DNA from: Acinetobacter sp. 10FS3-1
GTDB lineage: Bacteria > Pseudomonadota > Gammaproteobacteria > Pseudomonadales > Moraxellaceae
Reading direction: 5' to 3'
DNA: 64,000 nucleotides
NCBI RefSeq assembly: GCF_013343215.1
Contig: NZ_CP039145.1
Location: 11,190-75,189 of the forward strand
Positions 1 through 64,000 of the stretch are shown here, piece by piece (the first letter of the stretch is position 1; every line of letters begins with the position of its first letter). The notes under the pieces are model-generated. The model was not told where the DNA came from and did no database searches. It worked only from the letters and a program-made list of their open reading frames with translations. The position numbers and the translations under genes were made by a program.

Positions 1-74
1 GATGCATTTACTTCGACACCTTGGTGAGACTTTTTATCAATTAACGTAACTTTCTGATCCATATATGTGTCCAT
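1..74 (-). CDS. 5' end of an unidentified gene, cut by the window edge
   Basis: Reading the minus strand from position 74 gives MDTYMDQKVTLIDKK and continues open to the window edge (about 24 residues). A second ATG ends at 62 and has a GGAC-like ribosome site just ahead of it, so it may be the real start. Too little is visible to assign a family. The 300 bases upstream of it are AT-rich and carry no other gene. Confidence 0.4.
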   Translation of the reverse strand, partial: MDTYMDQKVTLIDKKSHQGVEVNA

Positions 75-390
75 GTATTGTTTATTTATTAAATACTGTA
101 AAGCTGATAATCAAAACTTTTTGCTTGTCGCAAACATAAATTTGACTATCAAGTCACAAATAATCATTGATTCTATTTTTAAATCTTAACATTGATTTTT
201 TTAAAAAAATATATTTGTATTTATTTATACAAAAAGCTTATTGACATCATTTTATTTAAAAAAACTAAACAATACTATTTATCAGCCACAATACTTTAAA
301 TGTGAATTATTTTTTTAGTTAATCTAAACAATAAAGAAAGAAAATTCTATTTAAATAAAAAAAGTAAACTAAAATAGTTGGTTTTTATTA
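75..390. other. AT-rich intergenic stretch
   Basis: No convincing open frame is present on either strand. It probably holds the promoter of the minus-strand gene that leaves the window at position 1. I see no clear terminator or repeat in it. Confidence 0.5.
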
Positions 391-497
391 GGGTGTGTTG
401 ACACTTTTAGCTTAAAAAATAGCGAAGTAGTAAAATCAAATCGCCAAACCCAATTTTACTATTCGCTATGCCTCGTACCATGCTGACAGATCAACAC
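391..497 (+). mobile_element. Left end of an IS5-family (IS427-type) element, truncated
   Basis: The stretch opens with an inverted-repeat-like end (GGGTGTGTTGACAC) and runs into an ATG at about 468 that reads MPRTMLTDQH, a typical N-terminus of IS427-group IS5 transposases. It is cut after ten codons by the IS5 copy that begins at 498. The rest of this element is not found on the other side of that IS, so the junction is a deletion or recombination scar and not a simple insertion. Confidence 0.6.
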
Positions 498-1536
498 GGC
501 TTTGTTGCACAAACCTATCTGTAACGGCTTTTTCAGCGATATAATTTTCAAATGAAGAAGCCTACACACAAAATCTACCGCACAACCAATTGGCCCGCAT
601 ATAACCGAGCACTCATGAGTCGCGGAAATATTGCCATTTGGTTTGATCCTGCTACGCAATGGTATGCGCCATCAAAAGGCAAACAAGGGCGAAATCAAAC
701 CTACTCCGACGCAGCCATCCAATGCTGCTTAATGATTAAATCCTTATTTCGTCTGTCTTTACGTATGGTTACTGGCTTTGTGCAAAGTCTGATTAAACTT
801 TGCGGATTAAATTGGATAGCTCCAGATTACACCACGCTTTGTAGAAGACAAAAGCATATTGATATTGCAATCAGCTACCAAAAAAGTAGAGATGGGCTTT
901 ATATACTCATGGACTCTACAGGCATGAAGTTTCTAGGTGAGGGCGAATGGAAGCGCAAGAAACATGGACCTGAATATCGTCGCCAATTGCGTAAACTACA
1001 TATTGGTATAGATGCTAAAACCCTGCAAATACGAGCAGTTCAGCTTACAACCAATAATGTCAGTGATTCACAGGTGCTTGGTGATTTACTTAATCAGATT
1101 CCACAAGATGAGCGGATTGACTCTGTTTATACCGATGGAGCTTATGACACCAAGCAATGCCGTCAGGTCATTGCAGATCGGCAAGCGCATGCGGTGATTC
1201 CACCTAGAAAAAATGCGAAACCATGGAAAGATACAAAGAGTAGCTCGCTAGAGCGAAATGAATGACTTCGAACAGTTAAACGTTTCGGCAGGACACTCTG
1301 GAAAAAATGGTCAGGCTACCATCGGCGAAGTTTGGTAGAAACCAAGATGCATTGCATTAAATTATTGGGCGATAAACTCAGTGCAAGGAGCTTTCAAAGC
1401 CAAGTCAATGAGATTCATACACGTGTGGCAGTCCTCAACAGATTTACGGAATTAGGTCGACCATTTACCCAAGTTACGCCTAAAATTTGGCTCAATTAGG
1501 GGCGCTTTGCATTTCAAATCTTTGTGTAACAAAGCC
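498..1536 (+). mobile_element. IS5-family element, copy 1 (1039 bp)
   Basis: Ends are GGCTTTGTTGCAC... on the left and ...GTAACAAAGCC on the right, near-perfect inverted repeats. The body is closely similar to the intact copy at 3149-4187, which lies in the opposite orientation and has the same length. No matching target duplication is visible at the flanks. IS17-like membership is likely, but the exact IS name needs a database match. Confidence 0.85.
552..1499 (+). pseudogene. IS5-family transposase, interrupted by a nonsense codon
   Basis: The frame matches the 310-residue transposase at 3201-4133 almost throughout. At 1263-1265 the codon TTA (Leu) of the intact copy is TGA here, ending the protein after 237 residues (...SSSLERNE). 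Translation past the stop continues in the same frame (LRTVKRFGRTLWKKW...) to a TAG at 1497-1499. The stop removes the C-terminal part containing the last catalytic acidic residue of the DDE fold, so this copy is probably unable to transpose by itself but could be moved by the intact copy. Confidence 0.85.
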
Positions 1537-1686
1537 GTTTTCTTCAACAACTTTGAAAACTGTAAAGTAGTTTGTCTGCCTCATCCATCTAGTAGTAGAG
1601 GTCTGTCGGATGAATATATCAAATTGTTTAAACCAGAAATGGATGCAATTCTTTCTCAATTTAAACAAGAAAAAGGTATTGATTAA
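1537..1686 (+). pseudogene. 3' fragment of a disrupted gene, possibly uracil-DNA-glycosylase-like
   Basis: Directly after the IS end the frame is open for 49 residues and ends at TAA 1684-1686. It contains CLPHPSSSRGLS followed by an amphipathic helix (KPEMDAILSQFKQEK). A His-Pro-Ser motif near the C-terminus is seen in uracil-DNA-glycosylase-fold proteins, but this is a weak basis. The 5' part is missing; the IS at 498-1536 marks the break. It lies 26 bp upstream of the macro-domain gene, so the two were probably co-transcribed. Confidence 0.4.
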
Positions 1687-1712
1687 GATATAGCCATCCC
1701 ATCACTACTGAT

Positions 1713-2267
1713 ATGAAATTGAAAAAAGTTAGCCTTGTTCATGGCGACATCACCACTCTACCGGTGGATGCTTTGGTGAATTCTGCCAATAAATCTCTAT
1801 TAGGTGGTGGTGGGCTTGACTATATCATTCATAAAAGAGCAGGCGTTTTGATGAAAGATGCCTGTATCGAGCTTCACAAAGCAAAAGGTGGGTGCGAAAC
1901 TGGTTCTGCAGAGGTGACTATTGCTGGCGATCTACCGGCGAAATTTGTCATTCATGCAGTAGGTCCTCGATGGTTAGATGGAACTCGGGATGAACCTCAA
2001 CTGCTCTGCGATGCCTATAATAATGCACTATTTAAAGCTGAAGAAATCAAAGCCAAAACCGTCTCATTTCCCAATATTTCCACGGGGATTTATTCTTTTC
2101 CACCACAACTTGCTGCTGAAATTGCCATAGGAACAATTCTATCAACCTTAACAACCTATAGAACAGTAGAACACGTTTTCTTCGTGTCTAAGGAAACAGA
2201 ACACTATGAAATGTATAGAAATATACTGCTGCAACTAGAAGATCCCCATATCGACATTTTGCTTTAA
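1713..2267 (+). CDS. Macro-domain protein (ADP-ribose/O-acetyl-ADP-ribose hydrolase type)
   Basis: The 184-residue protein is a single macro domain. Diagnostic segments are GDITTLPVDALVNSAN at the start, the loop LLGGGGLDYIIH, a GGCETGSAEVTIAG segment and VIHAVGP in the middle, and NISTGIYSFP towards the end, which is the second phosphate-binding loop. These match the YmdB/MacroD class that binds ADP-ribose and removes it or its acetyl ester. The Asn of VNSAN and the glycine-rich loop are intact, so activity is plausible. The gene sits 26 bp after a truncated reading frame and inside the space enclosed by two inverted IS5 copies. Its cellular target cannot be read from the sequence. Confidence 0.85.
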   Translation: MKLKKVSLVHGDITTLPVDALVNSANKSLLGGGGLDYIIHKRAGVLMKDACIELHKAKGGCETGSAEVTIAGDLPAKFVIHAVGPRWLDGTRDEPQLLCDAYNNALFKAEEIKAKTVSFPNISTGIYSFPPQLAAEIAIGTILSTLTTYRTVEHVFFVSKETEHYEMYRNILLQLEDPHIDILL

Positions 2268-2367
2268 ATCATAAGGGTAACTTTAGAGTTTTGATTGCTT
2301 TCTATACTACTGGAGTTTCATTTTAATTGGCTAATGACTAAAGCTTATTAACGCCGGTTCTAACAAT

Positions 2368-2934
2368 TTAGTCTACGAATTTTAAATACCGGTAAACAGC
2401 CTGTCGGCTGATACCAAATGCTTGTGCCAGATCAACTTTGGATGAATACTTTCCTTCTTCCCAAGCTTGTCGTAAAGCTTTGGCCTGATCGGGATTCAAT
2501 TTATGGATGCGTCCTTTATATTTCCCTTGAGCTGCTGCGAGCTTAATCCCTTCTTTCTGACGTTCTAAAATAATTTCTCTCTCAAACTGAGCAAAAGCTC
2601 CCATCAACTGCAACATCAAGTTATCCATCGGAGTGGCCTGGGCTGTGAAAGTAATATTCTCTTTCACAAAGTGAATGGCAACCCCTCTCTTTACTAGCTG
2701 ATCAACCTCAGTAACCAAATCTTTCAGGCTCCGAGCAAAACGATCCATGGAGTGAACAACAATCATGTCACCTTCACGAACATAGCTCAGCATTTCCTGA
2801 AATTTAGGACGGGCAGTATTTTTTCCAGATGCCTTATCAACAAAAACCCGGTCGACCTCGATCCCCTCAAGTTGACGTCCAATATTTTGATCAACAGAGC
2901 TAACTCTGACATATCCGACCTTGTGACCTTTCAT
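2368..2934 (-). CDS. Serine recombinase (resolvase/invertase family)
   Basis: The 188-residue protein has the N-terminal catalytic domain of small serine recombinases: GYVRVSSVDQN carries the nucleophilic serine and MDRFARSL the catalytic arginines. The long E helix (AQFEREIILERQKEGI) follows. The C-terminal helix-turn-helix is clear (SKVDLAQAFGISRQAVYRYL). Length fits Tn3-type resolvases and DNA invertases (180-200 residues). The ATG is preceded by GAGG at good spacing. It is the only cargo besides the macro-domain gene between the inverted IS5 copies. Candidate binding palindromes lie just upstream. It could act as a cointegrate or multimer resolvase, or as an invertase. Confidence 0.9.
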   Translation of the reverse strand: MKGHKVGYVRVSSVDQNIGRQLEGIEVDRVFVDKASGKNTARPKFQEMLSYVREGDMIVVHSMDRFARSLKDLVTEVDQLVKRGVAIHFVKENITFTAQATPMDNLMLQLMGAFAQFEREIILERQKEGIKLAAAQGKYKGRIHKLNPDQAKALRQAWEEGKYSSKVDLAQAFGISRQAVYRYLKFVD

Positions 2935-2994
2935 ATTGTCCTCGACTAGACACTTATTTCCACTTATTGTAATTAATAAATTTAATATTTAAAA

Positions 2995-3078
2995 GTTACA
3001 TGTAACGTATGGACAAATTTTATTTAAATGAGACACAAATTCTTAGGGTTTTCGATTGTTACTTTAGGGTATACCCTA
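2995..3078. promoter_or_regulatory. Palindromes upstream of the serine recombinase (possible res/operator sites)
   Basis: A perfect 12-bp palindrome GTTACATGTAAC lies at 2995-3006, and a 14-bp palindrome TAGGGTATACCCTA at 3065-3078. Resolvase genes normally have their crossover and accessory sites directly upstream, so these are candidates for that role. Whether the recombinase binds here is inference. Confidence 0.4.
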
Positions 3079-3100
3079 TAAATACAATTATTTTATAAAA

Positions 3101-3128
3101 AAGCCTAGTCAATTATCTACTAGGCTTT
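3101..3128. terminator. Hairpin between the recombinase upstream region and IS5 copy 2
   Basis: AAGCCTAG and CTAGGCTT form an 8-bp stem around an 11-base loop, followed on the plus strand by TAAG and not by a strong T run. On the minus strand the stem is followed by TTTTTTATAAAAT, which makes a minus-strand terminator the better reading. Confidence 0.45.
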
Positions 3129-3148
3129 AAGTTAAATCGGAAAGTATG

Positions 3149-4187
3149 GGCTTTGTTGCACAAAGATTTGAAATGCAAAGCGCCCCTAATTGAGCCAAAT
3201 TTAAGGCGTAACCTGGGTAAGTGGTCGACCTAATTCCGTAAATCTGTTGAGGACTGCTACACGTGCATGAATTTCATTCACCTGACTAGGAAAGCTTCTT
3301 GCCATTAATTTATCGCCTAATAATTTGATGCAATGCATCTTAGTTTCCACCAAACTGCGGCGATGATAGCCTGACCATTTTTTCCATAATGTCCTGCCTA
3401 AACGTTTAACTGTTCGAAGTAATTCATTTCGCTCTAGCGAGCTACTCTTTGTATCTTTCCATGGTTTCGCATTTTTTCTAGGTGGAATCACCGCATGTGC
3501 TTGCCGATCTGCAATGACCTGACGGCATTGCTTGGTGTCATAAGCTCCATCGGTATAAACAGAGTCAATCTGCTCATCTCGTGGAATCTGATTAAGTAAA
3601 TCACCAAGCACCTGTGAATCACTGACATTATTGGTTGTGAGCTGAATAGCGCGTATTTGTAGGGTTTTGGCATCTATACCAATATGTAGTTTACGCCATT
3701 GGCGACGATATTCAGCTCCATGTTTCTTGCGTTTCCATTCGCCCTCACCTAGAAACTTCATGCCTGTAGAGTCTACGAGTAGATGCAGCCCATCGCTACT
3801 TTTTTGGTAGCTGATTGCAATATCAATATGCTTTTGTCTTCTACAAAGCGTACTGTAATCTGGTGCGGTCCAATTTAATCCGCAAAGTTTAATCAGACTT
3901 TGCACAAAGCCAGTGACCATACGTAAAGATAGACGGAATAAGGATTTAATCATTAAGCAGCATTGGATAGCTGCGTCGGAGTAGGTTTGATTTCGCCCTT
4001 GTTTGCCTTTTGATGGAGCATACCATTGCGTAGCAGGATCAAACCAAATGGCAATATTTCCGCGACTCATGAGTGCTCGGTTATATGCGGGCCAATTGGT
4101 TGTGCGGTAGATTTTGTGTGTAGGCTTCTTCATTTGAAAATTATATCGCTGAAAAAGCCTTTACAGATAGGTTTGTGCAACAAAGCC
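3149..4187 (-). mobile_element. IS5-family element, copy 2, intact (1039 bp)
   Basis: The inverted ends GGCTTTGTTGCACAAA and TTTGTGCAACAAAGCC bound an intact 310-codon transposase on the minus strand. It is the intact counterpart of copy 1 (498-1536) and of the 5' half at 56954-57421. With copy 1 in the opposite orientation it brackets the macro-domain and recombinase genes. Confidence 0.9.
3201..4133 (-). CDS. IS5-family DDE transposase
   Basis: The 310-residue protein carries the DDE transposase fold: the first aspartate is in LLVDSTGMKF, the second in SVYTDGAYDTKQC, and the glutamate in RSLVETKMHCIKLLG. The YREK-like region of IS5/IS4 transposases (Y, R, E, K spacing) is recognisable around the last motif. 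The N-terminal helix-rich segment (NWPAYNRALMSRGNIAIWFD) is typical of the IS17-like Acinetobacter group. This is the only full-length transposase of this family in the window and could mobilise the two defective copies. Confidence 0.92.
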   Translation of the reverse strand: MKKPTHKIYRTTNWPAYNRALMSRGNIAIWFDPATQWYAPSKGKQGRNQTYSDAAIQCCLMIKSLFRLSLRMVTGFVQSLIKLCGLNWTAPDYSTLCRRQKHIDIAISYQKSSDGLHLLVDSTGMKFLGEGEWKRKKHGAEYRRQWRKLHIGIDAKTLQIRAIQLTTNNVSDSQVLGDLLNQIPRDEQIDSVYTDGAYDTKQCRQVIADRQAHAVIPPRKNAKPWKDTKSSSLERNELLRTVKRLGRTLWKKWSGYHRRSLVETKMHCIKLLGDKLMARSFPSQVNEIHARVAVLNRFTELGRPLTQVTP

Positions 4188-4398
4188 CTTATTGATTAAA
4201 AATATCGTAGTAAGCCAAATGATTTTTAACCAAAACTATCTTGAATATTAAAAAAATTAGTTAAGTCATGAATTAATTAATAATTTATAAGTTTATGAAA
4301 TTATTATTATTTTAATATGTAGAGCATGCAAATATCCTTCTTAAGAACTCTCAGAATCATTAATTTATACAACTAAGGTCTAGAATTTAAATTTTATA

Positions 4399-4455
4399 TT
4401 GACTTGGTTTAGATTAAATTATATACATTAATAATGATACGAAACGTATCATTAT
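4399..4455 (+). promoter_or_regulatory. Promoter and palindromic operator of the permease-dehydrogenase operon
   Basis: TTGACT (4399-4404) and TATACA (4422-4427) are separated by exactly 17 bp, a good sigma-70 promoter. A 25-bp perfect palindrome follows at once: ATAATGATACG AAA CGTATCATTAT (4431-4455), which would cover the transcription start. This placement suits a repressor operator, most likely for the IclR-family protein encoded at 8672-9424. The palindrome is seen in the sequence; its ligand is inferred. Confidence 0.75.
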
Positions 4456-4486
4456 ACGAAGAATATAAGAATGGGATGTATAAAAA

Positions 4487-5881
4487 ATGGTAGGACTAAT
4501 TGGAATAGTCTTGTCCCTAATACTGCTGATGTATCTGGCATATAAAGGATTTAGCGTAATTGTTCTAGCTCCACTGCTTGCACTGTTTGCTGTTGCTTGG
4601 AGTGGATTGAGTAATGAATTACTTGGATTTTATTCTCAAATTTTTATGACCGGCTTAGGCGGGTACATAATTAAATATTTCCCACTTTTTTTGCTAGGTG
4701 CAATATTTGGGAAGCTAATGGATGACTCTGGCTCTGCACGAACTATTGCCAATTTTTTCGTCGAAAAATTAGGGCATAAAAGAGCTATGCTTTCGATTGT
4801 GCTCTCATGTGCAATTTTAACTTATGGTGGTGTATCACTATTTGTTGTTGGTTTTGCAGTTTTCCCGATAGCATCAGCACTATTCAAAAAACTTGGAATT
4901 CCGAAAAGATTAATTCCAGCTGCAATTATGTTGGGTGCTTTAACTTTTACAATGACAGCATTACCCGGAACGCCTGCAATTCAAAATGCAATTCCAATGC
5001 CGTTTTTTAATACTGATTTATACGCTGCACCTGGCTTAGGAGTTTTATCCTCTATCTTTATTATAATTACAGGAATGTGGTGGTTAAATAAGCGTATTGC
5101 CAAAGCAGATTCTCTAAAAGAAGGTTATGGCAATCATGTTGAAATCCATAGCAATGACGGTGCATTGACCACTTCGGGTCCAAGCCTTACCATTGCTTTT
5201 GCTCCCATTTTAGTAGTAATAATTACTAACTTGGTTCTTACTAAAATAATCTTACCTTCACTCGATACAGCATATTTAGCAACTGATAAATTCGGTAATG
5301 TTTCATTAAACTCAGTTGTAGGGCTTTGGGCAATTATTTGTGCTCTGGTCTTAGCATGTTTAACTATCATTATTTTAAATTGGAAAGCGATCGTAAATAT
5401 TAAAGACTCAATACAACAAGGGGTCTCATCTTCGTTCTTACCTATTTTTAATACAGCATCAGAAGTTGGTTATGGTTCAGTTATAGCATCATTGGCTGGC
5501 TTCATTATTCTACGTGATTTCTTAGTTGGTATTGCACCAGACAATCCTCTTATCTCTGAAGCTATTGTTATTAATGTACTGGCTGGGATTACAGGCTCAG
5601 CATCAGGCGGCTTAAGTATTGCTTTAAATACTATGGGGGAAACCTATAAAAATTTAGCAATAGACAATGGTATTTCATTAGAACTTATGCACAGAGTAGC
5701 TTCTATGGCATCTGGTGCCTTAGATTCGCTTCCCCATAATGGTGCAGTAATTACCATCATTACATTATGTGGATTAACGCATAAACAATCTTATTACGAC
5801 ATGTTTATTGTCGCTGTTGTAATTCCACTCATTGCTTTAGCAGGGGTAATTACCCTCGGAACTATGTTCGGATCATTCTAG
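4487..5881 (+). CDS. GntP-family organic-acid permease
   Basis: The 464-residue protein is strongly hydrophobic with about 12 predicted membrane segments. The opening (LIGIVLSLILLMYLAYKGFSV), the FPLFLLGAIFGKLMDDSGSA segment and the C-terminal SLPHNGAVITIITLCGLTHKQSY segment match the GntP family, which imports gluconate, 3-hydroxybutyrate and similar small hydroxy acids with protons. It is the first gene after the operator palindrome and is followed by an alcohol dehydrogenase and a semialdehyde dehydrogenase, so its substrate is likely a short hydroxy acid such as 3-hydroxypropionate. A truncated paralogue lies at 52177-52406. The family assignment is secure, the substrate is inferred. Confidence 0.88.
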   Translation: MVGLIGIVLSLILLMYLAYKGFSVIVLAPLLALFAVAWSGLSNELLGFYSQIFMTGLGGYIIKYFPLFLLGAIFGKLMDDSGSARTIANFFVEKLGHKRAMLSIVLSCAILTYGGVSLFVVGFAVFPIASALFKKLGIPKRLIPAAIMLGALTFTMTALPGTPAIQNAIPMPFFNTDLYAAPGLGVLSSIFIIITGMWWLNKRIAKADSLKEGYGNHVEIHSNDGALTTSGPSLTIAFAPILVVIITNLVLTKIILPSLDTAYLATDKFGNVSLNSVVGLWAIICALVLACLTIIILNWKAIVNIKDSIQQGVSSSFLPIFNTASEVGYGSVIASLAGFIILRDFLVGIAPDNPLISEAIVINVLAGITGSASGGLSIALNTMGETYKNLAIDNGISLELMHRVASMASGALDSLPHNGAVITIITLCGLTHKQSYYDMFIVAVVIPLIALAGVITLGTMFGSF

Positions 5882-5918
5882 AAAGCTAATTACTTCAATA
5901 ATTTATGGTGAATTTAAA

Positions 5919-7076
5919 ATGTCTCATTCAATTAACCTTCCACGAATCATGCAAGTCGGGAAAAATGCTAGAAGTCATCTTCCTGAGATTTTGAATAGCT
6001 TAGGAGCGAAAAGACCATTAATCATTACTGATAAAATGATGGTTTCACTGGGATATATTGATCAGATTCAAAATTTACTTAAGGCAGAAAACATCGAGAG
6101 TGACTATTTTGATGAAACGATTCCTGAGCCGACTTCAGCTTCAATTGAAGCTGGAGTGAATCATGTCAAAACGCACCAATATGATGCCATTATTGCAGTA
6201 GGTGGTGGAAGCCCTATCGACAGTGCTAAGGCTATCAGTATTTTAAGTAAGTTTGGGGGAGAGATAAGAGATTATAAATTTCCCAGACAGGTCAACGAGA
6301 TCGGACTGCCAATTATTGCAATCCCCACTACAGCGGGAACAGGTTCTGAATGTACCCGTTTTACAATCATTACTGATGATAAGACCAGTGAAAAAATGCT
6401 TTGTGCCGGGCTTGGATTCTTACCCATTGCAGCAATTATCGACTATGAGTTAACGATGTCTTTACCTGCTAGAACTACGGCAGATACTGGAATTGATGCA
6501 CTAACACATGCAATTGAAGCATATGTTAGTAAAAAAGCAAGTCCATATAGTGATGCTCAAGCAATTGCAGCGATGAAACTAATCGGACCTAACTTACAAA
6601 TTGCTTATCATGAGCCGGGTAATGAATCTGCACGTGAAAAGATGATGCTTGGTTCCACATTTGCAGGCATTGCATTTTCAAATGCTTCTGTTGCATTGGT
6701 TCATGGGATGAGTCGACCGATTGGTGCTTTTTTCCATGTACCTCATGGCCTATCGAATGCAATGTTACTTCCTATGATTACTGAGTTTTCAATACAAGCT
6801 GCACCTGAACGTTATGCAGACTGTGCAAAAGCAATGGGTGTTGCACATATTGATGATTCACATGAAGTCGCAAATCAAAAGCTAGTACAAGCATTGGCTG
6901 AAATTAATAAAGATTTAAAAGTTCCAACTCTGGCTGAGTTCGGGGTGGATAGAAAATATTTTGATGAAGTTGTACAAACAATGGCTGAGCAGGCACTAGC
7001 ATCTGGCTCTCCATCTAATAACCCAATAATTCCTACAATTGCTGAAATGATTTCGCTCTATAAGCAATTGTGGTAA
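5919..7076 (+). CDS. Iron-containing alcohol dehydrogenase (probable hydroxy-acid dehydrogenase)
   Basis: The 385-residue protein belongs to the group III metal-dependent alcohol dehydrogenases. The NAD-binding motif IIAVGGGSPIDSAKA is near residue 90, and the metal ligands are supplied by the Asp and His of TGIDALTHAIEAYVS and by the His residues of LVHGMSRPIGAFFHVPHG. In the usual HxxxH motif the second His is Arg here (HGMSR), unlike the DhaT paralogue at 47114-48271, so its substrate range probably differs. It lies 37 bp after the permease and 52 bp before mmsA. Context suggests oxidation of a hydroxy acid to a semialdehyde, for example 3-hydroxypropionate to malonate semialdehyde. Confidence 0.85.
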   Translation: MSHSINLPRIMQVGKNARSHLPEILNSLGAKRPLIITDKMMVSLGYIDQIQNLLKAENIESDYFDETIPEPTSASIEAGVNHVKTHQYDAIIAVGGGSPIDSAKAISILSKFGGEIRDYKFPRQVNEIGLPIIAIPTTAGTGSECTRFTIITDDKTSEKMLCAGLGFLPIAAIIDYELTMSLPARTTADTGIDALTHAIEAYVSKKASPYSDAQAIAAMKLIGPNLQIAYHEPGNESAREKMMLGSTFAGIAFSNASVALVHGMSRPIGAFFHVPHGLSNAMLLPMITEFSIQAAPERYADCAKAMGVAHIDDSHEVANQKLVQALAEINKDLKVPTLAEFGVDRKYFDEVVQTMAEQALASGSPSNNPIIPTIAEMISLYKQLW

Positions 7077-7128
7077 TGCATTTTTCAATTAGCTTTAATT
7101 ATTTTTTATATAAAGAGGACAGATTCAC

Positions 7129-8625
7129 ATGGAATTGATCGGACATTTTATTAACGGCGTATTGAATACCAATCATACAAGAACGCAGCCTGTTTACAAT
7201 CCATCAACAGGTGAACAAAGTAAAGAAGTAGGGCTAGCAGGTAAAGCAACCGTTGAAGAAGCTATTTCTGCTGCCGAAGCTGCTTTTCCTGAATGGCGTA
7301 ATACTCCTGTCATTAAACGCGCCCGCGTCATGTTTAAATTCAAAGAACTGCTTGAGGAAAATGCTGAAAAAATTTGCAAACTTATTGGCGAAGAACACGG
7401 AAAAATTGTGCATGATGCTGCCGGTGAATTACAGCGTGGTATTGAAAATGTTGAGTATGCTTGCAGTGCCCCTGAATTTTTAAAAGGTGAATTCAGTAAA
7501 AACGTAGGTCCAAGTATCGATTCATGGAGTGAGTTCCAGCCTTTAGGTGTCGTTGCAGGTATTACTCCATTTAATTTCCCAGTCATGGTTCCACTTTGGA
7601 TGTTCCCGATGGCAATTGTTTGTGGAAATACTTTTGTTCTTAAACCATCTGAGCGTGATCCATCATCAACTTTGTATATTGCACAATTACTGAAAGAAGC
7701 TGGTCTACCTGATGGCGTACTAAATGTTGTAAATGGAGATAAAGAGGCTGTTGATACCTTACTTTTAGATTCTCGAGTACAGGCTATAAGCTTCGTTGGC
7801 TCGACACCGATAGCTGAATATATTTATAAGACAGCAACTGCTACTGGGAAAAGATGCCAAGCACTTGGCGGTGCAAAAAACCATGCGATTGTTATGCCTG
7901 ATGCTGATATTGATAATGTAGTAAGCTCTTTATTAGGTGCTGCTTTTGGTTCATCAGGTGAGCGTTGTATGGCTCTTTCAGTCGCTGTTGCCGTAGGTGA
8001 TGATGTTGCTGATTTGATGATTTCTAAGCTCTCTGAAGCTATGGCATCGTTAAAATATGGGGCATATTCAGAAAAAGAAAATGATTTCGGTCCTGTGATT
8101 ACAGCCCAGCATAAAGCTAAAGTTGTGGGTTATATCAACAGTGCAGAAGAGCAAGGTGCAACGATTGTTGTTGATGGTCGAGATGCAGCTCCAGTTGGTT
8201 ACGAAAAGGGATTCTATGTGGGAGCCACGCTAATCGATCAAGTGACTCCTGAAATGACTAGTTATAAAGAAGAAATTTTCGGTCCTGTACTACAGGTTAT
8301 ACGTGTAAAAACCATGCAAGAAGCTATGAATCTGATTGATGATCATGAATACGGCAATGGTACTTGTATTTATACACGTGATGGGGAAGCAGCTCGTTAC
8401 TTCAGTGACAATATTAAGGTCGGAATGGTAGGAATTAATATCCCATTGCCAGTCCCTGTGGCTTATCATAGTTTTGGTGGCTGGAAGCGCTCATTATTTG
8501 GTGATTTAAATGCTTATGGTCCAGATGGTGCACGTTTTTACACCCGTCGTAAAACGATTACACAACGTTGGCCAACCGCTAATGTTCGTGAGGGTGCTCA
8601 ATTCTCAATGCCAACGCTGAACTAA
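7129..8625 (+). CDS. mmsA: CoA-acylating (methyl)malonate-semialdehyde dehydrogenase
   Basis: The 498-residue protein has the full length and marks of the MmsA branch of aldehyde dehydrogenases. The N-terminus (LIGHFINGV...NPSTGE), the GITPFNFPVMVPLWMFP core and the nucleophilic cysteine in SSGERCMALS (about residue 280) are present. The general-base glutamate of ordinary aldehyde dehydrogenases is replaced in LGGAKNH, as is normal for this CoA-dependent branch. It converts malonate or methylmalonate semialdehyde, CoA and NAD to acetyl- or propionyl-CoA with CO2 release. A GAGGA site precedes the ATG. It is the last gene of the operon and ends before a strong hairpin. A 5'-truncated paralogue is at 42802-44220. 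Confidence 0.92.
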   Translation: MELIGHFINGVLNTNHTRTQPVYNPSTGEQSKEVGLAGKATVEEAISAAEAAFPEWRNTPVIKRARVMFKFKELLEENAEKICKLIGEEHGKIVHDAAGELQRGIENVEYACSAPEFLKGEFSKNVGPSIDSWSEFQPLGVVAGITPFNFPVMVPLWMFPMAIVCGNTFVLKPSERDPSSTLYIAQLLKEAGLPDGVLNVVNGDKEAVDTLLLDSRVQAISFVGSTPIAEYIYKTATATGKRCQALGGAKNHAIVMPDADIDNVVSSLLGAAFGSSGERCMALSVAVAVGDDVADLMISKLSEAMASLKYGAYSEKENDFGPVITAQHKAKVVGYINSAEEQGATIVVDGRDAAPVGYEKGFYVGATLIDQVTPEMTSYKEEIFGPVLQVIRVKTMQEAMNLIDDHEYGNGTCIYTRDGEAARYFSDNIKVGMVGINIPLPVPVAYHSFGGWKRSLFGDLNAYGPDGARFYTRRKTITQRWPTANVREGAQFSMPTLN

Positions 8626-8641
8626 TGTTTTTATGCTGAAC

Positions 8642-8673
8642 AAAAAGCAAGTCATCATGACTTGCTTTTTTTT
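8642..8673. terminator. Bidirectional terminator between mmsA and the IclR gene
   Basis: A perfect 14-bp inverted repeat (AAAAAGCAAGTCAT, one base, ATGACTTGCTTTTT) is followed by further T residues. It can end both the plus-strand operon and the minus-strand regulator gene. Confidence 0.9.
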
Positions 8674-9424
8674 AATCAATATTAATCAATTTACTTAAAT
8701 CGTTCGCAGCCTGACGTAGTATCGATTCAAAACTTAATAAATCATCAAGAGATTTTCGTATCGTTGGGGCATGGACATATAAGCATGCAATGATTGTATC
8801 TCCCTTGTGGATGGGAACAGAGCATGCGACCATTCCTGAAATAAACTCTTCATTATCAGTTCCAAGTTTATTTAAGAAAATATGATTCAAATTTTCTTCA
8901 AGCATCACAGGATCAGTAATAGTATTTTTAGTAAGCTGTGTAATAGGAAGGTGTTCTATTATATTTTTTCTTCGACTTTCCGGTTGAAAACTTAAAAAAA
9001 GTTTTCCACTAGACGTACACCATAATGGTACGGTAGATCCAATAGGTAAGTACACTTGTAATGGCCAATTTGCTTGTACTCGATCTATATAAAGCATTTG
9101 ATTATTATTAAGGATGGCAATTCCACAAGTTTCATTAGTTTGATCTGATAGTTTTTGCAGAATTGCTAGTCTTTCTATTTTTTTAGGTTCTTGCTCCCAA
9201 GCGCTCATTAGCAACTTGTAAGTCCTATCACCTACAATATAACCACCGTAAATATCTAATTTAATGAATTTTTCTTGCTCCAAAGTTTGAAGTAAACGAT
9301 GGATACTTGGTTTTGGAATATCTAGCTCAATAGAAAGGTCCAAAGGTGTAGGAGGATGCTTTGCGGTTGAGATAGCCTCAATAATATCTAAAACTCTGGT
9401 AATTGATGAGCCTTTCTTATTCAT
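8672..9424 (-). CDS. IclR-family transcriptional regulator 1
   Basis: The 250-residue protein starts with a winged helix-turn-helix (SSITRVLDIIEAIS... LDIPKPSIHRLLQTLEQEKFIKL) followed by the IclR effector-binding domain, recognisable by LPIGSTVPLWCTSSGKLFLS and by NEEFISGMVACSVPIHKG. IclR proteins act as dimers or tetramers that bind small carbon compounds. It is convergent with the permease-adh-mmsA operon and is the best candidate to act at the palindrome at 4431-4455. A second IclR protein with a very similar N-terminus (KKGSS...RVL) is at 52533-53303, next to the broken paralogous cluster. Confidence 0.9.
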   Translation of the reverse strand: MNKKGSSITRVLDIIEAISTAKHPPTPLDLSIELDIPKPSIHRLLQTLEQEKFIKLDIYGGYIVGDRTYKLLMSAWEQEPKKIERLAILQKLSDQTNETCGIAILNNNQMLYIDRVQANWPLQVYLPIGSTVPLWCTSSGKLFLSFQPESRRKNIIEHLPITQLTKNTITDPVMLEENLNHIFLNKLGTDNEEFISGMVACSVPIHKGDTIIACLYVHAPTIRKSLDDLLSFESILRQAANDLSKLINID

Positions 9425-9598
9425 ATCGAAAACCTAGTATAATCAAGTGCATATGCAGGAAAAACCTAAAATAATTAGTTCTACGAAAATTAGAGATAAA
9501 GTATAAGTTTCTTTACTAGAAGAATTTTAAGTCCATAGTCATCATTAAGTCATGAGAGTTATAATATTATTATCATTAAATAAATAGCTATAGAATAA

Positions 9599-9829
9599 CT
9601 ATATTCCTAAAACCACCTGATAAGGTTTAAACCCTTCTAATACAGCATCCGAAACCAATTGAATAAAAGCTTCAGTTTTTCCGTAAGCCATCCACTGATC
9701 AAGAGCTTCATAATAAGCCAAACGATTTTCAACTGTGATGACACAAGGTGGATAACCAGCTTTAATCAATTCGAGGTTCATCAATAGACGTGATGTACGG
9801 CCATTGCTAGGTAATCCCCCCCTAAAATA
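9599..9829 (-). pseudogene. 3' remnant of a Fic-family gene
   Basis: The minus-strand frame reads SNGRTSRLLMNLELIKAGYPP and continues 50 residues to a stop at 9599-9601. NGRTSR is the end of the Fic motif HPFxxGNGRTSR, and LLMNLELIKAGYPPCVI is typical of what follows it. The motif's histidine and the whole N-terminal part are lost: upstream the frame hits a stop at 9830-9832 after unrelated codons. The break at about 9805 probably marks the left border of the acquired BREX island. Confidence 0.75.
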
Positions 9830-9933
9830 CTAGCTCTTTAAAAGAGGCAGTATTATGCTTTTACAACATGGTGTTTAACTTGAGAAACTGAATTTAAAAC
9901 AATCTACTGTAACTCTTCCAGACAGATATGAAA

Positions 9934-11973
9934 TTAATCCACCCCTAGCCCCTTAAACACAGCATCTACCGGATCTGCATAGAAGCTGGTCTGGAACTTG
10001 GTAAACAGTTCCACAGGAATCGTTGGGATATCTGCCGCACTACTCATTGGCAAAGCAACCTTCTTGGCACCCGCATCAAAAGCAACTTGCAGACATTCGG
10101 CAATACTTTCCACCGGTGTCACAGAACCACCCAAGCTCATATCACCCAGTACCACCATCTGACTTTGAACCGATCGTCCTAAGAGGCCAGAAGCGAAAGC
10201 CACTAAACTTGGCAGAGCAAGATGGCTGAGCGGGCCGGTATTCTGTAATTCCACCACATGTAAATGGAAATCATGTTCCAGCACCTTACTCCCCCCCGAG
10301 ATCCGGGATGCATTGGCTTTGAAGTAATCAAAAGCAATCTTGACCTGTTCTTTGGCACTACTTGAATTCCATAAGCCAGATGTCGCCAATTTTCCTGAAC
10401 CTTTAGTGACTTGCAGTTCTAAGCGGTATAAGCCTGGCATGCCCTTATTACTGAGGCCAATGGTATACAGGAAGCCTGGTTTAGCAGGACCTTCGGGAAT
10501 AAGTCCACCTCCACCCTGCTCTTTTACCGAAACAAAATGCTCTTCTAGAGTGTCATTGTCGATATAGCTAAAATGCACATCATAGAATTCCATCCCTCCA
10601 ATTTTCTTCAGCTGTTCTTTGACCCGACGGCGCACCTGCAGTGCATATTCCAGGCATTGCCGTACATCTTCTTTATTAAACTGACCGTGTGGGTAAAGCA
10701 GCTTCATCAATCCAGAAACCGTCTTGCGAACGGCGATCACATCACGCTGATTCAGGTTATTCCCTAGCTTGAAGTACTTCTCAATGGCATCCGCAAAACT
10801 GCGCTTGCGCATTTCCCGGAAGAATTCAGCCAGATAATCAACAATCAGGCCATAACGGTTGGTAAAGAATTCCGGGCGCATTTTCGGAATTTCCCAACCT
10901 GGGATATAGGCATGAAAGCGATCAAAGAATGCTGAATCGATCATAGCTTCAGGAAACGGAGCCAATAAGTGGCTAGTCTTCACCAAAGATTCAACACTTT
11001 GGTTAATATTACCCACAAAAACCATTGAAGCAGAGGCTTCCATCTGTTCACGACCACGGGCAAAAGATCCTGAGGCCATGTAGTCTTTCATGATCTGTAC
11101 GCCATCTTTGTCCTTAAAGGAAATACCGGCAACTTCATCAAAGGCTACCACATCCCACAACCCCACCAGACCAATACGGCGGCTACTCATGTTATAGAAC
11201 AGATTGGCGACAGTCGTTTGTCCACCGGAGACTAAAATACTGTTCGGTGAACACTCTTTGTAAATATGGCTTTTACCGGTACCGCGTGGTCCCAGTTCAC
11301 AGACGTTATAGTTATTTTCAACGAACGGAACCATACGCGCTAATATGTGCCATTGCACGTCCTCTTTTAACGAAGCCGGTTCCATGCCGATCGAACGGAT
11401 TAAACTCTCGCGCCACTGATCAGTGCTTAATGCTGCTCTGCCACTGAAGAGTTCATCCATATTCATATTCGGCATTTGAATCGGCTTGAGTAAACTCACC
11501 CCAAATGGAGAACTGGTCTGTCCTTCTTCAAAATAATAACTGAGCGTAGCAATGACCCAGATACCACCAACAAGTAATTTTTCATACTCTTTGACGATGC
11601 CTGCCGAGATTTCGGCATCTTTGATGCCCAGATTACTAAATGATGCTTCGTATTTGTCTTTACGCTCATTCAGCTTTACAGTCACCCGATCAATGACCTT
11701 ATAACTGCCACGTTCACGGACCAGGGATTTCACCTTCTCAGCTTCATCAGGTCGTACATAGTTCTCTGCCAGTACGGTCTTTACGTTACGTAGTCCCTGT
11801 TCAATGATCTCTGGATCATCCGAGGCACAGTACATCCCCAGCAGGTATTCGAGTACATAGACCGGGACATTGGCCCCTTCTTTGATCAGTTTAGTCAGAT
11901 CCTTACGTACCACCCGCCCAGCAAAGTGTTCATTCAGCAGCTGATCCAGTTCTTTATCGTTAGCAGATTCCAT
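9934..11973 (-). CDS. brxL: BREX Lon-like ATPase/protease BrxL
   Basis: The 679-residue protein is the last gene of the BREX operon. An AAA+ module is visible, with a Walker A ELGPRGTGKSHIY near residue 230 and a Walker B VVAFDEVAG near residue 282. A Lon-type C-terminal domain ends with LGDMSLGGSVTPVESIAE and ALPMSSAADIP. BrxL of BREX type 1 binds DNA as a ring-shaped oligomer and is needed for phage exclusion. The length and the N-terminal domain (DKELDQLLNEHFAGRVVRKDLT) fit the family. It begins 29 bp downstream of pglZ and appears intact. Confidence 0.95.
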   Translation of the reverse strand: MESANDKELDQLLNEHFAGRVVRKDLTKLIKEGANVPVYVLEYLLGMYCASDDPEIIEQGLRNVKTVLAENYVRPDEAEKVKSLVRERGSYKVIDRVTVKLNERKDKYEASFSNLGIKDAEISAGIVKEYEKLLVGGIWVIATLSYYFEEGQTSSPFGVSLLKPIQMPNMNMDELFSGRAALSTDQWRESLIRSIGMEPASLKEDVQWHILARMVPFVENNYNVCELGPRGTGKSHIYKECSPNSILVSGGQTTVANLFYNMSSRRIGLVGLWDVVAFDEVAGISFKDKDGVQIMKDYMASGSFARGREQMEASASMVFVGNINQSVESLVKTSHLLAPFPEAMIDSAFFDRFHAYIPGWEIPKMRPEFFTNRYGLIVDYLAEFFREMRKRSFADAIEKYFKLGNNLNQRDVIAVRKTVSGLMKLLYPHGQFNKEDVRQCLEYALQVRRRVKEQLKKIGGMEFYDVHFSYIDNDTLEEHFVSVKEQGGGGLIPEGPAKPGFLYTIGLSNKGMPGLYRLELQVTKGSGKLATSGLWNSSSAKEQVKIAFDYFKANASRISGGSKVLEHDFHLHVVELQNTGPLSHLALPSLVAFASGLLGRSVQSQMVVLGDMSLGGSVTPVESIAECLQVAFDAGAKKVALPMSSAADIPTIPVELFTKFQTSFYADPVDAVFKGLGVD

Positions 11974-12002
11974 GTAGGCTACGCTCTATCGTTAATTCGT
12001 TA

Positions 12003-14627
12003 TCAGAAGAAGTCATCGGTAAATGCCAGATCAATGGTGACCTTATAGCGCTGCATTTCGATATTCAGGTCTTTGTCCTTCAGTACCAGGAAGTAATCTT
12101 TCTTACGGTCAAAATCAGTACCGGACAATGACAGCCTGACCTGTTTTACCCGTTCCGCAACAGAGTCGGTACTGCTATCAAAGGTCAGAGTTTCTTCACT
12201 GGAAACTTTGACATCCCCATCATAAATGGCAATCGATAGGGTTACTGGCATAACCAGCTCACTGACAGCTTCGGTTTGCATCAAATCAAACTTCTGGATG
12301 TTATTGACCATCTTCAGCGTGGATTTAGTAGAAATGACCTCAACTTTACGCTTGGTCCGCTGTCCAGCCTTTTCACCACGTAGCTGTTTTACCGTCAGTA
12401 CCGGCACCACAATTTCCTGAGGCATGATGCCACCATGCACGAAACGTGAGCCTCCTACAAAATGGAAACGGTTCGCCCCTTTTGGAATCCAAAAATCAGT
12501 CGCAGATAATGTGCCTGCCGTAGCTTGGGTTGAGCCTTTCCAGGCTTCCTTACTCTCTGGCAAACCATGCCCAATCACATAGCGTTTCTTGCTCTTCAAT
12601 GCATTGGTCGGTTTTTCAGTCAAGCTTGAACGATCCGCAGATTCCAGTTTACTTTGCTGGAACAAGAAGCCATGGTCGGCTGTAATCAACAGGGTGGAAA
12701 TATTGAAGTGCATTAAAATTTTACGGCTGAGTTCAGTCAGCTCTTCAATAGCATGTTCCACCGCCATAAAGGTCTCAGATTCTGTAGAGGCACTGTCTCC
12801 CCGAGCATCAATCACGTTGTGATAAACGTAAATCAGATCATGGTCTTTGAGTGCTTCACGGCCTTCATCACGCGACCAGCCTTTTACCGTTTCAGCGGTT
12901 ACTGCCAATCCATTATAGGCAGCCAGAATTTTGGATCGTGCAGCAGTTCCTTTGCTGGACTGTCCATCTACTAAAACATCATCCCCTGCGGCCTCTTTGT
13001 ACTCCAAAGTCTGATGCGGCAACAACGAAGCCATGCCAAGTGTGGTGTAACTTGGGACAACGCCCAGCTGTGAAGACAAGGTCGCTTCGGAATAACGCTT
13101 TTCATTGATACGATCGCGCAGCTCTACCGCAGCTTCATAGCGGAAAGCATCACTGATGATCACCACAATACGGCGTTTCGTTGCAGAATTGAGTAAGGGT
13201 CTGACGTGAGTATCGTAGAAGTTCTGCTGATTTGGGATATCTGCCACTTTCCAGACATTCAAGCGTTGCTCAGCTTCTACACGCTCGCCCCAGTTGCGTG
13301 CCAAGTGGTCAATAAACCAGTAGGAATAGCAATTTTCGACTTCTTCATCGAGTTTTTTCAGGATATCGACATGAGCGCGTTGAGAAGCAGCACTGTAGTG
13401 GCGATAGGCCAGATCAAAGCGATACAACTCCTGCTCGTAGGCTTTATACAAGGCTTCACTGGAGTCGAAATAGAACCCAGAATCAAACTGCAGTCGCAGA
13501 CTGAACAGCTCAATCGCTGCCTGCAACGCTGTATAGACAGTGCGGTATTTACGGCGGGTTGCATCATCCTTATGTTTGGAAGCCCAATAGCCATCCAGAC
13601 GGGTAGAAATAATCGTTCTGAAATGTTCCAGTTCAGCTTTGGTTGCTGCAGGGATATGACTGGCCAGATCGACAATGATCTTTTGTTCAATCACTTCAAA
13701 GGTCATGACATCGAGCAGCTGCTCCAGATCAAAGGCCCCGACCTTCTCCTGAATCCGCAGTGCATTCGCCACGGTCTGGGAAAGCGTATCGAAGGTTGGG
13801 TAATATTTAGAACTGTCTCTCCAGCGCGACAAAAAGGCTCTAGCCGTCGCACGTGAACTGACAGATGACATCACCAGTTCTTGAGCCCATAGCGGTATAT
13901 CGCCTAGGCTTTCACAGAAACCCGTGGTCATTAAACGGATAAAAAACGTACCGAGCTTGAATGATGCTTCCCCATTCAATTCTTCAACCGATGCTGGATA
14001 ACCAATTTCCGCCTGTAATGCGGTGACTAAAGCTGGCACCAGTTGGAATTTTTCCAGTTCAGCAAAGGAGTCTGGATTCACTTCCAGAGCCAGGTTCTGC
14101 TGTACCATTTCATCTGCCAACGCCAGGACAATATGCATCAGCTCGGCACTGTCGGCCTTGACCACAGCTGCAATCATGGCCATGTCCAGATCCTGGGCAT
14201 CGGCCTCAGGCTGGATATAGCGTCTTAACGCGCTCAGACGGGCTTTGGCTTTAAGGAATTCTTCACGTTTGGCCAGATGTTCTCTTAGACTCTGCTGCTG
14301 TAAACCCAGCTCATTGAAGATAATCGAGAAACGATCGGCATAGAAGCTGCGTGAATACAGCTTGATGTCCAGTAACCAGTCTTTTTCGGTTTCAGGCTCA
14401 GGGCTAGGGAAATACAGCAAGTATTTACCCTGCTGATCTTGCAGTTCCAGTTTGAGCTTGATCGCCAGACTCGACTCTTCTGCCATATTCAGAATCTGGA
14501 CATCCCCCAGATTTAAAGCTTTTACTTCTTCGCTGAAGGACTGTTCCGCATCGTACCAGAAGACAATCCGGTGCTGTTCAATATAAAAGGCTTGTTCCAG
14601 ACCTTGTTGTAGTTGACTTAAATTCAT
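12003..14627 (-). CDS. pglZ: BREX phosphatase-domain protein PglZ
   Basis: The 874-residue protein carries an alkaline-phosphatase-like core: RRIVVIISDAFRYEAA near residue 485 holds the metal-binding Asp, and LLITADHGFLFQQ near residue 650 holds the distal Asp-His pair. The N-terminal QHRIVFWYDAEQSF segment is characteristic of the PglZ family in BREX-1 loci. PglZ is essential for both restriction and methylation in BREX systems, although its substrate is not settled. It lies between pglX and brxL on the same strand and looks complete. Confidence 0.95.
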   Translation of the reverse strand: MNLSQLQQGLEQAFYIEQHRIVFWYDAEQSFSEEVKALNLGDVQILNMAEESSLAIKLKLELQDQQGKYLLYFPSPEPETEKDWLLDIKLYSRSFYADRFSIIFNELGLQQQSLREHLAKREEFLKAKARLSALRRYIQPEADAQDLDMAMIAAVVKADSAELMHIVLALADEMVQQNLALEVNPDSFAELEKFQLVPALVTALQAEIGYPASVEELNGEASFKLGTFFIRLMTTGFCESLGDIPLWAQELVMSSVSSRATARAFLSRWRDSSKYYPTFDTLSQTVANALRIQEKVGAFDLEQLLDVMTFEVIEQKIIVDLASHIPAATKAELEHFRTIISTRLDGYWASKHKDDATRRKYRTVYTALQAAIELFSLRLQFDSGFYFDSSEALYKAYEQELYRFDLAYRHYSAASQRAHVDILKKLDEEVENCYSYWFIDHLARNWGERVEAEQRLNVWKVADIPNQQNFYDTHVRPLLNSATKRRIVVIISDAFRYEAAVELRDRINEKRYSEATLSSQLGVVPSYTTLGMASLLPHQTLEYKEAAGDDVLVDGQSSKGTAARSKILAAYNGLAVTAETVKGWSRDEGREALKDHDLIYVYHNVIDARGDSASTESETFMAVEHAIEELTELSRKILMHFNISTLLITADHGFLFQQSKLESADRSSLTEKPTNALKSKKRYVIGHGLPESKEAWKGSTQATAGTLSATDFWIPKGANRFHFVGGSRFVHGGIMPQEIVVPVLTVKQLRGEKAGQRTKRKVEVISTKSTLKMVNNIQKFDLMQTEAVSELVMPVTLSIAIYDGDVKVSSEETLTFDSSTDSVAERVKQVRLSLSGTDFDRKKDYFLVLKDKDLNIEMQRYKVTIDLAFTDDFF

Positions 14628-14670
14628 GCAACGACCTCATCAAGGTCTAGTACCGGAGAAAAAGTATTCA

Positions 14671-17600
14671 TCATTTCTCCCCCGTCACAGCTTTCACTTC
14701 AGCCAACAAGTCCCCAAACTTGCCGTAGTTTACTTTCACCCCATCATCCAGATCTAACGTAATACGCTGATCGGCATAGTGACGTAATTTTTCTTCAAAG
14801 CTACTCAGTTCAGCCTGTTGCTTATGCAAGTCTTGCAGTTTTTTCTCGATACGTTTGATTTCAGCCGCAGAGTCACTGTTTTCTTTAGCAGTTTCCAACG
14901 AGTTGGCATAGGCAGCCATTTTGGAAACCAGCGGCATGACGTATTCGGTACGCATACGTGCCAAGGTACTTTCGTTATAACGATGCAAGTACACCAACGC
15001 CTGGAAAGCCCCCTGTTTACCACTGCTGAATAACCAGTAGATTGGACGCTTTTTATAGGTCTGCATATGGTCTTTATAGAACTTACTGGCGAGGTAACGG
15101 CGAATGGTGTCTTCAGCCGTTTCATTGGCTTTTTTGCCCAGACTTTCTGCCAGCCACTGCATATTGGCATCAAGTGTGTCTTTACCCCAAACAGCAGTTA
15201 GGAACTCTTGAATACGGCGCGTAGCATCATCTTCAAACCAATGCATTTCGGTCAGTGGAATAATACCGTCTGCATCGGCTGGGAATTTTTGATAACGACT
15301 TGAATCAAAGTCTTGATTACCTGCATGGGCATAGATCAAACCTGGTTCATCCAGGCTATAACGTCCCATCATACAGCCAACTATATAGCTAATTAATTCA
15401 GTAAGAGTGTCGTACCTTATTCTTTCTTCTCTCTTATTATGCGGCACTTCTAGGCCAAATCTATAATCTGGATTACATGTTAATGTAATTTCATTCGCCT
15501 GAATTTCATTAGTTATTTCATCTGTAAGTTTAAAATAATCAATAAATAGTTGATTATTCTTTTCTTCTAATTGTTTTGTTTTTTCAACTATATTTTCCCA
15601 ATAGTTCCTTAAAGATAAATAAGTATTTTTAAGATCACCTTCTTTAATTTCATTACGTAATAAATGAAGCTGTTGAAAATCCCAAGATCTTTCATATAAA
15701 TCCCAATCTTCTTTATGTATTCTTATTAATTCTTGAGCTATTATTATAACAGTGCGATCAATCGAATTTAAATCGATTATTTTAAATAAACTTTTTACAT
15801 TACCCACTTGATAAACCATTGTCGGATTCAAAATATTAATAATTTTTTGAGCAATTTTTGATGTCAAGAACCCTAATGCGACAGGAATGTTTTTAGAATC
15901 TTTCATAAAAATCGATGGACTAATAGAATCAAATATTACATTATCTGGTAATAATCTAACACCAAAAAATGAACTAGAAACCTTAGTCCAAGCTATTCCA
16001 GGTTTAAAATAAAATTCCTTACCTTGTAAACCTGAATTTTTATTGCTCTTAATTGTCTCTCCATTATTCGACCAGTCAACTACATGTTCTAAATTACCAT
16101 ACCATCTTCTATATTCGCCACCTTTATGGTATTTAATCCATTTCTGACTTTCAATCGGGACTTCCGCCCAAAATCTAAGGAATCTATTATTATCTCCTGT
16201 TTTAAGTCCCTCGGTAATCTTACTAAAATACTCATCAGTTATTACATTTTTAAAAATTGCTAACTCTTTATTCGTCAACCAATAAGCAATAGGACTACCT
16301 GGAACTTTCTTAAAATCATCTGGTTTAGTGTTAAAAAACCAACTGCAATCAGGATTATTAATGGCTTCTATAGTTTTTGGTGCTTGATTTTCATGTCCTT
16401 TAAATTCAGATAATTTAATATAACTACCAACAAAATCTGGTACATGTGCTTTTCCTACAATGAAAGCACATACAGGGACACACGCTGGTTCAAAGGCATT
16501 GTATTCAAGTTGAATGAGTGATTGTATTGTCGCATCTGTCACCAGTTTGCTACGCATTTGCTCATAGGATGAAATAAACATCCACACATAAGGTGTTACA
16601 AATGCTGTTTCCCCCGATATTTTAGAAAGGGCTTGGCAACGCTCTATAAACATTGCAAACATATCTGACTTGCTGTCTGGGAATTGCTTTTTGGCAAAAT
16701 CTTTAAGTGCTGTATTCATCCCCTTACCGCCCATATACGGTGGGTTAGCAATCACAGCATCATATTGTTTAGCCAGTAATTTAGCTTGCTGGACTAAAGG
16801 TAACAGCTCTTGTGCTGACTGCTGACTAAAAATATCACCAGACTCTGATGCTGTATTCAGCTTGGTTTCTAAATTAGGCAATTTTTTAGCAAATGCTACA
16901 GGGATTTGAATCAAAGAACCAAAGGTTGAGGCATGTTCAAACAAGTCCAACAGTTCTTTTAAATCTGTCTGAGCAATACCAGTACTTGCCAAGTCCTGAC
17001 TGAATGCATCCAAACGTTCTGGCTGACTATCCTGTAGCGCAATAATATTCAGCTTTGGTGGATGGCTAAATAAACGGCGGTCATCCTCACGTGCTTTCAT
17101 CAATAGCGCAAAACTCGCCAACTGTGCCGCACGGGTATCAATATCAATCCCGTACAGGTTATTTTCTAGAATCAAACGTGGAATATCTCGGCTTCGGTAG
17201 CCACGTTCTAAATAAATCGCTTTTAAGCAATCATAGGCTTCCACCAGAATATGCCCCGAACCACAGGCAGGATCCAGTACCGTAATGCTTTCAGGGTTTA
17301 AAGTATCGCCATCTTCACTGATCCGCACATCAATCAATTGTTTTAATTGTGCATTGACCTCATCCGTCTGTTCGGCTGGTTGAATGTAATATTCCCACTC
17401 ACTAGCAAGCGTACTATCAGGCTGTGCCATCATCCATAAACGACCGACACTGTTTTGCACCAAATATTTTACAATCCAGTTTGGGGTGAAGAGTTGCGTC
17501 GCTGCAGGAATATCTTCACTCTTGACGACTTTACCAATCACCTGATCTTTCTTTTCAGAAATATAGAACTGATACAGCCAGCCAATAATCTGCACATCCG

Positions 17601-18207
17601 ACCAGTCTTCTTCTGGAATGCTGCTGACCAGATCACGAATCAAGGAGTCGGTTTTGGTCAGGTTATCCGGTAATAACAGTTCAGATTCATCAGACACCTG
17701 TTCGAACAGGAGTGGCATGACCTGATTCAACGCATGACACTGAGCCAGTAACAGTTCCCGATACAGCTCTTCGTCTTTATTGCCATCCAGCTTCAGTTCA
17801 GCCACACGGCTGGCATCTAAACCTGGTAGGTCAATATCCAGACATTCTTCCAAAATCTGTGGCAAGCCTGCACTACCATCGGCACTACTGAGTACACGAC
17901 GGCCATGATCCAGTAAGCCTTTGCATTCCATGTAGCGAATCGCACAGAGACGGTTAAACCAGCTGTAAGCGATATAATCAATCGTCTGCTCAAAACTGCT
18001 GGTTTGAATACGTTTGATCAGCTTCTCACGTGGTTTCATGACTGATAGCGGAAAAACCTGATCGCCAATCAGCAGCAAGTCGCCTTTCTGTTCTGCAGGT
18101 AAAATGCTGTCTGCGGTGATGCCATATTTGGCGGCTTGCTTGCGCATCGCTGCGATAAAATCATTTCGTGCTTGCGGTGCGTATTTTTTAATATGACTGG
18201 TATTCAT
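14671..18207 (-). CDS. pglX: BREX adenine-specific DNA methyltransferase PglX
   Basis: The 1178-residue protein has the N6-adenine methyltransferase motifs: the SAM-binding VLDPACGSGHILVEAYD near residue 312 and the catalytic NPPY (VIANPPYMGG) near residue 486. PglX sets the target motif that marks host DNA in BREX-1. The base composition is mosaic. The part coding for residues of about 590-940 (15390-16440) is strikingly AT-rich, while the flanks match the rest of the island. That part lies where target recognition is expected, which suggests exchange of the specificity region. The reading frame is open throughout, so the gene is probably functional. Confidence 0.95.
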   Translation of the reverse strand: MNTSHIKKYAPQARNDFIAAMRKQAAKYGITADSILPAEQKGDLLLIGDQVFPLSVMKPREKLIKRIQTSSFEQTIDYIAYSWFNRLCAIRYMECKGLLDHGRRVLSSADGSAGLPQILEECLDIDLPGLDASRVAELKLDGNKDEELYRELLLAQCHALNQVMPLLFEQVSDESELLLPDNLTKTDSLIRDLVSSIPEEDWSDVQIIGWLYQFYISEKKDQVIGKVVKSEDIPAATQLFTPNWIVKYLVQNSVGRLWMMAQPDSTLASEWEYYIQPAEQTDEVNAQLKQLIDVRISEDGDTLNPESITVLDPACGSGHILVEAYDCLKAIYLERGYRSRDIPRLILENNLYGIDIDTRAAQLASFALLMKAREDDRRLFSHPPKLNIIALQDSQPERLDAFSQDLASTGIAQTDLKELLDLFEHASTFGSLIQIPVAFAKKLPNLETKLNTASESGDIFSQQSAQELLPLVQQAKLLAKQYDAVIANPPYMGGKGMNTALKDFAKKQFPDSKSDMFAMFIERCQALSKISGETAFVTPYVWMFISSYEQMRSKLVTDATIQSLIQLEYNAFEPACVPVCAFIVGKAHVPDFVGSYIKLSEFKGHENQAPKTIEAINNPDCSWFFNTKPDDFKKVPGSPIAYWLTNKELAIFKNVITDEYFSKITEGLKTGDNNRFLRFWAEVPIESQKWIKYHKGGEYRRWYGNLEHVVDWSNNGETIKSNKNSGLQGKEFYFKPGIAWTKVSSSFFGVRLLPDNVIFDSISPSIFMKDSKNIPVALGFLTSKIAQKIINILNPTMVYQVGNVKSLFKIIDLNSIDRTVIIIAQELIRIHKEDWDLYERSWDFQQLHLLRNEIKEGDLKNTYLSLRNYWENIVEKTKQLEEKNNQLFIDYFKLTDEITNEIQANEITLTCNPDYRFGLEVPHNKREERIRYDTLTELISYIVGCMMGRYSLDEPGLIYAHAGNQDFDSSRYQKFPADADGIIPLTEMHWFEDDATRRIQEFLTAVWGKDTLDANMQWLAESLGKKANETAEDTIRRYLASKFYKDHMQTYKKRPIYWLFSSGKQGAFQALVYLHRYNESTLARMRTEYVMPLVSKMAAYANSLETAKENSDSAAEIKRIEKKLQDLHKQQAELSSFEEKLRHYADQRITLDLDDGVKVNYGKFGDLLAEVKAVTGEK

Positions 18208-18253
18208 CTTTAAACCTTTAATTAATGACTGATGCCGATATCCCTAACCCGAG

Positions 18254-21200
18254 TTAGCGGATACGCACACGCTTTTTATCACTCACGATTTTTTTCAGTT
18301 CAGCTTTGAGTGCGTCTACAAACTGATCCACTGATTCTTCTGTTTCCAGATAGACACTGCTGGAGGTTTTGCTGTAAATGCTAGCAACATCAACTTCTAC
18401 CACTGGTTTCGGTGGCACTACGGCTGTCGCAGGCTGTACCGGACTCACAGCAGGTGTTGATGTAACTGGGCTGGAGGTGGTTGCAGTGTTGGTTACACTC
18501 TCGGCTTTGCTCTGAGCCAGTTGTGCCGCTTTGGCCTGACGCTGGATTTCCGCCTGAACTTCGCTTTCCAACTCATACAAGGCTTCATCAAAACGCTCGA
18601 CGGCGGTTTGGGTTTGCAGCATATAGATGGTGGACAGGCTGCTTTCCACTTCAATATCCGTTTTCAGCAGTTGTAGTGGGCGTAATAGCTTGTTACTCAG
18701 CTCAGCGCTAGCGATGCCACTGTTTTTGATCTCAGCTTCTAACTGCTTGATCTTGTCATCAAGGTGTTCTATCGCTTGATTGCGCTTCTCAGTCAGCAAT
18801 TGCTCATTGACGCCTTCCACTGTGCGAACCAAATCAGCCACTTTATTTAACAGGCCATAGGGCGATTCAAGAGTGGCAATACGATGTAATTCAGACAGGG
18901 CTTTTTTTGCCACCTCATCACTGCCCAACGCCTGTTTGTTTTTCTCAAAATGACGTAAGGCCTGTTGCAGTTGTTGCCAGCTCGGCATCTGGTTAGTGAA
19001 GAACTCATGAATATCACGATAATCTTCTTCCAGATCCAGATAGTCGTCCTTGTTCTCGACCACGGCCTTAAAGAAATCAAAGCTGTCGCTATTCGCCAGC
19101 AGACGTTCCAAAGTCAGAATCGACTTTTCAATCACTTTCTTGCCCGGGAACTGCCCAACATCAGTTTTACTCTTATACGACTTAAAGTTGGCTAACCAGT
19201 TTTTAAAATGTTGGGTATAGAATTCAAATAGCTCTTTTTCTGTCGCTGGTCCCATAGCCGAGAATAGGTCTTGGGTGAGTTGGCGTGCCTGTTTCAACAC
19301 CTGATCATCAGTCTGGCGTTTTTTAATGATCGACACATCACGGCGACGACGGCTGTTTTGTAAAGGCTCAAAGGCCTCTTTCAACTGTAAGCTGCCACCA
19401 TTTAACTGCAGAGAAATCCGACCCATTGCCGCCAGCTGACCTACCAGCAGTAAAATCTCGGCATCTGGCCAGCCATAAGGACGTTTGGCAAAACGATCCA
19501 CCACATCCGATACCAGAATACGTTCGGTACCGGTTGCACGCAGCGAGATGTATTGTTCGACATCCTGTAGGGCTTTGGGATTGCTCTGACCGCCATCCAG
19601 AGACAATCCAAGCTGCGCCATATCATCGACAGTCAAGACGGCGTTCAGTTCACGCCAGGCATCCTGCTGATAGACTTGCAGATAGCTCAGTTTGGTATAA
19701 GTGTTTTCCAGCAAATAACGACAAGCCTCATCCAGCTTGGTGGAAGGGCTAGAAGATGAAAGTTGCAGGTGTTGACCCAAGGCATAACTTTCCGCGTCCA
19801 GCAACATTTCTTCGACCCGGGCACGCAGGCGTTTTTTACGCTCCTGGTTCTCACGGCCACGGTCTGCAAGGATACGGCTGATATCGGACTGAGTGCCATC
19901 ATCATTTAAGCGGATGAATTTATTGGTTTTCAGCCAAGTGCGCAGTTCATTAAAGAACTGTTTATCGTCTGCCAGTTTAAACAGTACCTGCCCTTCAGCC
20001 TCGGCGCTCTTACCAATACAGTAAGCTTCTGTGTAGAGGCTGTATTCCGTATCCAGCGGAGAAATGATTTCAACTTTCAAATCGCTCTCATACTTGCCAT
20101 CTAGGCTATGACCATCCAGAAAACGACCAATCTGATAGTCCATCTTGTTGGCTTGATGGCGGTATTTGTTCTGATCGCGCAGTAAATCTTTAAAGATCAG
20201 GTTGGCTAACTCTTTATTTTCTTCTGAAGCTGCTAAGTCAGTGGCTTTAATTTTTCGGGTGATATCGCGTTCTTCATTGGTCAGGAACAGGAACTCATCA
20301 CCATTGCGGGTAATCAGGCTTTCTTTTTCCAGACGCTGCAGGCTCTCTTCAATCCGCTTGCGCAATGCCAGCTTATCTTCATCAATTTTCTCAATCGACA
20401 AAGTCACCAGGTTATCCAGCGTACCTTTGATGATATCGACATAGCGGATCATAAACAGGGTACGCAGCATCTGCACATCAAAACCATCCAGGGTCTTATT
20501 CTGCCCTGCCTGGTCGATAGTACGCTTCACTGCTGTATCCAGGAAGCCTTCGACCGAAGTATAGAAGCGGTGGAAAGGAACCAGGGCACCGACTTCATCT
20601 GTCGCAATCGCATTCGCTGCCATCTGGAACGCATCCAGCATAGATCGCTCACCATAGGCCAAGTGTGCACCGGTCGCACCAACCTTACGGATTTCTTCAA
20701 AAACTTTTTGCACCAGCTGGAAATGGTACGGCGCAAAAGGATAGTTATGGATAAAGCTGTCTGGACCCTCATAGTTCTTGAGTGTTGGGCCTGAACGGTC
20801 AAAGGTAATCTGGTTTTTTAAAATATCACCCTTTTGCTCAAACACCGATCTGAGCAGTGCTTCAGCTTCTGGAGTTTTACGTAATAAACGTTTTTGAATA
20901 ACTTCATCGGTATTGGAACTGGACAGCGATAACCGGGTTTTAAAACGTCCAGCAATCTTGGAGAAGTCATTGGCTTTGGAAGAAGACATCTCACCTAGAA
21001 CCGCGTCGATGTCTGCCTGTGAGGTGACGATAATCCAAGCGCGGCCTTTACAGATCGTACCCAGGTTTTCAGTAATGGTTTGCAGTGTCAGCATCAAGCG
21101 GGTATCGCTGCCAATAAACTGCCCCACTTCATCGACCAAGAACAACATGCGTTGCTGGGGTCCTTTGCTGTCCAGGTATTCTTTCACCCACTGACAGAAG

Positions 21201-21934
21201 TTTTCGACCGAAACACTAAAGGTCTGCTCAGAATCCTCAAACCACTTGTGTGCAGCTTCAGCGGATAGGTTGAGGGCTTGGGAAATCGCGGTTTCGACAT
21301 CATCCTGATAGAACTGATAGCCGTCACGCTCCTCTAGCCAGGACATGCCGCTGGATTCCTCAAACGCCTGTTTAAAGCGTTCGTAGACACCTTTCTGGCT
21401 CAGGTGACGTTCCATATGGGCAATATGTGGATGGTCAGCACTAAAACCCTGATACTCGTTAAATACACGTAAAAACACATTCAGGATCGGATTGCCATCA
21501 TCATTGGAGCTGGCTTTACTGTCGATGTTAAACAGGATGACATCGGCATGATGGCTGACGGCCTTGCTAATATCGGCACGGATAAATGCATCGCGGATTT
21601 TGTTTTCATCAAAGAATTCTGCAGCACTGCGTTCGTTACCTTCCGCATCGCGTGCCACTTTATTGGCCAGAATATAGGACAAGGTTTTCAGGAAGTGTGA
21701 TTTACCTGAACCAAAGAAGCCCGAAATCCATACGCCAACACGATTGGCAATCGAAGGATCGCTTAGGTCTGTGCCATAAGACTGGAAAAAGTCCCGAAAA
21801 TGCTTTTCCAGTTCATTGGTGACCACATACTCATCGAGTTCCTGATAAACCGTGGTATTGTCATTCTGGTCTGCTTTTACGACCCCGTTAATCGCACGAT
21901 CTAATGGCTTGTAAAAAAGTTCTTTAATGTTCAT
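18254..21934 (-). CDS. brxC: BREX ATPase BrxC
   Basis: The P-loop GFFGSGKSHFLK is at about residue 72-83 of this protein, and a Walker B-like MLFLVDEVGQFIG lies near residue 265. At about 1226 residues the length fits BrxC of BREX-1. The C-terminal third holds a coiled-coil-rich region and a Pro/Thr-rich linker (TSSPVTSTPAVSPVQPA). The frame could begin earlier at a TTG, but the ATG ending at 21934 has a GGGGGAG ribosome site nine bases ahead and is preferred. BrxC is a large ATPase required for both restriction and methylation. Confidence 0.95.
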   Translation of the reverse strand: MNIKELFYKPLDRAINGVVKADQNDNTTVYQELDEYVVTNELEKHFRDFFQSYGTDLSDPSIANRVGVWISGFFGSGKSHFLKTLSYILANKVARDAEGNERSAAEFFDENKIRDAFIRADISKAVSHHADVILFNIDSKASSNDDGNPILNVFLRVFNEYQGFSADHPHIAHMERHLSQKGVYERFKQAFEESSGMSWLEERDGYQFYQDDVETAISQALNLSAEAAHKWFEDSEQTFSVSVENFCQWVKEYLDSKGPQQRMLFLVDEVGQFIGSDTRLMLTLQTITENLGTICKGRAWIIVTSQADIDAVLGEMSSSKANDFSKIAGRFKTRLSLSSSNTDEVIQKRLLRKTPEAEALLRSVFEQKGDILKNQITFDRSGPTLKNYEGPDSFIHNYPFAPYHFQLVQKVFEEIRKVGATGAHLAYGERSMLDAFQMAANAIATDEVGALVPFHRFYTSVEGFLDTAVKRTIDQAGQNKTLDGFDVQMLRTLFMIRYVDIIKGTLDNLVTLSIEKIDEDKLALRKRIEESLQRLEKESLITRNGDEFLFLTNEERDITRKIKATDLAASEENKELANLIFKDLLRDQNKYRHQANKMDYQIGRFLDGHSLDGKYESDLKVEIISPLDTEYSLYTEAYCIGKSAEAEGQVLFKLADDKQFFNELRTWLKTNKFIRLNDDGTQSDISRILADRGRENQERKKRLRARVEEMLLDAESYALGQHLQLSSSSPSTKLDEACRYLLENTYTKLSYLQVYQQDAWRELNAVLTVDDMAQLGLSLDGGQSNPKALQDVEQYISLRATGTERILVSDVVDRFAKRPYGWPDAEILLLVGQLAAMGRISLQLNGGSLQLKEAFEPLQNSRRRRDVSIIKKRQTDDQVLKQARQLTQDLFSAMGPATEKELFEFYTQHFKNWLANFKSYKSKTDVGQFPGKKVIEKSILTLERLLANSDSFDFFKAVVENKDDYLDLEEDYRDIHEFFTNQMPSWQQLQQALRHFEKNKQALGSDEVAKKALSELHRIATLESPYGLLNKVADLVRTVEGVNEQLLTEKRNQAIEHLDDKIKQLEAEIKNSGIASAELSNKLLRPLQLLKTDIEVESSLSTIYMLQTQTAVERFDEALYELESEVQAEIQRQAKAAQLAQSKAESVTNTATTSSPVTSTPAVSPVQPATAVVPPKPVVEVDVASIYSKTSSSVYLETEESVDQFVDALKAELKKIVSDKKRVRIR

Positions 21935-21975
21935 CTCAACCAACTCCCCCGAATTTTTATTTCTATTTGCCGTGT

Positions 21976-22551
21976 TTAAGGCACTAATCTGAATGCTCTG
22001 TAGTAATTATTGCTTGGAATTTTTCCAAATAAACTCATCGCTTGACCGTCGTAATAACCTGGGTAAAACAGCACCACTGGCTTATGCCCCAGTAACGAAT
22101 GCAAACTGTTTAATAAGTGATGGGCACGTAACAGTGGCCAAACCGACCCTACCCCAGTCATCAACACAATATCTTGCGCATTGGTGGCATATTTACTCAC
22201 CAGATAGGGCGCGAACTTATCCATATGCAGTGGGCCTTTCAGCGCTTTGAGCAGCGCATCATCGCCTTTGGCTTTTTGCATTTGAATGGCTTTATCGATG
22301 AAGTTACGCTCAGCCAGATAATCCACCACGGCTTGCAGCAGGTTGATATTCACCACCTTCAGCTGACTGTGTTTTTTCTCCAGCATCCCGTCTAGAAAAT
22401 GCAGATATTCGCGCACTTTCAACTCATCTTCAGGTGCATAATCAAAAATCCAGAAGCCAATTTCATTGCCCAGTCCTTGCCCGGTGAGAAACTCGGTGGA
22501 AAGAATTCGCTCTGGAATCTGATTCAGACGCTCATGTATTGCTTGACTCAT
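21976..22551 (-). CDS. brxB: BREX protein BrxB (DUF1788)
   Basis: The 191-residue protein matches the DUF1788 family: IHERLNQIPERILSTEFLTGQGLGNEIGFWIFDY at the N-terminus and a C-terminal HHLLNSLHSLLGHKPVVLFYPG segment. BrxB is one of the small proteins needed for BREX-1 function; its biochemical role is not known from the sequence. It sits between brxA and brxC with short spacers, so it belongs to the same transcript. Confidence 0.93.
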   Translation of the reverse strand: MSQAIHERLNQIPERILSTEFLTGQGLGNEIGFWIFDYAPEDELKVREYLHFLDGMLEKKHSQLKVVNINLLQAVVDYLAERNFIDKAIQMQKAKGDDALLKALKGPLHMDKFAPYLVSKYATNAQDIVLMTGVGSVWPLLRAHHLLNSLHSLLGHKPVVLFYPGYYDGQAMSLFGKIPSNNYYRAFRLVP

Positions 22552-22567
22552 TGCTGCCCCTCTACAA

Positions 22568-23179
22568 CTACCGCGTCCATAGCGACACTTCCATAGATCT
22601 TTTAATGCGTTGTTTATAATGTTCTTCCAACAGGCTACGCAGCTCTGCTCTGACGATCACACGCTGCAACTCCAGCTTACGGGTACTTTTTAAGTAACCG
22701 GCTTCTGCCAGCATGCGAAACACCACCTGCCCCATTTTTTTCTTGCTGGACTCTTTCCATTCACAGATATCCGGATCGCGTTGTGAACGCTCATCCAGAA
22801 AGTCTAACCAGATATAACTATCCAGGTATTGAGCCTGGGAGATATAAGCCTCTCTCATCACCGTTTCCATAAACTCAAGCAGCAACAGGTTGCGTTCCAG
22901 TGCGCCACAAAAAGCCACCTGGGTCGCCAGCTCATCATCCCCATCACGCAAAGCTTTCCAGAAATCAGGCTCTAAGCGCTCCAGACGCTTACGAATAGCG
23001 GTGGCATTGCGTTGAGCTGAAGCAGGCGTTCTTTTTTGCAGAATATTGTCAATCTGAATTGCCTGATACCATTGTTCTGGAGTCGCCTCTCGTAATAACA
23101 GATCCGCGATCAGCCGGCTTTCACGTACCATCAGTGAGCCACCAATTAGGTCACTGTCATAATGAAATTGTTCTAACAT
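22568..23179 (-). CDS. brxA: BREX protein BrxA (DUF1819)
   Basis: The protein (203 residues from the ATG) belongs to the DUF1819 family, with the N-terminal GGSLMVRESRLIADLLL and the central RNLLLLEFMETVMREAY segments. The open frame extends to a TTG at 23206, overlapping brxR, but the ATG ending at 23179 is preceded by AGGAG at seven bases and is the likely start. In known BREX-1 systems BrxA is a small all-helical DNA-binding protein. Confidence 0.93.
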   Translation of the reverse strand: MLEQFHYDSDLIGGSLMVRESRLIADLLLREATPEQWYQAIQIDNILQKRTPASAQRNATAIRKRLERLEPDFWKALRDGDDELATQVAFCGALERNLLLLEFMETVMREAYISQAQYLDSYIWLDFLDERSQRDPDICEWKESSKKKMGQVVFRMLAEAGYLKSTRKLELQRVIVRAELRSLLEEHYKQRIKRSMEVSLWTR

Positions 23180-23189
23180 AGCCAATCTC

Positions 23190-24056
23190 CTATGAAGCTT
23201 GATCAAACAGGTAAGACGACAGCTTTTCGATATCTGAGCGTTGTAGTACCAAGGGATATTTCAAGGCATCATCCGCCTCAGCCAGCGTGATCGCGGCCTG
23301 ATATCGCTGCAAAGTATAGTGAGCCAGGGCTTTTTTCACCGGAATCTGTAATCTGCCATCAGGCATGCCGAAGTCTTTTTCGACCAGCGCTTGTTGTGAT
23401 GAGTTCAATTTTGGATTAGGGATCAGCGTCAGTACAATTTCTTCATGCCATTGCTGATCCTGAGCAGGGTCTACTGACTCAATCGCCACCACAACAGGTG
23501 TGCGATCAATTCTGGAGAGTAAAAAGTCCTTAAACTGCTTGCTCTGATGGCAATAGGCACGGACATGCCAGCGAAAACCGGTATACACCAGGGTGTGTGG
23601 GGAAATGATGCGTTCATGCCACTGCGGATTCTGCATCGAGGCATAAATCATTTTTAAAGTGTTTTGGTTTCGGCAGGCACGCAAAACTTCCCGAATCACT
23701 TCAGGACGTACACTGCGATCAGGTAATTGAACTGCTGTAAGATTCGGTTCTGGCATCGCAATCAGCGCATGCGATTCACTGACCAAACCTGACAGCATGT
23801 TGAGATATTCATTGATATGCGCTGTAGTCAGTACCGGTTGAAAACTGGCTTTAGGCACATAGCCTTTTACCGATGGATCATGAATCAAGGCATCGGGGTT
23901 GTAAAGCGTATTGTAACGCTTGATATCCGCAGAAGCCTGCTGTCGACTCAATCCAAACCAACTCATCAAACGATTGGTAACCAAACGACCTTCCCAGTAT
24001 GCAAGGAGTTCAATGGCTCTCATTCTGAGAAGGACTTCATGCTTATCTGTCGTCAT
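23190..24056 (-). CDS. brxR: WYL-domain regulator BrxR of the BREX operon
   Basis: The protein begins with a winged-helix domain (LLRMRAIELLAYWEGRLVTNRLMSWFGLSRQQASADIKRYN) followed by a WYL domain (NTLKMIYASMQNPQWHERIISPHTLVYTGFRWHVRAYCH). This is the architecture of BrxR, the transcriptional repressor that heads BREX loci in Acinetobacter and other genera. The open frame runs to a TTG at 24071; the ATG ending at 24056 is chosen here, with no strong ribosome site for either. It stops 10 bp before brxA. BrxR proteins bind inverted repeats upstream of the operon, and a candidate pair is described just upstream. Confidence 0.92.
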   Translation of the reverse strand: MTTDKHEVLLRMRAIELLAYWEGRLVTNRLMSWFGLSRQQASADIKRYNTLYNPDALIHDPSVKGYVPKASFQPVLTTAHINEYLNMLSGLVSESHALIAMPEPNLTAVQLPDRSVRPEVIREVLRACRNQNTLKMIYASMQNPQWHERIISPHTLVYTGFRWHVRAYCHQSKQFKDFLLSRIDRTPVVVAIESVDPAQDQQWHEEIVLTLIPNPKLNSSQQALVEKDFGMPDGRLQIPVKKALAHYTLQRYQAAITLAEADDALKYPLVLQRSDIEKLSSYLFDQAS

Positions 24057-24120
24057 ATACCAATCAGTCAATAAATAGTAGTTTTAAGATTACCCTACAG
24101 CAAATATACAGTAAAGATTT

Positions 24121-24192
24121 TTGACGGTATTTTAAGGTAGTATTGCAATCACCAGATAAAAAATATATTAGTATCCTGATGATAGCCGTCAA
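24121..24192. promoter_or_regulatory. Inverted repeat in the BREX promoter region
   Basis: TTGACGG at 24121-24127 and CCGTCAA at 24186-24192 form a spaced inverted repeat in the 208-bp gap between brxR and the divergent DUF4236 gene. It is a plausible BrxR operator, and the gap must also hold the two divergent promoters. The match is short, so its role is an inference. Confidence 0.35.
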
Positions 24193-24264
24193 AGTACGAT
24201 CTCTAGCAGATCATGGATCCTGGTATAGTGCGTGAATTGAGCTAAGTTTTAGAATGAGAGCAAT

Positions 24265-24594
24265 ATGGGTTTTAGATTTCGTAAAAGTATTAAATTATTC
24301 CCGGGTTTTAAAATTAATCTGACCCATAAAGGCATCAGCAGTGCCAGCATTGGCAAACCTGGTGCTTCTCTAAATATTGGAAAAAAAGGTACGCGAACCA
24401 GTGTCGGCATTCCAGGTACGGGACTATCTTACTCTAAACACCAGCCTTACTCTAAAAAGACCCGTGTTCCACAACCGACATCGCTAGAACACACGGAATA
24501 TAATCCTCAGAATTTAGAACAACCGAAGACAAAGATCTGGCCTTGGATTATTTTTGGAATATTGTGTTTTATGGTGGGTGCCGTCATTTTTTAG
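24265..24594 (+). CDS. DUF4236 small membrane protein
   Basis: The 109-residue protein starts with MGFRFRKSIKLFPGFKINLTH and has the repeated short beta motifs SSASIGKPGASLNIGKKGTR that define DUF4236. A C-terminal hydrophobic helix (WPWIIFGILCFMVGAVIF) anchors it in the membrane. The function of the family is unknown. It is transcribed divergently from brxR and could share regulation with BREX. Confidence 0.85.
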   Translation: MGFRFRKSIKLFPGFKINLTHKGISSASIGKPGASLNIGKKGTRTSVGIPGTGLSYSKHQPYSKKTRVPQPTSLEHTEYNPQNLEQPKTKIWPWIIFGILCFMVGAVIF

Positions 24595-24627
24595 CAAGAA
24601 CAGCATTGTATTTTAATCAAAAAAAAT

Positions 24628-24690
24628 GCCCACACGGATGAATGGGCAAACTAAGGAATTAATATCCTTCAGAAACTCCAGCGCAATTCT
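24628..24690 (+). ncRNA. Small structured RNA, copy 1 (C4-antisense-like candidate)
   Basis: The stretch has a stem GCCCA...TGGGC, then the core CAAACTAAGGA, a second small stem (AAGGA/TCCTT) and CTTCAGAAACTCC. The same order and core words occur at 26467-26538. Families of repeated sRNAs with resemblance to phage C4 antisense RNA are known from Acinetobacter, and this pair is reminiscent of them. Assignment rests on shared sequence and folding by eye only. Confidence 0.5.
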
Positions 24691-24865
24691 CGCTACTTTC
24701 AGTAAGCGACTCTGGATCAATCATGATAGTCTGACTCAATCGAATCGAGGTAAATCGATCCATCACAATTGGAGCAGAAATTATGCTTGAATACATTCTT
24801 GAATGATGCTGAAAAGTCTTTGATTTTTAATTAATAAATAAGATTATCCATGTCTACCCTCAACT

Positions 24866-26098
24866 TTACTTATTTTCAGATAGCAACCAATCGAGAGCAC
24901 TCATTTTTACAATACCATTATAATTTGCTTCAGTCCCTATCGTGTCTAAGGTAAGTAAATATTTGGGATACGAATCAGAAATTTTCTGTAATGGACGTAA
25001 CTCTCGGCTGAGTGTCTCCTCATTGAGCGTTTCTAATGCCACCTGATAATAAGTTAAATTCTGTAAAGTATCGACAGCAACAAAATCAATTTCATATTCA
25101 TCAACCCGCCCTACATAGACCGTATAACCTCGTCTGACAAGCTCAAGATAAATCACATTTTCTAAGATATGACCTTGATCAGCATTAGCATCAGGCAACA
25201 TAATCCGGCGCAATCCGACATCAACTAAATAGTATTTTTCAGAGGATTGTAATAACTCACGCCCGCGTACTTTAAATTGTGCGGCACTATAAAATAACAA
25301 ACTGTCCTGTAAGCCCTGAGTATAGCGTTTTACTGTTTCAAATGAGATTTTAACCCCACTTGAAACAAAGGTATTTTTAATTTTATTGATGGAAATGGGT
25401 GAGCCTGTCACGCTTGCTAAATATCTTGCGACACGCTCGAGAGAGTTAATATCAGCAGTATTCAAACGAGGAATAACATCTTTAAACATTACACTGGCAT
25501 AGACCGCTTGCAAGTAATCATAGGTTTCCTGCTGACTAGTCATGGCAAGCGTATAGGGGAAACTACTGTGCGTGTACATGGCATACAAATCACGATTGGA
25601 TAATTGTTGGATGATCGGATTATTTTCAATATGCCACTGTTTAAACTCTTGGAATGACAAGGGTAAAACATGTTGCTCGATATAGCGTCCTGTGAGTAAC
25701 GTCGCAAGTTCTCCACTCAGAAAGAATGCATTTGAGCCTGTAATATATAAATCGATATAATCCCGAACATATAAAGAGTCGACTACTTTCTCAAAATTTG
25801 TAACATGTTGTATTTCATCTAAAAAAACATAGTTTTTTTTACTTTTATCAACTTTGGACAATACATAATCATGTAGTTTACGGTAATCGGTGAGTTCTTC
25901 AAATTCCATAAATTCGAAGTTGATGGCAATGATGTTTTCGGCTTGTACACCCTGTGCTTTTAGGTCTTGTTGAAACATCGCCAATAAGGTGGATTTTCCA
26001 GAGCGACGCACACCTGAAAGTACTTTAATGACATCACGGTCTTGCCATGTATTCAGAAATTTTAAGTAGCCATCACGTCGAATATTAGCGCTTCTCAT
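24866..26098 (-). CDS. AAA-family ATPase with DUF4143 domain
   Basis: The 410-residue protein opens with an ATPase domain: Walker A LSGVRRSGKSTLLAMF near residue 30 and Walker B NYVFLDEIQHV near residue 93, followed by the sensor segment YITGSNAFFLSGELATLLTGRY. The C-terminal half is a DUF4143/PD-(D/E)XK-like region (YEIDFVAVDTLQNLTYYQVALE). Such ATPases are widespread singletons of uncertain function, often in accessory islands. It is monocistronic on the minus strand, between the two small RNA candidates. A defence role is possible from context only. Confidence 0.85.
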   Translation of the reverse strand: MRSANIRRDGYLKFLNTWQDRDVIKVLSGVRRSGKSTLLAMFQQDLKAQGVQAENIIAINFEFMEFEELTDYRKLHDYVLSKVDKSKKNYVFLDEIQHVTNFEKVVDSLYVRDYIDLYITGSNAFFLSGELATLLTGRYIEQHVLPLSFQEFKQWHIENNPIIQQLSNRDLYAMYTHSSFPYTLAMTSQQETYDYLQAVYASVMFKDVIPRLNTADINSLERVARYLASVTGSPISINKIKNTFVSSGVKISFETVKRYTQGLQDSLLFYSAAQFKVRGRELLQSSEKYYLVDVGLRRIMLPDANADQGHILENVIYLELVRRGYTVYVGRVDEYEIDFVAVDTLQNLTYYQVALETLNEETLSRELRPLQKISDSYPKYLLTLDTIGTEANYNGIVKMSALDWLLSENK

Positions 26099-26346
26099 TA
26101 TTTACACTTAGAATCTAAAGTTTTAATAAATTCTATCAAATTTTAGAATGTATATGTAAATATATTTAGTTTTAAGAAAAGTTTAAAGGTTAAGTGAAAC
26201 ATTCAAAGCTGCTGTAGAAGCATGTAAACAGCAGATCTGATCAAAATCCAAATTCTGTCTTTTTGATTATTTTCCATGTCATGTTATTTCATTGATGCTA
26301 CGAGTTAACTGCTATATAAATTAAGTGAAAAGTAAATGGAACTAAG

Positions 26347-26436
26347 ATGTTAACTAGAGTGGAACTCATTTTTGTTGTGCTGATGGTCTCAGCCTTAATC
26401 CTAATTGCTTATGAAATGCTAAAAGGTTTATTTTAG
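26347..26436 (+). CDS. Putative 29-residue membrane peptide
   Basis: A short frame encodes MLTRVELIFVVLMVSALIL followed by IAYEMLKGLF, a single hydrophobic helix with one charged residue near each end. GGAAC lies seven bases ahead of the ATG. It could be a small membrane protein or a chance frame. It directly precedes the second small RNA candidate. Confidence 0.35.
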   Translation: MLTRVELIFVVLMVSALILIAYEMLKGLF

Positions 26437-26466
26437 AGTATCTATACAATTTTTGATCAAAAAAAA

Positions 26467-26538
26467 GCCCACAGAGGGAATCTATGGGCGAAACTAAGGA
26501 CCTTGACGGTCATTCAGAAACTACTGCTAGTTTCTGGT
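26467..26538 (+). ncRNA. Small structured RNA, copy 2 (C4-antisense-like candidate)
   Basis: Three stems can be drawn: GCCCACAGA/TCTATGGGC (one G-U pair), GACC/GGTC and a perfect 9-bp CAGAAACTA/TAGTTTCTG with a four-base loop. The core GAAACTAAGGA between the first and second stems is shared with the copy at 24628-24690. The compact hairpin order supports a transcribed RNA or attenuator; transcription itself is not shown. Confidence 0.5.
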
Positions 26539-26649
26539 TGTGATTCTGGACTGAATTAAAAATAACCACATTGGCTGAATGTATCAAAAAGTTAAATCAT
26601 GTGATTAATCATTGATACATCTGCAAAAATGAGCTCATCGCTCTGTTGA

Positions 26650-28305
26650 TTAATACAGTAATTCACCAAACAAATCCGCTCTAATCTCTTCCAGACTCAG
26701 ATCTGATTTCATTCTATTACAGATGGGATGAACCAGCAGACCATTCTCTAGAACGCCTTGCCCACCTACGGCTTTGGCAATCCGATGATCCGATTCAGTA
26801 GAATCAAGATAGATCAATCCATCACAAATGAGGCAAAAGTTATGATTACCCACCAGAAAATTGTGCTTAAGCAGACTCTTGGTTAATGCCGAAAAGGCCT
26901 TGGGCTTTGACCGAGAAATTGGACTAATCGACTCCACATATCCCACCACATGCTTGACGACTGCATCATCATAACCACCCAAAAATCTTTCGACATAAAA
27001 CTCGTTAAAGTTTATGTACTTGAAGGCCTTAGACATGGACAGAATAAAGGTATTCAGGCATTCCTCATCATCAAAATCAACTTCCATTTCCAAGCTTAAG
27101 CAAATAAAGGCTTTATAGACAATTTGTAGCCGATCATAGCCCTTGATACCACTGCCGAACTTGCCGACCGTTTCAGTGGTCGCCACGGGGAAATTAGCAA
27201 TCAAGAACTCAATACTACGGCGTACCCGGGTGAAGTCTTTGAAACTAATCGTTCGATGATGAATCTGCATGAGGCTTTCATGAATTTCATACACAATTGA
27301 AAACCATGCAAGAAAAGAAGTAATCTGAAAACGCTGGTCCTTATAAAAATATAAGTATGGATGAAAGCCCAAACTCGGAACCCCAGTATTTTTTACAGGC
27401 GTCGCTATTCTGCAAAGAATGGTCAACAGATGCGACATCAGGTTTTCAACGCGTTCCCCCTGATTCAGACTCATAATATTATGAATCTGATCACCAGCAA
27501 TGATATTCATCAACTCATTGACCAAGCCAATTTTTTTGCCATGACTCATTTCATTGTCTAATAAAATGGTCGAAAAAAGGAGCTGGTGGATCCTCTCCCC
27601 TAACTCAATCAGCTCATTTAAACGTGTATATTGGAGCTCTTCCAAGTTAGATTTATTGTCATTGATATAACAACAGGCATAGATCGCATAATAGGCGTCA
27701 CTCCCGCGACTTCTGAGATGATATTCCTCATATTTATCTAGACGTTTAGTATCTGAGTTAATCGATTGAAATACCCGTCGCGCATCTTCCGGAGTTCCCA
27801 GTACCTGCCTGAAACTGATTTTAATATCGCCTAATTTCGATTTTTTTTCTGCGAATTCGGCATCAGTACAAATTTTTTGAAAATCAGCAAGATCTCCTAA
27901 ATAATTGCGGAGGTAACGAATATCTTGTTTTTGTTGATCATTGAAATTAGGTGCTTGAGGGACTTGCTCATCCGCAAAATATCTATTGATCCATGCATAA
28001 ATACAGGAAAGACGATGTGCCCCATCAATAATGTAAATATTGCCGTGTATATCTTTCCAATACAAAATGCATAAATTGATGTTTTGATCTTCTGTGCAAT
28101 CCTCAATAAAGTTTGCAATTTCTTGCACGCTCCAACATTCCGTAGAACGCTGGTTATCCGCTTTAAATAGACATTTGATGATTGGATGCTTTTCAAAATC
28201 AGTCAGTGCAACTTCAAAATTGTCACGCTGCATTGAAGGTGACATTTCTTCTGGCAACATGACTTTACGCTGAATAATATTGGTCAATAGTCGTGTAGAA
28301 CCCAT
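26650..28305 (-). CDS. DUF262 plus HNH putative nuclease (GmrSD-like)
   Basis: The 551-residue protein has an N-terminal DUF262/ParB-like domain, marked by IYIIDGAHRLSCIYAWINRYF near residue 95 and by FRQVLGTPEDARRVFQSINSD. Its C-terminus holds an HNH-type motif: CLICDG, SDHRIAKAVGGQG and HPICNRMKSD. This architecture is that of GmrS-D and related modification-dependent restriction proteins, and it fits a defence cargo gene. The ATG has GGAG nine bases ahead. It is a single transcription unit between the ATPase gene and the recombinase trio. Enzymatic activity is inferred from the motifs. Confidence 0.8.
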   Translation of the reverse strand: MGSTRLLTNIIQRKVMLPEEMSPSMQRDNFEVALTDFEKHPIIKCLFKADNQRSTECWSVQEIANFIEDCTEDQNINLCILYWKDIHGNIYIIDGAHRLSCIYAWINRYFADEQVPQAPNFNDQQKQDIRYLRNYLGDLADFQKICTDAEFAEKKSKLGDIKISFRQVLGTPEDARRVFQSINSDTKRLDKYEEYHLRSRGSDAYYAIYACCYINDNKSNLEELQYTRLNELIELGERIHQLLFSTILLDNEMSHGKKIGLVNELMNIIAGDQIHNIMSLNQGERVENLMSHLLTILCRIATPVKNTGVPSLGFHPYLYFYKDQRFQITSFLAWFSIVYEIHESLMQIHHRTISFKDFTRVRRSIEFLIANFPVATTETVGKFGSGIKGYDRLQIVYKAFICLSLEMEVDFDDEECLNTFILSMSKAFKYINFNEFYVERFLGGYDDAVVKHVVGYVESISPISRSKPKAFSALTKSLLKHNFLVGNHNFCLICDGLIYLDSTESDHRIAKAVGGQGVLENGLLVHPICNRMKSDLSLEEIRADLFGELLY

Positions 28306-28501
28306 TTCTTATTTTCTCCAGGCAACACTTTCCTACTTTCGCTCAAGTACGAAATTTGAAAATGTATATAGTTCGATTTGGTTAAAGCTGTGAATTAAAT
28401 GACCGTCAATATCCAGTCAGCGCTAACAAAAGAAGCTTAAGAGAAATGGGTACTTTTAAGATGATATTTTTCATATTGTAATCTCGTTGATCAATGTGAA
28501 A

Positions 28502-28697
28502 TTTGCCAACATCTTTTCCACGAGATGGTGGCAAACCAAATAGGGGTGGAAATACCGCTCAACGAAACGGCCAGTCATAGACTGCCCTACTTGGCCTGCC
28601 ATAAAGCATTGCCATGCAGACACAAAAGAGCCACTAGAAGTGACTCTTTAGTACGTTGAGATGCGGGTTTCCACGCCCGATTACAGATTTTGCTGTA
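28502..28697 (+). ncRNA. Multi-hairpin non-coding region, candidate structured RNA
   Basis: No gene covers this stretch, yet it folds densely. TTTGCCAACATCT pairs with AGATGGTGGCAAA (28502-28535, one mismatch), AAAGAGCCACT with AGTGACTCTTT (28625-28649), CGGG with CCCG (28664-28679) and TTACAG with CTGTAA (28681-28697). It is more GC-rich than the DNA on both sides. I do not recognise the family; a regulatory or antisense RNA, or a recombination site of the neighbouring trio, are options. Confidence 0.4.
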
Positions 28698-28967
28698 ACG
28701 TAATTATCATATGGGTATCTTTTTCTTTGGTCAAACCAAATTAGAGTTTTTTATTCATTTTTTAGTGATATTTTAAAATTGAATGCTGGCTTAATTTTTT
28801 CAAAATTTTAGCCGAAAAAATCCCTGTATTTTACCTACATACAAGGATCCGTGTTTAGCTCAAAATCTATGCTGCATACTTATAGAAGGATTACCTAAGC
28901 TAATTAATTTATCTTCTCCATTTTTTGGTATCTCATTAAAATCTAAAAATAATCATATTGGTGGACT

Positions 28968-29024
28968 CCCAAGCCTTTGCTTTGTAAAACAGCAGTTTTA
29001 AAAAGCAAAGGCTTGGGCTATTTT
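28968..29024 (+). terminator. Long perfect hairpin terminator
   Basis: CCCAAGCCTTTGCTTT pairs perfectly with AAAGCAAAGGCTTGGG, and the loop holds a second stem AAAAC/GTTTT. The hairpin is followed on the plus strand by CTATTTTT. It is a strong terminator for plus-strand transcription, and its size would also suit the end of a mobile unit. Confidence 0.75.
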
Positions 29025-29625
29025 TCTGAAATATATTTGCTTAGGCTATTTAAAAATTAGCTTATAAAATCAAACCAAAAACACAACCCAGTTTTCTATG
29101 CTGTATTTAATATTATAAATCTAGCAAAATTAATTTTTTTATTTATAAAAAATAAAAACTAATTTCCCTATTTTACAGAATAAAACAAATCAATTTATAG
29201 GGTAAATAATTTATATTAACTCACTAGTCTATAAAATTTACCTTATATAATTTTATATTTTATAGATTAAATTTAAAAAATAATATCCGAATAAATTTAC
29301 AAGAATAATAAAAAAATACAATTAAATTTAATCTTATTTTCTCCTGCGAGTCATACAAAATCTTTTTGTTTATTGAGTATTTTTTTTGATAATCTCTCAT
29401 CTAGCCTATCCAGGCTATTCTCAAGAAAAAAATTATCAAAAATCAACCTCACAGAGTGTACACCTCGCGCTTAGTGTCCTTTTTTGACCAAAAAAAAAAG
29501 AAGAAATTTACATAAATAATGAAATAATAATCAAACATGAATTACCTAAAGTTATATACCGATGTTTTTTATATATTTTTTTAATATAAAAAAACTGTAG
29601 CCCCCTACTTCTTCGGTAAAACATT
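29018..29625. other. Very AT-rich region downstream of the recombinase trio
   Basis: No gene is seen. It contains an inverted repeat TTTTTGATAAT (29383-29393) and ATTATCAAAAA (29432-29442) enclosing a small TAGCC/GGCTA stem, a possible terminator or recombination site. The rest is simple AT-rich DNA. Confidence 0.4.
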
Positions 29626-32600
29626 TTAGACCATTTTCTTTTGACCCAGGGAAGGTACTCCAAGGCATTTCATCTTAAAAAAGATACTTTGTAGTACAAT
29701 TTTTTGTATCAGATGATGCTTTGAATCTGCTTTTTTATTACTAATTTTATAATATTTTATTTTAACTTCAGTCCCTATTTTTTTATCAAAATCACTTGAA
29801 CTTGATTTTTCTATATCTAAGTAGGATTCTACGTCCGAATATATTTTGGTAATAAACTCTACAAATGAATCGTACAATTTTAAATCTTTTTGACAGACTG
29901 CTTCAAAAACTAAAACTGATCGATCATTTTTCAATGAAATTTTATTTTCCAAAATATAATAAAAATTTTTAATTTCTTTTGGGGTAATTTCTTTGTCAAT
30001 TATGAATGGCTGGCATATTCCATATAAATACGACCAATTGATCATTCGCTCCCAATTTAAATCCATTTCTTGCAGATCACGCTCCTCACTTCTAGCTATT
30101 TCTTTATCTTTATAAATATAAAATTGTCTACTAATTGACTTTATTAAGTTAACAAGCTGGTCTTCAGGATTTATGATCCGGTCATTTGATTTCCATTCCT
30201 GATATGATTCTAGAAATCTTTTTGGATATAAAAAACTCATTTGTTTTTTTTCAATTTCATCTTTTTTTAAGAATTGCTTTGGATCATTATGTTTTTCAAA
30301 AACCTTTAAAAAAAACTTAGATTTTTGAAGAATGTTAAAAGCTGATTCATCCTCAGATATCTTTAAGGATTTAAATTGAGCATTAATAATTTTGCTATTT
30401 TTTAGTAATGCACCAATCAATTCAGGCTGATATTTACGTTTTGCTGTATAAAACATGTCTGCAATTAAAATATTAAGATGATGTATATAGCTACTTGCGG
30501 TCACGTTAAAGTCTTCATGCCCCATTAGATGTGCTAAACGTTGCCATACATCTGCGCTATGTAATGATGCATGATCGATATTTTGCAATATATGCTTTTT
30601 AAGCCTACCTACAAACCTAGAGTCATAGTCAGTAAAACTACAGATAAGCTGGTGGCTGCCTTTCAATAAAATTGCTAAGTGTGATGCAGCACTATGCCTA
30701 AATGCGTGAAATGTATATGAATGATCACTTGTCCCTAATACCAAATTAAACAAGCTCCTAGTGATTTTTGATAATTGTTGATTTTCAAAGGTGAAGAGTA
30801 ATGTATTCTGTACTTGTAATTCCGCTTCGCTCAAAGAAGCAGCTAAATATTTTTTATAAAAATCACAGAACTCTTTAAATTCATTTGGATTTAAAAAATA
30901 GGATAAATCAAACTGACGATTTGCATTTTCGTTTTTAACATTACGGTGAGAGTTGGAATGAATTTTTAAAACCAGATTTTCAATATCTGAATTGGATGAT
31001 TCATTTGAAGTTGTATCTTTAGGATCTGACTTTGCTTCGTAATATAAACGATTATTTTTAAGATGACTTCGAAGCTGTGCAGAGTCAAAATCATTGAGAC
31101 GGATGCCTGTCACTTCATCAATACGCAAACCTAGTCTAAATGCGAGTCGATAGACCCATTGCAATGCAACTATGTCATTCCCTGAAATGCCTAAAATGTT
31201 TGGATAATTTTCCACAATTTTCATCATTAATTCAAACATCTGCGGACTAATGGTCCGTGTTTTTAAAAATTTCCCGCTGTCTCTCTGATGTTCATACAAG
31301 TACGCTACTACTGGTGCATCATGCTTGTTGACCAAATACTGATGAAATGTTTTTAACCTCGCGAAAGAATAGCCAGAGGTGTCGTGCTTTTTATTATCAT
31401 TTTTCTCAGCGATTGTTTCCTGCTTTTCCTGATCTTTCATTGATTTTTCTAAAATAAGGTACTCATACATTTCTTCAAATTGTTCTTCGATGGCATTATT
31501 CAAATTTATTTGATATTCTAAAATGTAAATTAAAAAGTCAGAAACGAAGCTGTGATAATAACGTTTTATCGATGCCACCTGAAGTGATGCTTTACCAGAG
31601 CTAGAATTGTAACCTAGCTCATACTTTAACCATTGGCATATCCGTAAATGTGCGATTGCCACCACATAATCAATATATTCCCCCTCTCCAGCTTCATAGG
31701 AACGTATATCGCCCTCTGATTTATTAATACTCGCGTTCAAAGCTTCATTAAACTTGGCTAGTGTCAACTCTTTACCATCTTCACTAAATGATAAAAGCAA
31801 TGATTTTATATCATTACGTTTACCCATCCGTTTATCATTATAAACTTTAACGTTCTGACCACTAGTAGAAACAGAAAGCTCCACAGTGTCATGAGTATTT
31901 TCAATTCTTTCTTGAATCGTTTTCCAGGTATCAAGCTGATGATAAATAGCTATATGCTGTTCATATATCAAAGGCGTAGTGATAATTTTGTTATTAAGTA
32001 CACTTGTACTCAATAGATCTAAATTTGGAATCTCCTGCCAAAGAACATAATCAATATGCTTGAAAGCAGAAAAACGACGTCGCCCAAACTCTTTGATAAA
32101 TTGATGATCAGGAACAACATCTTTAAAATGTGCTTTTAGCCGCTTATAAAGTAAATCTTCCCGCTTAACTTTTTGATCTTGATCATCGTGTGTTTGCTGC
32201 CAAATACTAAGAGGCGATGTAAACTGTAATGCATAACCTTGGTTACCATGAAGATGCTCTCGGATACGCAAATAACAAAGCATTGAGATTGCGTTAAAAT
32301 ATATTTGCTGTGTTTGCCATAATTCCACATCTCCTTGGCTATCATAACGGTAGAAATTGCCATATTTTTGAGATGAGAGAGTGTATGAGAAAACGTAGGC
32401 ATGATTCTCTGAACCAGAGTAAATTGGCAACAGTCCACTGTCTAGATTCATTTCAAAAATTGCATCATGAATTGCAATAAGCCGTTCAGGATGAATACAT
32501 CCTTGATCGAAAATTAATGATATACATAGACATTCAAATAATATGTTTACTAGGTTTTGCTGAGCTTCAACTGTAGATTGTAAACTTATATTTTGAGTCT

Positions 32601-33081
32601 TTTTATTAAGAGAATAGCTCCACTTTTCATAAAATTTTTCTTTAAAATCAGCAAGAATAGCTCCATAACACAACTTGTCCTCTGTTAAAATATTATCGCG
32701 GCGCGGTAATGTTGCTATTTTCCAATCTGGTAATTTAATATCGTAAATTTTTGCATGATCTGGATTTTTTTTTTGCCACTCCTGATACTCTTGTTCACAA
32801 ATAATTTTAAAGTGTTTAAAACACTCCTTGAGGTAAGAGCGGAAATATTTTTTGAGCTGGGAATGCTCACAAACTTTTATTAAAACTTGCTGATAGTTTG
32901 TAAATTTATCAGCAATTCGTTGATCAAGAAGTTTAAAATCAATCTCGACACCATTCACCTTTTTCTGAGTATATTTATGATCAATCAGCTCAGAAATTTG
33001 ATTAAAAATTGCTTTTGTTTCTGTTTCAATCGCATTTTGTAATTGCTCTAGAATCTCTTGATTTAGTTCTTTGTTAATCAC
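29626..33081 (-). CDS. Very large tyrosine-recombinase-like protein (trio gene 3)
   Basis: The 1151-residue protein has a tyrosine-recombinase catalytic domain in its second half: Arg in LGLRIDEVTGIRL near residue 652, HAFRHSAASHLA near 792, LMGHEDF near 848 and the putative nucleophile in ASSYIHHL near 864. About 600 residues precede this and about 290 follow, far beyond the 300-400 residues of ordinary integrases. It starts with GTG, and that GTG overlaps the end of the upstream gene by 8 bp (GTGATTAA), indicating translational coupling. The organisation resembles the tyrosine-recombinase member of gamma-mobile-trio elements, but that is a hypothesis. Confidence 0.75.
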   Translation of the reverse strand: MINKELNQEILEQLQNAIETETKAIFNQISELIDHKYTQKKVNGVEIDFKLLDQRIADKFTNYQQVLIKVCEHSQLKKYFRSYLKECFKHFKIICEQEYQEWQKKNPDHAKIYDIKLPDWKIATLPRRDNILTEDKLCYGAILADFKEKFYEKWSYSLNKKTQNISLQSTVEAQQNLVNILFECLCISLIFDQGCIHPERLIAIHDAIFEMNLDSGLLPIYSGSENHAYVFSYTLSSQKYGNFYRYDSQGDVELWQTQQIYFNAISMLCYLRIREHLHGNQGYALQFTSPLSIWQQTHDDQDQKVKREDLLYKRLKAHFKDVVPDHQFIKEFGRRRFSAFKHIDYVLWQEIPNLDLLSTSVLNNKIITTPLIYEQHIAIYHQLDTWKTIQERIENTHDTVELSVSTSGQNVKVYNDKRMGKRNDIKSLLLSFSEDGKELTLAKFNEALNASINKSEGDIRSYEAGEGEYIDYVVAIAHLRICQWLKYELGYNSSSGKASLQVASIKRYYHSFVSDFLIYILEYQINLNNAIEEQFEEMYEYLILEKSMKDQEKQETIAEKNDNKKHDTSGYSFARLKTFHQYLVNKHDAPVVAYLYEHQRDSGKFLKTRTISPQMFELMMKIVENYPNILGISGNDIVALQWVYRLAFRLGLRIDEVTGIRLNDFDSAQLRSHLKNNRLYYEAKSDPKDTTSNESSNSDIENLVLKIHSNSHRNVKNENANRQFDLSYFLNPNEFKEFCDFYKKYLAASLSEAELQVQNTLLFTFENQQLSKITRSLFNLVLGTSDHSYTFHAFRHSAASHLAILLKGSHQLICSFTDYDSRFVGRLKKHILQNIDHASLHSADVWQRLAHLMGHEDFNVTASSYIHHLNILIADMFYTAKRKYQPELIGALLKNSKIINAQFKSLKISEDESAFNILQKSKFFLKVFEKHNDPKQFLKKDEIEKKQMSFLYPKRFLESYQEWKSNDRIINPEDQLVNLIKSISRQFYIYKDKEIARSEERDLQEMDLNWERMINWSYLYGICQPFIIDKEITPKEIKNFYYILENKISLKNDRSVLVFEAVCQKDLKLYDSFVEFITKIYSDVESYLDIEKSSSSDFDKKIGTEVKIKYYKISNKKADSKHHLIQKIVLQSIFFKMKCLGVPSLGQKKMV

Positions 33082-35440
33082 GCGATTTTTCCTGGGTAAA
33101 CAAGTCTAGCTCCAAAATTTCTAATTTTTTCAGTAACGCTTCAACCTGTTGTTGAATTTCTGTTTTGTAATGAAAAGGACTTAAGGATGAAGTATGGCCA
33201 AACCCCATGGCAATACCATCATGTGCATAAAGGGTATTATGAATATCACTGCTGAGTTCAAGATGGTTTTTGCTAAAATGCCTTGGCCAGTTTTTATAAA
33301 TCTGAACTGTTTCTTTCAAGTAATGCGTCACAAAAGCTGCTGACATTGGTGCCAAAGTAAGATTGTCTGCTATTTCTATAAAGTCAACGCTATGCTTTTT
33401 GGAAGTCAGTTGAGGATGGATAAGAATACACAGCATGAATTCATTTTTTTTCCACTGCTCCTGCAGATATTTCATGCCTAATGCAGTAATTGTCTTATCT
33501 ATATACTCTCTGTATGCATCGAAATGCTTTTGCCAATAACCTACTACAGGCACTAAACGACCTTCTTGTCGTGAACCAATTTTTTTGTCATGAATATAGA
33601 TAAATTTTGATTTTGAATCATAATTTTTGATCAAACCTGGCATACCCATCGTGGGTCGTACCGTGAGGCAAATTAAAGACAGATGCCACATCCAAATGCT
33701 ATAAGCATTTAATTTCTCAATCCGATTGGCTTCATCATTCGTTAAAGTAGTCTGTACATAAGCATAAAGATTTTTAAAAAATTGAGTTGCTGCTTTGATA
33801 GTCCAGCAACGCTGACTACCTATACGTTGTTCTCGGTCAAAGATATAACCCGGCTGCTGCTCTTTTATCCATAGATCACCTTTTTTTCGGTTTATTAAAC
33901 AATCAATGTATCTTTTAAAATGTCTATTTATCTCTTCAATATTACGCCCTTCATAGGACCAATTAACCACATGATTCGTATCGTGATTTGCCATTAAGTG
34001 TGCTACGAGATCATCACCTGTCTGCATATTCAGATGGAAATATATTTGCTTTTCTAAAATTCCACATGAAATCTTGTCCAAATTATACGGTCTGAATAGC
34101 TGCCTTAAAAAACGATTGTATTCAGGAACAGATAGTTCTTGAATAGCATTTTTTTTTAATTGAATAATCCAAGCACTAGGAATATGCCATTTATAAGTGG
34201 ATGCTTTGTTATAGCGCTGTAATTTATCACTCATAATGCCCGAATGATTTACATTCAACTTTGGATCAATCACCCAATAATAAGATACTTCGATTACTTC
34301 TGTTTCTTCTGCTACTTTTGTTTTTTTTATTCTTTTTACTTTTGTTTTTTCTAATATTTTTCCTTTTTCAATCAAATTATTAATATCTTTAAAGATAGTA
34401 GGACTCAGACCAGTCAGCAGTGACATCATGCCACATAATGCCAAAGAAGATTGATCATAAAAGATTGTACTATTTTCTTTGAACATTTTATCCTGATAAC
34501 AATCGTGCAATACGTTGTATACCTGATGTAATAAACTGGGTGCTAGATAAAGTGGATTACTTACAAATGGGACTTCACGTCTCTGAATAATTTTTTTGAG
34601 CTTTTCATCGGATATCATAGAACTTGCACGCTTACTGATATCATCATGTGTAGGATCAAGAATAGTTGCTGATTTTTCATCTATCTCGACTTCTGTGTCA
34701 TCATTTTCTATATGAATAGGAGATGACCCTGAGTGGTTTGTTACATCAATCTCCTTTTTTATTCTTTTTATCAAATCCTTGATACTAAGTTTCTTCGATG
34801 AATTTAATTCCCTGTTGTTAAGCTCATTACAGACAATACAAAATTGCTCAATGTAACGGTTTAAATCTAATGAGATGGAGTGATTTTGCATCTCTTTACC
34901 AGTTAAAAATTCTTTAAAATTGCTGGTGTTAAATTCATCGATTTTTTTAATTTCATTGGTAATTTTGTCACATGGTATTTTTTTTTCCCCACGGTCTTTA
35001 AATTGGTTCTGCAGTAACAGTTTTAATGCATAACATAGTTGATTAAATTTCTTATGTACTCTTTCATCATCTACTATTCGCTTAAAATCTATCAGTTTTG
35101 TGTTTGTGATAGGCTCTTTATCTTTAGAACTAGAATTCGGTAAACTGATAAGTTCTTTGAGCATTTCACAAATTAATCCAGTCAACAGATAACCATACTG
35201 ATGCCCTTCTTGTTCAATTTTAGTCCATTGAGTTAAACCAGCCAGAATTTTATGTTCCGTCACAATTCTCTTTTTTTTAATAGTAACCTGGATTTTTTCT
35301 GCAGCAGCATACAACTCATTCTTATTTTGAACGTCGAAATCTTTGAAAATAGCTTTTTTTTCACCAAGTGACTGATTTACCCACTTTTCCAATACTTTGA
35401 TTTCTTCGTGTAGATCTGACAATCCATCAGTATTAGTCAT
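33074..35440 (-). CDS. Large protein with a degenerate tyrosine-recombinase-like C-terminus (trio gene 2)
   Basis: The 788-residue protein begins with a Lys/Glu-rich helical region. In its last third are spaced motifs resembling a tyrosine recombinase: Arg in LTVRPTMGMPGLI near residue 594, WPRHFSKNHLELSS near 720, MGFGHTSSLSPFHY near 747-757 with a terminal tyrosine. The second conserved arginine is not obvious, so it may be a non-catalytic partner. It starts 4 bp after trio gene 1 and overlaps trio gene 3, so all three genes are one operon. I do not recognise the family with certainty. Confidence 0.65.
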   Translation of the reverse strand: MTNTDGLSDLHEEIKVLEKWVNQSLGEKKAIFKDFDVQNKNELYAAAEKIQVTIKKKRIVTEHKILAGLTQWTKIEQEGHQYGYLLTGLICEMLKELISLPNSSSKDKEPITNTKLIDFKRIVDDERVHKKFNQLCYALKLLLQNQFKDRGEKKIPCDKITNEIKKIDEFNTSNFKEFLTGKEMQNHSISLDLNRYIEQFCIVCNELNNRELNSSKKLSIKDLIKRIKKEIDVTNHSGSSPIHIENDDTEVEIDEKSATILDPTHDDISKRASSMISDEKLKKIIQRREVPFVSNPLYLAPSLLHQVYNVLHDCYQDKMFKENSTIFYDQSSLALCGMMSLLTGLSPTIFKDINNLIEKGKILEKTKVKRIKKTKVAEETEVIEVSYYWVIDPKLNVNHSGIMSDKLQRYNKASTYKWHIPSAWIIQLKKNAIQELSVPEYNRFLRQLFRPYNLDKISCGILEKQIYFHLNMQTGDDLVAHLMANHDTNHVVNWSYEGRNIEEINRHFKRYIDCLINRKKGDLWIKEQQPGYIFDREQRIGSQRCWTIKAATQFFKNLYAYVQTTLTNDEANRIEKLNAYSIWMWHLSLICLTVRPTMGMPGLIKNYDSKSKFIYIHDKKIGSRQEGRLVPVVGYWQKHFDAYREYIDKTITALGMKYLQEQWKKNEFMLCILIHPQLTSKKHSVDFIEIADNLTLAPMSAAFVTHYLKETVQIYKNWPRHFSKNHLELSSDIHNTLYAHDGIAMGFGHTSSLSPFHYKTEIQQQVEALLKKLEILELDLFTQEKSRD

Positions 35441-35444
35441 ACAG

Positions 35445-35939
35445 TTACCATAATTTTTCAGGGTAAAAATTGATTTTCAGCTTTCGTTCTAACTTGAGCT
35501 TGAAGTTTTTAGGCAAACCAAAATATTTTTTATAAGTTCTTTGAGTCAATTTTTTAACACAACGCTGCGGTTTTGACTCCACTCTCATATGTTCTGATAA
35601 CTTCAGACTTAAGGCCTCGGACAATTGAGTAAAAAAACAAGTAAATAGCACAGCATGCACCTCTTTATGTTGGTGCTTTTTAACCTCTTCAGTTTCTTCA
35701 GGAGCTACATCAATTGTATCGAGTAACCACTTTAAAATTTCAAATTCATCAACGTCTTGATTGTCTTTTGCTGCCTGGTCAAGCATTCTTTTGATTTCAT
35801 CATCCATCTTATTTTTAAGATCCAATACAAAATCTTGAATAAAGTCTGGTAAATCTAATATCAAAACGTAACTTAACTTGGTGAAAACTTCAGTTAGAAC
35901 TTCAGGTGTTTTTTTTGTATGCCCAATTTTTTCTATCAT
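35445..35939 (-). CDS. Small unknown protein of the recombinase trio (trio gene 1)
   Basis: The 164-residue, mostly helical protein has no motif I can name; it is acidic in the middle and basic at the C-terminus (KLERKLKINFYPEKLW). GAGAGAG precedes the ATG. Its stop is 4 bp ahead of the next gene's ATG, so it is translated together with the two large recombinase-like proteins and probably works with them, for example as an accessory DNA-binding subunit. Confidence 0.6.
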   Translation of the reverse strand: MIEKIGHTKKTPEVLTEVFTKLSYVLILDLPDFIQDFVLDLKNKMDDEIKRMLDQAAKDNQDVDEFEILKWLLDTIDVAPEETEEVKKHQHKEVHAVLFTCFFTQLSEALSLKLSEHMRVESKPQRCVKKLTQRTYKKYFGLPKNFKLKLERKLKINFYPEKLW

Positions 35940-36098
35940 GACTCTCTCAATCGATACTGGCTATACAAGCTCAATACAGTTGAAATGGTTAATTTCTAAA
36001 TTTACTACTTAGGCCCAACAGAATATCTTTAGCCTAAAAATACCGATTATGATGTTATATGTTTATATCCAGCTAACACAGAACAGCTCAATGAGTTA

Positions 36099-36114
36099 AC
36101 GTGATATATCACGT
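36099..36114. promoter_or_regulatory. 16-bp perfect palindrome upstream of the recombinase trio
   Basis: ACGTGATATATCACGT is a perfect palindrome 160 bp upstream of the first trio gene, in a 350-bp stretch with no gene. It is a candidate operator or recombination site. Confidence 0.4.
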
Positions 36115-36210
36115 AATAACTTTACCATTTGATTTTCCAATATCAAAGTATCGCGATGTCTATATAAGGTTTATCAACAAATCAAAATATTTAAATTATT
36201 TGCCAGTAAA

Positions 36211-36258
36211 GTTATGAAGTTATGAAGTTATGAAGTTATGAAGTTATGAAGTTATGAA
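36211..36258. repeat. Six tandem copies of GTTATGAA
   Basis: The 8-bp unit is repeated six times without change just downstream of the partition genes. Its AAGTTATG core also occurs upstream of parA and in the long repeats at 39511-41100, which suggests a shared DNA-binding protein. Confidence 0.75.
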
Positions 36259-36307
36259 GTTAGGTTATTTAATCTTATAGATTGAATAACCTCTTCCATT
36301 CTCTATT

Positions 36308-36607
36308 TTATTTAAAACTTTTATCAACGAGCTGCTTAAAATCTTCTAAATTCTGCTCTGCCAGTGACTCTAAAGCTATTCTTACAATACTAGATCTGTT
36401 AACACGAGCGTTATTACTTTTGATAATTAACTCATCAATTAATTCACTTAATTCTTGGTTCAAAGAAAAGGTACAACGAACGAATTTCTTTTGTGAAACT
36501 TCTAGATCCTTAACTCTTTTATCAGCTCCAGATATGAAATTTTCAACCAGTTTATCCTGATCTGAAAGCTCGTCAGTTTTCTTTTTTAAACCGCTAAGAC
36601 CTGCCAT
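36308..36607 (-). CDS. Ribbon-helix-helix partition protein (ParB-type partner)
   Basis: The 99-residue protein has a charged N-terminus (GLSGLKKKTDELSDQDKLVENF) and a C-terminal ribbon-helix-helix: RCTFSLNQELSELIDELII is the strand and first helix, and NRSSIVRIALESLAEQ the second helix. It lies 2 bp downstream of parA on the same strand, with AGGAG before its ATG. That position and fold fit the small centromere-binding partner of type Ib partition systems. It probably recognises the AAGTTATG-type sites found on both sides. Confidence 0.75.
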   Translation of the reverse strand: MAGLSGLKKKTDELSDQDKLVENFISGADKRVKDLEVSQKKFVRCTFSLNQELSELIDELIIKSNNARVNRSSIVRIALESLAEQNLEDFKQLVDKSFK

Positions 36608-36609
36608 AG

Positions 36610-37248
36610 TTATACTCCTAAAAACTCTTGAGCTATCCCTTCAATTTCTGCTTTTGCCTTAGGATCACTTGTTACTTCAAAAACAGATAAGCCATTTTCA
36701 TCTGCATCATCATAAACATTTCGATTTGTCGTGATGTGGTCTAATGCTTTTATTCCGAACGATACACAGGCTTCTTTAGCATCTAAAATTCGCTGTACTT
36801 GTGACGGTAATGTTGGGCATTGTGTAATGATTGCTCTTGCATTCAAATCTGGATTCACTGCTCGTGCCAGTTTTAATACTTGTTCCATATGATCCAAAGT
36901 CTTTAGATCTCTACGTTTAGGCCTAAAAGGCAAGAGCATATGTGTTGCTATAGTCATAGCAGAACGTAATGCTTCCGAATCTTGTCCACCAGCATCAATG
37001 ATAATATCTTCATATCTTTTTGATAAATCTTTTAAAACTTGACGAATATTGCCTGAAGCTTGTACAGATGGAATATTTTTTAAATCCTCATTCTCATCAC
37101 GTTCTTTAATCCAGTCAGTTGTTGTGCCTTGAGGATCTGCATCTAGAAGCAGAATATCTCTATTCTTTTCTTGTAAATAAACTGCTAAGTTTTGGGCAAG
37201 GCAGCTTTTACCAGCTCCGCCTTTTTCACCACCTACTAAAATAATCAT
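36610..37248 (-). CDS. parA: ParA-type partition ATPase
   Basis: The 212-residue protein has the deviant Walker A motif GGEKGGAGKSCLAQNLA at the very N-terminus and LLLDADPQGTTTDW as the A' motif; DIIIDAGGQDSEALRSA supplies Walker B. The short length and lack of an N-terminal DNA-binding domain fit the type Ib class. With the ribbon-helix-helix gene behind it, it forms a plasmid segregation module adjacent to the origin, on the opposite strand to rep. Confidence 0.92.
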   Translation of the reverse strand: MIILVGGEKGGAGKSCLAQNLAVYLQEKNRDILLLDADPQGTTTDWIKERDENEDLKNIPSVQASGNIRQVLKDLSKRYEDIIIDAGGQDSEALRSAMTIATHMLLPFRPKRRDLKTLDHMEQVLKLARAVNPDLNARAIITQCPTLPSQVQRILDAKEACVSFGIKALDHITTNRNVYDDADENGLSVFEVTSDPKAKAEIEGIAQEFLGV

Positions 37249-37275
37249 AAGTTATGTAAGTTACGTAATTTTGTT
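37249..37275. promoter_or_regulatory. Partition-type motif upstream of parA
   Basis: ATAAGTTATGTAAGTTACGTAA lies directly ahead of the parA start. The same words (AAGTTACATAAGTTATGTAACTT) form a palindromic core in each of the nine long repeats at 39511-41100. This suggests that the same protein regulates parA and binds the repeats. Confidence 0.55.
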
Positions 37276-37339
37276 GAAAATAATGTACAAGTTTCAATCT
37301 CATGAATCAACTATTGTGAAAAATAAAGTTAAAAAAAAG

Positions 37340-37443
37340 TTATCCACAAGTAATGTTCTTTTTTAATTTTATATATATTTTATAAATTTATATTTATAGA
37401 ACCTCTGAATGCCTTATGAAGTCTAGTTTTCAGAGGTTTTATA
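37340..37443. other. DnaA box and AT-rich segment of the replication origin
   Basis: TTATCCACA at 37340-37348 is a consensus DnaA box. It is followed by an almost pure A/T stretch (about 37350-37400) that could unwind, and then by the iterons. This is the standard order of an iteron-type plasmid origin. Confidence 0.75.
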
Positions 37444-37574
37444 TGGACGTTTTCCTGACAATAAGTGGACACTTTCCTTTATTTAAATGGACGTTTTCCT
37501 GACAATAAGTGGACGTTTTCCTTTATTTAAATGGACGTTTTCCTTTATTTAATGGACGTTTTCCTGGCATAAAT
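37444..37574 (+). repeat. Six iterons of the plasmid origin
   Basis: TGGACGTTTTCCT (once TGGACACTTTCCT) recurs at 37444, 37466, 37488, 37510, 37532 and 37553, at a spacing of 22 bp (the last 21 bp). The second half of the unit alternates between GACAATAAG and TTATTTAAA. These are binding sites for the Rep protein encoded just downstream. Confidence 0.9.
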
Positions 37575-37581
37575 AGATCTT

Positions 37582-37618
37582 CCATTAATGGACATTAAGT
37601 GTTAATGTCTATTAATGG
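37582..37618. promoter_or_regulatory. Inverted repeat ahead of rep (probable autoregulation site)
   Basis: CCATTAATGGACATTAA (37582-37598) and TTAATGTCTATTAATGG (37602-37618) form 17-bp arms with one mismatch around three bases. It lies between the iterons and the rep start and carries GGAC words like the iterons. Rep dimers commonly bind such a site to repress their own gene. Confidence 0.7.
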
Positions 37619-37640
37619 AATTTATTTCTTTAATCACAAT

Positions 37641-38588
37641 ATGGCAAATCTAATTTATAAAGACAATAACTTGATTGAAGCATCTTATGCATTGACTCTG
37701 TCTGAACAACGCTTAATTTTAGTTGCAATTATTGCAGCTAGGGAAATTGAAAAAGAGCTTACATCGGATACATTGCTAACAATACATGCGTCTGAATACA
37801 TGAAGCACTTTAATTTGGGTCGTCAAGCGGCCTATGAGGCTCTTCAGGGAGCGTGTGATAACTTATTTGAACGTAGACTCACCTATAAGGCCATAGATCC
37901 TGTTACAGGTAAGCCAGCGGTCTACAAAAGCCGTTGGGTATCAAAAGTTGGCTATGTTAAAGAAGCTGCATGTGCTCAACTAATTTTTGCTCCTGATATT
38001 TTACAGCTTTTTGTAAAACTTGAAGAAAAGTTTACTCGTTATGAATTAAAGCAAATTTCTCAATTATCTAGTGTATACGCTATACGGCTGTATGAACTTT
38101 TGATTAGATGGCGTAGCAAAGGCAAGCTATATATTAGTATGGTTGAATTGCGTGATAAGTTAGGTCTACTTGAAAATGAATATAAAACCATGGGAGATTT
38201 CAAAAAGCGTGTATTGACGGTTGCCATAGATCAAATTAATAAACTTACTGATATCGACGTAAGTTATGAGCAGAAAAAAGAAGGGAGAACAATTACACAT
38301 ATCGAATTTTCTTTTAATCAAAAAGCTTCCTTAATTGTTAGTGATAAGGTACTGGAACCTGCATATCAGCTGACACCAAAACAATCTATATTTTTCGCTC
38401 AAAAATTGTGTGACCTTATCAAATATCCCGAATTCGGGGGGAAATATGCCAATGTAGGCGAAGAGATCGAAGCGTTTAAAGAAAGGATTTCACTTGAACT
38501 CCTCGACCCTGAAAAGGTAAAAAAGTATTATTCTGATTTGTTAAAAGTGGGCTATAAAGAAAAATATAAATCAGAAAAGTTATCATAA
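37641..38588 (+). CDS. repB: Rep_3/RepB-family replication initiator
   Basis: The protein (315 residues from the chosen start) has the paired winged helices of the Rep_3 superfamily: NLIEASYALTLSEQRLILVAIIA at the N-terminus, SSVYAIRLYELLIRWRSKGK in the middle, and a second winged helix towards LTDIDVSYEQKKEGRTITHIEFSF. These match Acinetobacter plasmid RepB proteins. The frame is open from 37599, but that codon is inside the inverted repeat, so the ATG at 37641 (MANLIYKDNN) is taken. It binds the iterons and starts replication. It indicates that the window is part of a plasmid. Confidence 0.92.
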   Translation: MANLIYKDNNLIEASYALTLSEQRLILVAIIAAREIEKELTSDTLLTIHASEYMKHFNLGRQAAYEALQGACDNLFERRLTYKAIDPVTGKPAVYKSRWVSKVGYVKEAACAQLIFAPDILQLFVKLEEKFTRYELKQISQLSSVYAIRLYELLIRWRSKGKLYISMVELRDKLGLLENEYKTMGDFKKRVLTVAIDQINKLTDIDVSYEQKKEGRTITHIEFSFNQKASLIVSDKVLEPAYQLTPKQSIFFAQKLCDLIKYPEFGGKYANVGEEIEAFKERISLELLDPEKVKKYYSDLLKVGYKEKYKSEKLS

Positions 38589-38661
38589 CCTGAATAATAG
38601 AAATTTTTATTTTGAACACTACAAACCTATAGGAAAAATTTAGTCTGCCCTGGTAACCCTA

Positions 38662-39485
38662 GGGCGTGTCCTCATTTGAAGAATTGGTTTTAAATACTTA
38701 AAATCCTCCTTTGAGTTATTTTTATTTCTATATTTTCAATGGCACGTACTCTTCTTACCGATGATATCTGGCAGCAAATTCAAGATACTATGCGATTACA
38801 TGGTTGCTACCGTTCAAAGAATAGTAGAAATATCATGGAAGCGATCTTATGGAAACTGCGTACAGGCGCCACATGGCGTGATATTCCTCAAGAATTTTGT
38901 CCTTGGCAAACTGCTTATAATCGTTTTAATCGTTGGGCAAGCAAGGGATTGTGGAATAAATTTTTTTTAGATTACGAGGCGTCTTGGATCAAGAATGGGT
39001 ATTCATTGACGGAAGCTACATACGCGTGCATCAACATGCAAGTGGAGCTCGGAATGGTTTCGAAAGAGCAATTGGACAATCACGTGGTGGACGAACAACA
39101 AAAATACATCTTGCAACCGACGCGAATGGATTACCGATTGATTTTAAAATCACTGGGGGTGGCGTCCACGACAGTCAAGTTGCAAAACAACTGATTGATA
39201 CTGTAGGCGAGGCAACTTATCTCATTGCTGATAAGGGGTATGATGCTGAGCACATTAGAATATATGCCCAGAACAAGGATATGATTCCCATTATTCCATT
39301 GAGATCGAATAAGGTGTTTGATAAATATCTATATAAATTAAGACATTTAGTTGAAAATGTGTTTGCTAGATTGAAGCATTTCCGAGCGATTGCAACCCGA
39401 TTTGATAAGCTTGCACGAAATTACCAGTCTATGATTTACATTGCTTGCATGTTTATTTGGTGTAAAGCCAAATGAGGACACGCCC
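38662..39485 (+). mobile_element. IS5-family (IS427-type) element, 824 bp
   Basis: Perfect 17-bp inverted ends (GGGCGTGTCCTCATTTG and its complement) bound the element. A TA dinucleotide flanks both ends, the short target duplication expected for this group. It sits 73 bp after rep and has not disturbed any gene. Confidence 0.92.
38739..39475 (+). CDS. IS427-type transposase in two overlapping frames
   Basis: Frame A (38739-39194) begins MARTLLTDDIWQQIQ and holds the N-terminal domain with WRDIPQEFCPWQTAYNRF. Frame B (38984-39475) continues with EWVFIDGSYIRVHQHA (first Asp), GLPIDFKITGG, LIADKGYDAEHI (second Asp) and the C-terminal LVENVFARLKHFRAIATRFDK (Glu). The full protein needs a frameshift between the frames, which is normal for IS427-group elements. 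Both parts look intact. Confidence 0.88.
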
Positions 39486-39510
39486 TAGTTTTATAAACTG
39501 AAAATTATAT

Positions 39511-41100
39511 GTTCCACTAGTACGAAGAACTGATCTGGATTAATTTGCCAGAAAGATGAAATTATAAAGTTACATAACTTATGCAACTTACACAACTTAC
39601 GATCTTATGTAATCCTGAGTAGAGTGATGCGATCGAAACCTCTCCCGGTAATGCTTGTCAGGGATTTGTCCATATATGGAAGCGCAGCACTGAAAATTAC
39701 AGGTTCCACTAGTACGAAGAACTGATCTGGATTAATTAGCCAGGAAGATGAAATTATAAAGTTACATAAGTTATGTAACTTACACAACTTACAATCTTAT
39801 GTAATCCTGAGGAGAGTGATGCGATGGAAACCTCTCCCGGTAATGCTTGTCAGGGATTTGTCCATATATGGAATGCAGCACTGAAAATTACAGGTTCCAC
39901 TAGTACGAAGAACTGATCTGGATTAATTAGCCAGGAAGATGAAATTATAAAGTTACATAAGTTATGTAACTTACACAACTTACAATCTTATGTAATCCTG
40001 AGGAGAGTGATGCGATGGAAACCTCTCCCGGTAATGCTTGTCAGGGATTTGTCCATATATGGAATGCAGCACTGAAAATTACAGGTTCCACTAGTACGAA
40101 GAACTGATCTGGATTAATTAGCCAGGAAGATGAAATTATAAAGTTACATAAGTTATGTAACTTACACAACTTACAATCTTATGTAATCCTGAGGAGAGTG
40201 ATGCGATGGAAACCTCTCCCGGTAATGCTTGTCAGGGATTTGTCCATATATGGAATGCAGCACTGAAAATTACAGGTTCCACTAGTACGAAGAACTGATC
40301 TGGATTAATTAGCCAGGAAGATGAAATTATAAAGTTACATAAGTTATGTAACTTACACAACTTACAATCTTATGTAATCCTGAGGAGAGTGATGCGATCG
40401 AAACCTCTCCCGGTAATGCTTGTCAGGGATTTGTCCATATATGGAAGTGCAGCACTGAAAATTACAGGTTCCACTAGTACGAAGAACTGATCTGGATTAA
40501 TTAGCCAGGAAGATGAAATTATAAAGTTACATAAGTTATGTAACTTACACAACTTACAATCTTATGTAATCCTGAGGAGAGTGATGCGATGGAAACCTCC
40601 CGGTAATGCTTGTCAGGGATTTGTCCATATATGGAAGTGCAGCACTAAAATTACAGGTTCCACTAGTACGAAGAACTGATCTGGATTAATTAGCCAGGAA
40701 GATGAAATTATAAAGTTACATAAGTTATGTAACTTACACAACTTACAATCTTATGTAATCCTGAGGAGAGTGATGCGATGGAAACCTCCCGGTAATGCTT
40801 GTCAGGGATTTGTCCATATATGGAAGTGCAGCACTAAAATTACAGGTTCCACTAGTACGAAGAACTGATCTGGATTAATTAGCCAGGAAGATGAAATTAT
40901 AAAGTTACATAACTTACGCAATCCTGAGGAGAGTGATGCGATGGAAACCTCTCCCGGTAATGCTTGTCAGGGATTTGTCCATATATGGAAGCGCAGCACT
41001 GAAAATTACAGGTTCCACTAGTACGAAGAACTGCTCTGGATTGATTTGCCAGGAAGATGAAATTATAAAGTTACATAACTTATGAACTTATGAACTTATG
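39511..41100. repeat. Nine tandem copies of a ~191-bp repeat
   Basis: Units begin (GTTCCACTAGTACGAAG) at 39511, 39703, 39894, 40085, 40276, 40468, 40657, 40846 and 41012. Spacing is 189-192 bp except for one unit of 166 bp, and the last copy is partial. Inner copies are nearly identical. Each unit holds AAGTTACATAAGTTATGTAACTT, a near-palindrome also seen upstream of parA, and a conserved GGAGAGTGATGCGAT block. Short frames on both strands are by-products of the repetition. A partition centromere is the best guess; incompatibility or copy-control sites are alternatives. Confidence 0.9.
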
Positions 41101-41120
41101 ACTAGGTCTTAATTGAGAAG

Positions 41121-41280
41121 GGCTGTGTTGCACAAACCTAGCATCAAAAGCTTATTCAGCAATATAATTTCAAAATGAATAAGCCTGCCTCTAAAATCTA
41201 CCGTACAACCAATTGGTCATCCTATAACCGAGCCTTAATTAACCGAGGTAATATTTCCATTTGGTTTGATCCAAAGACTC
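41121..41280 (+). mobile_element. 5' fragment of a divergent IS5-family element
   Basis: The fragment begins GGCTGTGTTGCACAAACC and has an ATG at 41175 reading MNKPASKIYRTTNWSSYNRA, related to but distinct from the three IS5 copies elsewhere in this window. It is cut after 35 codons (...ISIWFDPKT) by the IS3-family element at 41281. Confidence 0.8.
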
Positions 41281-41368
41281 TGATGTGGTTCTAGGATTTT
41301 AGACCACGCCTATAAGTGATAATCTACTCCCCAATAAGCATGGGAAATACTTGTTTTTGGAGTCAACC

Positions 41369-41674
41369 ATGACACGAAGAAAACGTCGTAATCATTCAGC
41401 AGAGTTTAAAGTTAAAGTTGCTCTCGCAGCAATTAAAGGCGACCACACACTCGCTGAACTTTCTACTCAATTCGATTTACATCAAAACCAAATCATCGAT
41501 TGGAAAAATCAACTGCTTGAGCAATCAGTCAATATTTTTTCACGACCAACAGCACAACAAGAACCAGAGATTGACCTCAAAGCTCTACATGCCAAGATAG
41601 GACATCAGGCATTGCAAATTGATTTTTTAGAAGGTGCGCTCAGAAAAATAGGGCAGCTGAGCGGCAAAAAATGA
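41369..41674 (+). CDS. IS3-family transposase OrfA
   Basis: The protein (101 residues from the ATG with GGAGTC upstream) is a basic helix-turn-helix protein: MTRRKRRNHSAEFKVKVALA, then LAELSTQFDLHQNQIIDWKNQ, then a C-terminal leucine-zipper-like helix. Its stop overlaps the ATG of orfB (ATGA), typical of IS3 elements. Confidence 0.88.
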   Translation: MTRRKRRNHSAEFKVKVALAAIKGDHTLAELSTQFDLHQNQIIDWKNQLLEQSVNIFSRPTAQQEPEIDLKALHAKIGHQALQIDFLEGALRKIGQLSGKK

Positions 41675-42756
41675 TCGATAAGACCCATCAACTTTCGGTA
41701 CGACAACAATCGCAATTGATTCAAATCAATCGCAGTACGTTGTATTACAAGCCCAAAGAGATTTCATCAACTGATTTGAGTTGGATGCGTCTAATCGATG
41801 AAATTCATCTCGACTACCCATTTATGGGCAGTCGAATGATACGAGATATGCTACAGCGTCAAGGACATCAAATAGGTCGGCGTAAAGTCCGACGTTTAAT
41901 GCGCTTGATGGGAATACATGCCTTGTATCCAAAACCCAATACCAGTAAGCCTAATCTTGCACACCGTATTTTCCCATATCTGTTGAAAAACATGGTCATC
42001 GATCACTCTAATCAAGTCTGGTGTACAGATATCACGTACATTCCTATGGCTAAAGGCTTTGTCTATCTGTGTGCAATTATAGATTGGCATAGTCGTAAAG
42101 TACTGGCTCATCGAGTATCGATCAGTATGGAAACAGACTTTTGCATAGATGCGTTGCAAGAAGCAATTGTGAAATATGGTTGTCCAGAGGTGTTTAATAC
42201 AGACCAAGGCAGTCAATTCACAAGCGAGGCATTTTTGAATGAGTTAAAATTGCGAAATATCCGTATCAGTATGGATGGGAAAGGACGATGGATGGATAAT
42301 GTAATGATTGAGCGTTTATGGCGCAGCGTGAAGCATGAGGAAGTCTATTTGAAGGCTTACGATACGGTTAAACAAGCGAAACAATCAATTGCTGAATATT
42401 TGGATTTTTATAACATGATACGTCCTCATTCAAGTTTGAATAAGGCAACACCGGATGACCAAGGCAGTCAGTTTACCAGTGATGCATTTATTGATGTATT
42501 GAAATCAAATGGCATTCAAATCAGTATGGATGGTAAAGGTCGATGGGTTGATAATGTGATGGTTGAACGATTATGGCGGAGCGTTAAATATGAAGAGGTG
42601 TATCTCAAAGCCTACAGCAATGTTTTGGATGCGAAGAAGCAATTAAACGCATATTTTGAATTTTATAATTTGAAACGACCTCATTCGAGTCTGGACAAAA
42701 TGACTCCAGATGAGTTTTACTATGACCAGCTACCACAACAAAATAAGGTAGCTTAA
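41671..42756 (+). CDS. IS3-family transposase OrfB with a duplicated catalytic segment
   Basis: The 361-residue integrase-type protein has the first catalytic Asp in WCTDITYIPMAKGFVYLCAI. The part with the second Asp and the Glu occurs twice: TDQGSQFTSEAFLNELKLRN ... IERLWRSVKHEEVYLKAYD ... RPHSSLNKATPD, then again DDQGSQFTSDAFIDVLKSNG ... VERLWRSVKYEEVYLKAYS ... RPHSSLDKMTPDEFYY. The two halves are 85 residues apart and differ at many positions, so two different IS3 elements were joined in frame. Whether the protein is active is doubtful; normal OrfB proteins are 270-290 residues. Confidence 0.85.
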   Translation: MIDKTHQLSVRQQSQLIQINRSTLYYKPKEISSTDLSWMRLIDEIHLDYPFMGSRMIRDMLQRQGHQIGRRKVRRLMRLMGIHALYPKPNTSKPNLAHRIFPYLLKNMVIDHSNQVWCTDITYIPMAKGFVYLCAIIDWHSRKVLAHRVSISMETDFCIDALQEAIVKYGCPEVFNTDQGSQFTSEAFLNELKLRNIRISMDGKGRWMDNVMIERLWRSVKHEEVYLKAYDTVKQAKQSIAEYLDFYNMIRPHSSLNKATPDDQGSQFTSDAFIDVLKSNGIQISMDGKGRWVDNVMVERLWRSVKYEEVYLKAYSNVLDAKKQLNAYFEFYNLKRPHSSLDKMTPDEFYYDQLPQQNKVA

Positions 42757-42801
42757 CTAGAGCAGAGTATCACTTATAAATAAGCTTTTAGTTGTTCAAA
42801 C

Positions 42802-44220
42802 ATGTGGGACCACCTCTTAAGTAAACAGGTTGCTTTAGGTAGTTCTAAAACTATTGATGAAGCGGTTATCGCTGCAAAAGCGGCCTTTCCAGCATGGCGT
42901 AAAACGCCACCGATGAAACGCGCTAGAGTCATGTTCAAATTCAAAGAGCTATTAGAAAAAAATGCTGATGAAATTTGCAGGCTAATTGGCGAAGAGCATG
43001 GAAAAATTTCGCATGATGCCGTCGGTGAATTACAACGCGGTATCGAAAACGTTGAATATGCTTGTGGTGCACCAGAGTTATTAAAAGGCGAATATAGTCG
43101 TAATGCGGGTCCAGATATTGATTCTTGGAGTGAGTTTCATCCACTAGGAGTAGTGGCTGGCATCACCCCATTTAATTTTCCTGTTATGGTTCCTCTTTGG
43201 ATGTTTCCTATGGCTATCGTCTGTGGAAACACCTTTATTCTAAAGCCATCTGAACGTGATCCAAGTGCATCGCTGTTTATCGCAAAACTTTTAAAAGAGG
43301 CGGGTTTACCTGATGGTGTTCTTAACGTCGTTAACGGAGGTAAAGAGGCGGTTGATGCTCTATTACATCATTCAGATATTGAAGCTATAAGTTTTGTAGG
43401 ATCTACTCCAATTGCTGAGTATATCTACACTACAGCAACAGCCCAAGGTAAAAGATGTCAAGCTCTAGGCGGGGCAAAAAATCATGCAATCGTCATGCCT
43501 GATGCGGACCTAGATAATGTGGTCACTTCTCTATTAGGGGCTGCATTTGGCTCGTCAGGCGAACGTTGTATGGCTTTATCTGTTGCGGTAGCAGTAGGTG
43601 ATGATATTGCTGATAAAATGGTTGAAGCATTGCAGCCGGCAATACAGCAACTAAAACTAGGTGCTTATTCGGACAAAGAAAATGATTTTGGCCCTGTCAT
43701 TACTCAGGCTCATAAAACTAAAATTTTGGAGCATATCAAAAGTGCTGCAAACCAAGGAGCAAAAGTAATCATTGATGGTTCTAATGCGGCACCAGCAGGT
43801 CATGAGAAAGGGTTTTTCGTTGGTCCTACTCTGATAGACAATGTGACAAAAGAGATGGACAGTTATGATGCAGAAATTTTTGGTCCAGTGCTTCAAATTA
43901 TGCGTGTTCAGACAATGGAAGAAGCGATAGAGCTTATAAATGAACATGAGTATGGTAATGGAACGTGTATTTATACCCGAGATGGAGAAGCGGCTCGCTA
44001 TTTCGTTGATAATATCCAAGTCGGCATGGTTGGGGTAAATATCCCATTACCAGTGCCAGTAGCATCACAGAGCTTTGGAGGTTGGAAGCGCTCATTGTTC
44101 GGAGATCTATTTATGTATGGTCCAGACGGTGTAAGATTTTTTACTCGCCGAAAAACTGTTACTCAGCGTTGGCCTAGTGCAGCAATACGAGAAGAGAAGC
44201 AGTTTTCTATGCCAACATAA
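42802..44220 (+). pseudogene. 5'-truncated mmsA paralogue (semialdehyde dehydrogenase 2)
   Basis: From about 42815 the frame aligns with mmsA at 7129-8625 from its residue of about 31 to the end, with the catalytic SSGERCMALS, LGGAKNH and the C-terminal FGGWKRSLFGD retained. The first ~30 residues (substrate/NAD domain edge, GHFINGV...NPSTG) are lost. The only upstream ATG (42802) lies in the end of the IS3 element and would add MWDHL. The protein may or may not fold; it is listed as a pseudogene because the native start and promoter are gone. Confidence 0.8.
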
Positions 44221-44271
44221 AGCTCGTCTATATTAATCTCAGTTCGAAAGTCCACTAGGGTCTGTTGAGAA

Positions 44272-44658
44272 TTAACGTGAGTTAATGACGCTAGCACAAA
44301 GATAAATCATTGCGGAAAAACTTGAATCTGTTTTGTCACTACGCATGGCAATACGTTTGAATTCTTTCAATTTACAAAAATAATTTTCGATGAGATGTCG
44401 CCATTTATACATGCATTGATCAAATATACGCTGAATCTTACGATTAGATTTTGGTGGAATCACTGCCTTTGCACCTCGATCATTAAGTTCTTTTAGCAAC
44501 CAATCCGCATCAAATGCCTTATCTGCCAATAATGTTTGAAAATCCATATCTTCAATTAATGGCTTAACTTCAGCTAGGTCATGATATTGCCCAGGCATCA
44601 GGCGAAATTTAACTAAGTTCCCAAAACTGTCAGTCAAAGCTAGAATTTTTGTGGTCAT
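44272..44658 (-). CDS. IS427-type transposase, C-terminal frame
   Basis: The 128-residue frame carries LALTDSFGNLVKFRLMPGQ, the second Asp in LLADKAFDADWLL and the glutamate in HLIENYFCKLKEFKRIAMR. Together with the frame at 44655-45023 it forms one DDE transposase. Both parts look undamaged. Confidence 0.87.
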   Translation of the reverse strand: MTTKILALTDSFGNLVKFRLMPGQYHDLAEVKPLIEDMDFQTLLADKAFDADWLLKELNDRGAKAVIPPKSNRKIQRIFDQCMYKWRHLIENYFCKLKEFKRIAMRSDKTDSSFSAMIYLCASVINSR

Positions 44659-45023
44659 TCCACCTCTGGATTTTCCAATTGCCTGTGAATAGGTCCCCCT
44701 TTTGCACCTTGACCATGACGATGTACTTTTACAATAGTTCCGTCAATCATGGCATATTCCATATCAGTATCATCATTGACTGCTGCAAAAATATTTTCAA
44801 ATACACTCGCTTTTACCCAATCTCGATAGCGTTTAAAAATGGTATTCCATTTACCAAATTCAGGTGGTAAATCTCTCCATGGGCTACCTGTGCGTGCAAT
44901 CCACAATACGGCTTCAAGAAATAATCTATTATTTGTACCACTACGCCCACGGTCTGTAACTTTGCCTAGGCAGTGAGGCTCCATTTTTGCCCATTGGGCA
45001 TCAGTCAGTATGTATCTATCCAT
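44655..45023 (-). CDS. IS427-type transposase, N-terminal frame
   Basis: The 122-residue frame reads MDRYILTDAQWAKMEPHC, with the conserved TGSPWRDLPPEFGKWNTIFKRY block and the first catalytic Asp in YAMIDGTIVKVHRHGQGAKGG. It overlaps the second frame by four bases; a programmed frameshift joins them. Confidence 0.87.
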   Translation of the reverse strand: MDRYILTDAQWAKMEPHCLGKVTDRGRSGTNNRLFLEAVLWIARTGSPWRDLPPEFGKWNTIFKRYRDWVKASVFENIFAAVNDDTDMEYAMIDGTIVKVHRHGQGAKGGPIHRQLENPEVE

Positions 45024-45159
45024 TGAATAATTATAGATTTTTAATTATTGTTTGGCTAATTCTCAACAGACCCTAATACAAGTTTAAATAGAAACAGGAC
45101 CTCTTACATGGGCGAAATATAAAGTACAAGCGCTTAAGCCTCTAGATAATATTCTAATC

Positions 45160-45191
45160 AACCACCGCTCTTTAATTGAGACGGTGGTTTT
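45160..45191 (+). terminator. Terminator after the truncated mmsA/IS region
   Basis: AACCACCGCTC pairs with GAGACGGTGGTT (one bulge) and is followed by TTT. It separates the upstream remnants from the next operon. Confidence 0.7.
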
Positions 45192-45384
45192 CAAGTTGAA
45201 AAATATGCAAGACTAAAATCTTTACAGATTGTGCTGTTACAGTACCCACTGCTAATCTGATATCAGGCTTGATTGCTTATTACTAGTATTCTTTTAAATA
45301 TACTCTTAAAAACATACCTGCATAAACATATCTGAAGAATTCTCATTTAATAATTTGCTTATGGTGCCATTACACTAATAAGAA

Positions 45385-45453
45385 TTGACAAATCAAAATT
45401 ACTACGTTAAAAGTATACATAACGATAATCATCTTATCGTTATGTATACTTTT
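45385..45453 (+). promoter_or_regulatory. Promoter element and 45-bp palindrome ahead of the aldehyde dehydrogenase gene
   Basis: TTGACA at 45385-45390 is a consensus -35 box. Eighteen bases later a perfect inverted repeat with 20-bp arms begins: AAAAGTATACATAACGATAA (45409-45428), five bases, and its complement (45434-45453). The inner words resemble the operator at 4431-4455 in layout. It could be a repressor site, perhaps for IclR 2, or a terminator given the T-rich right arm. Confidence 0.6.
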
Positions 45454-45536
45454 TTATCTACGTCCTTTAATAAGCAATGTAGAAAATATTGCTGTAAACA
45501 GTATGGATACTGGGACAAAAACAAGAGGGAACGAGC

Positions 45537-47057
45537 ATGATTTATGCAGCACCAGGACACGCAAATAGCTTACTTAGTATTAAGCCACGCTACGGCAACT
45601 ACATCGGTGGCAAATTCGTCGAACCTATAGGAGGCGAATATTTCATTAACAATACTCCAATAAACAATGAACCCTGTGGTGAATTTCCACGTTCTCAACA
45701 AGCTGATGTGGACTTGGCCCTTGATGCGGCCCATGCCGCAGCAGAAGCATGGGGTAAAACCTCCGTCCAAGACCGTTCATTGGTCTTATTAAAAATAGCT
45801 GATCGAATCGAAGCCAATCTTGAATATCTAGCTGTAACTGAAACTTGGGACAATGGTAAACCGATTCGTGAAACTCTCAACGTTGACGTACCACTTTCAG
45901 CAGACCACTTCCGCTATTTTGCTGGCTGTATTCGCGCTCAAGAAGGTGGTGCATCTGAAATCAACGAAACTATGGCAGCTTACCACTTTCATGAACCACT
46001 CGGCGTGGTAGCACAGATTATTCCATGGAACTTTCCACTCTTGATGGCCGCATGGAAATTGGCACCTGCACTTGCAGCTGGTAATGCCATCGTACTTAAA
46101 CCTGCCGAGCAAACTCCACTGTCGATGACCGTACTGTTGGAGTTGATTGGCGACCTCCTACCAGCGGGTGTACTCAACGTGGTACATGGTTTCGGTAACG
46201 AAGCTGGTGAAGCACTTGCTTCAAGTCGTCGCATTGCTAAAGTCGCCTTTACCGGCTCAACCCCAACTGGCATGCATATCATGAAACATGCTGCAGCCAA
46301 TTTGATTCCAAGTACTATGGAGCTTGGCGGTAAATCGCCCAATATTTTCTTTGCCGATATTATGCAAGCCAATCCAAAATTCATCGATAAAGCTGTCGAA
46401 GGTTTGGTGATGGGCTTCTTTAACCAAGGTGAAGTCTGTACTTGCCCCTCGCGTGCATTGATACATGAATCTATTTACGAGCCTTTTATGGCCAAGGTCT
46501 TAGAAAAAGTCCGCAATATCCGTCAAGGTAATCCTCTGGATACAGAAACCATGTTAGGTGCGCAGGCCTCAGCACAACAGTTTAAGAAAGTATTGGACTA
46601 CATCGAAATTGGTAAAAATGAAGGTGCAGAAGTCTTAATCGGTGGTGAAAGCCAAGTGCCATCAGACACACTAAAAGAAGGCTACTATTTACAACCCACC
46701 CTGCTCAAGGGTCATAACAAAATGCGCATCTTCCAAGAAGAAATCTTCGGCCCTGTTGTCGCAGTCACTACCTTTAAAGATGAAGATGAAGCCATTGCTA
46801 TCGCTAATGATACTGAATATGGTCTTGCGGCAGGGGTATGGACCCGAGATATCAGTTTGGCCTATCGCATGGGTCGCGCTATAAAGGCTGGTAGAGTCTG
46901 GACAAACTGCTATGGTCTACATCCTGCGCATGCGGCCTTTGGTGGCTACAAAAATTCAGGTATCGGTCGTGAAACCCACAAGATGATGCTGGACCATTAT
47001 CAACAAACCAAAAATCTCTTAGTCAGTTATGACGACAATTCAATGGGATTCTTCTAA
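45537..47057 (+). CDS. NAD-dependent aldehyde dehydrogenase (AldB/ExaC type)
   Basis: The 506-residue protein is a classic aldehyde dehydrogenase: [21 protein letters not shown], the general-base Glu in [12 protein letters not shown], and the nucleophile in GEVCTCPSR near residue 300. The N-terminus ([20 protein letters not shown]) and length fit the AldB/AcoD/ExaC branch that oxidises acetaldehyde and other short aldehydes. It forms an operon with dhaT, 56 bp downstream. In that company its likely substrate is 3-hydroxypropanal, giving 3-hydroxypropionate. A GGGAACGAG site precedes the ATG. The GC content is higher than in the first catabolic operon, which hints at separate origin. Confidence 0.9.
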
Positions 47058-47113
47058 GGTCTCCATATAGTCACCACCCCAATCTGATCCATATTTAAAA
47101 AGGATATTTACTT

Positions 47114-48271
47114 ATGCGTTATTATGATTATTTAGTACCTAACGTCAATTTCTTTGGTCCAGGCTGTTTAGAAGTCGTAGGACAACGTTGCCAAATATTA
47201 GGTGGAAAACACGCTTTAATCGTCACCGACCAGTTTTTAGCCACGCTCAAAGATGGTGCTGTTGAAAAGACTATTGCCTATCTTGATGAAGTCGGTATTA
47301 GAAGCAGCGTGTTTTCTGAAGTTCATGCCAACCCAAAAGATACCGATGTAACAGCTGGACTAACATGCTACCAAGACAATCAATGCGATATAATCGTTAC
47401 CGTAGGTGGGGGTTCACCACATGATTGTGGTAAGGCAATCGGTATCATGGCAACACATCCAGGCAAGATTGGCGACTATGCGGGCATTGATACACTGAGC
47501 CATCCACTTCCACCGATCGTTTCAGTAAACACCACGGCGGGTACTGCCAGTGAGGTCACACGCCACTGCGTGATTACCGACACCGAAACTCATTTAAAGT
47601 ATGTCATCGTCAGTTGGCGTAACCTGCCTATGGTCTCAATCAACGATCCATTGTTGATGATTGGCAAACCACGCGCCTTAACGGCTGCAACTGGTATGGA
47701 TGCCCTAACTCATGCTATTGAAGCCTATGTTTCAGTAGATGCCAATCCAGTTACCGATGCAGCTGCCATTCAAGCTATCAAACTGATTGCTAACAACCTA
47801 CGCACTGCAGTCGCCAATGGTAGTGATCTTAAAGCCCGCGAAAATATGGCTTATGCTTCGCTATTGGCGGGTATGGCCTTTAATAATGGTAACTTAGGTT
47901 ATGTGCATGCTATGGCACATCAACTCGGTGGTTTATATGACATGCCACATGGTGTTGCCAATGCGATATTACTACCGCATGTATGCCGTTATAATTTAAT
48001 CGCCAATGTACAAAAATTTGCTGATATCGCAGAATTTCTCGGAGAAAATACAGTAGGTTGTTCAGCGATAGAAGCGGCTGAAAAAGCCATTAATGCCTTG
48101 TTTAGACTTTCTGCCGATGTCGCCATCCCTGGCCATCTCAGCGAATTAGGAGTCAAAGAGCAAGACTTTGAACTCATGGCAGATAATGCATTAAAAGATG
48201 GTAATGCCTTTAGTAATCCACGCAAGGGAACAAAAGAAGATATCGTATTAATTTTTAAAGATGCATATTGA
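47114..48271 (+). CDS. dhaT: 1,3-propanediol dehydrogenase (DhaT-type iron alcohol dehydrogenase)
   Basis: The 385-residue protein follows Klebsiella-type DhaT closely along its length: DYLVPNVNFFGPGCLEVVG at the start, TVGGGSPHDCGKAIGIMATH as nucleotide-binding loop, NTTAGTASEVTRHCV, and the metal ligands in TGMDALTHAIEAYVS and YVHAMAHQLGGLYDMPHG with the full HxxxH. The C-terminus NAFSNPRKG is also typical. It interconverts 1,3-propanediol and 3-hydroxypropanal with NAD. With the aldehyde dehydrogenase before it, the direction here is probably oxidation of 1,3-propanediol. AGGA precedes the ATG. Confidence 0.9.
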   Translation: MRYYDYLVPNVNFFGPGCLEVVGQRCQILGGKHALIVTDQFLATLKDGAVEKTIAYLDEVGIRSSVFSEVHANPKDTDVTAGLTCYQDNQCDIIVTVGGGSPHDCGKAIGIMATHPGKIGDYAGIDTLSHPLPPIVSVNTTAGTASEVTRHCVITDTETHLKYVIVSWRNLPMVSINDPLLMIGKPRALTAATGMDALTHAIEAYVSVDANPVTDAAAIQAIKLIANNLRTAVANGSDLKARENMAYASLLAGMAFNNGNLGYVHAMAHQLGGLYDMPHGVANAILLPHVCRYNLIANVQKFADIAEFLGENTVGCSAIEAAEKAINALFRLSADVAIPGHLSELGVKEQDFELMADNALKDGNAFSNPRKGTKEDIVLIFKDAY

Positions 48272-48707
48272 TGATGTAGCAATAAATACTGTTGATATTT
48301 ACTATTGGCAGTTTAAAGAATAACGAGAAAATAGATGAAGCTATCCTAGGTAATAAAAATTATTGAGGATAGCAATTCCTAATCTAATGCGGTTATCAAA
48401 ATTAATCAAGAGAACAATGCTGAGTACGAGTATCAATGCCTATGTGGCGTACTAAACACGAATAGAAAATGCATAGTAAGTACATTACAAAGCACATTGC
48501 GTAATATTTCATAAAATTAAACAATTAACATCTTTAGCTTACAGCCAAATATTCGAGTCCTAACTAGAAAGTTGAATGTTCGCTAAGTACATTAAAACTA
48601 CCTTATCCACTCAAACCATTGGTGCTACTAGCCTAAATATCTAAGGGTCCATTTTAAATAAGGATTAGTGGTCACGAAGGGTAGTATTTTCTAAAATATA
48701 TCAGCTA
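48272..48707. other. Intergenic stretch after dhaT
   Basis: No gene is seen on either strand. No strong terminator is evident; a weak AATAAATAC...GTATTT-like inverted repeat follows the dhaT stop. Confidence 0.5.
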
Positions 48708-49298
48708 TCATCCTTGCTTTAATACTCGATAAACGGTAGCCACCCCAACACCAACTGCCTTAGCGATCTCCTCCTTTGTCATATTGTTTTGACTATCTAA
48801 CTCTCTAATACGATTGTGTTTTGCTACATTGGCTTTCTTTCCAGTAGGTTTATAGCCACTGTTAGCCAATCCCTGCTTAATACGCTCTCTACGCTTATCG
48901 TTATCAAGCTTTGCCATCGTTGCTAATAAGTCGATCAGCATATGGTTAATCACTGTTAGGATCTCACCTGTCATGCCTTTACTTACCGTATGCGTAGTTG
49001 GTAGATCAGCCACCACCAATCGTAAACCCTTGTCTTTGATACGCTGCTTTAGAATCGCAAAATCATCTTGAGATAATCTACTTAATCTATCCACGCTTTC
49101 AACCAGCAGAATATCGCCTTGCTCAGCGTCCTTTAACAGCTTGGTTAATACTGGTCTATCGAGCTTTGTACCACTGAAATGCTCAACGTATTCAACATGG
49201 TTATCATCATAACCTGTACTGAAAGCCACCAAATCAGCTAATGCTCTGGTAGCGTCTTGATCCTTAGTGCTGGCTCTCACATAAATACGCACGATCAT
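48708..49298 (-). CDS. Serine recombinase (resolvase family) 2
   Basis: The protein (196 residues from the ATG) has RIYVRASTKDQDATRA with the catalytic serine, VESVDRLSRLSQDDF with the catalytic arginines, and a C-terminal helix-turn-helix (MTKEEIAKAVGVGVATVYRVL). It is only distantly like the recombinase at 2368-2934. The frame extends 9 codons further upstream, but the ATG ending at 49298 has AGGGA ahead and starts where the family normally starts. It may resolve plasmid multimers or cointegrates. Confidence 0.88.
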   Translation of the reverse strand: MIVRIYVRASTKDQDATRALADLVAFSTGYDDNHVEYVEHFSGTKLDRPVLTKLLKDAEQGDILLVESVDRLSRLSQDDFAILKQRIKDKGLRLVVADLPTTHTVSKGMTGEILTVINHMLIDLLATMAKLDNDKRRERIKQGLANSGYKPTGKKANVAKHNRIRELDSQNNMTKEEIAKAVGVGVATVYRVLKQG

Positions 49299-49358
49299 AA
49301 CGCAATCCCTATTATTTAGACTCAATAATCAATGTTCATTAATAATAGCAAGATATTA

Positions 49359-49393
49359 CTATCATTTAATAATATATACAAGTCTAATGATAG
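49359..49393. promoter_or_regulatory. Inverted repeat upstream of serine recombinase 2
   Basis: CTATCATT (49359-49366) and AATGATAG (49386-49393) form a spaced inverted repeat about 60 bp ahead of the recombinase start. It is a candidate recombination (res) or operator site. Confidence 0.35.
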
Positions 49394-49439
49394 ATGGGTT
49401 ATCGTTTAGAGGTTTTATGTTTTAGGTATAGTCTTTTGA

Positions 49440-49467
49440 TAAAAAAAGCATGACTAAAAGCCATGCC
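49440..49467 (-). terminator. Minus-strand terminator beside a pdif site
   Basis: On the minus strand GCATGGC and GTCATGC pair around TTTTA and are followed by seven T residues. It lies at the edge of the pdif-bounded cassette. Confidence 0.65.
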
Positions 49468-49472
49468 TTGGG

Positions 49473-49500
49473 AATTCATATAACGTGTATTATGTTAATT
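49473..49500 (+). other. pdif site A (XerC/XerD recombination site)
   Basis: AATTCATATAA, six bases, TTATGTTAATT matches the Acinetobacter plasmid pdif layout: an 11-bp XerC arm, a 6-bp spacer and an 11-bp XerD arm. The orientation is XerC to XerD on the plus strand. Confidence 0.8.
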
Positions 49501-49527
49501 TTAGGAAAATTAAAGGATTCTTAGATC

Positions 49528-49920
49528 ATGATAGTCCATATTATAAGAGAAGCTTGTTGTTCCCAAGATGATCAATTAGGCCCTTTAGAAATACAATTAG
49601 AATTTGATGAAAATGTAACATTAGAACAAGTAATAAAGGAAATCTGCACAGTAAAATTTCTTCAATATAGTTCTTCACATAACCATATGATAGGAACAGC
49701 AGATGATCAAAAAATAGTAGAAATACTATTACCTCAAGAAGAAATAATTTTTCATATTCAGAAAGATAATTTAGTTAAAAATTTAATGGCTGAAAGCGGA
49801 TTCAGCTTCTCTTTTATAAATAGTATTTTCGACATTAAAGATAAAACAATGACTGAAAATAAACCTAACAAATGTCTAGAAGAAAGAAGCCTTTTACAAA
49901 ATCTTATTTTTTGGAAATAA
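49528..49920 (+). CDS. Unknown 130-residue protein in a pdif cassette
   Basis: The protein (MIVHIIREACCSQDDQLG...) has no motif I recognise and no membrane segment; it is acidic in its first half. It lies alone between pdif A (49473) and the oppositely oriented pdif B (49936), so it is a one-gene mobile dif module. AGGA is ten bases ahead of the ATG. Such modules often carry toxins, antitoxins or resistance genes, which is the only clue to its role. Confidence 0.6.
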   Translation: MIVHIIREACCSQDDQLGPLEIQLEFDENVTLEQVIKEICTVKFLQYSSSHNHMIGTADDQKIVEILLPQEEIIFHIQKDNLVKNLMAESGFSFSFINSIFDIKDKTMTENKPNKCLEERSLLQNLIFWK

Positions 49921-49935
49921 GTTATATATTGAATC

Positions 49936-49963
49936 AATTAACATAATGGTTGTTATGCGAAGT
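49936..49963 (-). other. pdif site B (XerD/XerC, inverted)
   Basis: AATTAACATAA, TGGTTG, TTATGCGAAGT is the complement of a pdif site, facing the opposite way to sites A and C. It forms the border shared by two adjacent cassettes. Confidence 0.85.
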
Positions 49964-49968
49964 CGACT

Positions 49969-49989
49969 TGTAATGCAATTTGCATTACA
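49969..49989. promoter_or_regulatory. Operator palindrome of the RelB/RelE pair
   Basis: TGTAATGCAA T TTGCATTACA is a perfect inverted repeat with 10-bp arms, 30 bp ahead of the antitoxin start. RelB-type antitoxins autoregulate through such sites. Confidence 0.75.
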
Positions 49990-50020
49990 CTATTCCTAGT
50001 ACATTAAACACTTGGGAAAT

Positions 50021-50269
50021 ATGATGGCTACTGTTAACTTCAGGGTCGATGAAGCCCTTAAAGAAAAATCTTATTCAATCCTTAAAGAGCAAGGTATTGC
50101 ACCTACGGATTTCTTCACTAGTATTCTTGAGTATGTTGCTACGACTGGGAAACTGCCCGTCAAAAAAGCTTTGCTTTCGGAAGAAGATGAAGAATTATTA
50201 GCTCTTGTCCGTAAGCGCATTAACGATCCTAAAGAGATGTTTGAGGAAGTCACATTAGATGACTTATAA
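50021..50269 (+). CDS. relB: RelB/DinJ-family antitoxin
   Basis: The ~82-residue protein begins ATVNFRVDEALKEKSYSILKEQGI, the ribbon-helix-helix fold of RelB/DinJ antitoxins, and ends with an acidic toxin-binding tail (SEEDEELLALVRKRIN...). ATG codons at 50021 and 50024 are both possible; GGGA lies just ahead. Its end overlaps the toxin gene by 11 bp, the usual arrangement. Confidence 0.88.
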   Translation: MMATVNFRVDEALKEKSYSILKEQGIAPTDFFTSILEYVATTGKLPVKKALLSEEDEELLALVRKRINDPKEMFEEVTLDDL

Positions 50270-50552
50270 GCTTTTACGTCACAAGGACTTTACAGCAGAA
50301 TGGGAAAAACTCCCTGTTGCTATACGAGATCAATTTAAAAAGAAACTAGCTAAAGTCATAGAGCAGCCACATATTCCAAAGAACATGCTTAGAGGCGATC
50401 TTGCAGGTTGCTATAAAATCAAATTATTAAAAGCTGGTGTCCGACTTGTCTATCAAGTTAAAGATGATCAGGTAGTTATCCTGCTCATTACCGTCGGAAA
50501 ACGAGCTGATAGCATAGTTTATGACGAAGCGAAAAAGCGAATTAAAGATTAA
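50259..50552 (+). CDS. relE: RelE/YafQ-family mRNA-interferase toxin
   Basis: The 97-residue protein has the RelE fold signature: YKLLRHKDFTAEWEKLPVAIRDQFKKKL, then the conserved LRGDLAGCYKIKLLKAGVRLVYQV and VILLITVGKRADSIVY. The basic and aromatic residues in the C-terminal half needed for ribosome-dependent mRNA cleavage are present. With relB and the operator it forms a complete cassette between pdif B and pdif C. Confidence 0.9.
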   Translation: MTYKLLRHKDFTAEWEKLPVAIRDQFKKKLAKVIEQPHIPKNMLRGDLAGCYKIKLLKAGVRLVYQVKDDQVVILLITVGKRADSIVYDEAKKRIKD

Positions 50553-50579
50553 AAATGGGAGCTTATAGCTCCCATTTTT
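50551..50579 (+). terminator. Terminator of the RelB/RelE cassette
   Basis: AAAAATGGGAGCT, three bases, AGCTCCCATTTTT is a perfect hairpin with a T run. An almost identical hairpin is found at 58652-58680 beside the HigB/HigA genes. Confidence 0.9.
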
Positions 50580-50580
50580 A

Positions 50581-50608
50581 ACTTCGCATAACGACCATTA
50601 TGTTAAAT
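50581..50608 (+). other. pdif site C (XerC/XerD)
   Basis: ACTTCGCATAA, CGACCA, TTATGTTAAAT matches the pdif consensus with a perfect XerD arm. It closes the RelB/RelE cassette on the right. Confidence 0.88.
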
Positions 50609-50665
50609 TGATTTAAGAACCTTAGATTGAACAACCCTTAAAGGGCATATGGATCAGAATAGAAA

Positions 50666-50920
50666 ATGGCAAAAAGTGAAGATATATTTGAGTATAACTT
50701 TTATAAAATTAAAGAAAATCGTTATCAAGTGATAATTGCGATTTGTATCTATTTTTTACTCAGCATAGGCAGTGTTCTTTTGGGTTTATACATCTACGGA
50801 TTCGATAAAAATATTATTTGGGGCTTAAACAAACAAACTATAGATAATTTAGCTATGTTGGTGCTTGTAGTATTTTTTATCTTTATTTCACCAATGGTCG
50901 GAATGTTTGATATGTGCTGA
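50666..50920 (+). pseudogene. Membrane protein gene truncated by an IS3 element
   Basis: The frame encodes 84 residues with two hydrophobic segments (VIIAICIYFLLSIGSVLLGLYIYG and LAMLVLVVFFIFISPMVGM). Its last codons lie in the end of the IS3 element that starts at 50913, so the native C-terminus is lost. The family is not recognisable. Confidence 0.6.
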
Positions 50921-50949
50921 ATTAGCAGGAGACTTTCACTTGGGATATG

Positions 50950-51804
50950 CTAGGCAGCTAACCGATAAAAGTTCTCTGCTATTTGATTTGGCGTTTTAAA
51001 ATCCAAACTCTTTTGAATTCTTCGCTGATTATAAAATAACACAATGTATTTTGTAATATCTGCTTTAGCTTCATCTCTGGTTTTATAGTTGCAATGATGC
51101 ACTAATTCATTCTTGAGTATGCCCCAGAAACTTTCAATCGGTGCATTATCGTAACAGTCCCCACGTTTGCTCATTGAACCTTGAAAATCACATTTTTCCA
51201 GTATCTTTCGATATTCATGGCTGCAATATTGGCTGCCTCTGTCCGAATGAATAATTAAGCCTTTCGTTGGTTTTTGATTACGAATCGCCATAGTCAGTGC
51301 ATTGCAAACAAGTTGTGTGGTCATACGCTCATTTAAGCTATAGCCAACCACTTGTTTCGTGTACAGGTCTTTTACTGCTGCCAAGTATAACCAACCTTCA
51401 GCAGTCCAAATGTATGTAATATCGCTTGACCATGCAAGATTGGGCTTAGTCATTGAAAACTGTTGCTCTAGTAAATTTGCGTAGATCGCTCGATTATGAT
51501 CACTCTTCGTAGTTCTTTTGAAACGCTTATGACGCTTACAATACAGCTGGTTGAGCTTTTTTATTTGACGTACAGCATACGTACTGATTTTGATACCTTG
51601 CGCTTGTAAATGCTTAGTTAATCGAATATAGCCATAGCTTTGTTTAGTTTCCTCATGAGCTATTTTGACCAAAATTGTCTGTTGATTTCGCTGAACCAAT
51701 CTTTTATTCATGCCTCGTTTTAGCCAATCATAAAATCGTGACACTGAAACGTGAAGTAATCTAGCCATAAAGCTAATCGGGAATAAATGTCTTTGCTGTT
51801 TCAT
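50950..51804 (-). CDS. IS3-family transposase OrfB
   Basis: The 284-residue integrase-type protein has the DDE residues in WSSDITYIWTAEGWLYLAAV, IHSDRGSQYCSHEYR and NAPIESFWGILKNELVH, ending with YNQRRIQKSLDFKTPNQ. Length and motifs are complete, so this IS3 copy may be active, unlike the chimeric one at 41281-42814. Confidence 0.92.
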   Translation of the reverse strand: MKQQRHLFPISFMARLLHVSVSRFYDWLKRGMNKRLVQRNQQTILVKIAHEETKQSYGYIRLTKHLQAQGIKISTYAVRQIKKLNQLYCKRHKRFKRTTKSDHNRAIYANLLEQQFSMTKPNLAWSSDITYIWTAEGWLYLAAVKDLYTKQVVGYSLNERMTTQLVCNALTMAIRNQKPTKGLIIHSDRGSQYCSHEYRKILEKCDFQGSMSKRGDCYDNAPIESFWGILKNELVHHCNYKTRDEAKADITKYIVLFYNQRRIQKSLDFKTPNQIAENFYRLAA

Positions 51805-51815
51805 ATAGGCGTACC

Positions 51816-52115
51816 TTACTGACTTTCTTTCGCAAAGTACGCTGCTGCCTTTTTTAGAAATTCACGTTCCATTTCAGCTGTTTTGAGCTGTTGTTTGAGC
51901 TTTTTATTTTCTTCGAGTAAGGCATTTAGATCAGGTGAATATTGTTTAGTGCCTGCTAAGGTGCCAGTCTTTGCTTTATTATTCCAATTTGAAAGAGTTT
52001 GCATTGAAATGCCAAGTTGTCTGGCTGTTTCCGATACATTGCCTTGATTGGCTTCAATCAATTTTATTGCTTCAACTTTAAATTCTGCGGTGTAAGTCTT
52101 CTGTTTCTTGCTCAT
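51816..52115 (-). CDS. IS3-family transposase OrfA
   Basis: The 99-residue protein has the usual helix-turn-helix (KTYTAEFKVEAIKLIEANQGNVSETARQLGISMQTLSNW) and a C-terminal coiled coil (LLEENKKLKQQLKTAEMEREFLKKA). It is followed 11 bp later by orfB; a -1 frameshift would give the fused transposase. Confidence 0.92.
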   Translation of the reverse strand: MSKKQKTYTAEFKVEAIKLIEANQGNVSETARQLGISMQTLSNWNNKAKTGTLAGTKQYSPDLNALLEENKKLKQQLKTAEMEREFLKKAAAYFAKESQ

Positions 52116-52176
52116 GGTAAACTCCTGATGAGTGTCTATAGTTTACCAAGTTAAAACCTCCTGTTTTCTCAGCACA

Positions 52177-52406
52177 CATCATATAGCGCCTAGTAGAAAA
52201 AGCGGGAAGAAGCTGATGATGTATCCACCCAGACCTTTCATAAATACTTGCGTATAGACGCCTAGCATCGTATTAGCCTCACCACTTAAAAGCACAGCAA
52301 GCATTGCTAGCAAAGGCGCTAACAAAATCACGCTATGACCACGGTAGGCCAAATACATTAATAAACCTAACGACAGCAAAATGGGCAATAAACTTATCAT
52401 ATGCAC
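52177..52406 (-). pseudogene. 5' fragment of a second GntP-type permease gene
   Basis: The frame starts MHMISLLPILLSLGLLMYLAYRGHSVILLAPLLA and reaches FPLFLLGAI, aligning with residues 1 to about 72 of the permease at 4487-5881. It is cut there by the IS3 element. It is divergent from the IclR 2 gene, so the original layout was a regulator and permease sharing a promoter region. Confidence 0.85.
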
Positions 52407-52463
52407 TCCCTGTGCTATATATACATAAAATCCATTTCATTATTTTTATAATGACAAGTCTTA

Positions 52464-52492
52464 AATCATTAAATATTATCGTTATAATGATT
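52464..52492. promoter_or_regulatory. Candidate operator between iclR 2 and the permease fragment
   Basis: AATCATTA (52464-52471) and TAATGATT (52485-52492) form an inverted repeat with ATTATCGTTA between. AATGAT also begins the arms of the operator at 4431-4455, and TTATCGTTA occurs in the arms at 45409-45453. The shared words support a common IclR-type regulator. Confidence 0.5.
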
Positions 52493-52532
52493 AGAAACAT
52501 TAGAAGTCATATGATTAGGGAGTGACAAAGAT

Positions 52533-53303
52533 ATGAGTAATACTAAAAAGAAGGGCTCAAGTGTTGAGCGGGTTTTGCAGATTGTGGAAATTCTGGCGAG
52601 ATCGCAAAGACCAATGAGCGTTAGCGACTTAGCAGATACATTGGATGTACCTATACCTAGTATGTACAGGTTATTAGATCAGCTACAAAATATCGGGTTT
52701 GTACAATTGGACTTGCCTGGGAAGGTGACCTCTGGGAAAAGAACCTATAAGTTAGCTATGGACCTATTACAGAATAATCATTTTAAAATTGAAAGACTTG
52801 CAATATTACAGCAGCTTTCAGCACAAATAGGAGAAACCGTAGGCATTGCAATTATGAAAGACCTAGATGTAGTTTATGTAGATCGCGTTTTATCTGATTG
52901 GCCACTTCAAATATATCTGCCAGTAGGAACTCATGTACCGATTTGGGCAAGTGCAAGTGGGAAGTTATTCTTATCACAACTATCCAATGCAAAATGCGAA
53001 CGTATCATTAATAAAATATCGATACATGCATTAACTACCAATACGCAAACAGATAAAAAGCAATTGATGCAGACTATTTCTAAGACACGGGATACTAGAG
53101 TAGGGATAGACAACGAAGAGTTTATTCCAGGCATGGTTGCTTGTGCTGTACTCATTCCTAATGATGAAAATAAAACGTTTGCTACAGTATTCACCCATGG
53201 TCCAACTGTAAGAAAAACTTTGGATGAGCTATTAGAATATGTACCTATTATGCGAGAAGCTGCTCTCGAGCTATCCGTTACTTTTAATCAGGACTATGAA
53301 TAA
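52533..53303 (+). CDS. IclR-family transcriptional regulator 2
   Basis: The 256-residue protein has the winged helix (SSVERVLQIVEILARSQRPMSVSDLADTLDVPIPSMYRLLDQL) and the effector domain with YLPVGTHVPIWASASGKLFLS and NEEFIPGMVACAVLIPND. It closely parallels IclR 1 (8672-9424). GGAG precedes the ATG. It remains intact although its divergent permease partner is truncated, so it may still control the aldehyde dehydrogenase-dhaT operon and perhaps cross-talk with the first operon. Confidence 0.9.
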   Translation: MSNTKKKGSSVERVLQIVEILARSQRPMSVSDLADTLDVPIPSMYRLLDQLQNIGFVQLDLPGKVTSGKRTYKLAMDLLQNNHFKIERLAILQQLSAQIGETVGIAIMKDLDVVYVDRVLSDWPLQIYLPVGTHVPIWASASGKLFLSQLSNAKCERIINKISIHALTTNTQTDKKQLMQTISKTRDTRVGIDNEEFIPGMVACAVLIPNDENKTFATVFTHGPTVRKTLDELLEYVPIMREAALELSVTFNQDYE

Positions 53304-53902
53304 ATTATTAGCAATGTTTATTATTTATGATACCCGTCAACTCACCTTGACCTAAGCGAATAATTTTATAGAAACTAATTTGGGATATATTCATCAGACA
53401 GTACGAGGAATTACTATTCGTGGCAGCAAACGTCAGTAATTGAAAATGGTATATTTTAGGTATACACCACTTAAGCCAGTCAAATAGACCGCTTAAAATA
53501 GACTGGATACAGTCGAACATGAAATGGTAAATTAACTATCCATTATTTATAGTAATAAGTGAACTTGCCAATTTAAGAATAGGTGGCCATTTGTTTAGGA
53601 ATATTTAATTATTTATTTTTATTTGTAAACAGCTGATATATAAGGCTTTACACGCGAGGCAAGCAGACTTTGTTTACAGAATAGGCACTCTATTACTACG
53701 TAGCTGTGTTAAAAGATGGGTATTTACCACCTTCAATTTCGATCAATTATGCCCACTTAAAACGCCCCTCGATCTTTATCTAAAGACATCACAGCGTCAT
53801 ATAAAAATCGATTTAATGCATTGAGGCTTCATTATAATCATTATATTGCATTCATAATCGCTTTTCTGCAAAATGGCTTATCTATAATCGCTTGAGCCAC
53901 TC
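53304..53902. other. 600-bp stretch without a convincing gene
   Basis: A 70-codon minus-strand frame at 53308-53520 lacks recognisable features and a ribosome site, so I do not call it. The right half contains AT-rich promoter-like DNA, with ATAATCGCTT present twice (53850 and 53885 area) just ahead of the Fic gene. Confidence 0.4.
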
Positions 53903-55486
53903 ATGATAAACACCCCTACCTTAGACCCTATTGGCGCAGCATGGCTTATCCGTCATGCAAGCATCGAGCTGGTTTCGCCTTTATATGTCAGCAGTAGTAT
54001 CGGTGGGCGCAGGCAAACCTATAAAGACGGTGATGTCATCCATAACGCTTATCAGGAAACTGCGCGGCCACTGGACACTATCATTGCGCACTTACAGTTT
54101 CACATGCGTCATGAAGTACTGAATTTGGAGTTGCTGACTCGTCTGTTTGAGCAGATAGGGGCTAATGACGTACAAGCATGGGTAAACGCTGAGCCCACAG
54201 GCAGCTATGCCCGTAGAATGGCTTTCTTGTATGAATGGCTCATGGATAAAGAGTTAGCAGTACCGAGTAATTTAGGCGGTAACTATGTGGATGCTCTAGA
54301 TGCTAAGAAGCAGGTTACTTCAAGCCCTGCGCATGTCATAAAGAATGCTCGTTGGCGTATCAATGACAATCTTGCAGGAACCCGTCATTTCTGTCCTCAA
54401 CTGGTGAAAACAGAGGTATTTACGCAAGCCGCTGCACTCGATATTGCCACAATGGTTGACAAACTTAACGATGAATTTGGGCAAGACTTACTGATGCGTG
54501 CCTCCGTATGGATGACATTACGAGAGAGTAAAGCCAGTTTTACTATAGAAGGTGAAGGGAAAGAGTTAAAACGTATTGAACGTTTCGCCGATGTAATGGC
54601 ACGGCGTACCGGCAAGGGCGATATTCCGCTTGATCCTGAGTCGCTAGCAGAGTTGCAACAAGACATATTGGGTAGTAAAACTATTATTCAGCAGTACGGC
54701 ATCCGTCAATCACCAGTTTTTGTGTCGCATACTCAGGTGAATGGCTTTAAAGAAATTGTGCACTATATCGCGCCACCTGCTGATGACATTGCTAACAAGC
54801 TAGCAGGGTTACAGGTATTTATGGAAAAGACTGAGGGACAATCAGCACTGATGCGTAGTGCGGTTGCCTCCTTTGCTTTTGTATATATTCATCCGCTGGC
54901 GGATGGCAATGGCCGAGTACATCGCTTTTTAATTAATGATGTCCTTAGACGAGACCAAGTCATTCATGAGCCGATTATCTTACCTATATCGCAAGCCATT
55001 GCTGAGCATCCCTCAGACCGTCATGCCTATGACAAAATTTTAGACCGTGTCTCTGTGCCGCTTATGAAGCAAATCCGTGATCATTACAGCTTTGATAAAA
55101 AGGCAGTTACTTACCCTGATGGTATTCGCTCAAACTTAAATTTTGCAGGCAGCCACCTTATTCAACCGGCATGGCGCTTTATGGACTTAACGCCTCACGT
55201 TCAGTATTTATCAGGACTGATTGCTCATGTTATTGAAAAAGAGATGCATAACGAGTCACAGTACCTAAGAAAGCATGACCATGCACGACTGGCGATAAAA
55301 GAGATTGTTGAGATGCCCAACAGCTATGCCGATAGAATCATTCGCAGTATGCTGCAAAATAAGGGTGCTAAAAGTAATAAGTTACTTAAGGATTATCCAT
55401 TTTTAACAAATGATGAGGTTTGGGACGATATTTTCTCTGTCGTTGTAGAGACCTTTAAAGATGAGACAGATGAATTGAATAGGTAG
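53903..55486 (+). CDS. Fic-family protein (AMPylation domain) with inhibitory motif
   Basis: The 527-residue protein has the Fic core near residue 333: FVYIHPLADGNGRVHRFLIND, matching HPFxxGNGRxxR with the catalytic His. Upstream, SFTIEGEGKELKR matches the (S/T)xxxE(G/N) inhibitory helix that blocks ATP binding in class II Fic proteins. A C-terminal helical domain follows. Fic proteins transfer AMP or other groups to target proteins. Because the inhibitory helix is in the same chain, no separate antitoxin is needed. It is a single-gene unit unrelated to the Fic remnant at 9599-9829. Confidence 0.88.
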   Translation: MINTPTLDPIGAAWLIRHASIELVSPLYVSSSIGGRRQTYKDGDVIHNAYQETARPLDTIIAHLQFHMRHEVLNLELLTRLFEQIGANDVQAWVNAEPTGSYARRMAFLYEWLMDKELAVPSNLGGNYVDALDAKKQVTSSPAHVIKNARWRINDNLAGTRHFCPQLVKTEVFTQAAALDIATMVDKLNDEFGQDLLMRASVWMTLRESKASFTIEGEGKELKRIERFADVMARRTGKGDIPLDPESLAELQQDILGSKTIIQQYGIRQSPVFVSHTQVNGFKEIVHYIAPPADDIANKLAGLQVFMEKTEGQSALMRSAVASFAFVYIHPLADGNGRVHRFLINDVLRRDQVIHEPIILPISQAIAEHPSDRHAYDKILDRVSVPLMKQIRDHYSFDKKAVTYPDGIRSNLNFAGSHLIQPAWRFMDLTPHVQYLSGLIAHVIEKEMHNESQYLRKHDHARLAIKEIVEMPNSYADRIIRSMLQNKGAKSNKLLKDYPFLTNDEVWDDIFSVVVETFKDETDELNR

Positions 55487-55704
55487 AACAGACCCTGCTA
55501 TATGCAGGGATGTCTACCTTGACGATTAAGCTGGTATAAATATCATCGTTGCGATGATGATTCGACTACAAAAGATTCGGCTGAGATACCGTAGCATAAA
55601 ACATAATCAATATTTTTCTTACTTAAACAGAATATATTAAAAGAACTTTGACAACCGACCACTCTTATTTGACAAGAATTATTATAGATCCTCAAAATAA
55701 TTTT

Positions 55705-55880
55705 GAGTATTTGAGTATTTGAGTATTTGAGTATTTGAGTATTTGAGTATTTGAGTATTTGAGTATTTGAGTATTTGAGTATTTGAGTATTTGAGTATTT
55801 GAGTATTTGAGTATTTGAGTATTTGAGTATTTGAGTATTTGAGTATTTGAGTATTTGAGTATTTGAGTATTTGAGTATTT
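55705..55880. repeat. 22 perfect tandem copies of GAGTATTT
   Basis: The 8-bp unit is repeated 22 times without a single change (176 bp). The three reading frames through it are all open, so the minus strand reads a periodic peptide (ILKYSNTQ). Such a perfect array would change length by slipped-strand replication. It joins directly to the resolvase remnant at 55881. Confidence 0.95.
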
Positions 55881-56110
55881 GTTTAGCTATAACAGCTATC
55901 AACTGACGCGAGCACTTAGCTGTAGCTTGTATTTCAGAATAACTATGCCCAGATTTCAGAAGGCTAGCGATAATCTTACGCTTCTCGGTATCTTTCCTAC
56001 TTCCTGAATATTTACTTTCTACCTTAGCACGAGAAACACCTTACATCTGACGGTTACGTCGATCTTCATAGTCCGGCAGAGTAAAACTTGAAGTGCGACA
56101 TAAACCACCT
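55881..56110 (-). pseudogene. C-terminal remnant of a serine recombinase gene
   Basis: The minus-strand frame reads PDYEDRRNRQM, a stop (TAA), then GVSRAKVESKYSGSRKDTEKR and a helix-turn-helix (SGHSYSEIQATAKCSRQLIAVIAKQIL). This matches the E helix and C-terminal domain of resolvases (DYEDRRxRQxxGxxKAKAEGKYxGR). The catalytic domain is missing and the stop is in frame. The end of the reading frame runs into the 8-bp repeats. Confidence 0.7.
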
Positions 56111-56134
56111 AATTAATTTAAAGGGTTTATGGAG

Positions 56135-56953
56135 GGCACTGTTGCAAATAGAGATTTGAGTCGATGATGTTCCCTTTAAAAAGTACTTAGAGACCGAAAA
56201 CCCTGTTGATTAGACACACTTCACCCTGAGGCTGACCATAATAAAATGACGATGCTTGTCCTTTACGTAGTGCACGCATGACTTCAATACCTTTAATTGT
56301 GGCATAAGCCGTCTTCATAGATTTGAATCCTAATGTGGCCCTGATGATCCGCTTTAGCTTGCCATGATCACATTCAATCACGTTATTTTTATACTTAATC
56401 TGCCTGTGCTCAAGGTCTGGTGGACATTTACCTTCCCGTTTTAACCGTGATAAAGCACGTCCATATGTGGGTGCTTTATCCGTGTTGATCACTTGTGGAA
56501 TTTGCCACTTCTTCACATTATTTAAAATTTTTCCAAGAAAACAATATGCTGATTTGGTATTACGTCTAGAAGAAAGATAAAAATCAATGGTATCGCCACG
56601 TTGATCGACTGCACGATACAGATAAGACCATCGTCCATTCACTTTTACATAGGTTTCATCAATATGCCACGAGCTCAGATTTGTAGGATTACGCCAATAC
56701 CAGCGTAAACGTTTTTCTATTTCAGGAGCATAACGTTGAACCCAACGGTAAATAGTCGTGTGATCAACATTCACACCCCGTTCGGCCAGCATTTCCTGCA
56801 GTTCACGATAGCTAATGCCATATTTACAATACCAGCGCACAGCCCAAAGAATGATTTCGCCCTGAAAATGCCGACCATGGAAAGGATTCATATGCTGCAC
56901 CTTTAGCTAAAACAGTCTTCAGCTTACCATTCGTGGTTATTTGCAACAGTGCC
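56135..56953 (-). mobile_element. IS6-family element (IS1006/IS1008-like), 819 bp
   Basis: The ends GGCACTGTTGCAAATA and its complement TATTTGCAACAGTGCC-like right end are the typical IS6-family inverted repeats, with a single transposase between. It is inserted into an IS5-family element whose other half is missing, and no 8-bp target duplication is present. This fits an IS6-mediated deletion or cointegrate. Confidence 0.9.
56187..56900 (-). CDS. IS6-family transposase
   Basis: The 237-residue protein has the DDE residues in SSWHIDETYVKVNGRWSYLYRA, VINTDKAPTYGRAL and ECDHGKLKRIIRATLGFKS. The N-terminal segment GEIILWAVRWYCKYGISYRELQEMLAERG is typical of the family. It is complete and probably active. 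Confidence 0.94.
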   Translation of the reverse strand: MQHMNPFHGRHFQGEIILWAVRWYCKYGISYRELQEMLAERGVNVDHTTIYRWVQRYAPEIEKRLRWYWRNPTNLSSWHIDETYVKVNGRWSYLYRAVDQRGDTIDFYLSSRRNTKSAYCFLGKILNNVKKWQIPQVINTDKAPTYGRALSRLKREGKCPPDLEHRQIKYKNNVIECDHGKLKRIIRATLGFKSMKTAYATIKGIEVMRALRKGQASSFYYGQPQGEVCLINRVFGL

Positions 56954-57421
56954 ATGTTTCTTGCGTTTCCATTCGCCCTCACCTAGAAACTTCATGCCTG
57001 TAGAGTCCATGAGTAGATGCAGCCCATCGCTACTTTTTTGGTAGCTGATTACAATATCAATATGCTTTTGTCTTCTACAAAGCGTGGTGTAATCTGGAGC
57101 TATCCAATTTAATCCGCAAAGTTTAATCAGACTTTGCACAAAGCCAGTGACCATACGTAAAGACAGACGGAATAAGGATTTAATCATTAAGCAGCATTGG
57201 ATGGCTGCGTCGGAGTAGGTTTGATTTCGCCCTTGTTTGCCTTTTGATGGCGCATACCATTGCGTAGCAGGATCAAACCAAATGGCAATATTTCCGCGAC
57301 TCATGAGTGCTCGGTTATATGCGGGCCAATTGGTTGTGCGGTAGATTTTGTGTGCAGGCTTCTTCATTTGAAAATTATATCGCTGAAAAACCCTTTACAG
57401 ATAGGTTTGTGCAACAAAGCC
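56954..57421 (-). mobile_element. IS5-family element, copy 3, 5' half only
   Basis: The transposase starts MKKPAHKIYRTTNWPAYNRA and is nearly identical to copy 2 up to GEWKRKKHG, where the IS6 element begins. The outer end GCAACAAAGCC is intact. The 3' half of the element is not found beyond the IS6 copy. Confidence 0.9.
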
Positions 57422-57649
57422 GGTTAAATGTAGCCCAAATAACACCGGTAAGCCTACGAAACTTAACGTCTGATAATTTTTGAATATCTTTGAATTTCAT
57501 CCAAGGATTATCCCTTGAATTAAATAATTCTGCTGATTAATTTAAAATCATATAAATTGTACGTTTTTTGATTTATGACGGAAGTCTAATTGTTTTTAGT
57601 TTAGTGATGCCTAAAACTTATTTTGACTTTTTGATATAGCAGTATTTAC

Positions 57650-58468
57650 ATGAATTTATTAAAATTATTTCTAGCATCATCTTTTATTTTTCTTACGGGG
57701 TGTCAGACTTTTTTTCATAAGTATCCTTCAAAAAATGAATTACAAACTGTATATGTTTCAAGTGATTATGTTAATAAGACAAAATATAGTTCGCCTAGAG
57801 ATAAAACATTAAAAGATGCACAAGTAGTAATAGGATTATCAAGGAATGATGCATCAGCAACGGGATTTATGCTTTCTGATCTAACATTAGCATTTGATAT
57901 AATCAATATAACTAGTAAAACAAAAGAAGTTAGTGATCAATTAGATTTCTTAAAAACTCAAAAATTTGATAAATTAGTAAAATCTCAATTAGAAAAAAAA
58001 CTAAGTGCAAGTGATTCAAGCATAGAAGTAATAAATAAAAATAATGCTAATTTTTTATTAGTTCCTTTTGTTTTTATATCAGCATCTCCGGATGATTTTC
58101 ATCTAGATTTTACTATTGGTGTAAATATTAAAAATAAAGTAAGAATGTATCACTATCGCAGTAAGTACTTTGAGACAGTAAAGGACATTAATGAAGAAGA
58201 ATTTAATCAAATTTCAGAAGTTGCTTTCGATAAAATATTAACTCTTATTTTGAATGATATGGATAATAAAATTGATTATTTAGCTCAAGATAAATCCCTT
58301 GAAGAAAAATGTATTCCTTTATCAGGAAAGACTTGGGCAAAGATAGGCTTTGCGATGAAAGTTAACTATAATTATGTTAAAAATGAAAAGAATGAATGTA
58401 TTGCAAATTTAAAAGATAACTTTGGAGTAGAATTTTCTGGATATCCTCATGTCTTTATCTTTGAATAA
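57650..58468 (+). CDS. Putative lipoprotein of unknown function
   Basis: The 272-residue protein has a lipoprotein signal: MNLLKLFLASSFIFLTGCQ with lipobox LTGC, so Cys18 would be acylated. The mature part is Lys/Asn-rich with no motif I can name. The gene is AT-rich and stands alone. It may be surface-exposed or periplasmic; function unknown. Confidence 0.7.
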   Translation: MNLLKLFLASSFIFLTGCQTFFHKYPSKNELQTVYVSSDYVNKTKYSSPRDKTLKDAQVVIGLSRNDASATGFMLSDLTLAFDIINITSKTKEVSDQLDFLKTQKFDKLVKSQLEKKLSASDSSIEVINKNNANFLLVPFVFISASPDDFHLDFTIGVNIKNKVRMYHYRSKYFETVKDINEEEFNQISEVAFDKILTLILNDMDNKIDYLAQDKSLEEKCIPLSGKTWAKIGFAMKVNYNYVKNEKNECIANLKDNFGVEFSGYPHVFIFE

Positions 58469-58614
58469 GTAGCTAAATTTAAAATAGAAAGTAAAAAACA
58501 GTTAGGTAATATTATTTTCATCCAGCGAGGAGTAATGGGAAAACTTAGCAGATTGGATTAAGCAAGTTTAATGTCCGTTTTTACTGGGACTAATACATAA
58601 TATGGACTATAACG

Positions 58615-58641
58615 AAGCCTATGTTAAGACATAGGCTTTTT
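58615..58641 (+). terminator. Terminator hairpin downstream of the lipoprotein region
   Basis: AAGCCTATGT, four bases, ACATAGGCTT followed by TTT. It ends plus-strand transcription before the convergent HigA gene. Confidence 0.75.
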
Positions 58642-58651
58642 GGAGTTACAT

Positions 58652-58680
58652 AAAAATGGGAGCCTATAGCTCCCATTTTT
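58652..58680. terminator. Terminator of the HigB/HigA operon
   Basis: AAAAATGGGAGC/GCTCCCATTTTT hairpin, nearly identical to the one behind RelB/RelE at 50551-50579. It is symmetrical and would work on either strand. Confidence 0.85.
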
Positions 58681-58684
58681 ATTG

Positions 58685-58987
58685 TTAAACGTTGAATCCT
58701 ATATGTTTTCCTGTTGGAAGCTCTACATCAATACGGAGCTTCCCACCCATTGCCTCAACATACTTTTTCATGGTTGAAATCTTAAGATCATTGCCACGAT
58801 TTTCTATTGCTGAAAGCGATGGCTGTTTTATTCCCAAAGTTTCAGCAAGCTCTTTTTGAGAAATTTCGAGTTCTTCACGAATAAGATGAAGCTGATTTTC
58901 TAGCAGTAATTCATCTGCCATTTTTTGAATACGGGCTTGGCTCTCTGGAGAGCGGCTAGCTAACAATTCTTGCAGAGTCTTAGCCAT
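58685..58987 (-). CDS. higA: HigA-type antitoxin (XRE helix-turn-helix)
   Basis: The 100-residue protein has a central helix-turn-helix (ISQKELAETLGIKQPSLSAIENRGNDLKISTMKKYVEAMGG). It follows the toxin gene with an 8-bp overlap, the reversed toxin-first order of higBA loci. HigA neutralises HigB and represses the operon. Confidence 0.9.
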   Translation of the reverse strand: MAKTLQELLASRSPESQARIQKMADELLLENQLHLIREELEISQKELAETLGIKQPSLSAIENRGNDLKISTMKKYVEAMGGKLRIDVELPTGKHIGFNV

Positions 58988-59336
58988 TAGATTTATCTCC
59001 TAGGGTGGTGAGATGAAGTTGGTATTGTTCATCTGCAATATCCAGCATGTCTTTATAAAAACGCTTTTTACCGCCTTTATCAGCAATACATAGAACAATA
59101 GCCTGTCGTAAGGGATCAAATGCGAAAAAAGCTCTTAAGGGTCTACCGCGATGTTGAACACGCAGTTCTTTCATATTGGTAAATTTAGACTCATACACAG
59201 TATCTACTAAAGGACGGCCTAAACTCGGTCCCTGCTGCTGTAGAACAACCAGGGCAGCTAGGACCTTCTCTTGTGTCGATTCATCTTGCTGTTCAAGCCA
59301 CTGATTAAATAGATCTGTCGTAATGACTGTCCACAT
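58980..59336 (-). CDS. higB: HigB-type toxin (RelE superfamily)
   Basis: The 118-residue protein begins MWTVITTDLFNQWLEQQDE and has the phage-derived Gp49/HigB signature: LGRPLVDTVYESKFTNMKELRVQHRGRPLRAFFAFDPLRQAIVLCIADKGG. It is expected to cleave mRNA on the ribosome. It is the first gene of the operon and lies 10 bp after the operator palindrome. Confidence 0.9.
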   Translation of the reverse strand: MWTVITTDLFNQWLEQQDESTQEKVLAALVVLQQQGPSLGRPLVDTVYESKFTNMKELRVQHRGRPLRAFFAFDPLRQAIVLCIADKGGKKRFYKDMLDIADEQYQLHLTTLGDKSNG

Positions 59337-59345
59337 ACCACAACC

Positions 59346-59371
59346 AAAATATAGATTATAGTCTATATTTT
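59346..59371. promoter_or_regulatory. Operator of the HigB/HigA operon
   Basis: AAAATATAGA and TCTATATTTT are perfect 10-bp arms around six bases, directly ahead of higB. TATAAT lies in the centre of the minus strand, so repressor binding would cover the -10 box. Confidence 0.8.
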
Positions 59372-59412
59372 AAGGGCATTATGCTTGTTTTTGCAAATGA
59401 GAAAGGATAAAC

Positions 59413-59449
59413 AATAAAAAACCCCAGCATCCTGCTGGGGTTTTTTATT
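59413..59449. terminator. Bidirectional terminator
   Basis: AATAAAAAACCCCAGCA, three bases, TGCTGGGGTTTTTTATT. A counterpart of the same kind is at 61247-61277 on the other side of the inverted repeats. Confidence 0.9.
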
Positions 59450-59512
59450 GGAACTTTAGGTCTGTGCTGGCTTAGTGCTTGTCGTATCTGGCCCCATCCT
59501 TTGTAATTCTAA

Positions 59513-59646
59513 GGAACTTCCTGTTCCTGACCAATTCATCATATGAAAATTCTACTATTCCGAATAGCCGCAAAGGGCCGAATTTCACGTAAGCTAAAGC
59601 GTACAAAATAGCCTAAATTTCATCCACAGTAATTGGGGATAGTTTT
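59513..59646. repeat. 134-bp inverted repeat, left copy
   Basis: From GGAACTTCCTGTTCCTGA to TTGGGGATAGTTTT this stretch is complementary, at roughly 80 percent by eye, to 61043-61176. It includes TTTCATCCACAG (DnaA-box-like) and GCGTACAAAATAGCC. It encloses the metallopeptidase gene with its two pdif sites. Confidence 0.85.
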
Positions 59647-59736
59647 CGCCCTGGAAGAGCTGAGAACATTGGGAAAATGCCAAAATTGAGCATTTTTTAG
59701 ACGATTTTATTGGCGAAAGATTACAAATCTGTTTAA

Positions 59737-59770
59737 AAAACACACGAGTTGTTAAAATGTGTGTTTTTTG
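59737..59770 (+). terminator. Hairpin with T run inside the inverted-repeat unit
   Basis: AAAAAACACAC and GTGTGTTTTTT pair around 13 bases. It can stop transcripts from the minus-strand metallopeptidase gene as well as plus-strand ones. Confidence 0.65.
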
Positions 59771-59832
59771 ATCTTGAAGGTTGTGTGTTTTTTTGTCTTA
59801 AACCTTTGATAAATAATATTATTTAAAATCGC

Positions 59833-59860
59833 ATTTCGTATAACGCCCATTATGTTAAAT
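59833..59860 (+). other. pdif site D (XerC/XerD)
   Basis: ATTTCGTATAA, CGCCCA, TTATGTTAAAT is a textbook pdif sequence. It lies 5 bp beyond the end of the metallopeptidase gene. Confidence 0.92.
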
Positions 59861-59865
59861 GGGAA

Positions 59866-60765
59866 CTACTTTTCTTTAAAAATATCATCTTTAATAAAAT
59901 CCAGATTATTATTTTTTGCATATTCCATAATTTCATCTTTCATATCTTTCTTTTGAATTAAGCGATATTTATCATTTTTATGGTAATTAGTCCCGAAAAT
60001 AGGTTCAAAAATAGGTGATCTGATTTCCGTTATTTTTGGTCGATTTCCTTGTATTTTTCTATGCACTGCAACAACTTCATCTATGATCTGAAATCCTTTT
60101 AAAGAAGATTTATTTTGATATGCTTCTACGATCTCGTTATCTAAAGACGTTATCATCTTTAGATGCATACCAACATATTCTCCTCGAACTTGTAAGAATT
60201 GTGGTGATCTATAAAAAAAGGAAGCAACCCCTGCTATATTCATTCCTACACGCTCAAATGGTTCTAGATACTTTGTAGTATCACCGTCTTTGTAAAAGTC
60301 GTAATATAGTTTAGTAAAAACTCTTCCCATTAACTTGCAGAAAGTTGTTTTATCTTTTTTTAATTTATCAGCGTATTTAAAATCTTCTCTTAATATTTTT
60401 CTTAGGTTTTTTCCATAAGTATATAAAGCAGTAGCTATTCTTGCTCCTTGAAAATCAGCATGTGTTTCCATCGCCATTACTTCTTTATTGGAGCCAGCTT
60501 GAAAAGTACTATGATCATTTAAACAATGTGTTAATTCATGACAAAAAATCACCACATATTCTAAGAGTTCCTCCACATCTTTTATATTGGCATTACCAGC
60601 ATCTTTTGAATATTTTATGAGGTATTTTTTTTGATCTTTTAGCTTATTTGCTGAAAAGTGAATAAAGCTATTTCCTTTATTCTGAGTCTCGACTTCAAAA
60701 GTAATCAAGTGCTTTACATCTGCACATAGCAGTATAAATAGCTGTTCTACGTTAATTTTTGACAA
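59866..60765 (-). CDS. Putative zinc metallopeptidase in a pdif cassette
   Basis: The 299-residue protein has the zinc-binding motif HExxH in FCHELTHCLNDH near residue 76 and a likely third ligand region METHADFQGARIA about 24 residues later. No signal peptide or membrane segment is seen, so it acts in the cytoplasm. The frame starts with TTG, with GAGAG eight bases ahead, and no ATG is available nearby. Members with this motif pair include ImmA/IrrE-like and SprT-like peptidases, but I cannot assign the family. It is the only gene between the opposed pdif sites D and E. Confidence 0.65.
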   Translation of the reverse strand: MSKINVEQLFILLCADVKHLITFEVETQNKGNSFIHFSANKLKDQKKYLIKYSKDAGNANIKDVEELLEYVVIFCHELTHCLNDHSTFQAGSNKEVMAMETHADFQGARIATALYTYGKNLRKILREDFKYADKLKKDKTTFCKLMGRVFTKLYYDFYKDGDTTKYLEPFERVGMNIAGVASFFYRSPQFLQVRGEYVGMHLKMITSLDNEIVEAYQNKSSLKGFQIIDEVVAVHRKIQGNRPKITEIRSPIFEPIFGTNYHKNDKYRLIQKKDMKDEIMEYAKNNNLDFIKDDIFKEK

Positions 60766-60821
60766 TTTTTTCTCTCAATGAAAAATCAAAATTTTAGAAG
60801 TATTTTATTTAAAATAGCTAA

Positions 60822-60849
60822 AATTAACATAATACGCGTTATACGAAAA
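60822..60849 (-). other. pdif site E (XerD/XerC, inverted)
   Basis: AATTAACATAA, TACGCG, TTATACGAAAA is the complement of a pdif site. With site D it forms an inverted pair about 1 kb apart around one gene. Confidence 0.85.
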
Positions 60850-61042
60850 TAACATAACACTTGTATATTAATATAAATATCAAAAACTTAAAATTTTCAC
60901 TCTGATCACAAAATATCCGAAAATCGGCTTTTGTAATAAGTTGGTGAGTTTTTAAGCGAGTCTGTAACATTTTACCAGTAAATTTGGTTAAAAAAACGAT
61001 CAATTTAGCGATCAGTGCCCATTTCATACGGATCCAGGTTCC

Positions 61043-61176
61043 AAAACTATCCCCAATTGCTGTGGATAAAATTTAGGCTATTTTGTACGCCTGAGCTTAC
61101 GTGAATTCCGGTCCTTTGCGGCTATTCAGGATACTGGAACTTTCCTATGATGAACTCATCAGGAACAGGAAGTTCC
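61043..61176. repeat. 134-bp inverted repeat, right copy
   Basis: AAAACTATCCCCAATTGCTG to AGGAACAGGAAGTTCC is the inverted partner of 59513-59646, of exactly the same length. TGTGGATAAAA near its start is a DnaA-box-like word. Confidence 0.85.
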
Positions 61177-61246
61177 ATAACATAAAATAAAAATTATAAG
61201 TTATTAGACACGGATCAGCAGGTAACAAAGCACACCCAGCAATAAT

Positions 61247-61277
61247 AAAAAACCCCGGCAGGATGCCGGGGTTTTTT
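61247..61277. terminator. Bidirectional terminator
   Basis: AAAAAACCCCGGCA, three bases, TGCCGGGGTTTTTT. It is the mirror counterpart of the terminator at 59413-59449. Confidence 0.9.
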
Positions 61278-61291
61278 ACTATCTAAACTTC

Positions 61292-61486
61292 TTAAATTAA
61301 AGTTGGATGAGCATCCAGGATACGAATTAAAGTCGCTGCAGGACCAGTCGGATAGCGACGGCCTTGTTCCCAGTTTTGTAAGGTTCTTGCGCTGATATGC
61401 AAGCGTGCAGCAAACTCTGCCGGGGTTAGGGGAACTCTATCTTTCAGCTCTTTATGCAACAAAGCCTTTAAGAGTCCGAACCGCTC
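61292..61486 (-). pseudogene. 3' fragment of an XRE-type antitoxin gene
   Basis: The minus-strand frame reads KALLHKELKDRVPLTPAEFA, then the helix-turn-helix ARLHISARTLQNWEQGRRYP and a tail TGPAATLIRILDAHPTLI. There is no ATG, and upstream of GERF-like codons the frame is closed, so the N-terminus is missing. It resembles antitoxins of HigA/NadS type whose toxin partner is no longer here. Confidence 0.7.
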
Positions 61487-61626
61487 AACTCAGTATCTTG
61501 GAAATTATCTTTATTTCCATTTGGTATAAATGTTCTCATTTCAATAATTTCAAAGCATTTTTCTCATAGCTAAAACACAATAAAAAGTATTTATTTAAAA
61601 ACTTACCTTGTTACTAATAAATAATA

Positions 61627-61726
61627 GACTTCTTGCGTTAGTCAAATTTTAAGCAGCTAAAAGCTATATTTTATGAGGTTTTAGCCAATTCAAAAATTAG
61701 ATAAGACTATACTTTCGCAAGAGGTC
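61627..61726. repeat. MITE-like 100-bp repeat, copy 1
   Basis: The unit starts GACTTCTTGCG and ends CGCAAGAGGTC, which are inverted repeats with one mismatch. Its inner sequence is nearly identical to the second copy at 61859-61958. The bases TA flank both ends. No coding capacity is present, so it is a miniature inverted-repeat element or the joined ends of an IS. Confidence 0.75.
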
Positions 61727-61858
61727 TAATTCATCTCATTAATATGCATAAATTAGCACTACATATTTCTTTACTTAATTTAACAATATAAGTTCACACA
61801 TCAGTAGGACACAAACAAAAATAGTTATACCATTCACATAATACAAGTGCTAATAATT
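61727..61858. other. Spacer between the two MITE-like repeats
   Basis: A 132-bp AT-rich stretch with no gene or clear signal. Confidence 0.5.
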
Positions 61859-61958
61859 GACTTCTTGCGTTAGTCAAATTTTAAGCAGCCAAAAGCTATA
61901 TTTTATGAGGTTTTAGCCAATTCAAAAATTAGATAAAACTATACTTTCGCAAGAGGTC
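61859..61958. repeat. MITE-like 100-bp repeat, copy 2
   Basis: Same length, orientation and ends as copy 1, with two base changes noticed. It ends 16 bp before the pilin start, so it must supply or contain the promoter region of the pilus operon. Confidence 0.75.
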
Positions 61959-61974
61959 TAATAAGGATTAAAAG

Positions 61975-62469
61975 ATGAAAAAACTGTTTAGAATAACACC
62001 TAAACTACTAGGAACTCTGATTTTTATTGGAGTTTCCTCTTCAGTAAATGCAGCTACTGCAACAAGTACATTAACTGTCACAGCCAATGTTCTATCTGCA
62101 TGTGTAATTAATAATGCAACTCTAGCTTTTGGTGAATATCTTCCAGTAACCACACATGCGAACGCTAATCTAGAGGGTGCTACTACGGTAGGAGTAACGT
62201 GTACAAATGGTACTATTGCTCAACTCTTCTCAACGACTCCAACTGCCCAAAGAACCATGACGAATAGCACTGGTTCAGTACTGAATTATCAACTTTATAC
62301 TACTGCAAGTCGAGATACTATATTAGGTACTACAGATGCAGGCGATACTATTCCAGTAACAGGGACAGGTGTGACTCAATCAATTGATCTTTATGGCGTA
62401 ATTCCACAAAATCAGCAAGTAACGACTGGTAATTATACAGGTACAGCAAACCTGACTATTTCTTATTAA
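61975..62469 (+). CDS. Spore-coat-U-domain pilin subunit (CsuA/B-like)
   Basis: The 164-residue protein has a Sec signal (KLLGTLIFIGVSSSVNAA, cut likely after NAA) and a spore coat protein U domain: LTVTANVLSACVINNATLAFGEY with the first conserved Cys, VGVTCTNG with the second, and the C-terminal beta strand NYTGTANLTISY. These are the major pilin features of Csu-type archaic chaperone-usher pili, which mediate attachment and biofilm growth. AAGGA lies nine bases ahead. It is the first gene of an operon continuing with chaperone and usher. Confidence 0.9.
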   Translation: MKKLFRITPKLLGTLIFIGVSSSVNAATATSTLTVTANVLSACVINNATLAFGEYLPVTTHANANLEGATTVGVTCTNGTIAQLFSTTPTAQRTMTNSTGSVLNYQLYTTASRDTILGTTDAGDTIPVTGTGVTQSIDLYGVIPQNQQVTTGNYTGTANLTISY

Positions 62470-62496
62470 TAATTTTTAATTTAAGGAGGTCGGTTG

Positions 62497-63192
62497 ATGT
62501 TTTTAAAGATAGGAGGATTCGGCCTTCTTTTCAGTACTTCAGTCAGCTATGCAATGAGTATTTCACCAGTTCTGGTAGATCTGACGCCACAAAAAAAAGT
62601 AGTTTCGATTACCTTGGTAAATACTTCAGATCAGAAACTAAGATATCAAGCGAATAGCTTATCTTGGGTGCAAGTGGATGGCAAAAACCATTATCAGGAG
62701 AGCAAAGAGTTATTAGTGGTTCCTCCAATGGTGGAAATAGCTCCTGGAGCCACCCAAATATTTAGAGTGACTCCTCGCTACCCACAAAGCAATAAGGTGG
62801 AAAAGAGTTATCGGCTGATACTCGAAAATTTAACCGCAGAAATACCCTCTAGCTCAATAAAAGCCAATGAGATTATTTTTCGTATTAGCCACGATATTCC
62901 AGTTTTTATTGCGCCAGTTCATCAGACTAACATTTCATCGCGCTGGCTCCAATGTAAAGCGCCGACAGGTCAAGGCTGCATTCGAATTGAAAATACCGGA
63001 AATCAACGGATTCATTTTTCTGACGTGCATATTCAGGGAAAAGACTGGCGACAAGATCTAAAGGTCAATGATACGATCCTCGCAGGGGCTTGGAAACAAT
63101 GGACTTATGATCTGCCAAGTAATGGTTCCACGCCAATCAAAATTCAATTAAAAACTGCGAATGGAATGATAGAACCTGTTCAGTACCCATAA
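62497..63192 (+). CDS. Periplasmic pilus chaperone (CsuC-like, PapD family)
   Basis: The ~231-residue protein has a signal peptide (FLKIGGFGLLFSTSVSYA) and two immunoglobulin-like domains. The first has MSISPVLVDLTPQKKVVSITLVNTS and PPMVEIAPGATQIFRVTPRYP, the usual chaperone G1/F1 strands with the conserved Arg. AAGGAGG lies seven bases ahead of the ATG at 62497; an in-frame TTG three bases earlier is not needed. It caps pilin subunits and hands them to the usher encoded next. Confidence 0.9.
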   Translation: MFLKIGGFGLLFSTSVSYAMSISPVLVDLTPQKKVVSITLVNTSDQKLRYQANSLSWVQVDGKNHYQESKELLVVPPMVEIAPGATQIFRVTPRYPQSNKVEKSYRLILENLTAEIPSSSIKANEIIFRISHDIPVFIAPVHQTNISSRWLQCKAPTGQGCIRIENTGNQRIHFSDVHIQGKDWRQDLKVNDTILAGAWKQWTYDLPSNGSTPIKIQLKTANGMIEPVQYP

Positions 63193-63221
63193 CTTAATTA
63201 AAAAATAAATGAAAATGACGA

Positions 63222-64000
63222 ATGCATATATCTTTTTCAGGGCACTCCTTATTACACAGTTTTTGGCCTAGCCCCAAGCCAATTTCATGGATAATTGTAT
63301 TTCATATATTAACGCCCTCTATAGTAAATGCTGGATTGGTTGCAGAGCCTCATATATCCTCTTCGCTCTTAACTACAGAACGAAATGATTTGCCGAATCA
63401 GAGGGATTTAGCTCAAGAGAAAGCTAAGGATCAGACTCAAGATCAGGCTGAAACACTTTTAGTTAATATTATTATTAATAACCAACGATTACCTGATATC
63501 TATCGTGTTGAAAAATTGCAAGATGGTCGTCTGGCAATGCCTTTAGAGGTTTGGCAGTCAACTCGATTGCGTCCTGTTTCAGAACTGATGAGATTAATCG
63601 ATAATAACCAAGGCTATACACTAGACTCAATTCAAAGTCTTAAATATAAACTTGATCGACAAACTTTAACTTTAGAGATTCATGCGCCTATACAAGCCTT
63701 CCAAACTAACTCAGTCAATGTACGTCCAAAGGCTGATCAATTAGCTAAAAGGACTTCTTCCGGAATTTTTATAAATTATGATCTGAATGCGACTCATGGC
63801 AAGTATGAAAATAGCTATGCGGGCTTAATCGAAGGAACCGTCTTTAATAATTGGGGAACAGCGATGGTAGGTGCCGTTATACGTGTTAACGATCATCATA
63901 AGGAAACGATACGGACAGAAAGCTATTGGCAAAAAGATTTACCTACTCGAATGCAGTCATTGGTGATTGGAGATACTATCGACTTTGCTAGTGATTGGAG
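63222..64000 (+). CDS. Outer-membrane pilus usher (CsuD-like), 5' part
   Basis: From ATG 63222 the frame is open to the window end (259 residues). After a signal-like hydrophobic segment (WIIVFHILTPSIVNA) comes the usher N-terminal domain: ETLLVNIIINNQRLPDIYRVEK and LRPVSELMRLID. The start of the beta-barrel is seen in GIFINYDLNATHGKYENSYAGLIEGTVFNNWG and IRTESYWQKDLPTRMQSLVIGDTID. This matches FimD/CsuD ushers, normally about 800 residues, so the gene continues beyond the window. It assembles and exports the pilus. Confidence 0.88.
   Translation, partial: MHISFSGHSLLHSFWPSPKPISWIIVFHILTPSIVNAGLVAEPHISSSLLTTERNDLPNQRDLAQEKAKDQTQDQAETLLVNIIINNQRLPDIYRVEKLQDGRLAMPLEVWQSTRLRPVSELMRLIDNNQGYTLDSIQSLKYKLDRQTLTLEIHAPIQAFQTNSVNVRPKADQLAKRTSSGIFINYDLNATHGKYENSYAGLIEGTVFNNWGTAMVGAVIRVNDHHKETIRTESYWQKDLPTRMQSLVIGDTIDFASDW

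Follow-up and report, generated by a model that had tools for sequence, protein, structure and literature searches.

The question raised by this locus is what three coupled genes, two of them encoding giant tyrosine recombinase-like proteins, are doing beside a defence island. They occupy positions 29626-35939 of the window, the 64,000-nucleotide stretch of contig NZ_CP039145.1 of Acinetobacter sp. 10FS3-1 that was analysed, and are co-directional on the minus strand, encoding a small protein of 164 aa (35445..35939), a middle protein of 788 aa (33074..35440) and a large protein of 1151 aa (29626..33081), with a 4-bp gap between the first two genes and an 8-bp overlap between the second and third. 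The sizes and spacing given in the sequence-only reading, an earlier interpretation made from the DNA without database searches, are confirmed, as is the presence of two giant recombinases at this place. The small protein has no known domain, with no Pfam or NCBIfam family above cut-off and no PADLOC family at E≤0.01. We propose that the trio is probably a recombination operon, and that it makes up the 5′ end of integrative, transposon-like elements of one family in Acinetobacter.

The large protein, which has extensions on both the N- and C-terminal sides of its recombinase part, is a full member of the tyrosine recombinase superfamily by fold and by catalytic residues (R653, K716, H792xxR795, H855 and Y865). 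The sequence-only reading saw a complete R...HxxR...H...Y set in it, and R-K-HxxR-H-Y is invariant in 25 of 25 sequences. The middle protein carries the recombinase fold in its C-terminal part and also belongs to the superfamily, except that N stands at the position of the first H (R595, K619, N717xxR720, H740 and Y758). It had been described as degenerate. The R-K-R-H-Y residues are kept, the tyrosine in 21 of 22 sequences, and its catalytic set appears altered rather than obviously dead. The motifs of both proteins fall inside the structural catalytic core. The fold claim for the middle protein comes from a separate structural comparison and not from the Foldseek search with its model, which gave no match at E≤0.001, though tyrosine recombinases filled its first 26 rows. 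Common descent of the middle and large proteins is not supported by sequence, because their profile comparison gave E 0.031 and a probability of 1.6. In the mechanism that we infer, the large protein would do most of the catalysis, with Y865 cutting and rejoining the strands. The middle protein would occupy the partner half-site as a second, altered tyrosine recombinase, and might itself carry out one strand exchange; the role of an accessory factor would fall to the small protein.

Gamma-mobile-trio (GMT) elements carry defence or offence cargo and resemble the trio in this respect, as well as in having three genes, and it was to this class that the locus had been likened. Membership of the class is not supported. 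The models of GmtX (NF040692), GmtY (NF040693) and GmtZ (NF047926) gave no match to the three proteins at E≤1, a search in which the HMMER filters discard most matches above E ~0.1 and in which only two unrelated weak ones were listed; the same models recognise a true GMT locus, L224, with scores of 211, 508 and 765 bits. Profile comparison of the middle and large proteins with L224 by hhalign gave E 0.25 for middle against GmtZ, 0.66 for large against GmtZ and 0.13 for large against GmtY, while a single distant trio member scores E 6e-5 by the same method. The trio is a three-gene operon, though its sizes and order are unlike those of L224, where proteins of 441, 908 and 200 aa follow one another.

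The two findings that the sequence-only reading named as refuting both came out in favour of a recombinase trio: the motifs lie in the catalytic core, as described above, and homologues of the three genes do travel together. The large protein was found at 38 genome loci, with a match to the middle gene upstream at every one; in 34 cases the spacing is between −41 and +30 bp, and a small-gene homologue was detected at 29 of the 38. The three-gene layout is kept in three distant relatives from other families, and conservation of the operon is evident from the sequences. Searches for homologous proteins yielded 38 and 19 sequences, all of them near relatives with 46-99% identity. Hundreds of Acinetobacter plasmids bear relatives of the trio, which are also present on chromosomes and are rare in other Gammaproteobacteria; the large protein is matched by 255 plasmid records, and a 9-kb region comprising the trio of one subfamily with its flanks is matched by 245, of which 161 span 80% or more of the region at a single place. 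No title or abstract opening describing the three genes was found among open-licence papers. The four core genes described for Acinetobacter GR13 plasmids in PMC9455709 include a tyrosine recombinase, tyr13. One plasmid of this group, pDETAB13, has a version of the trio with genes of 465, 2343 and 3201 bp, in addition to a 1200-bp integrase gene. Tyr13 may be the large gene of one trio subfamily; the account in PMC9455709 deals with one gene and not with a trio.

Such a core gene would also suit a system resident in the plasmid backbone, for instance one that resolves dimers or that fuses and splits plasmids, whose flanks vary through insertion sequence (IS) reshuffling and deletions that stop there. 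Partition or replication genes adjoin the trio both in the window, where an RHH gene and ParA on the minus strand and RepM on the plus strand lie at 36308..38588 next to the 5′ end, and in loci L025 and L026; several one-ended 5′ junctions point the same way. We nevertheless regard a backbone role as unlikely, since full trios are also found on large chromosomal contigs and because of the ends of the unit. In one subfamily an identical 5′ terminal sequence is joined to nine flank types across 25 loci, and megablast match extents pile up at one 5′ position; random deletions would not bring one terminal base against nine kinds of flank. The sharp 5′ end thus recurs in several contexts.

Elements of this family would start at a short core site that precedes the small gene by ~70-165 bp and lies at 36009-36040 in the window. 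The proposed recombinase core site and element end is a 29-bp inverted repeat, TTAGGC-N17-GCCTAA (36009..36037, plus strand), and the sequence common to the window and other contexts stops at 36038-36040. In the window lineage and a half-identical sister, this repeat is the 5′ end and meets RHH/ParA DNA, an IS3 element or a rep gene; the rep gene whose 3′ end meets the terminal repeat is uninterrupted in CP084302. By itself the window repeat is weak evidence, because 17 of 100 shuffles also contain a site of this type. Some apparent ends are IS-made boundaries; in L022, for example, ISAcsp5 adjoins the 5′ end, and L021 retains a remnant of this IS. Position L100:7481 was rejected as a sharp 5′ end of the chromosomal subfamily: shared sequence is also present upstream of this position in L231, L235 and L236, and so this end was partly made by insertion sequences.

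A 3′ end is conserved in one chromosomal subfamily, which is distinct from the window's own copy. There, two genomes with differing flanks have 8.26 kb in common at 91%, including the conserved 3′ terminal part, and four of six independent 3′ junctions enter the 3′ half of a tRNA-Gly-like sequence. This end, too, speaks against a backbone system. Among the loci compared, no occupied and empty pair with both flanks was found, and the comparison of related plasmids proposed in the sequence-only reading yielded no clean empty target for the window copy. In the RepM plasmids L077-L082, which have no trio at this place, the backbone is common only from 36132, 36209 or 36251, and insertion sequences or unrelated DNA adjoin these boundaries. 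Some RepM plasmids lacking the trio here bear it elsewhere, for example CP119225. Two candidate empty sites were rejected: L076, where the backbone is common from 36024 yet a different recombinase cluster is present, and CP119252 (L149), which has the flank most often joined to the C4-type trio but no trio, and in which an IS66-type element begins ~12 bp short of the boundary. Three interrupted targets have only one half in the DNA examined, namely a cation transporter gene in G096:C2, an IS66 tnpC in G099:C8 and a rep gene in G000:C5, and some junctions could therefore be deletion endpoints and not insertions. L025 and C5 have a second inverted repeat ~120 bp downstream of the large gene, possibly the far end of a trio-only unit; among the matches listed no context breaks exactly at this repeat, the nearest breaks, in CP098792 and CP098796, starting ~60 bp outside it. 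An inverted-repeat scan reported no second repeat at the corresponding place in the window.

Variable cargo would follow downstream of the large gene. In the window this cargo probably includes a DUF262 (GmrSD_N)-HNH gene (26650..28305), an AAA_14/DUF4143 ATPase gene (24866..26098) that PADLOC assigns to candidate system PDC-S01, and BREX, with brxC, brxB and brxA located by the PADLOC scan (18254..23206), all on the minus strand, and pglX and pglZ at 12003-18207 placed by position and from the annotation of plasmids closely related to this one. The leader of the DUF262-HNH gene contains a C4 antisense RNA and an isrK RNA (28524..28712, minus strand), with Rfam matches above gathering score (RF01695, 61.3 bits; RF01394, 56.5 bits). 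On one plasmid blaNDM-1 lies ~1.2 kb from the large gene, delivered by a separate transposon. The earlier suggestion that a recombinase-based mobility module adjoins a defence island of BREX, DUF262-HNH and ATPase genes is supported, and we infer that these genes lie inside the element. That BREX, PDC-S01 and DUF262-HNH genes surround the trio could also mean that it is itself a defence system, processing foreign DNA by means of its recombinase folds. This is highly improbable: no PADLOC model matches the trio at E≤0.01, the units have element-like ends, and most copies are without defence genes of the window type within up to 10 kb. Among plasmid loci with a trio, a DUF262-HNH homologue is a recurrent neighbour, present at 11 of the 14 examined; it is found at four of 38 genome loci, the ATPase homologue at two of 38.

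Several chromosomal trios share islands with an ordinary integrase, which could be the real mover, and the trio would then be a passenger of genomic islands. Integrase-like genes encoding 399-419 aa, recognised by eye, are near the trio in G050, G107 and G080; one with a PF00589 match lies ~8.5 kb from the trio on contig C4, and others are close to it in L225-L227, where the family model confirms that of L225 only. Against this, the recurrent 5′ end sits at the trio and not at an integrase, and the PF00589 search gave no match on the window contig C3, although it also missed the large gene of the trio and was thus of limited sensitivity. We hold the passenger explanation to be very unlikely. 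Sites of the pdif/XerCD type were rejected as a route of mobility; five pdif-like sites with up to three mismatches to the consensus occur in the window, and even the closest, at 49473, is over 13 kb away from the trio.

An element begun by a recombinase operon has precedents. In GInt elements (Tn6571 family), which are described as carrying defence systems in E. coli (PMC10121019, PMC5385486), the operon at the 5′ end is followed by cargo and a short 3′ end (PMC5385486). The trio would fit this plan, marking the 5′ end in two subfamilies and having probable cargo downstream, with a conserved 3′ end found only in the chromosomal subfamily. Compared by description, GInt has four genes (ginABCD), three of them integrase-like, whereas the trio has three genes and two very large recombinase-fold proteins, and the gene upstream of the small gene sits beyond the element end. 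Strand-biased circularizing integrative elements (SEs), again compared by description (PMC10214605), are similar in having several tyrosine recombinase-fold proteins, one of them large, Gammaproteobacteria hosts, short terminal inverted repeats and a target preference. They differ in their four core genes (intA, tfp, intB and srap), of which the first encodes an ordinary-sized IntA; the trio operon contains neither an ordinary-sized recombinase nor a fourth gene, and Tfp is without the catalytic motif, whereas the middle protein retains R-K-R-H-Y (PMC10214605). The joined ends of SEs are described as inverted repeats with a 6-bp spacer, arising by strand-biased circularisation (PMC10214605). 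Tn554 (TnpA, TnpB, TnpC) and RIT elements likewise use multiple tyrosine recombinases acting together. RIT recombinases measure 315-410 aa in a table of PMC10214605, a range outside which all three trio proteins fall, and the earlier view that the trio is distinct from single integrases and RIT elements is borne out. The trio can thus be said to resemble GInt and SE elements with different genes.

The trio therefore remains, in our assessment, probably the recombination operon of an integrative element family, and movement would presumably pass through a circular intermediate. It is conceivable, though rather doubtful, that it defines a separate and largely Acinetobacter class, whose two giant recombinases, one of them half-altered, would work on palindromic sites at the termini and move or rearrange DNA by a one-ended or copy-out mechanism. 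If so, a fixed 5′ end without an empty site would be expected, together with repeated replicon fusion and the pick-up of defence cargo. How defence islands without known mobility genes move is described as unresolved in a study of E. coli (PMC10121019). The module described here, widespread in Acinetobacter, provides a defined enzyme set, an end site and named plasmids with which the movement of defence islands can be tested.

The window is part of a plasmid contig of Acinetobacter (C3:11190-75189, in a genome of 3.65 Mb and 13 contigs), with RepM (NF038290, 379 bits) and a ParA-family ATPase encoded at 36610-38588. Three genes on the minus strand make up the trio: a small gene (35445-35939, 164 aa), a middle gene (33074-35440, 788 aa) and a large gene (29626-33081, 1151 aa), the last two encoding proteins with the tyrosine-recombinase fold. 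The layout described in the sequence-only reading was recovered with the same coordinates and sizes, including the 4-bp gap and the 8-bp overlap. Repeats are found elsewhere in the window: 8-bp AAGTTATG repeats at 36209-36262, whose copy number differs among plasmids, 22-bp repeats at 37444-37566, ahead of repM, and a 191-bp direct repeat at 39497-40916 (7.4 copies, 98% matches). An IS3-type transposase ORF at 41671-42756 carries its C-terminal part twice (DQGSQFTS... is repeated) and resembles a fusion of two insertion sequences. Since five pdif-like XerC/XerD sites occur at 49473, 49936, 50581, 59833 and 60822 (range 49473-60849), the right part of the window probably contains dif modules. 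Just outside the window, the same contig carries a 2812-aa ORF at 2750-11188.

The three genes form one unit. When the large-protein alignment was used to scan GTDB genome contigs, 38 loci were recovered. Upstream of each, on the same strand, lies a match to the middle protein, and 29 also have a match to the small protein; a few of the middle genes are broken or cut off at contig ends. A stricter script placed the middle gene within 60 bp in 34 of the 38 and the small gene in 26. In PLSDB the large protein matches 255 records and the middle protein 251, all Acinetobacter. Among sampled genomes, 64 of 149 from Acinetobacter have a match, in some to the catalytic part alone, and 6 of 369 from gammaproteobacteria have a match, the window's own genome counted. 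Four distant gammaproteobacterial relatives have a middle-sized gene ahead of the large gene, and three of these also have a small gene ahead of the middle-sized one and an integrase-like gene nearby. Additional copies in the window's own genome lie on contigs C4 and C5 and on the chromosome at ~134 kb, and a broken copy lies at ~1.88 Mb. A divergently oriented gene of ~300 aa (MGRRARGILEYAKTITWYD...) lies upstream of several chromosomal trios (G114, G096, G107, G022 and own C1 at 1.89 Mb), some of which are followed by a recurring set of three small genes.

At its 5' end the unit is precisely bounded. In the C4 subfamily, ATAACAGAAAACTAAAAA lies ~165 bp ahead of the small gene and, across 25 loci, abuts 9 types of flank (the commonest type is counted with its two diverged copies, and the L029 row is a second, partial copy of the 5' end); megablast extents pile up at this position. 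Among these flanks are a cation transporter and an IS66 transposase, both truncated. On the 3' side flank types are few, the commonest leading to S24 peptidase and Y-family polymerase genes. CP119252, which has the commonest flank and no trio, was rejected as an empty site because an IS66-type element starts ~12 bp before the boundary.

For the window lineage, a 29-bp inverted repeat at 36009-36037, TTAGGCCCAACAGAATATCTTTAGCCTAA, marks the 5' end; its counterpart in a half-identical sister lineage is TTAGGCTCAACAGAATCTGTTAAGCCTAA, a near-perfect palindrome. When at most one mismatch is allowed, a shuffled window should contain the pattern 0.17 times and one site occurred in 17 of 100 shuffles, so that the window repeat taken alone is weak evidence; locus L025 has two sites, a number reached in 0 of 100 shuffles. 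What follows the repeat varies. The window, L017, L018, L020 and L023 continue into RHH/ParA DNA; L021 and L022 have about seven bases before an IS3 element; and L025, L026 and C5 run into the terminal portion of a rep gene. CP084302 carries this rep gene uninterrupted, and the junction can be placed to a few bases (element through GCCTAAAAA, rep from GGCAGATCATG). Plasmid L076 (NZ_CP096123.1) has the RepM/ParA/RHH backbone too; there a junction at nearly the same base (window 36024) leads into a different cluster, in which a 5055-bp gene annotated as a tyrosine recombinase is accompanied by genes of 672 and 486 bp; trio profiles gave no match at E<=10 in the part of the cluster examined.

A recognisable 3' end is seen in a chromosomal subfamily, where G003 and G146, whose flanks differ, are 91% identical over 8.26 kb, and G035 is still 75% alike to them over the last 200 bp. 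The genes after the trio in G003 and G146, which we take to be HipBA-like, are absent from G035. Six independent 3' junctions were seen: four cross CCTTGCCAAGG into the 3' half of a tRNA-Gly-like sequence, and two enter other sequence. Insertion sequences make some apparent element ends. A simple insertion model is countered by missing target halves: the first half of the transporter was not found anywhere in the 66.8-kb contig G096:C2, nor the first 983 of 2601 bp of the IS66 query in the 79 kb examined of G099:C8, nor the 5' half of rep across the whole of C5. Either these parts were deleted after insertion, or the 5' end arises by one-ended recombination with distant DNA.

Membership of the gamma-mobile-trio class, as previously proposed, is excluded by the family models, with the positive control working. 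GInt, SE and RIT are set apart by their descriptions, differing from the trio in gene number, order or size. Passages of PMC5385486 give the GInt plan as an operon at the 5' end, then cargo, then a short 3' end, a plan that the trio family may share. On gene number, order and size, we file the element with the multi-recombinase integrative elements, as a new variant. No description of the trio was found in the titles, abstracts and passages searched. One gene of one subfamily may already have a name, since passages of PMC9455709 count the tyrosine recombinase tyr13 among the core genes of GR13 plasmids, and the GR13 plasmid pDETAB13 carries the trio plus a 1200-bp integrase gene.

Plasmid L023 (NZ_CP032284.1) has a 10-kb inserted segment with IS30 copies and blaNDM-1 directly beyond the stop of the large gene (window-equivalent 29622-29624), flanked by what looks like a 3-bp duplication. 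Rfam identifies C4 antisense RNA (61.3 bits) and isrK (56.5 bits), with a sub-threshold c4-a1b1 target, in the DUF262-HNH leader (28524-28712, minus strand); a phage-type antisense control stands before a candidate defence nuclease. Of the 14 trio-bearing plasmid loci, 11 have a homologue of this gene and 4 one of brxC; of the 38 genome loci, 4 and 2 do. Because the 14 plasmid loci are skewed towards the window's close relatives, the link between trio and defence cargo is strong within the window lineage and modest across the family. Between lineages the HNH block is 87-98% identical, whereas the trio genes are ~65% identical in DNA; cargo and module have therefore been exchanged.
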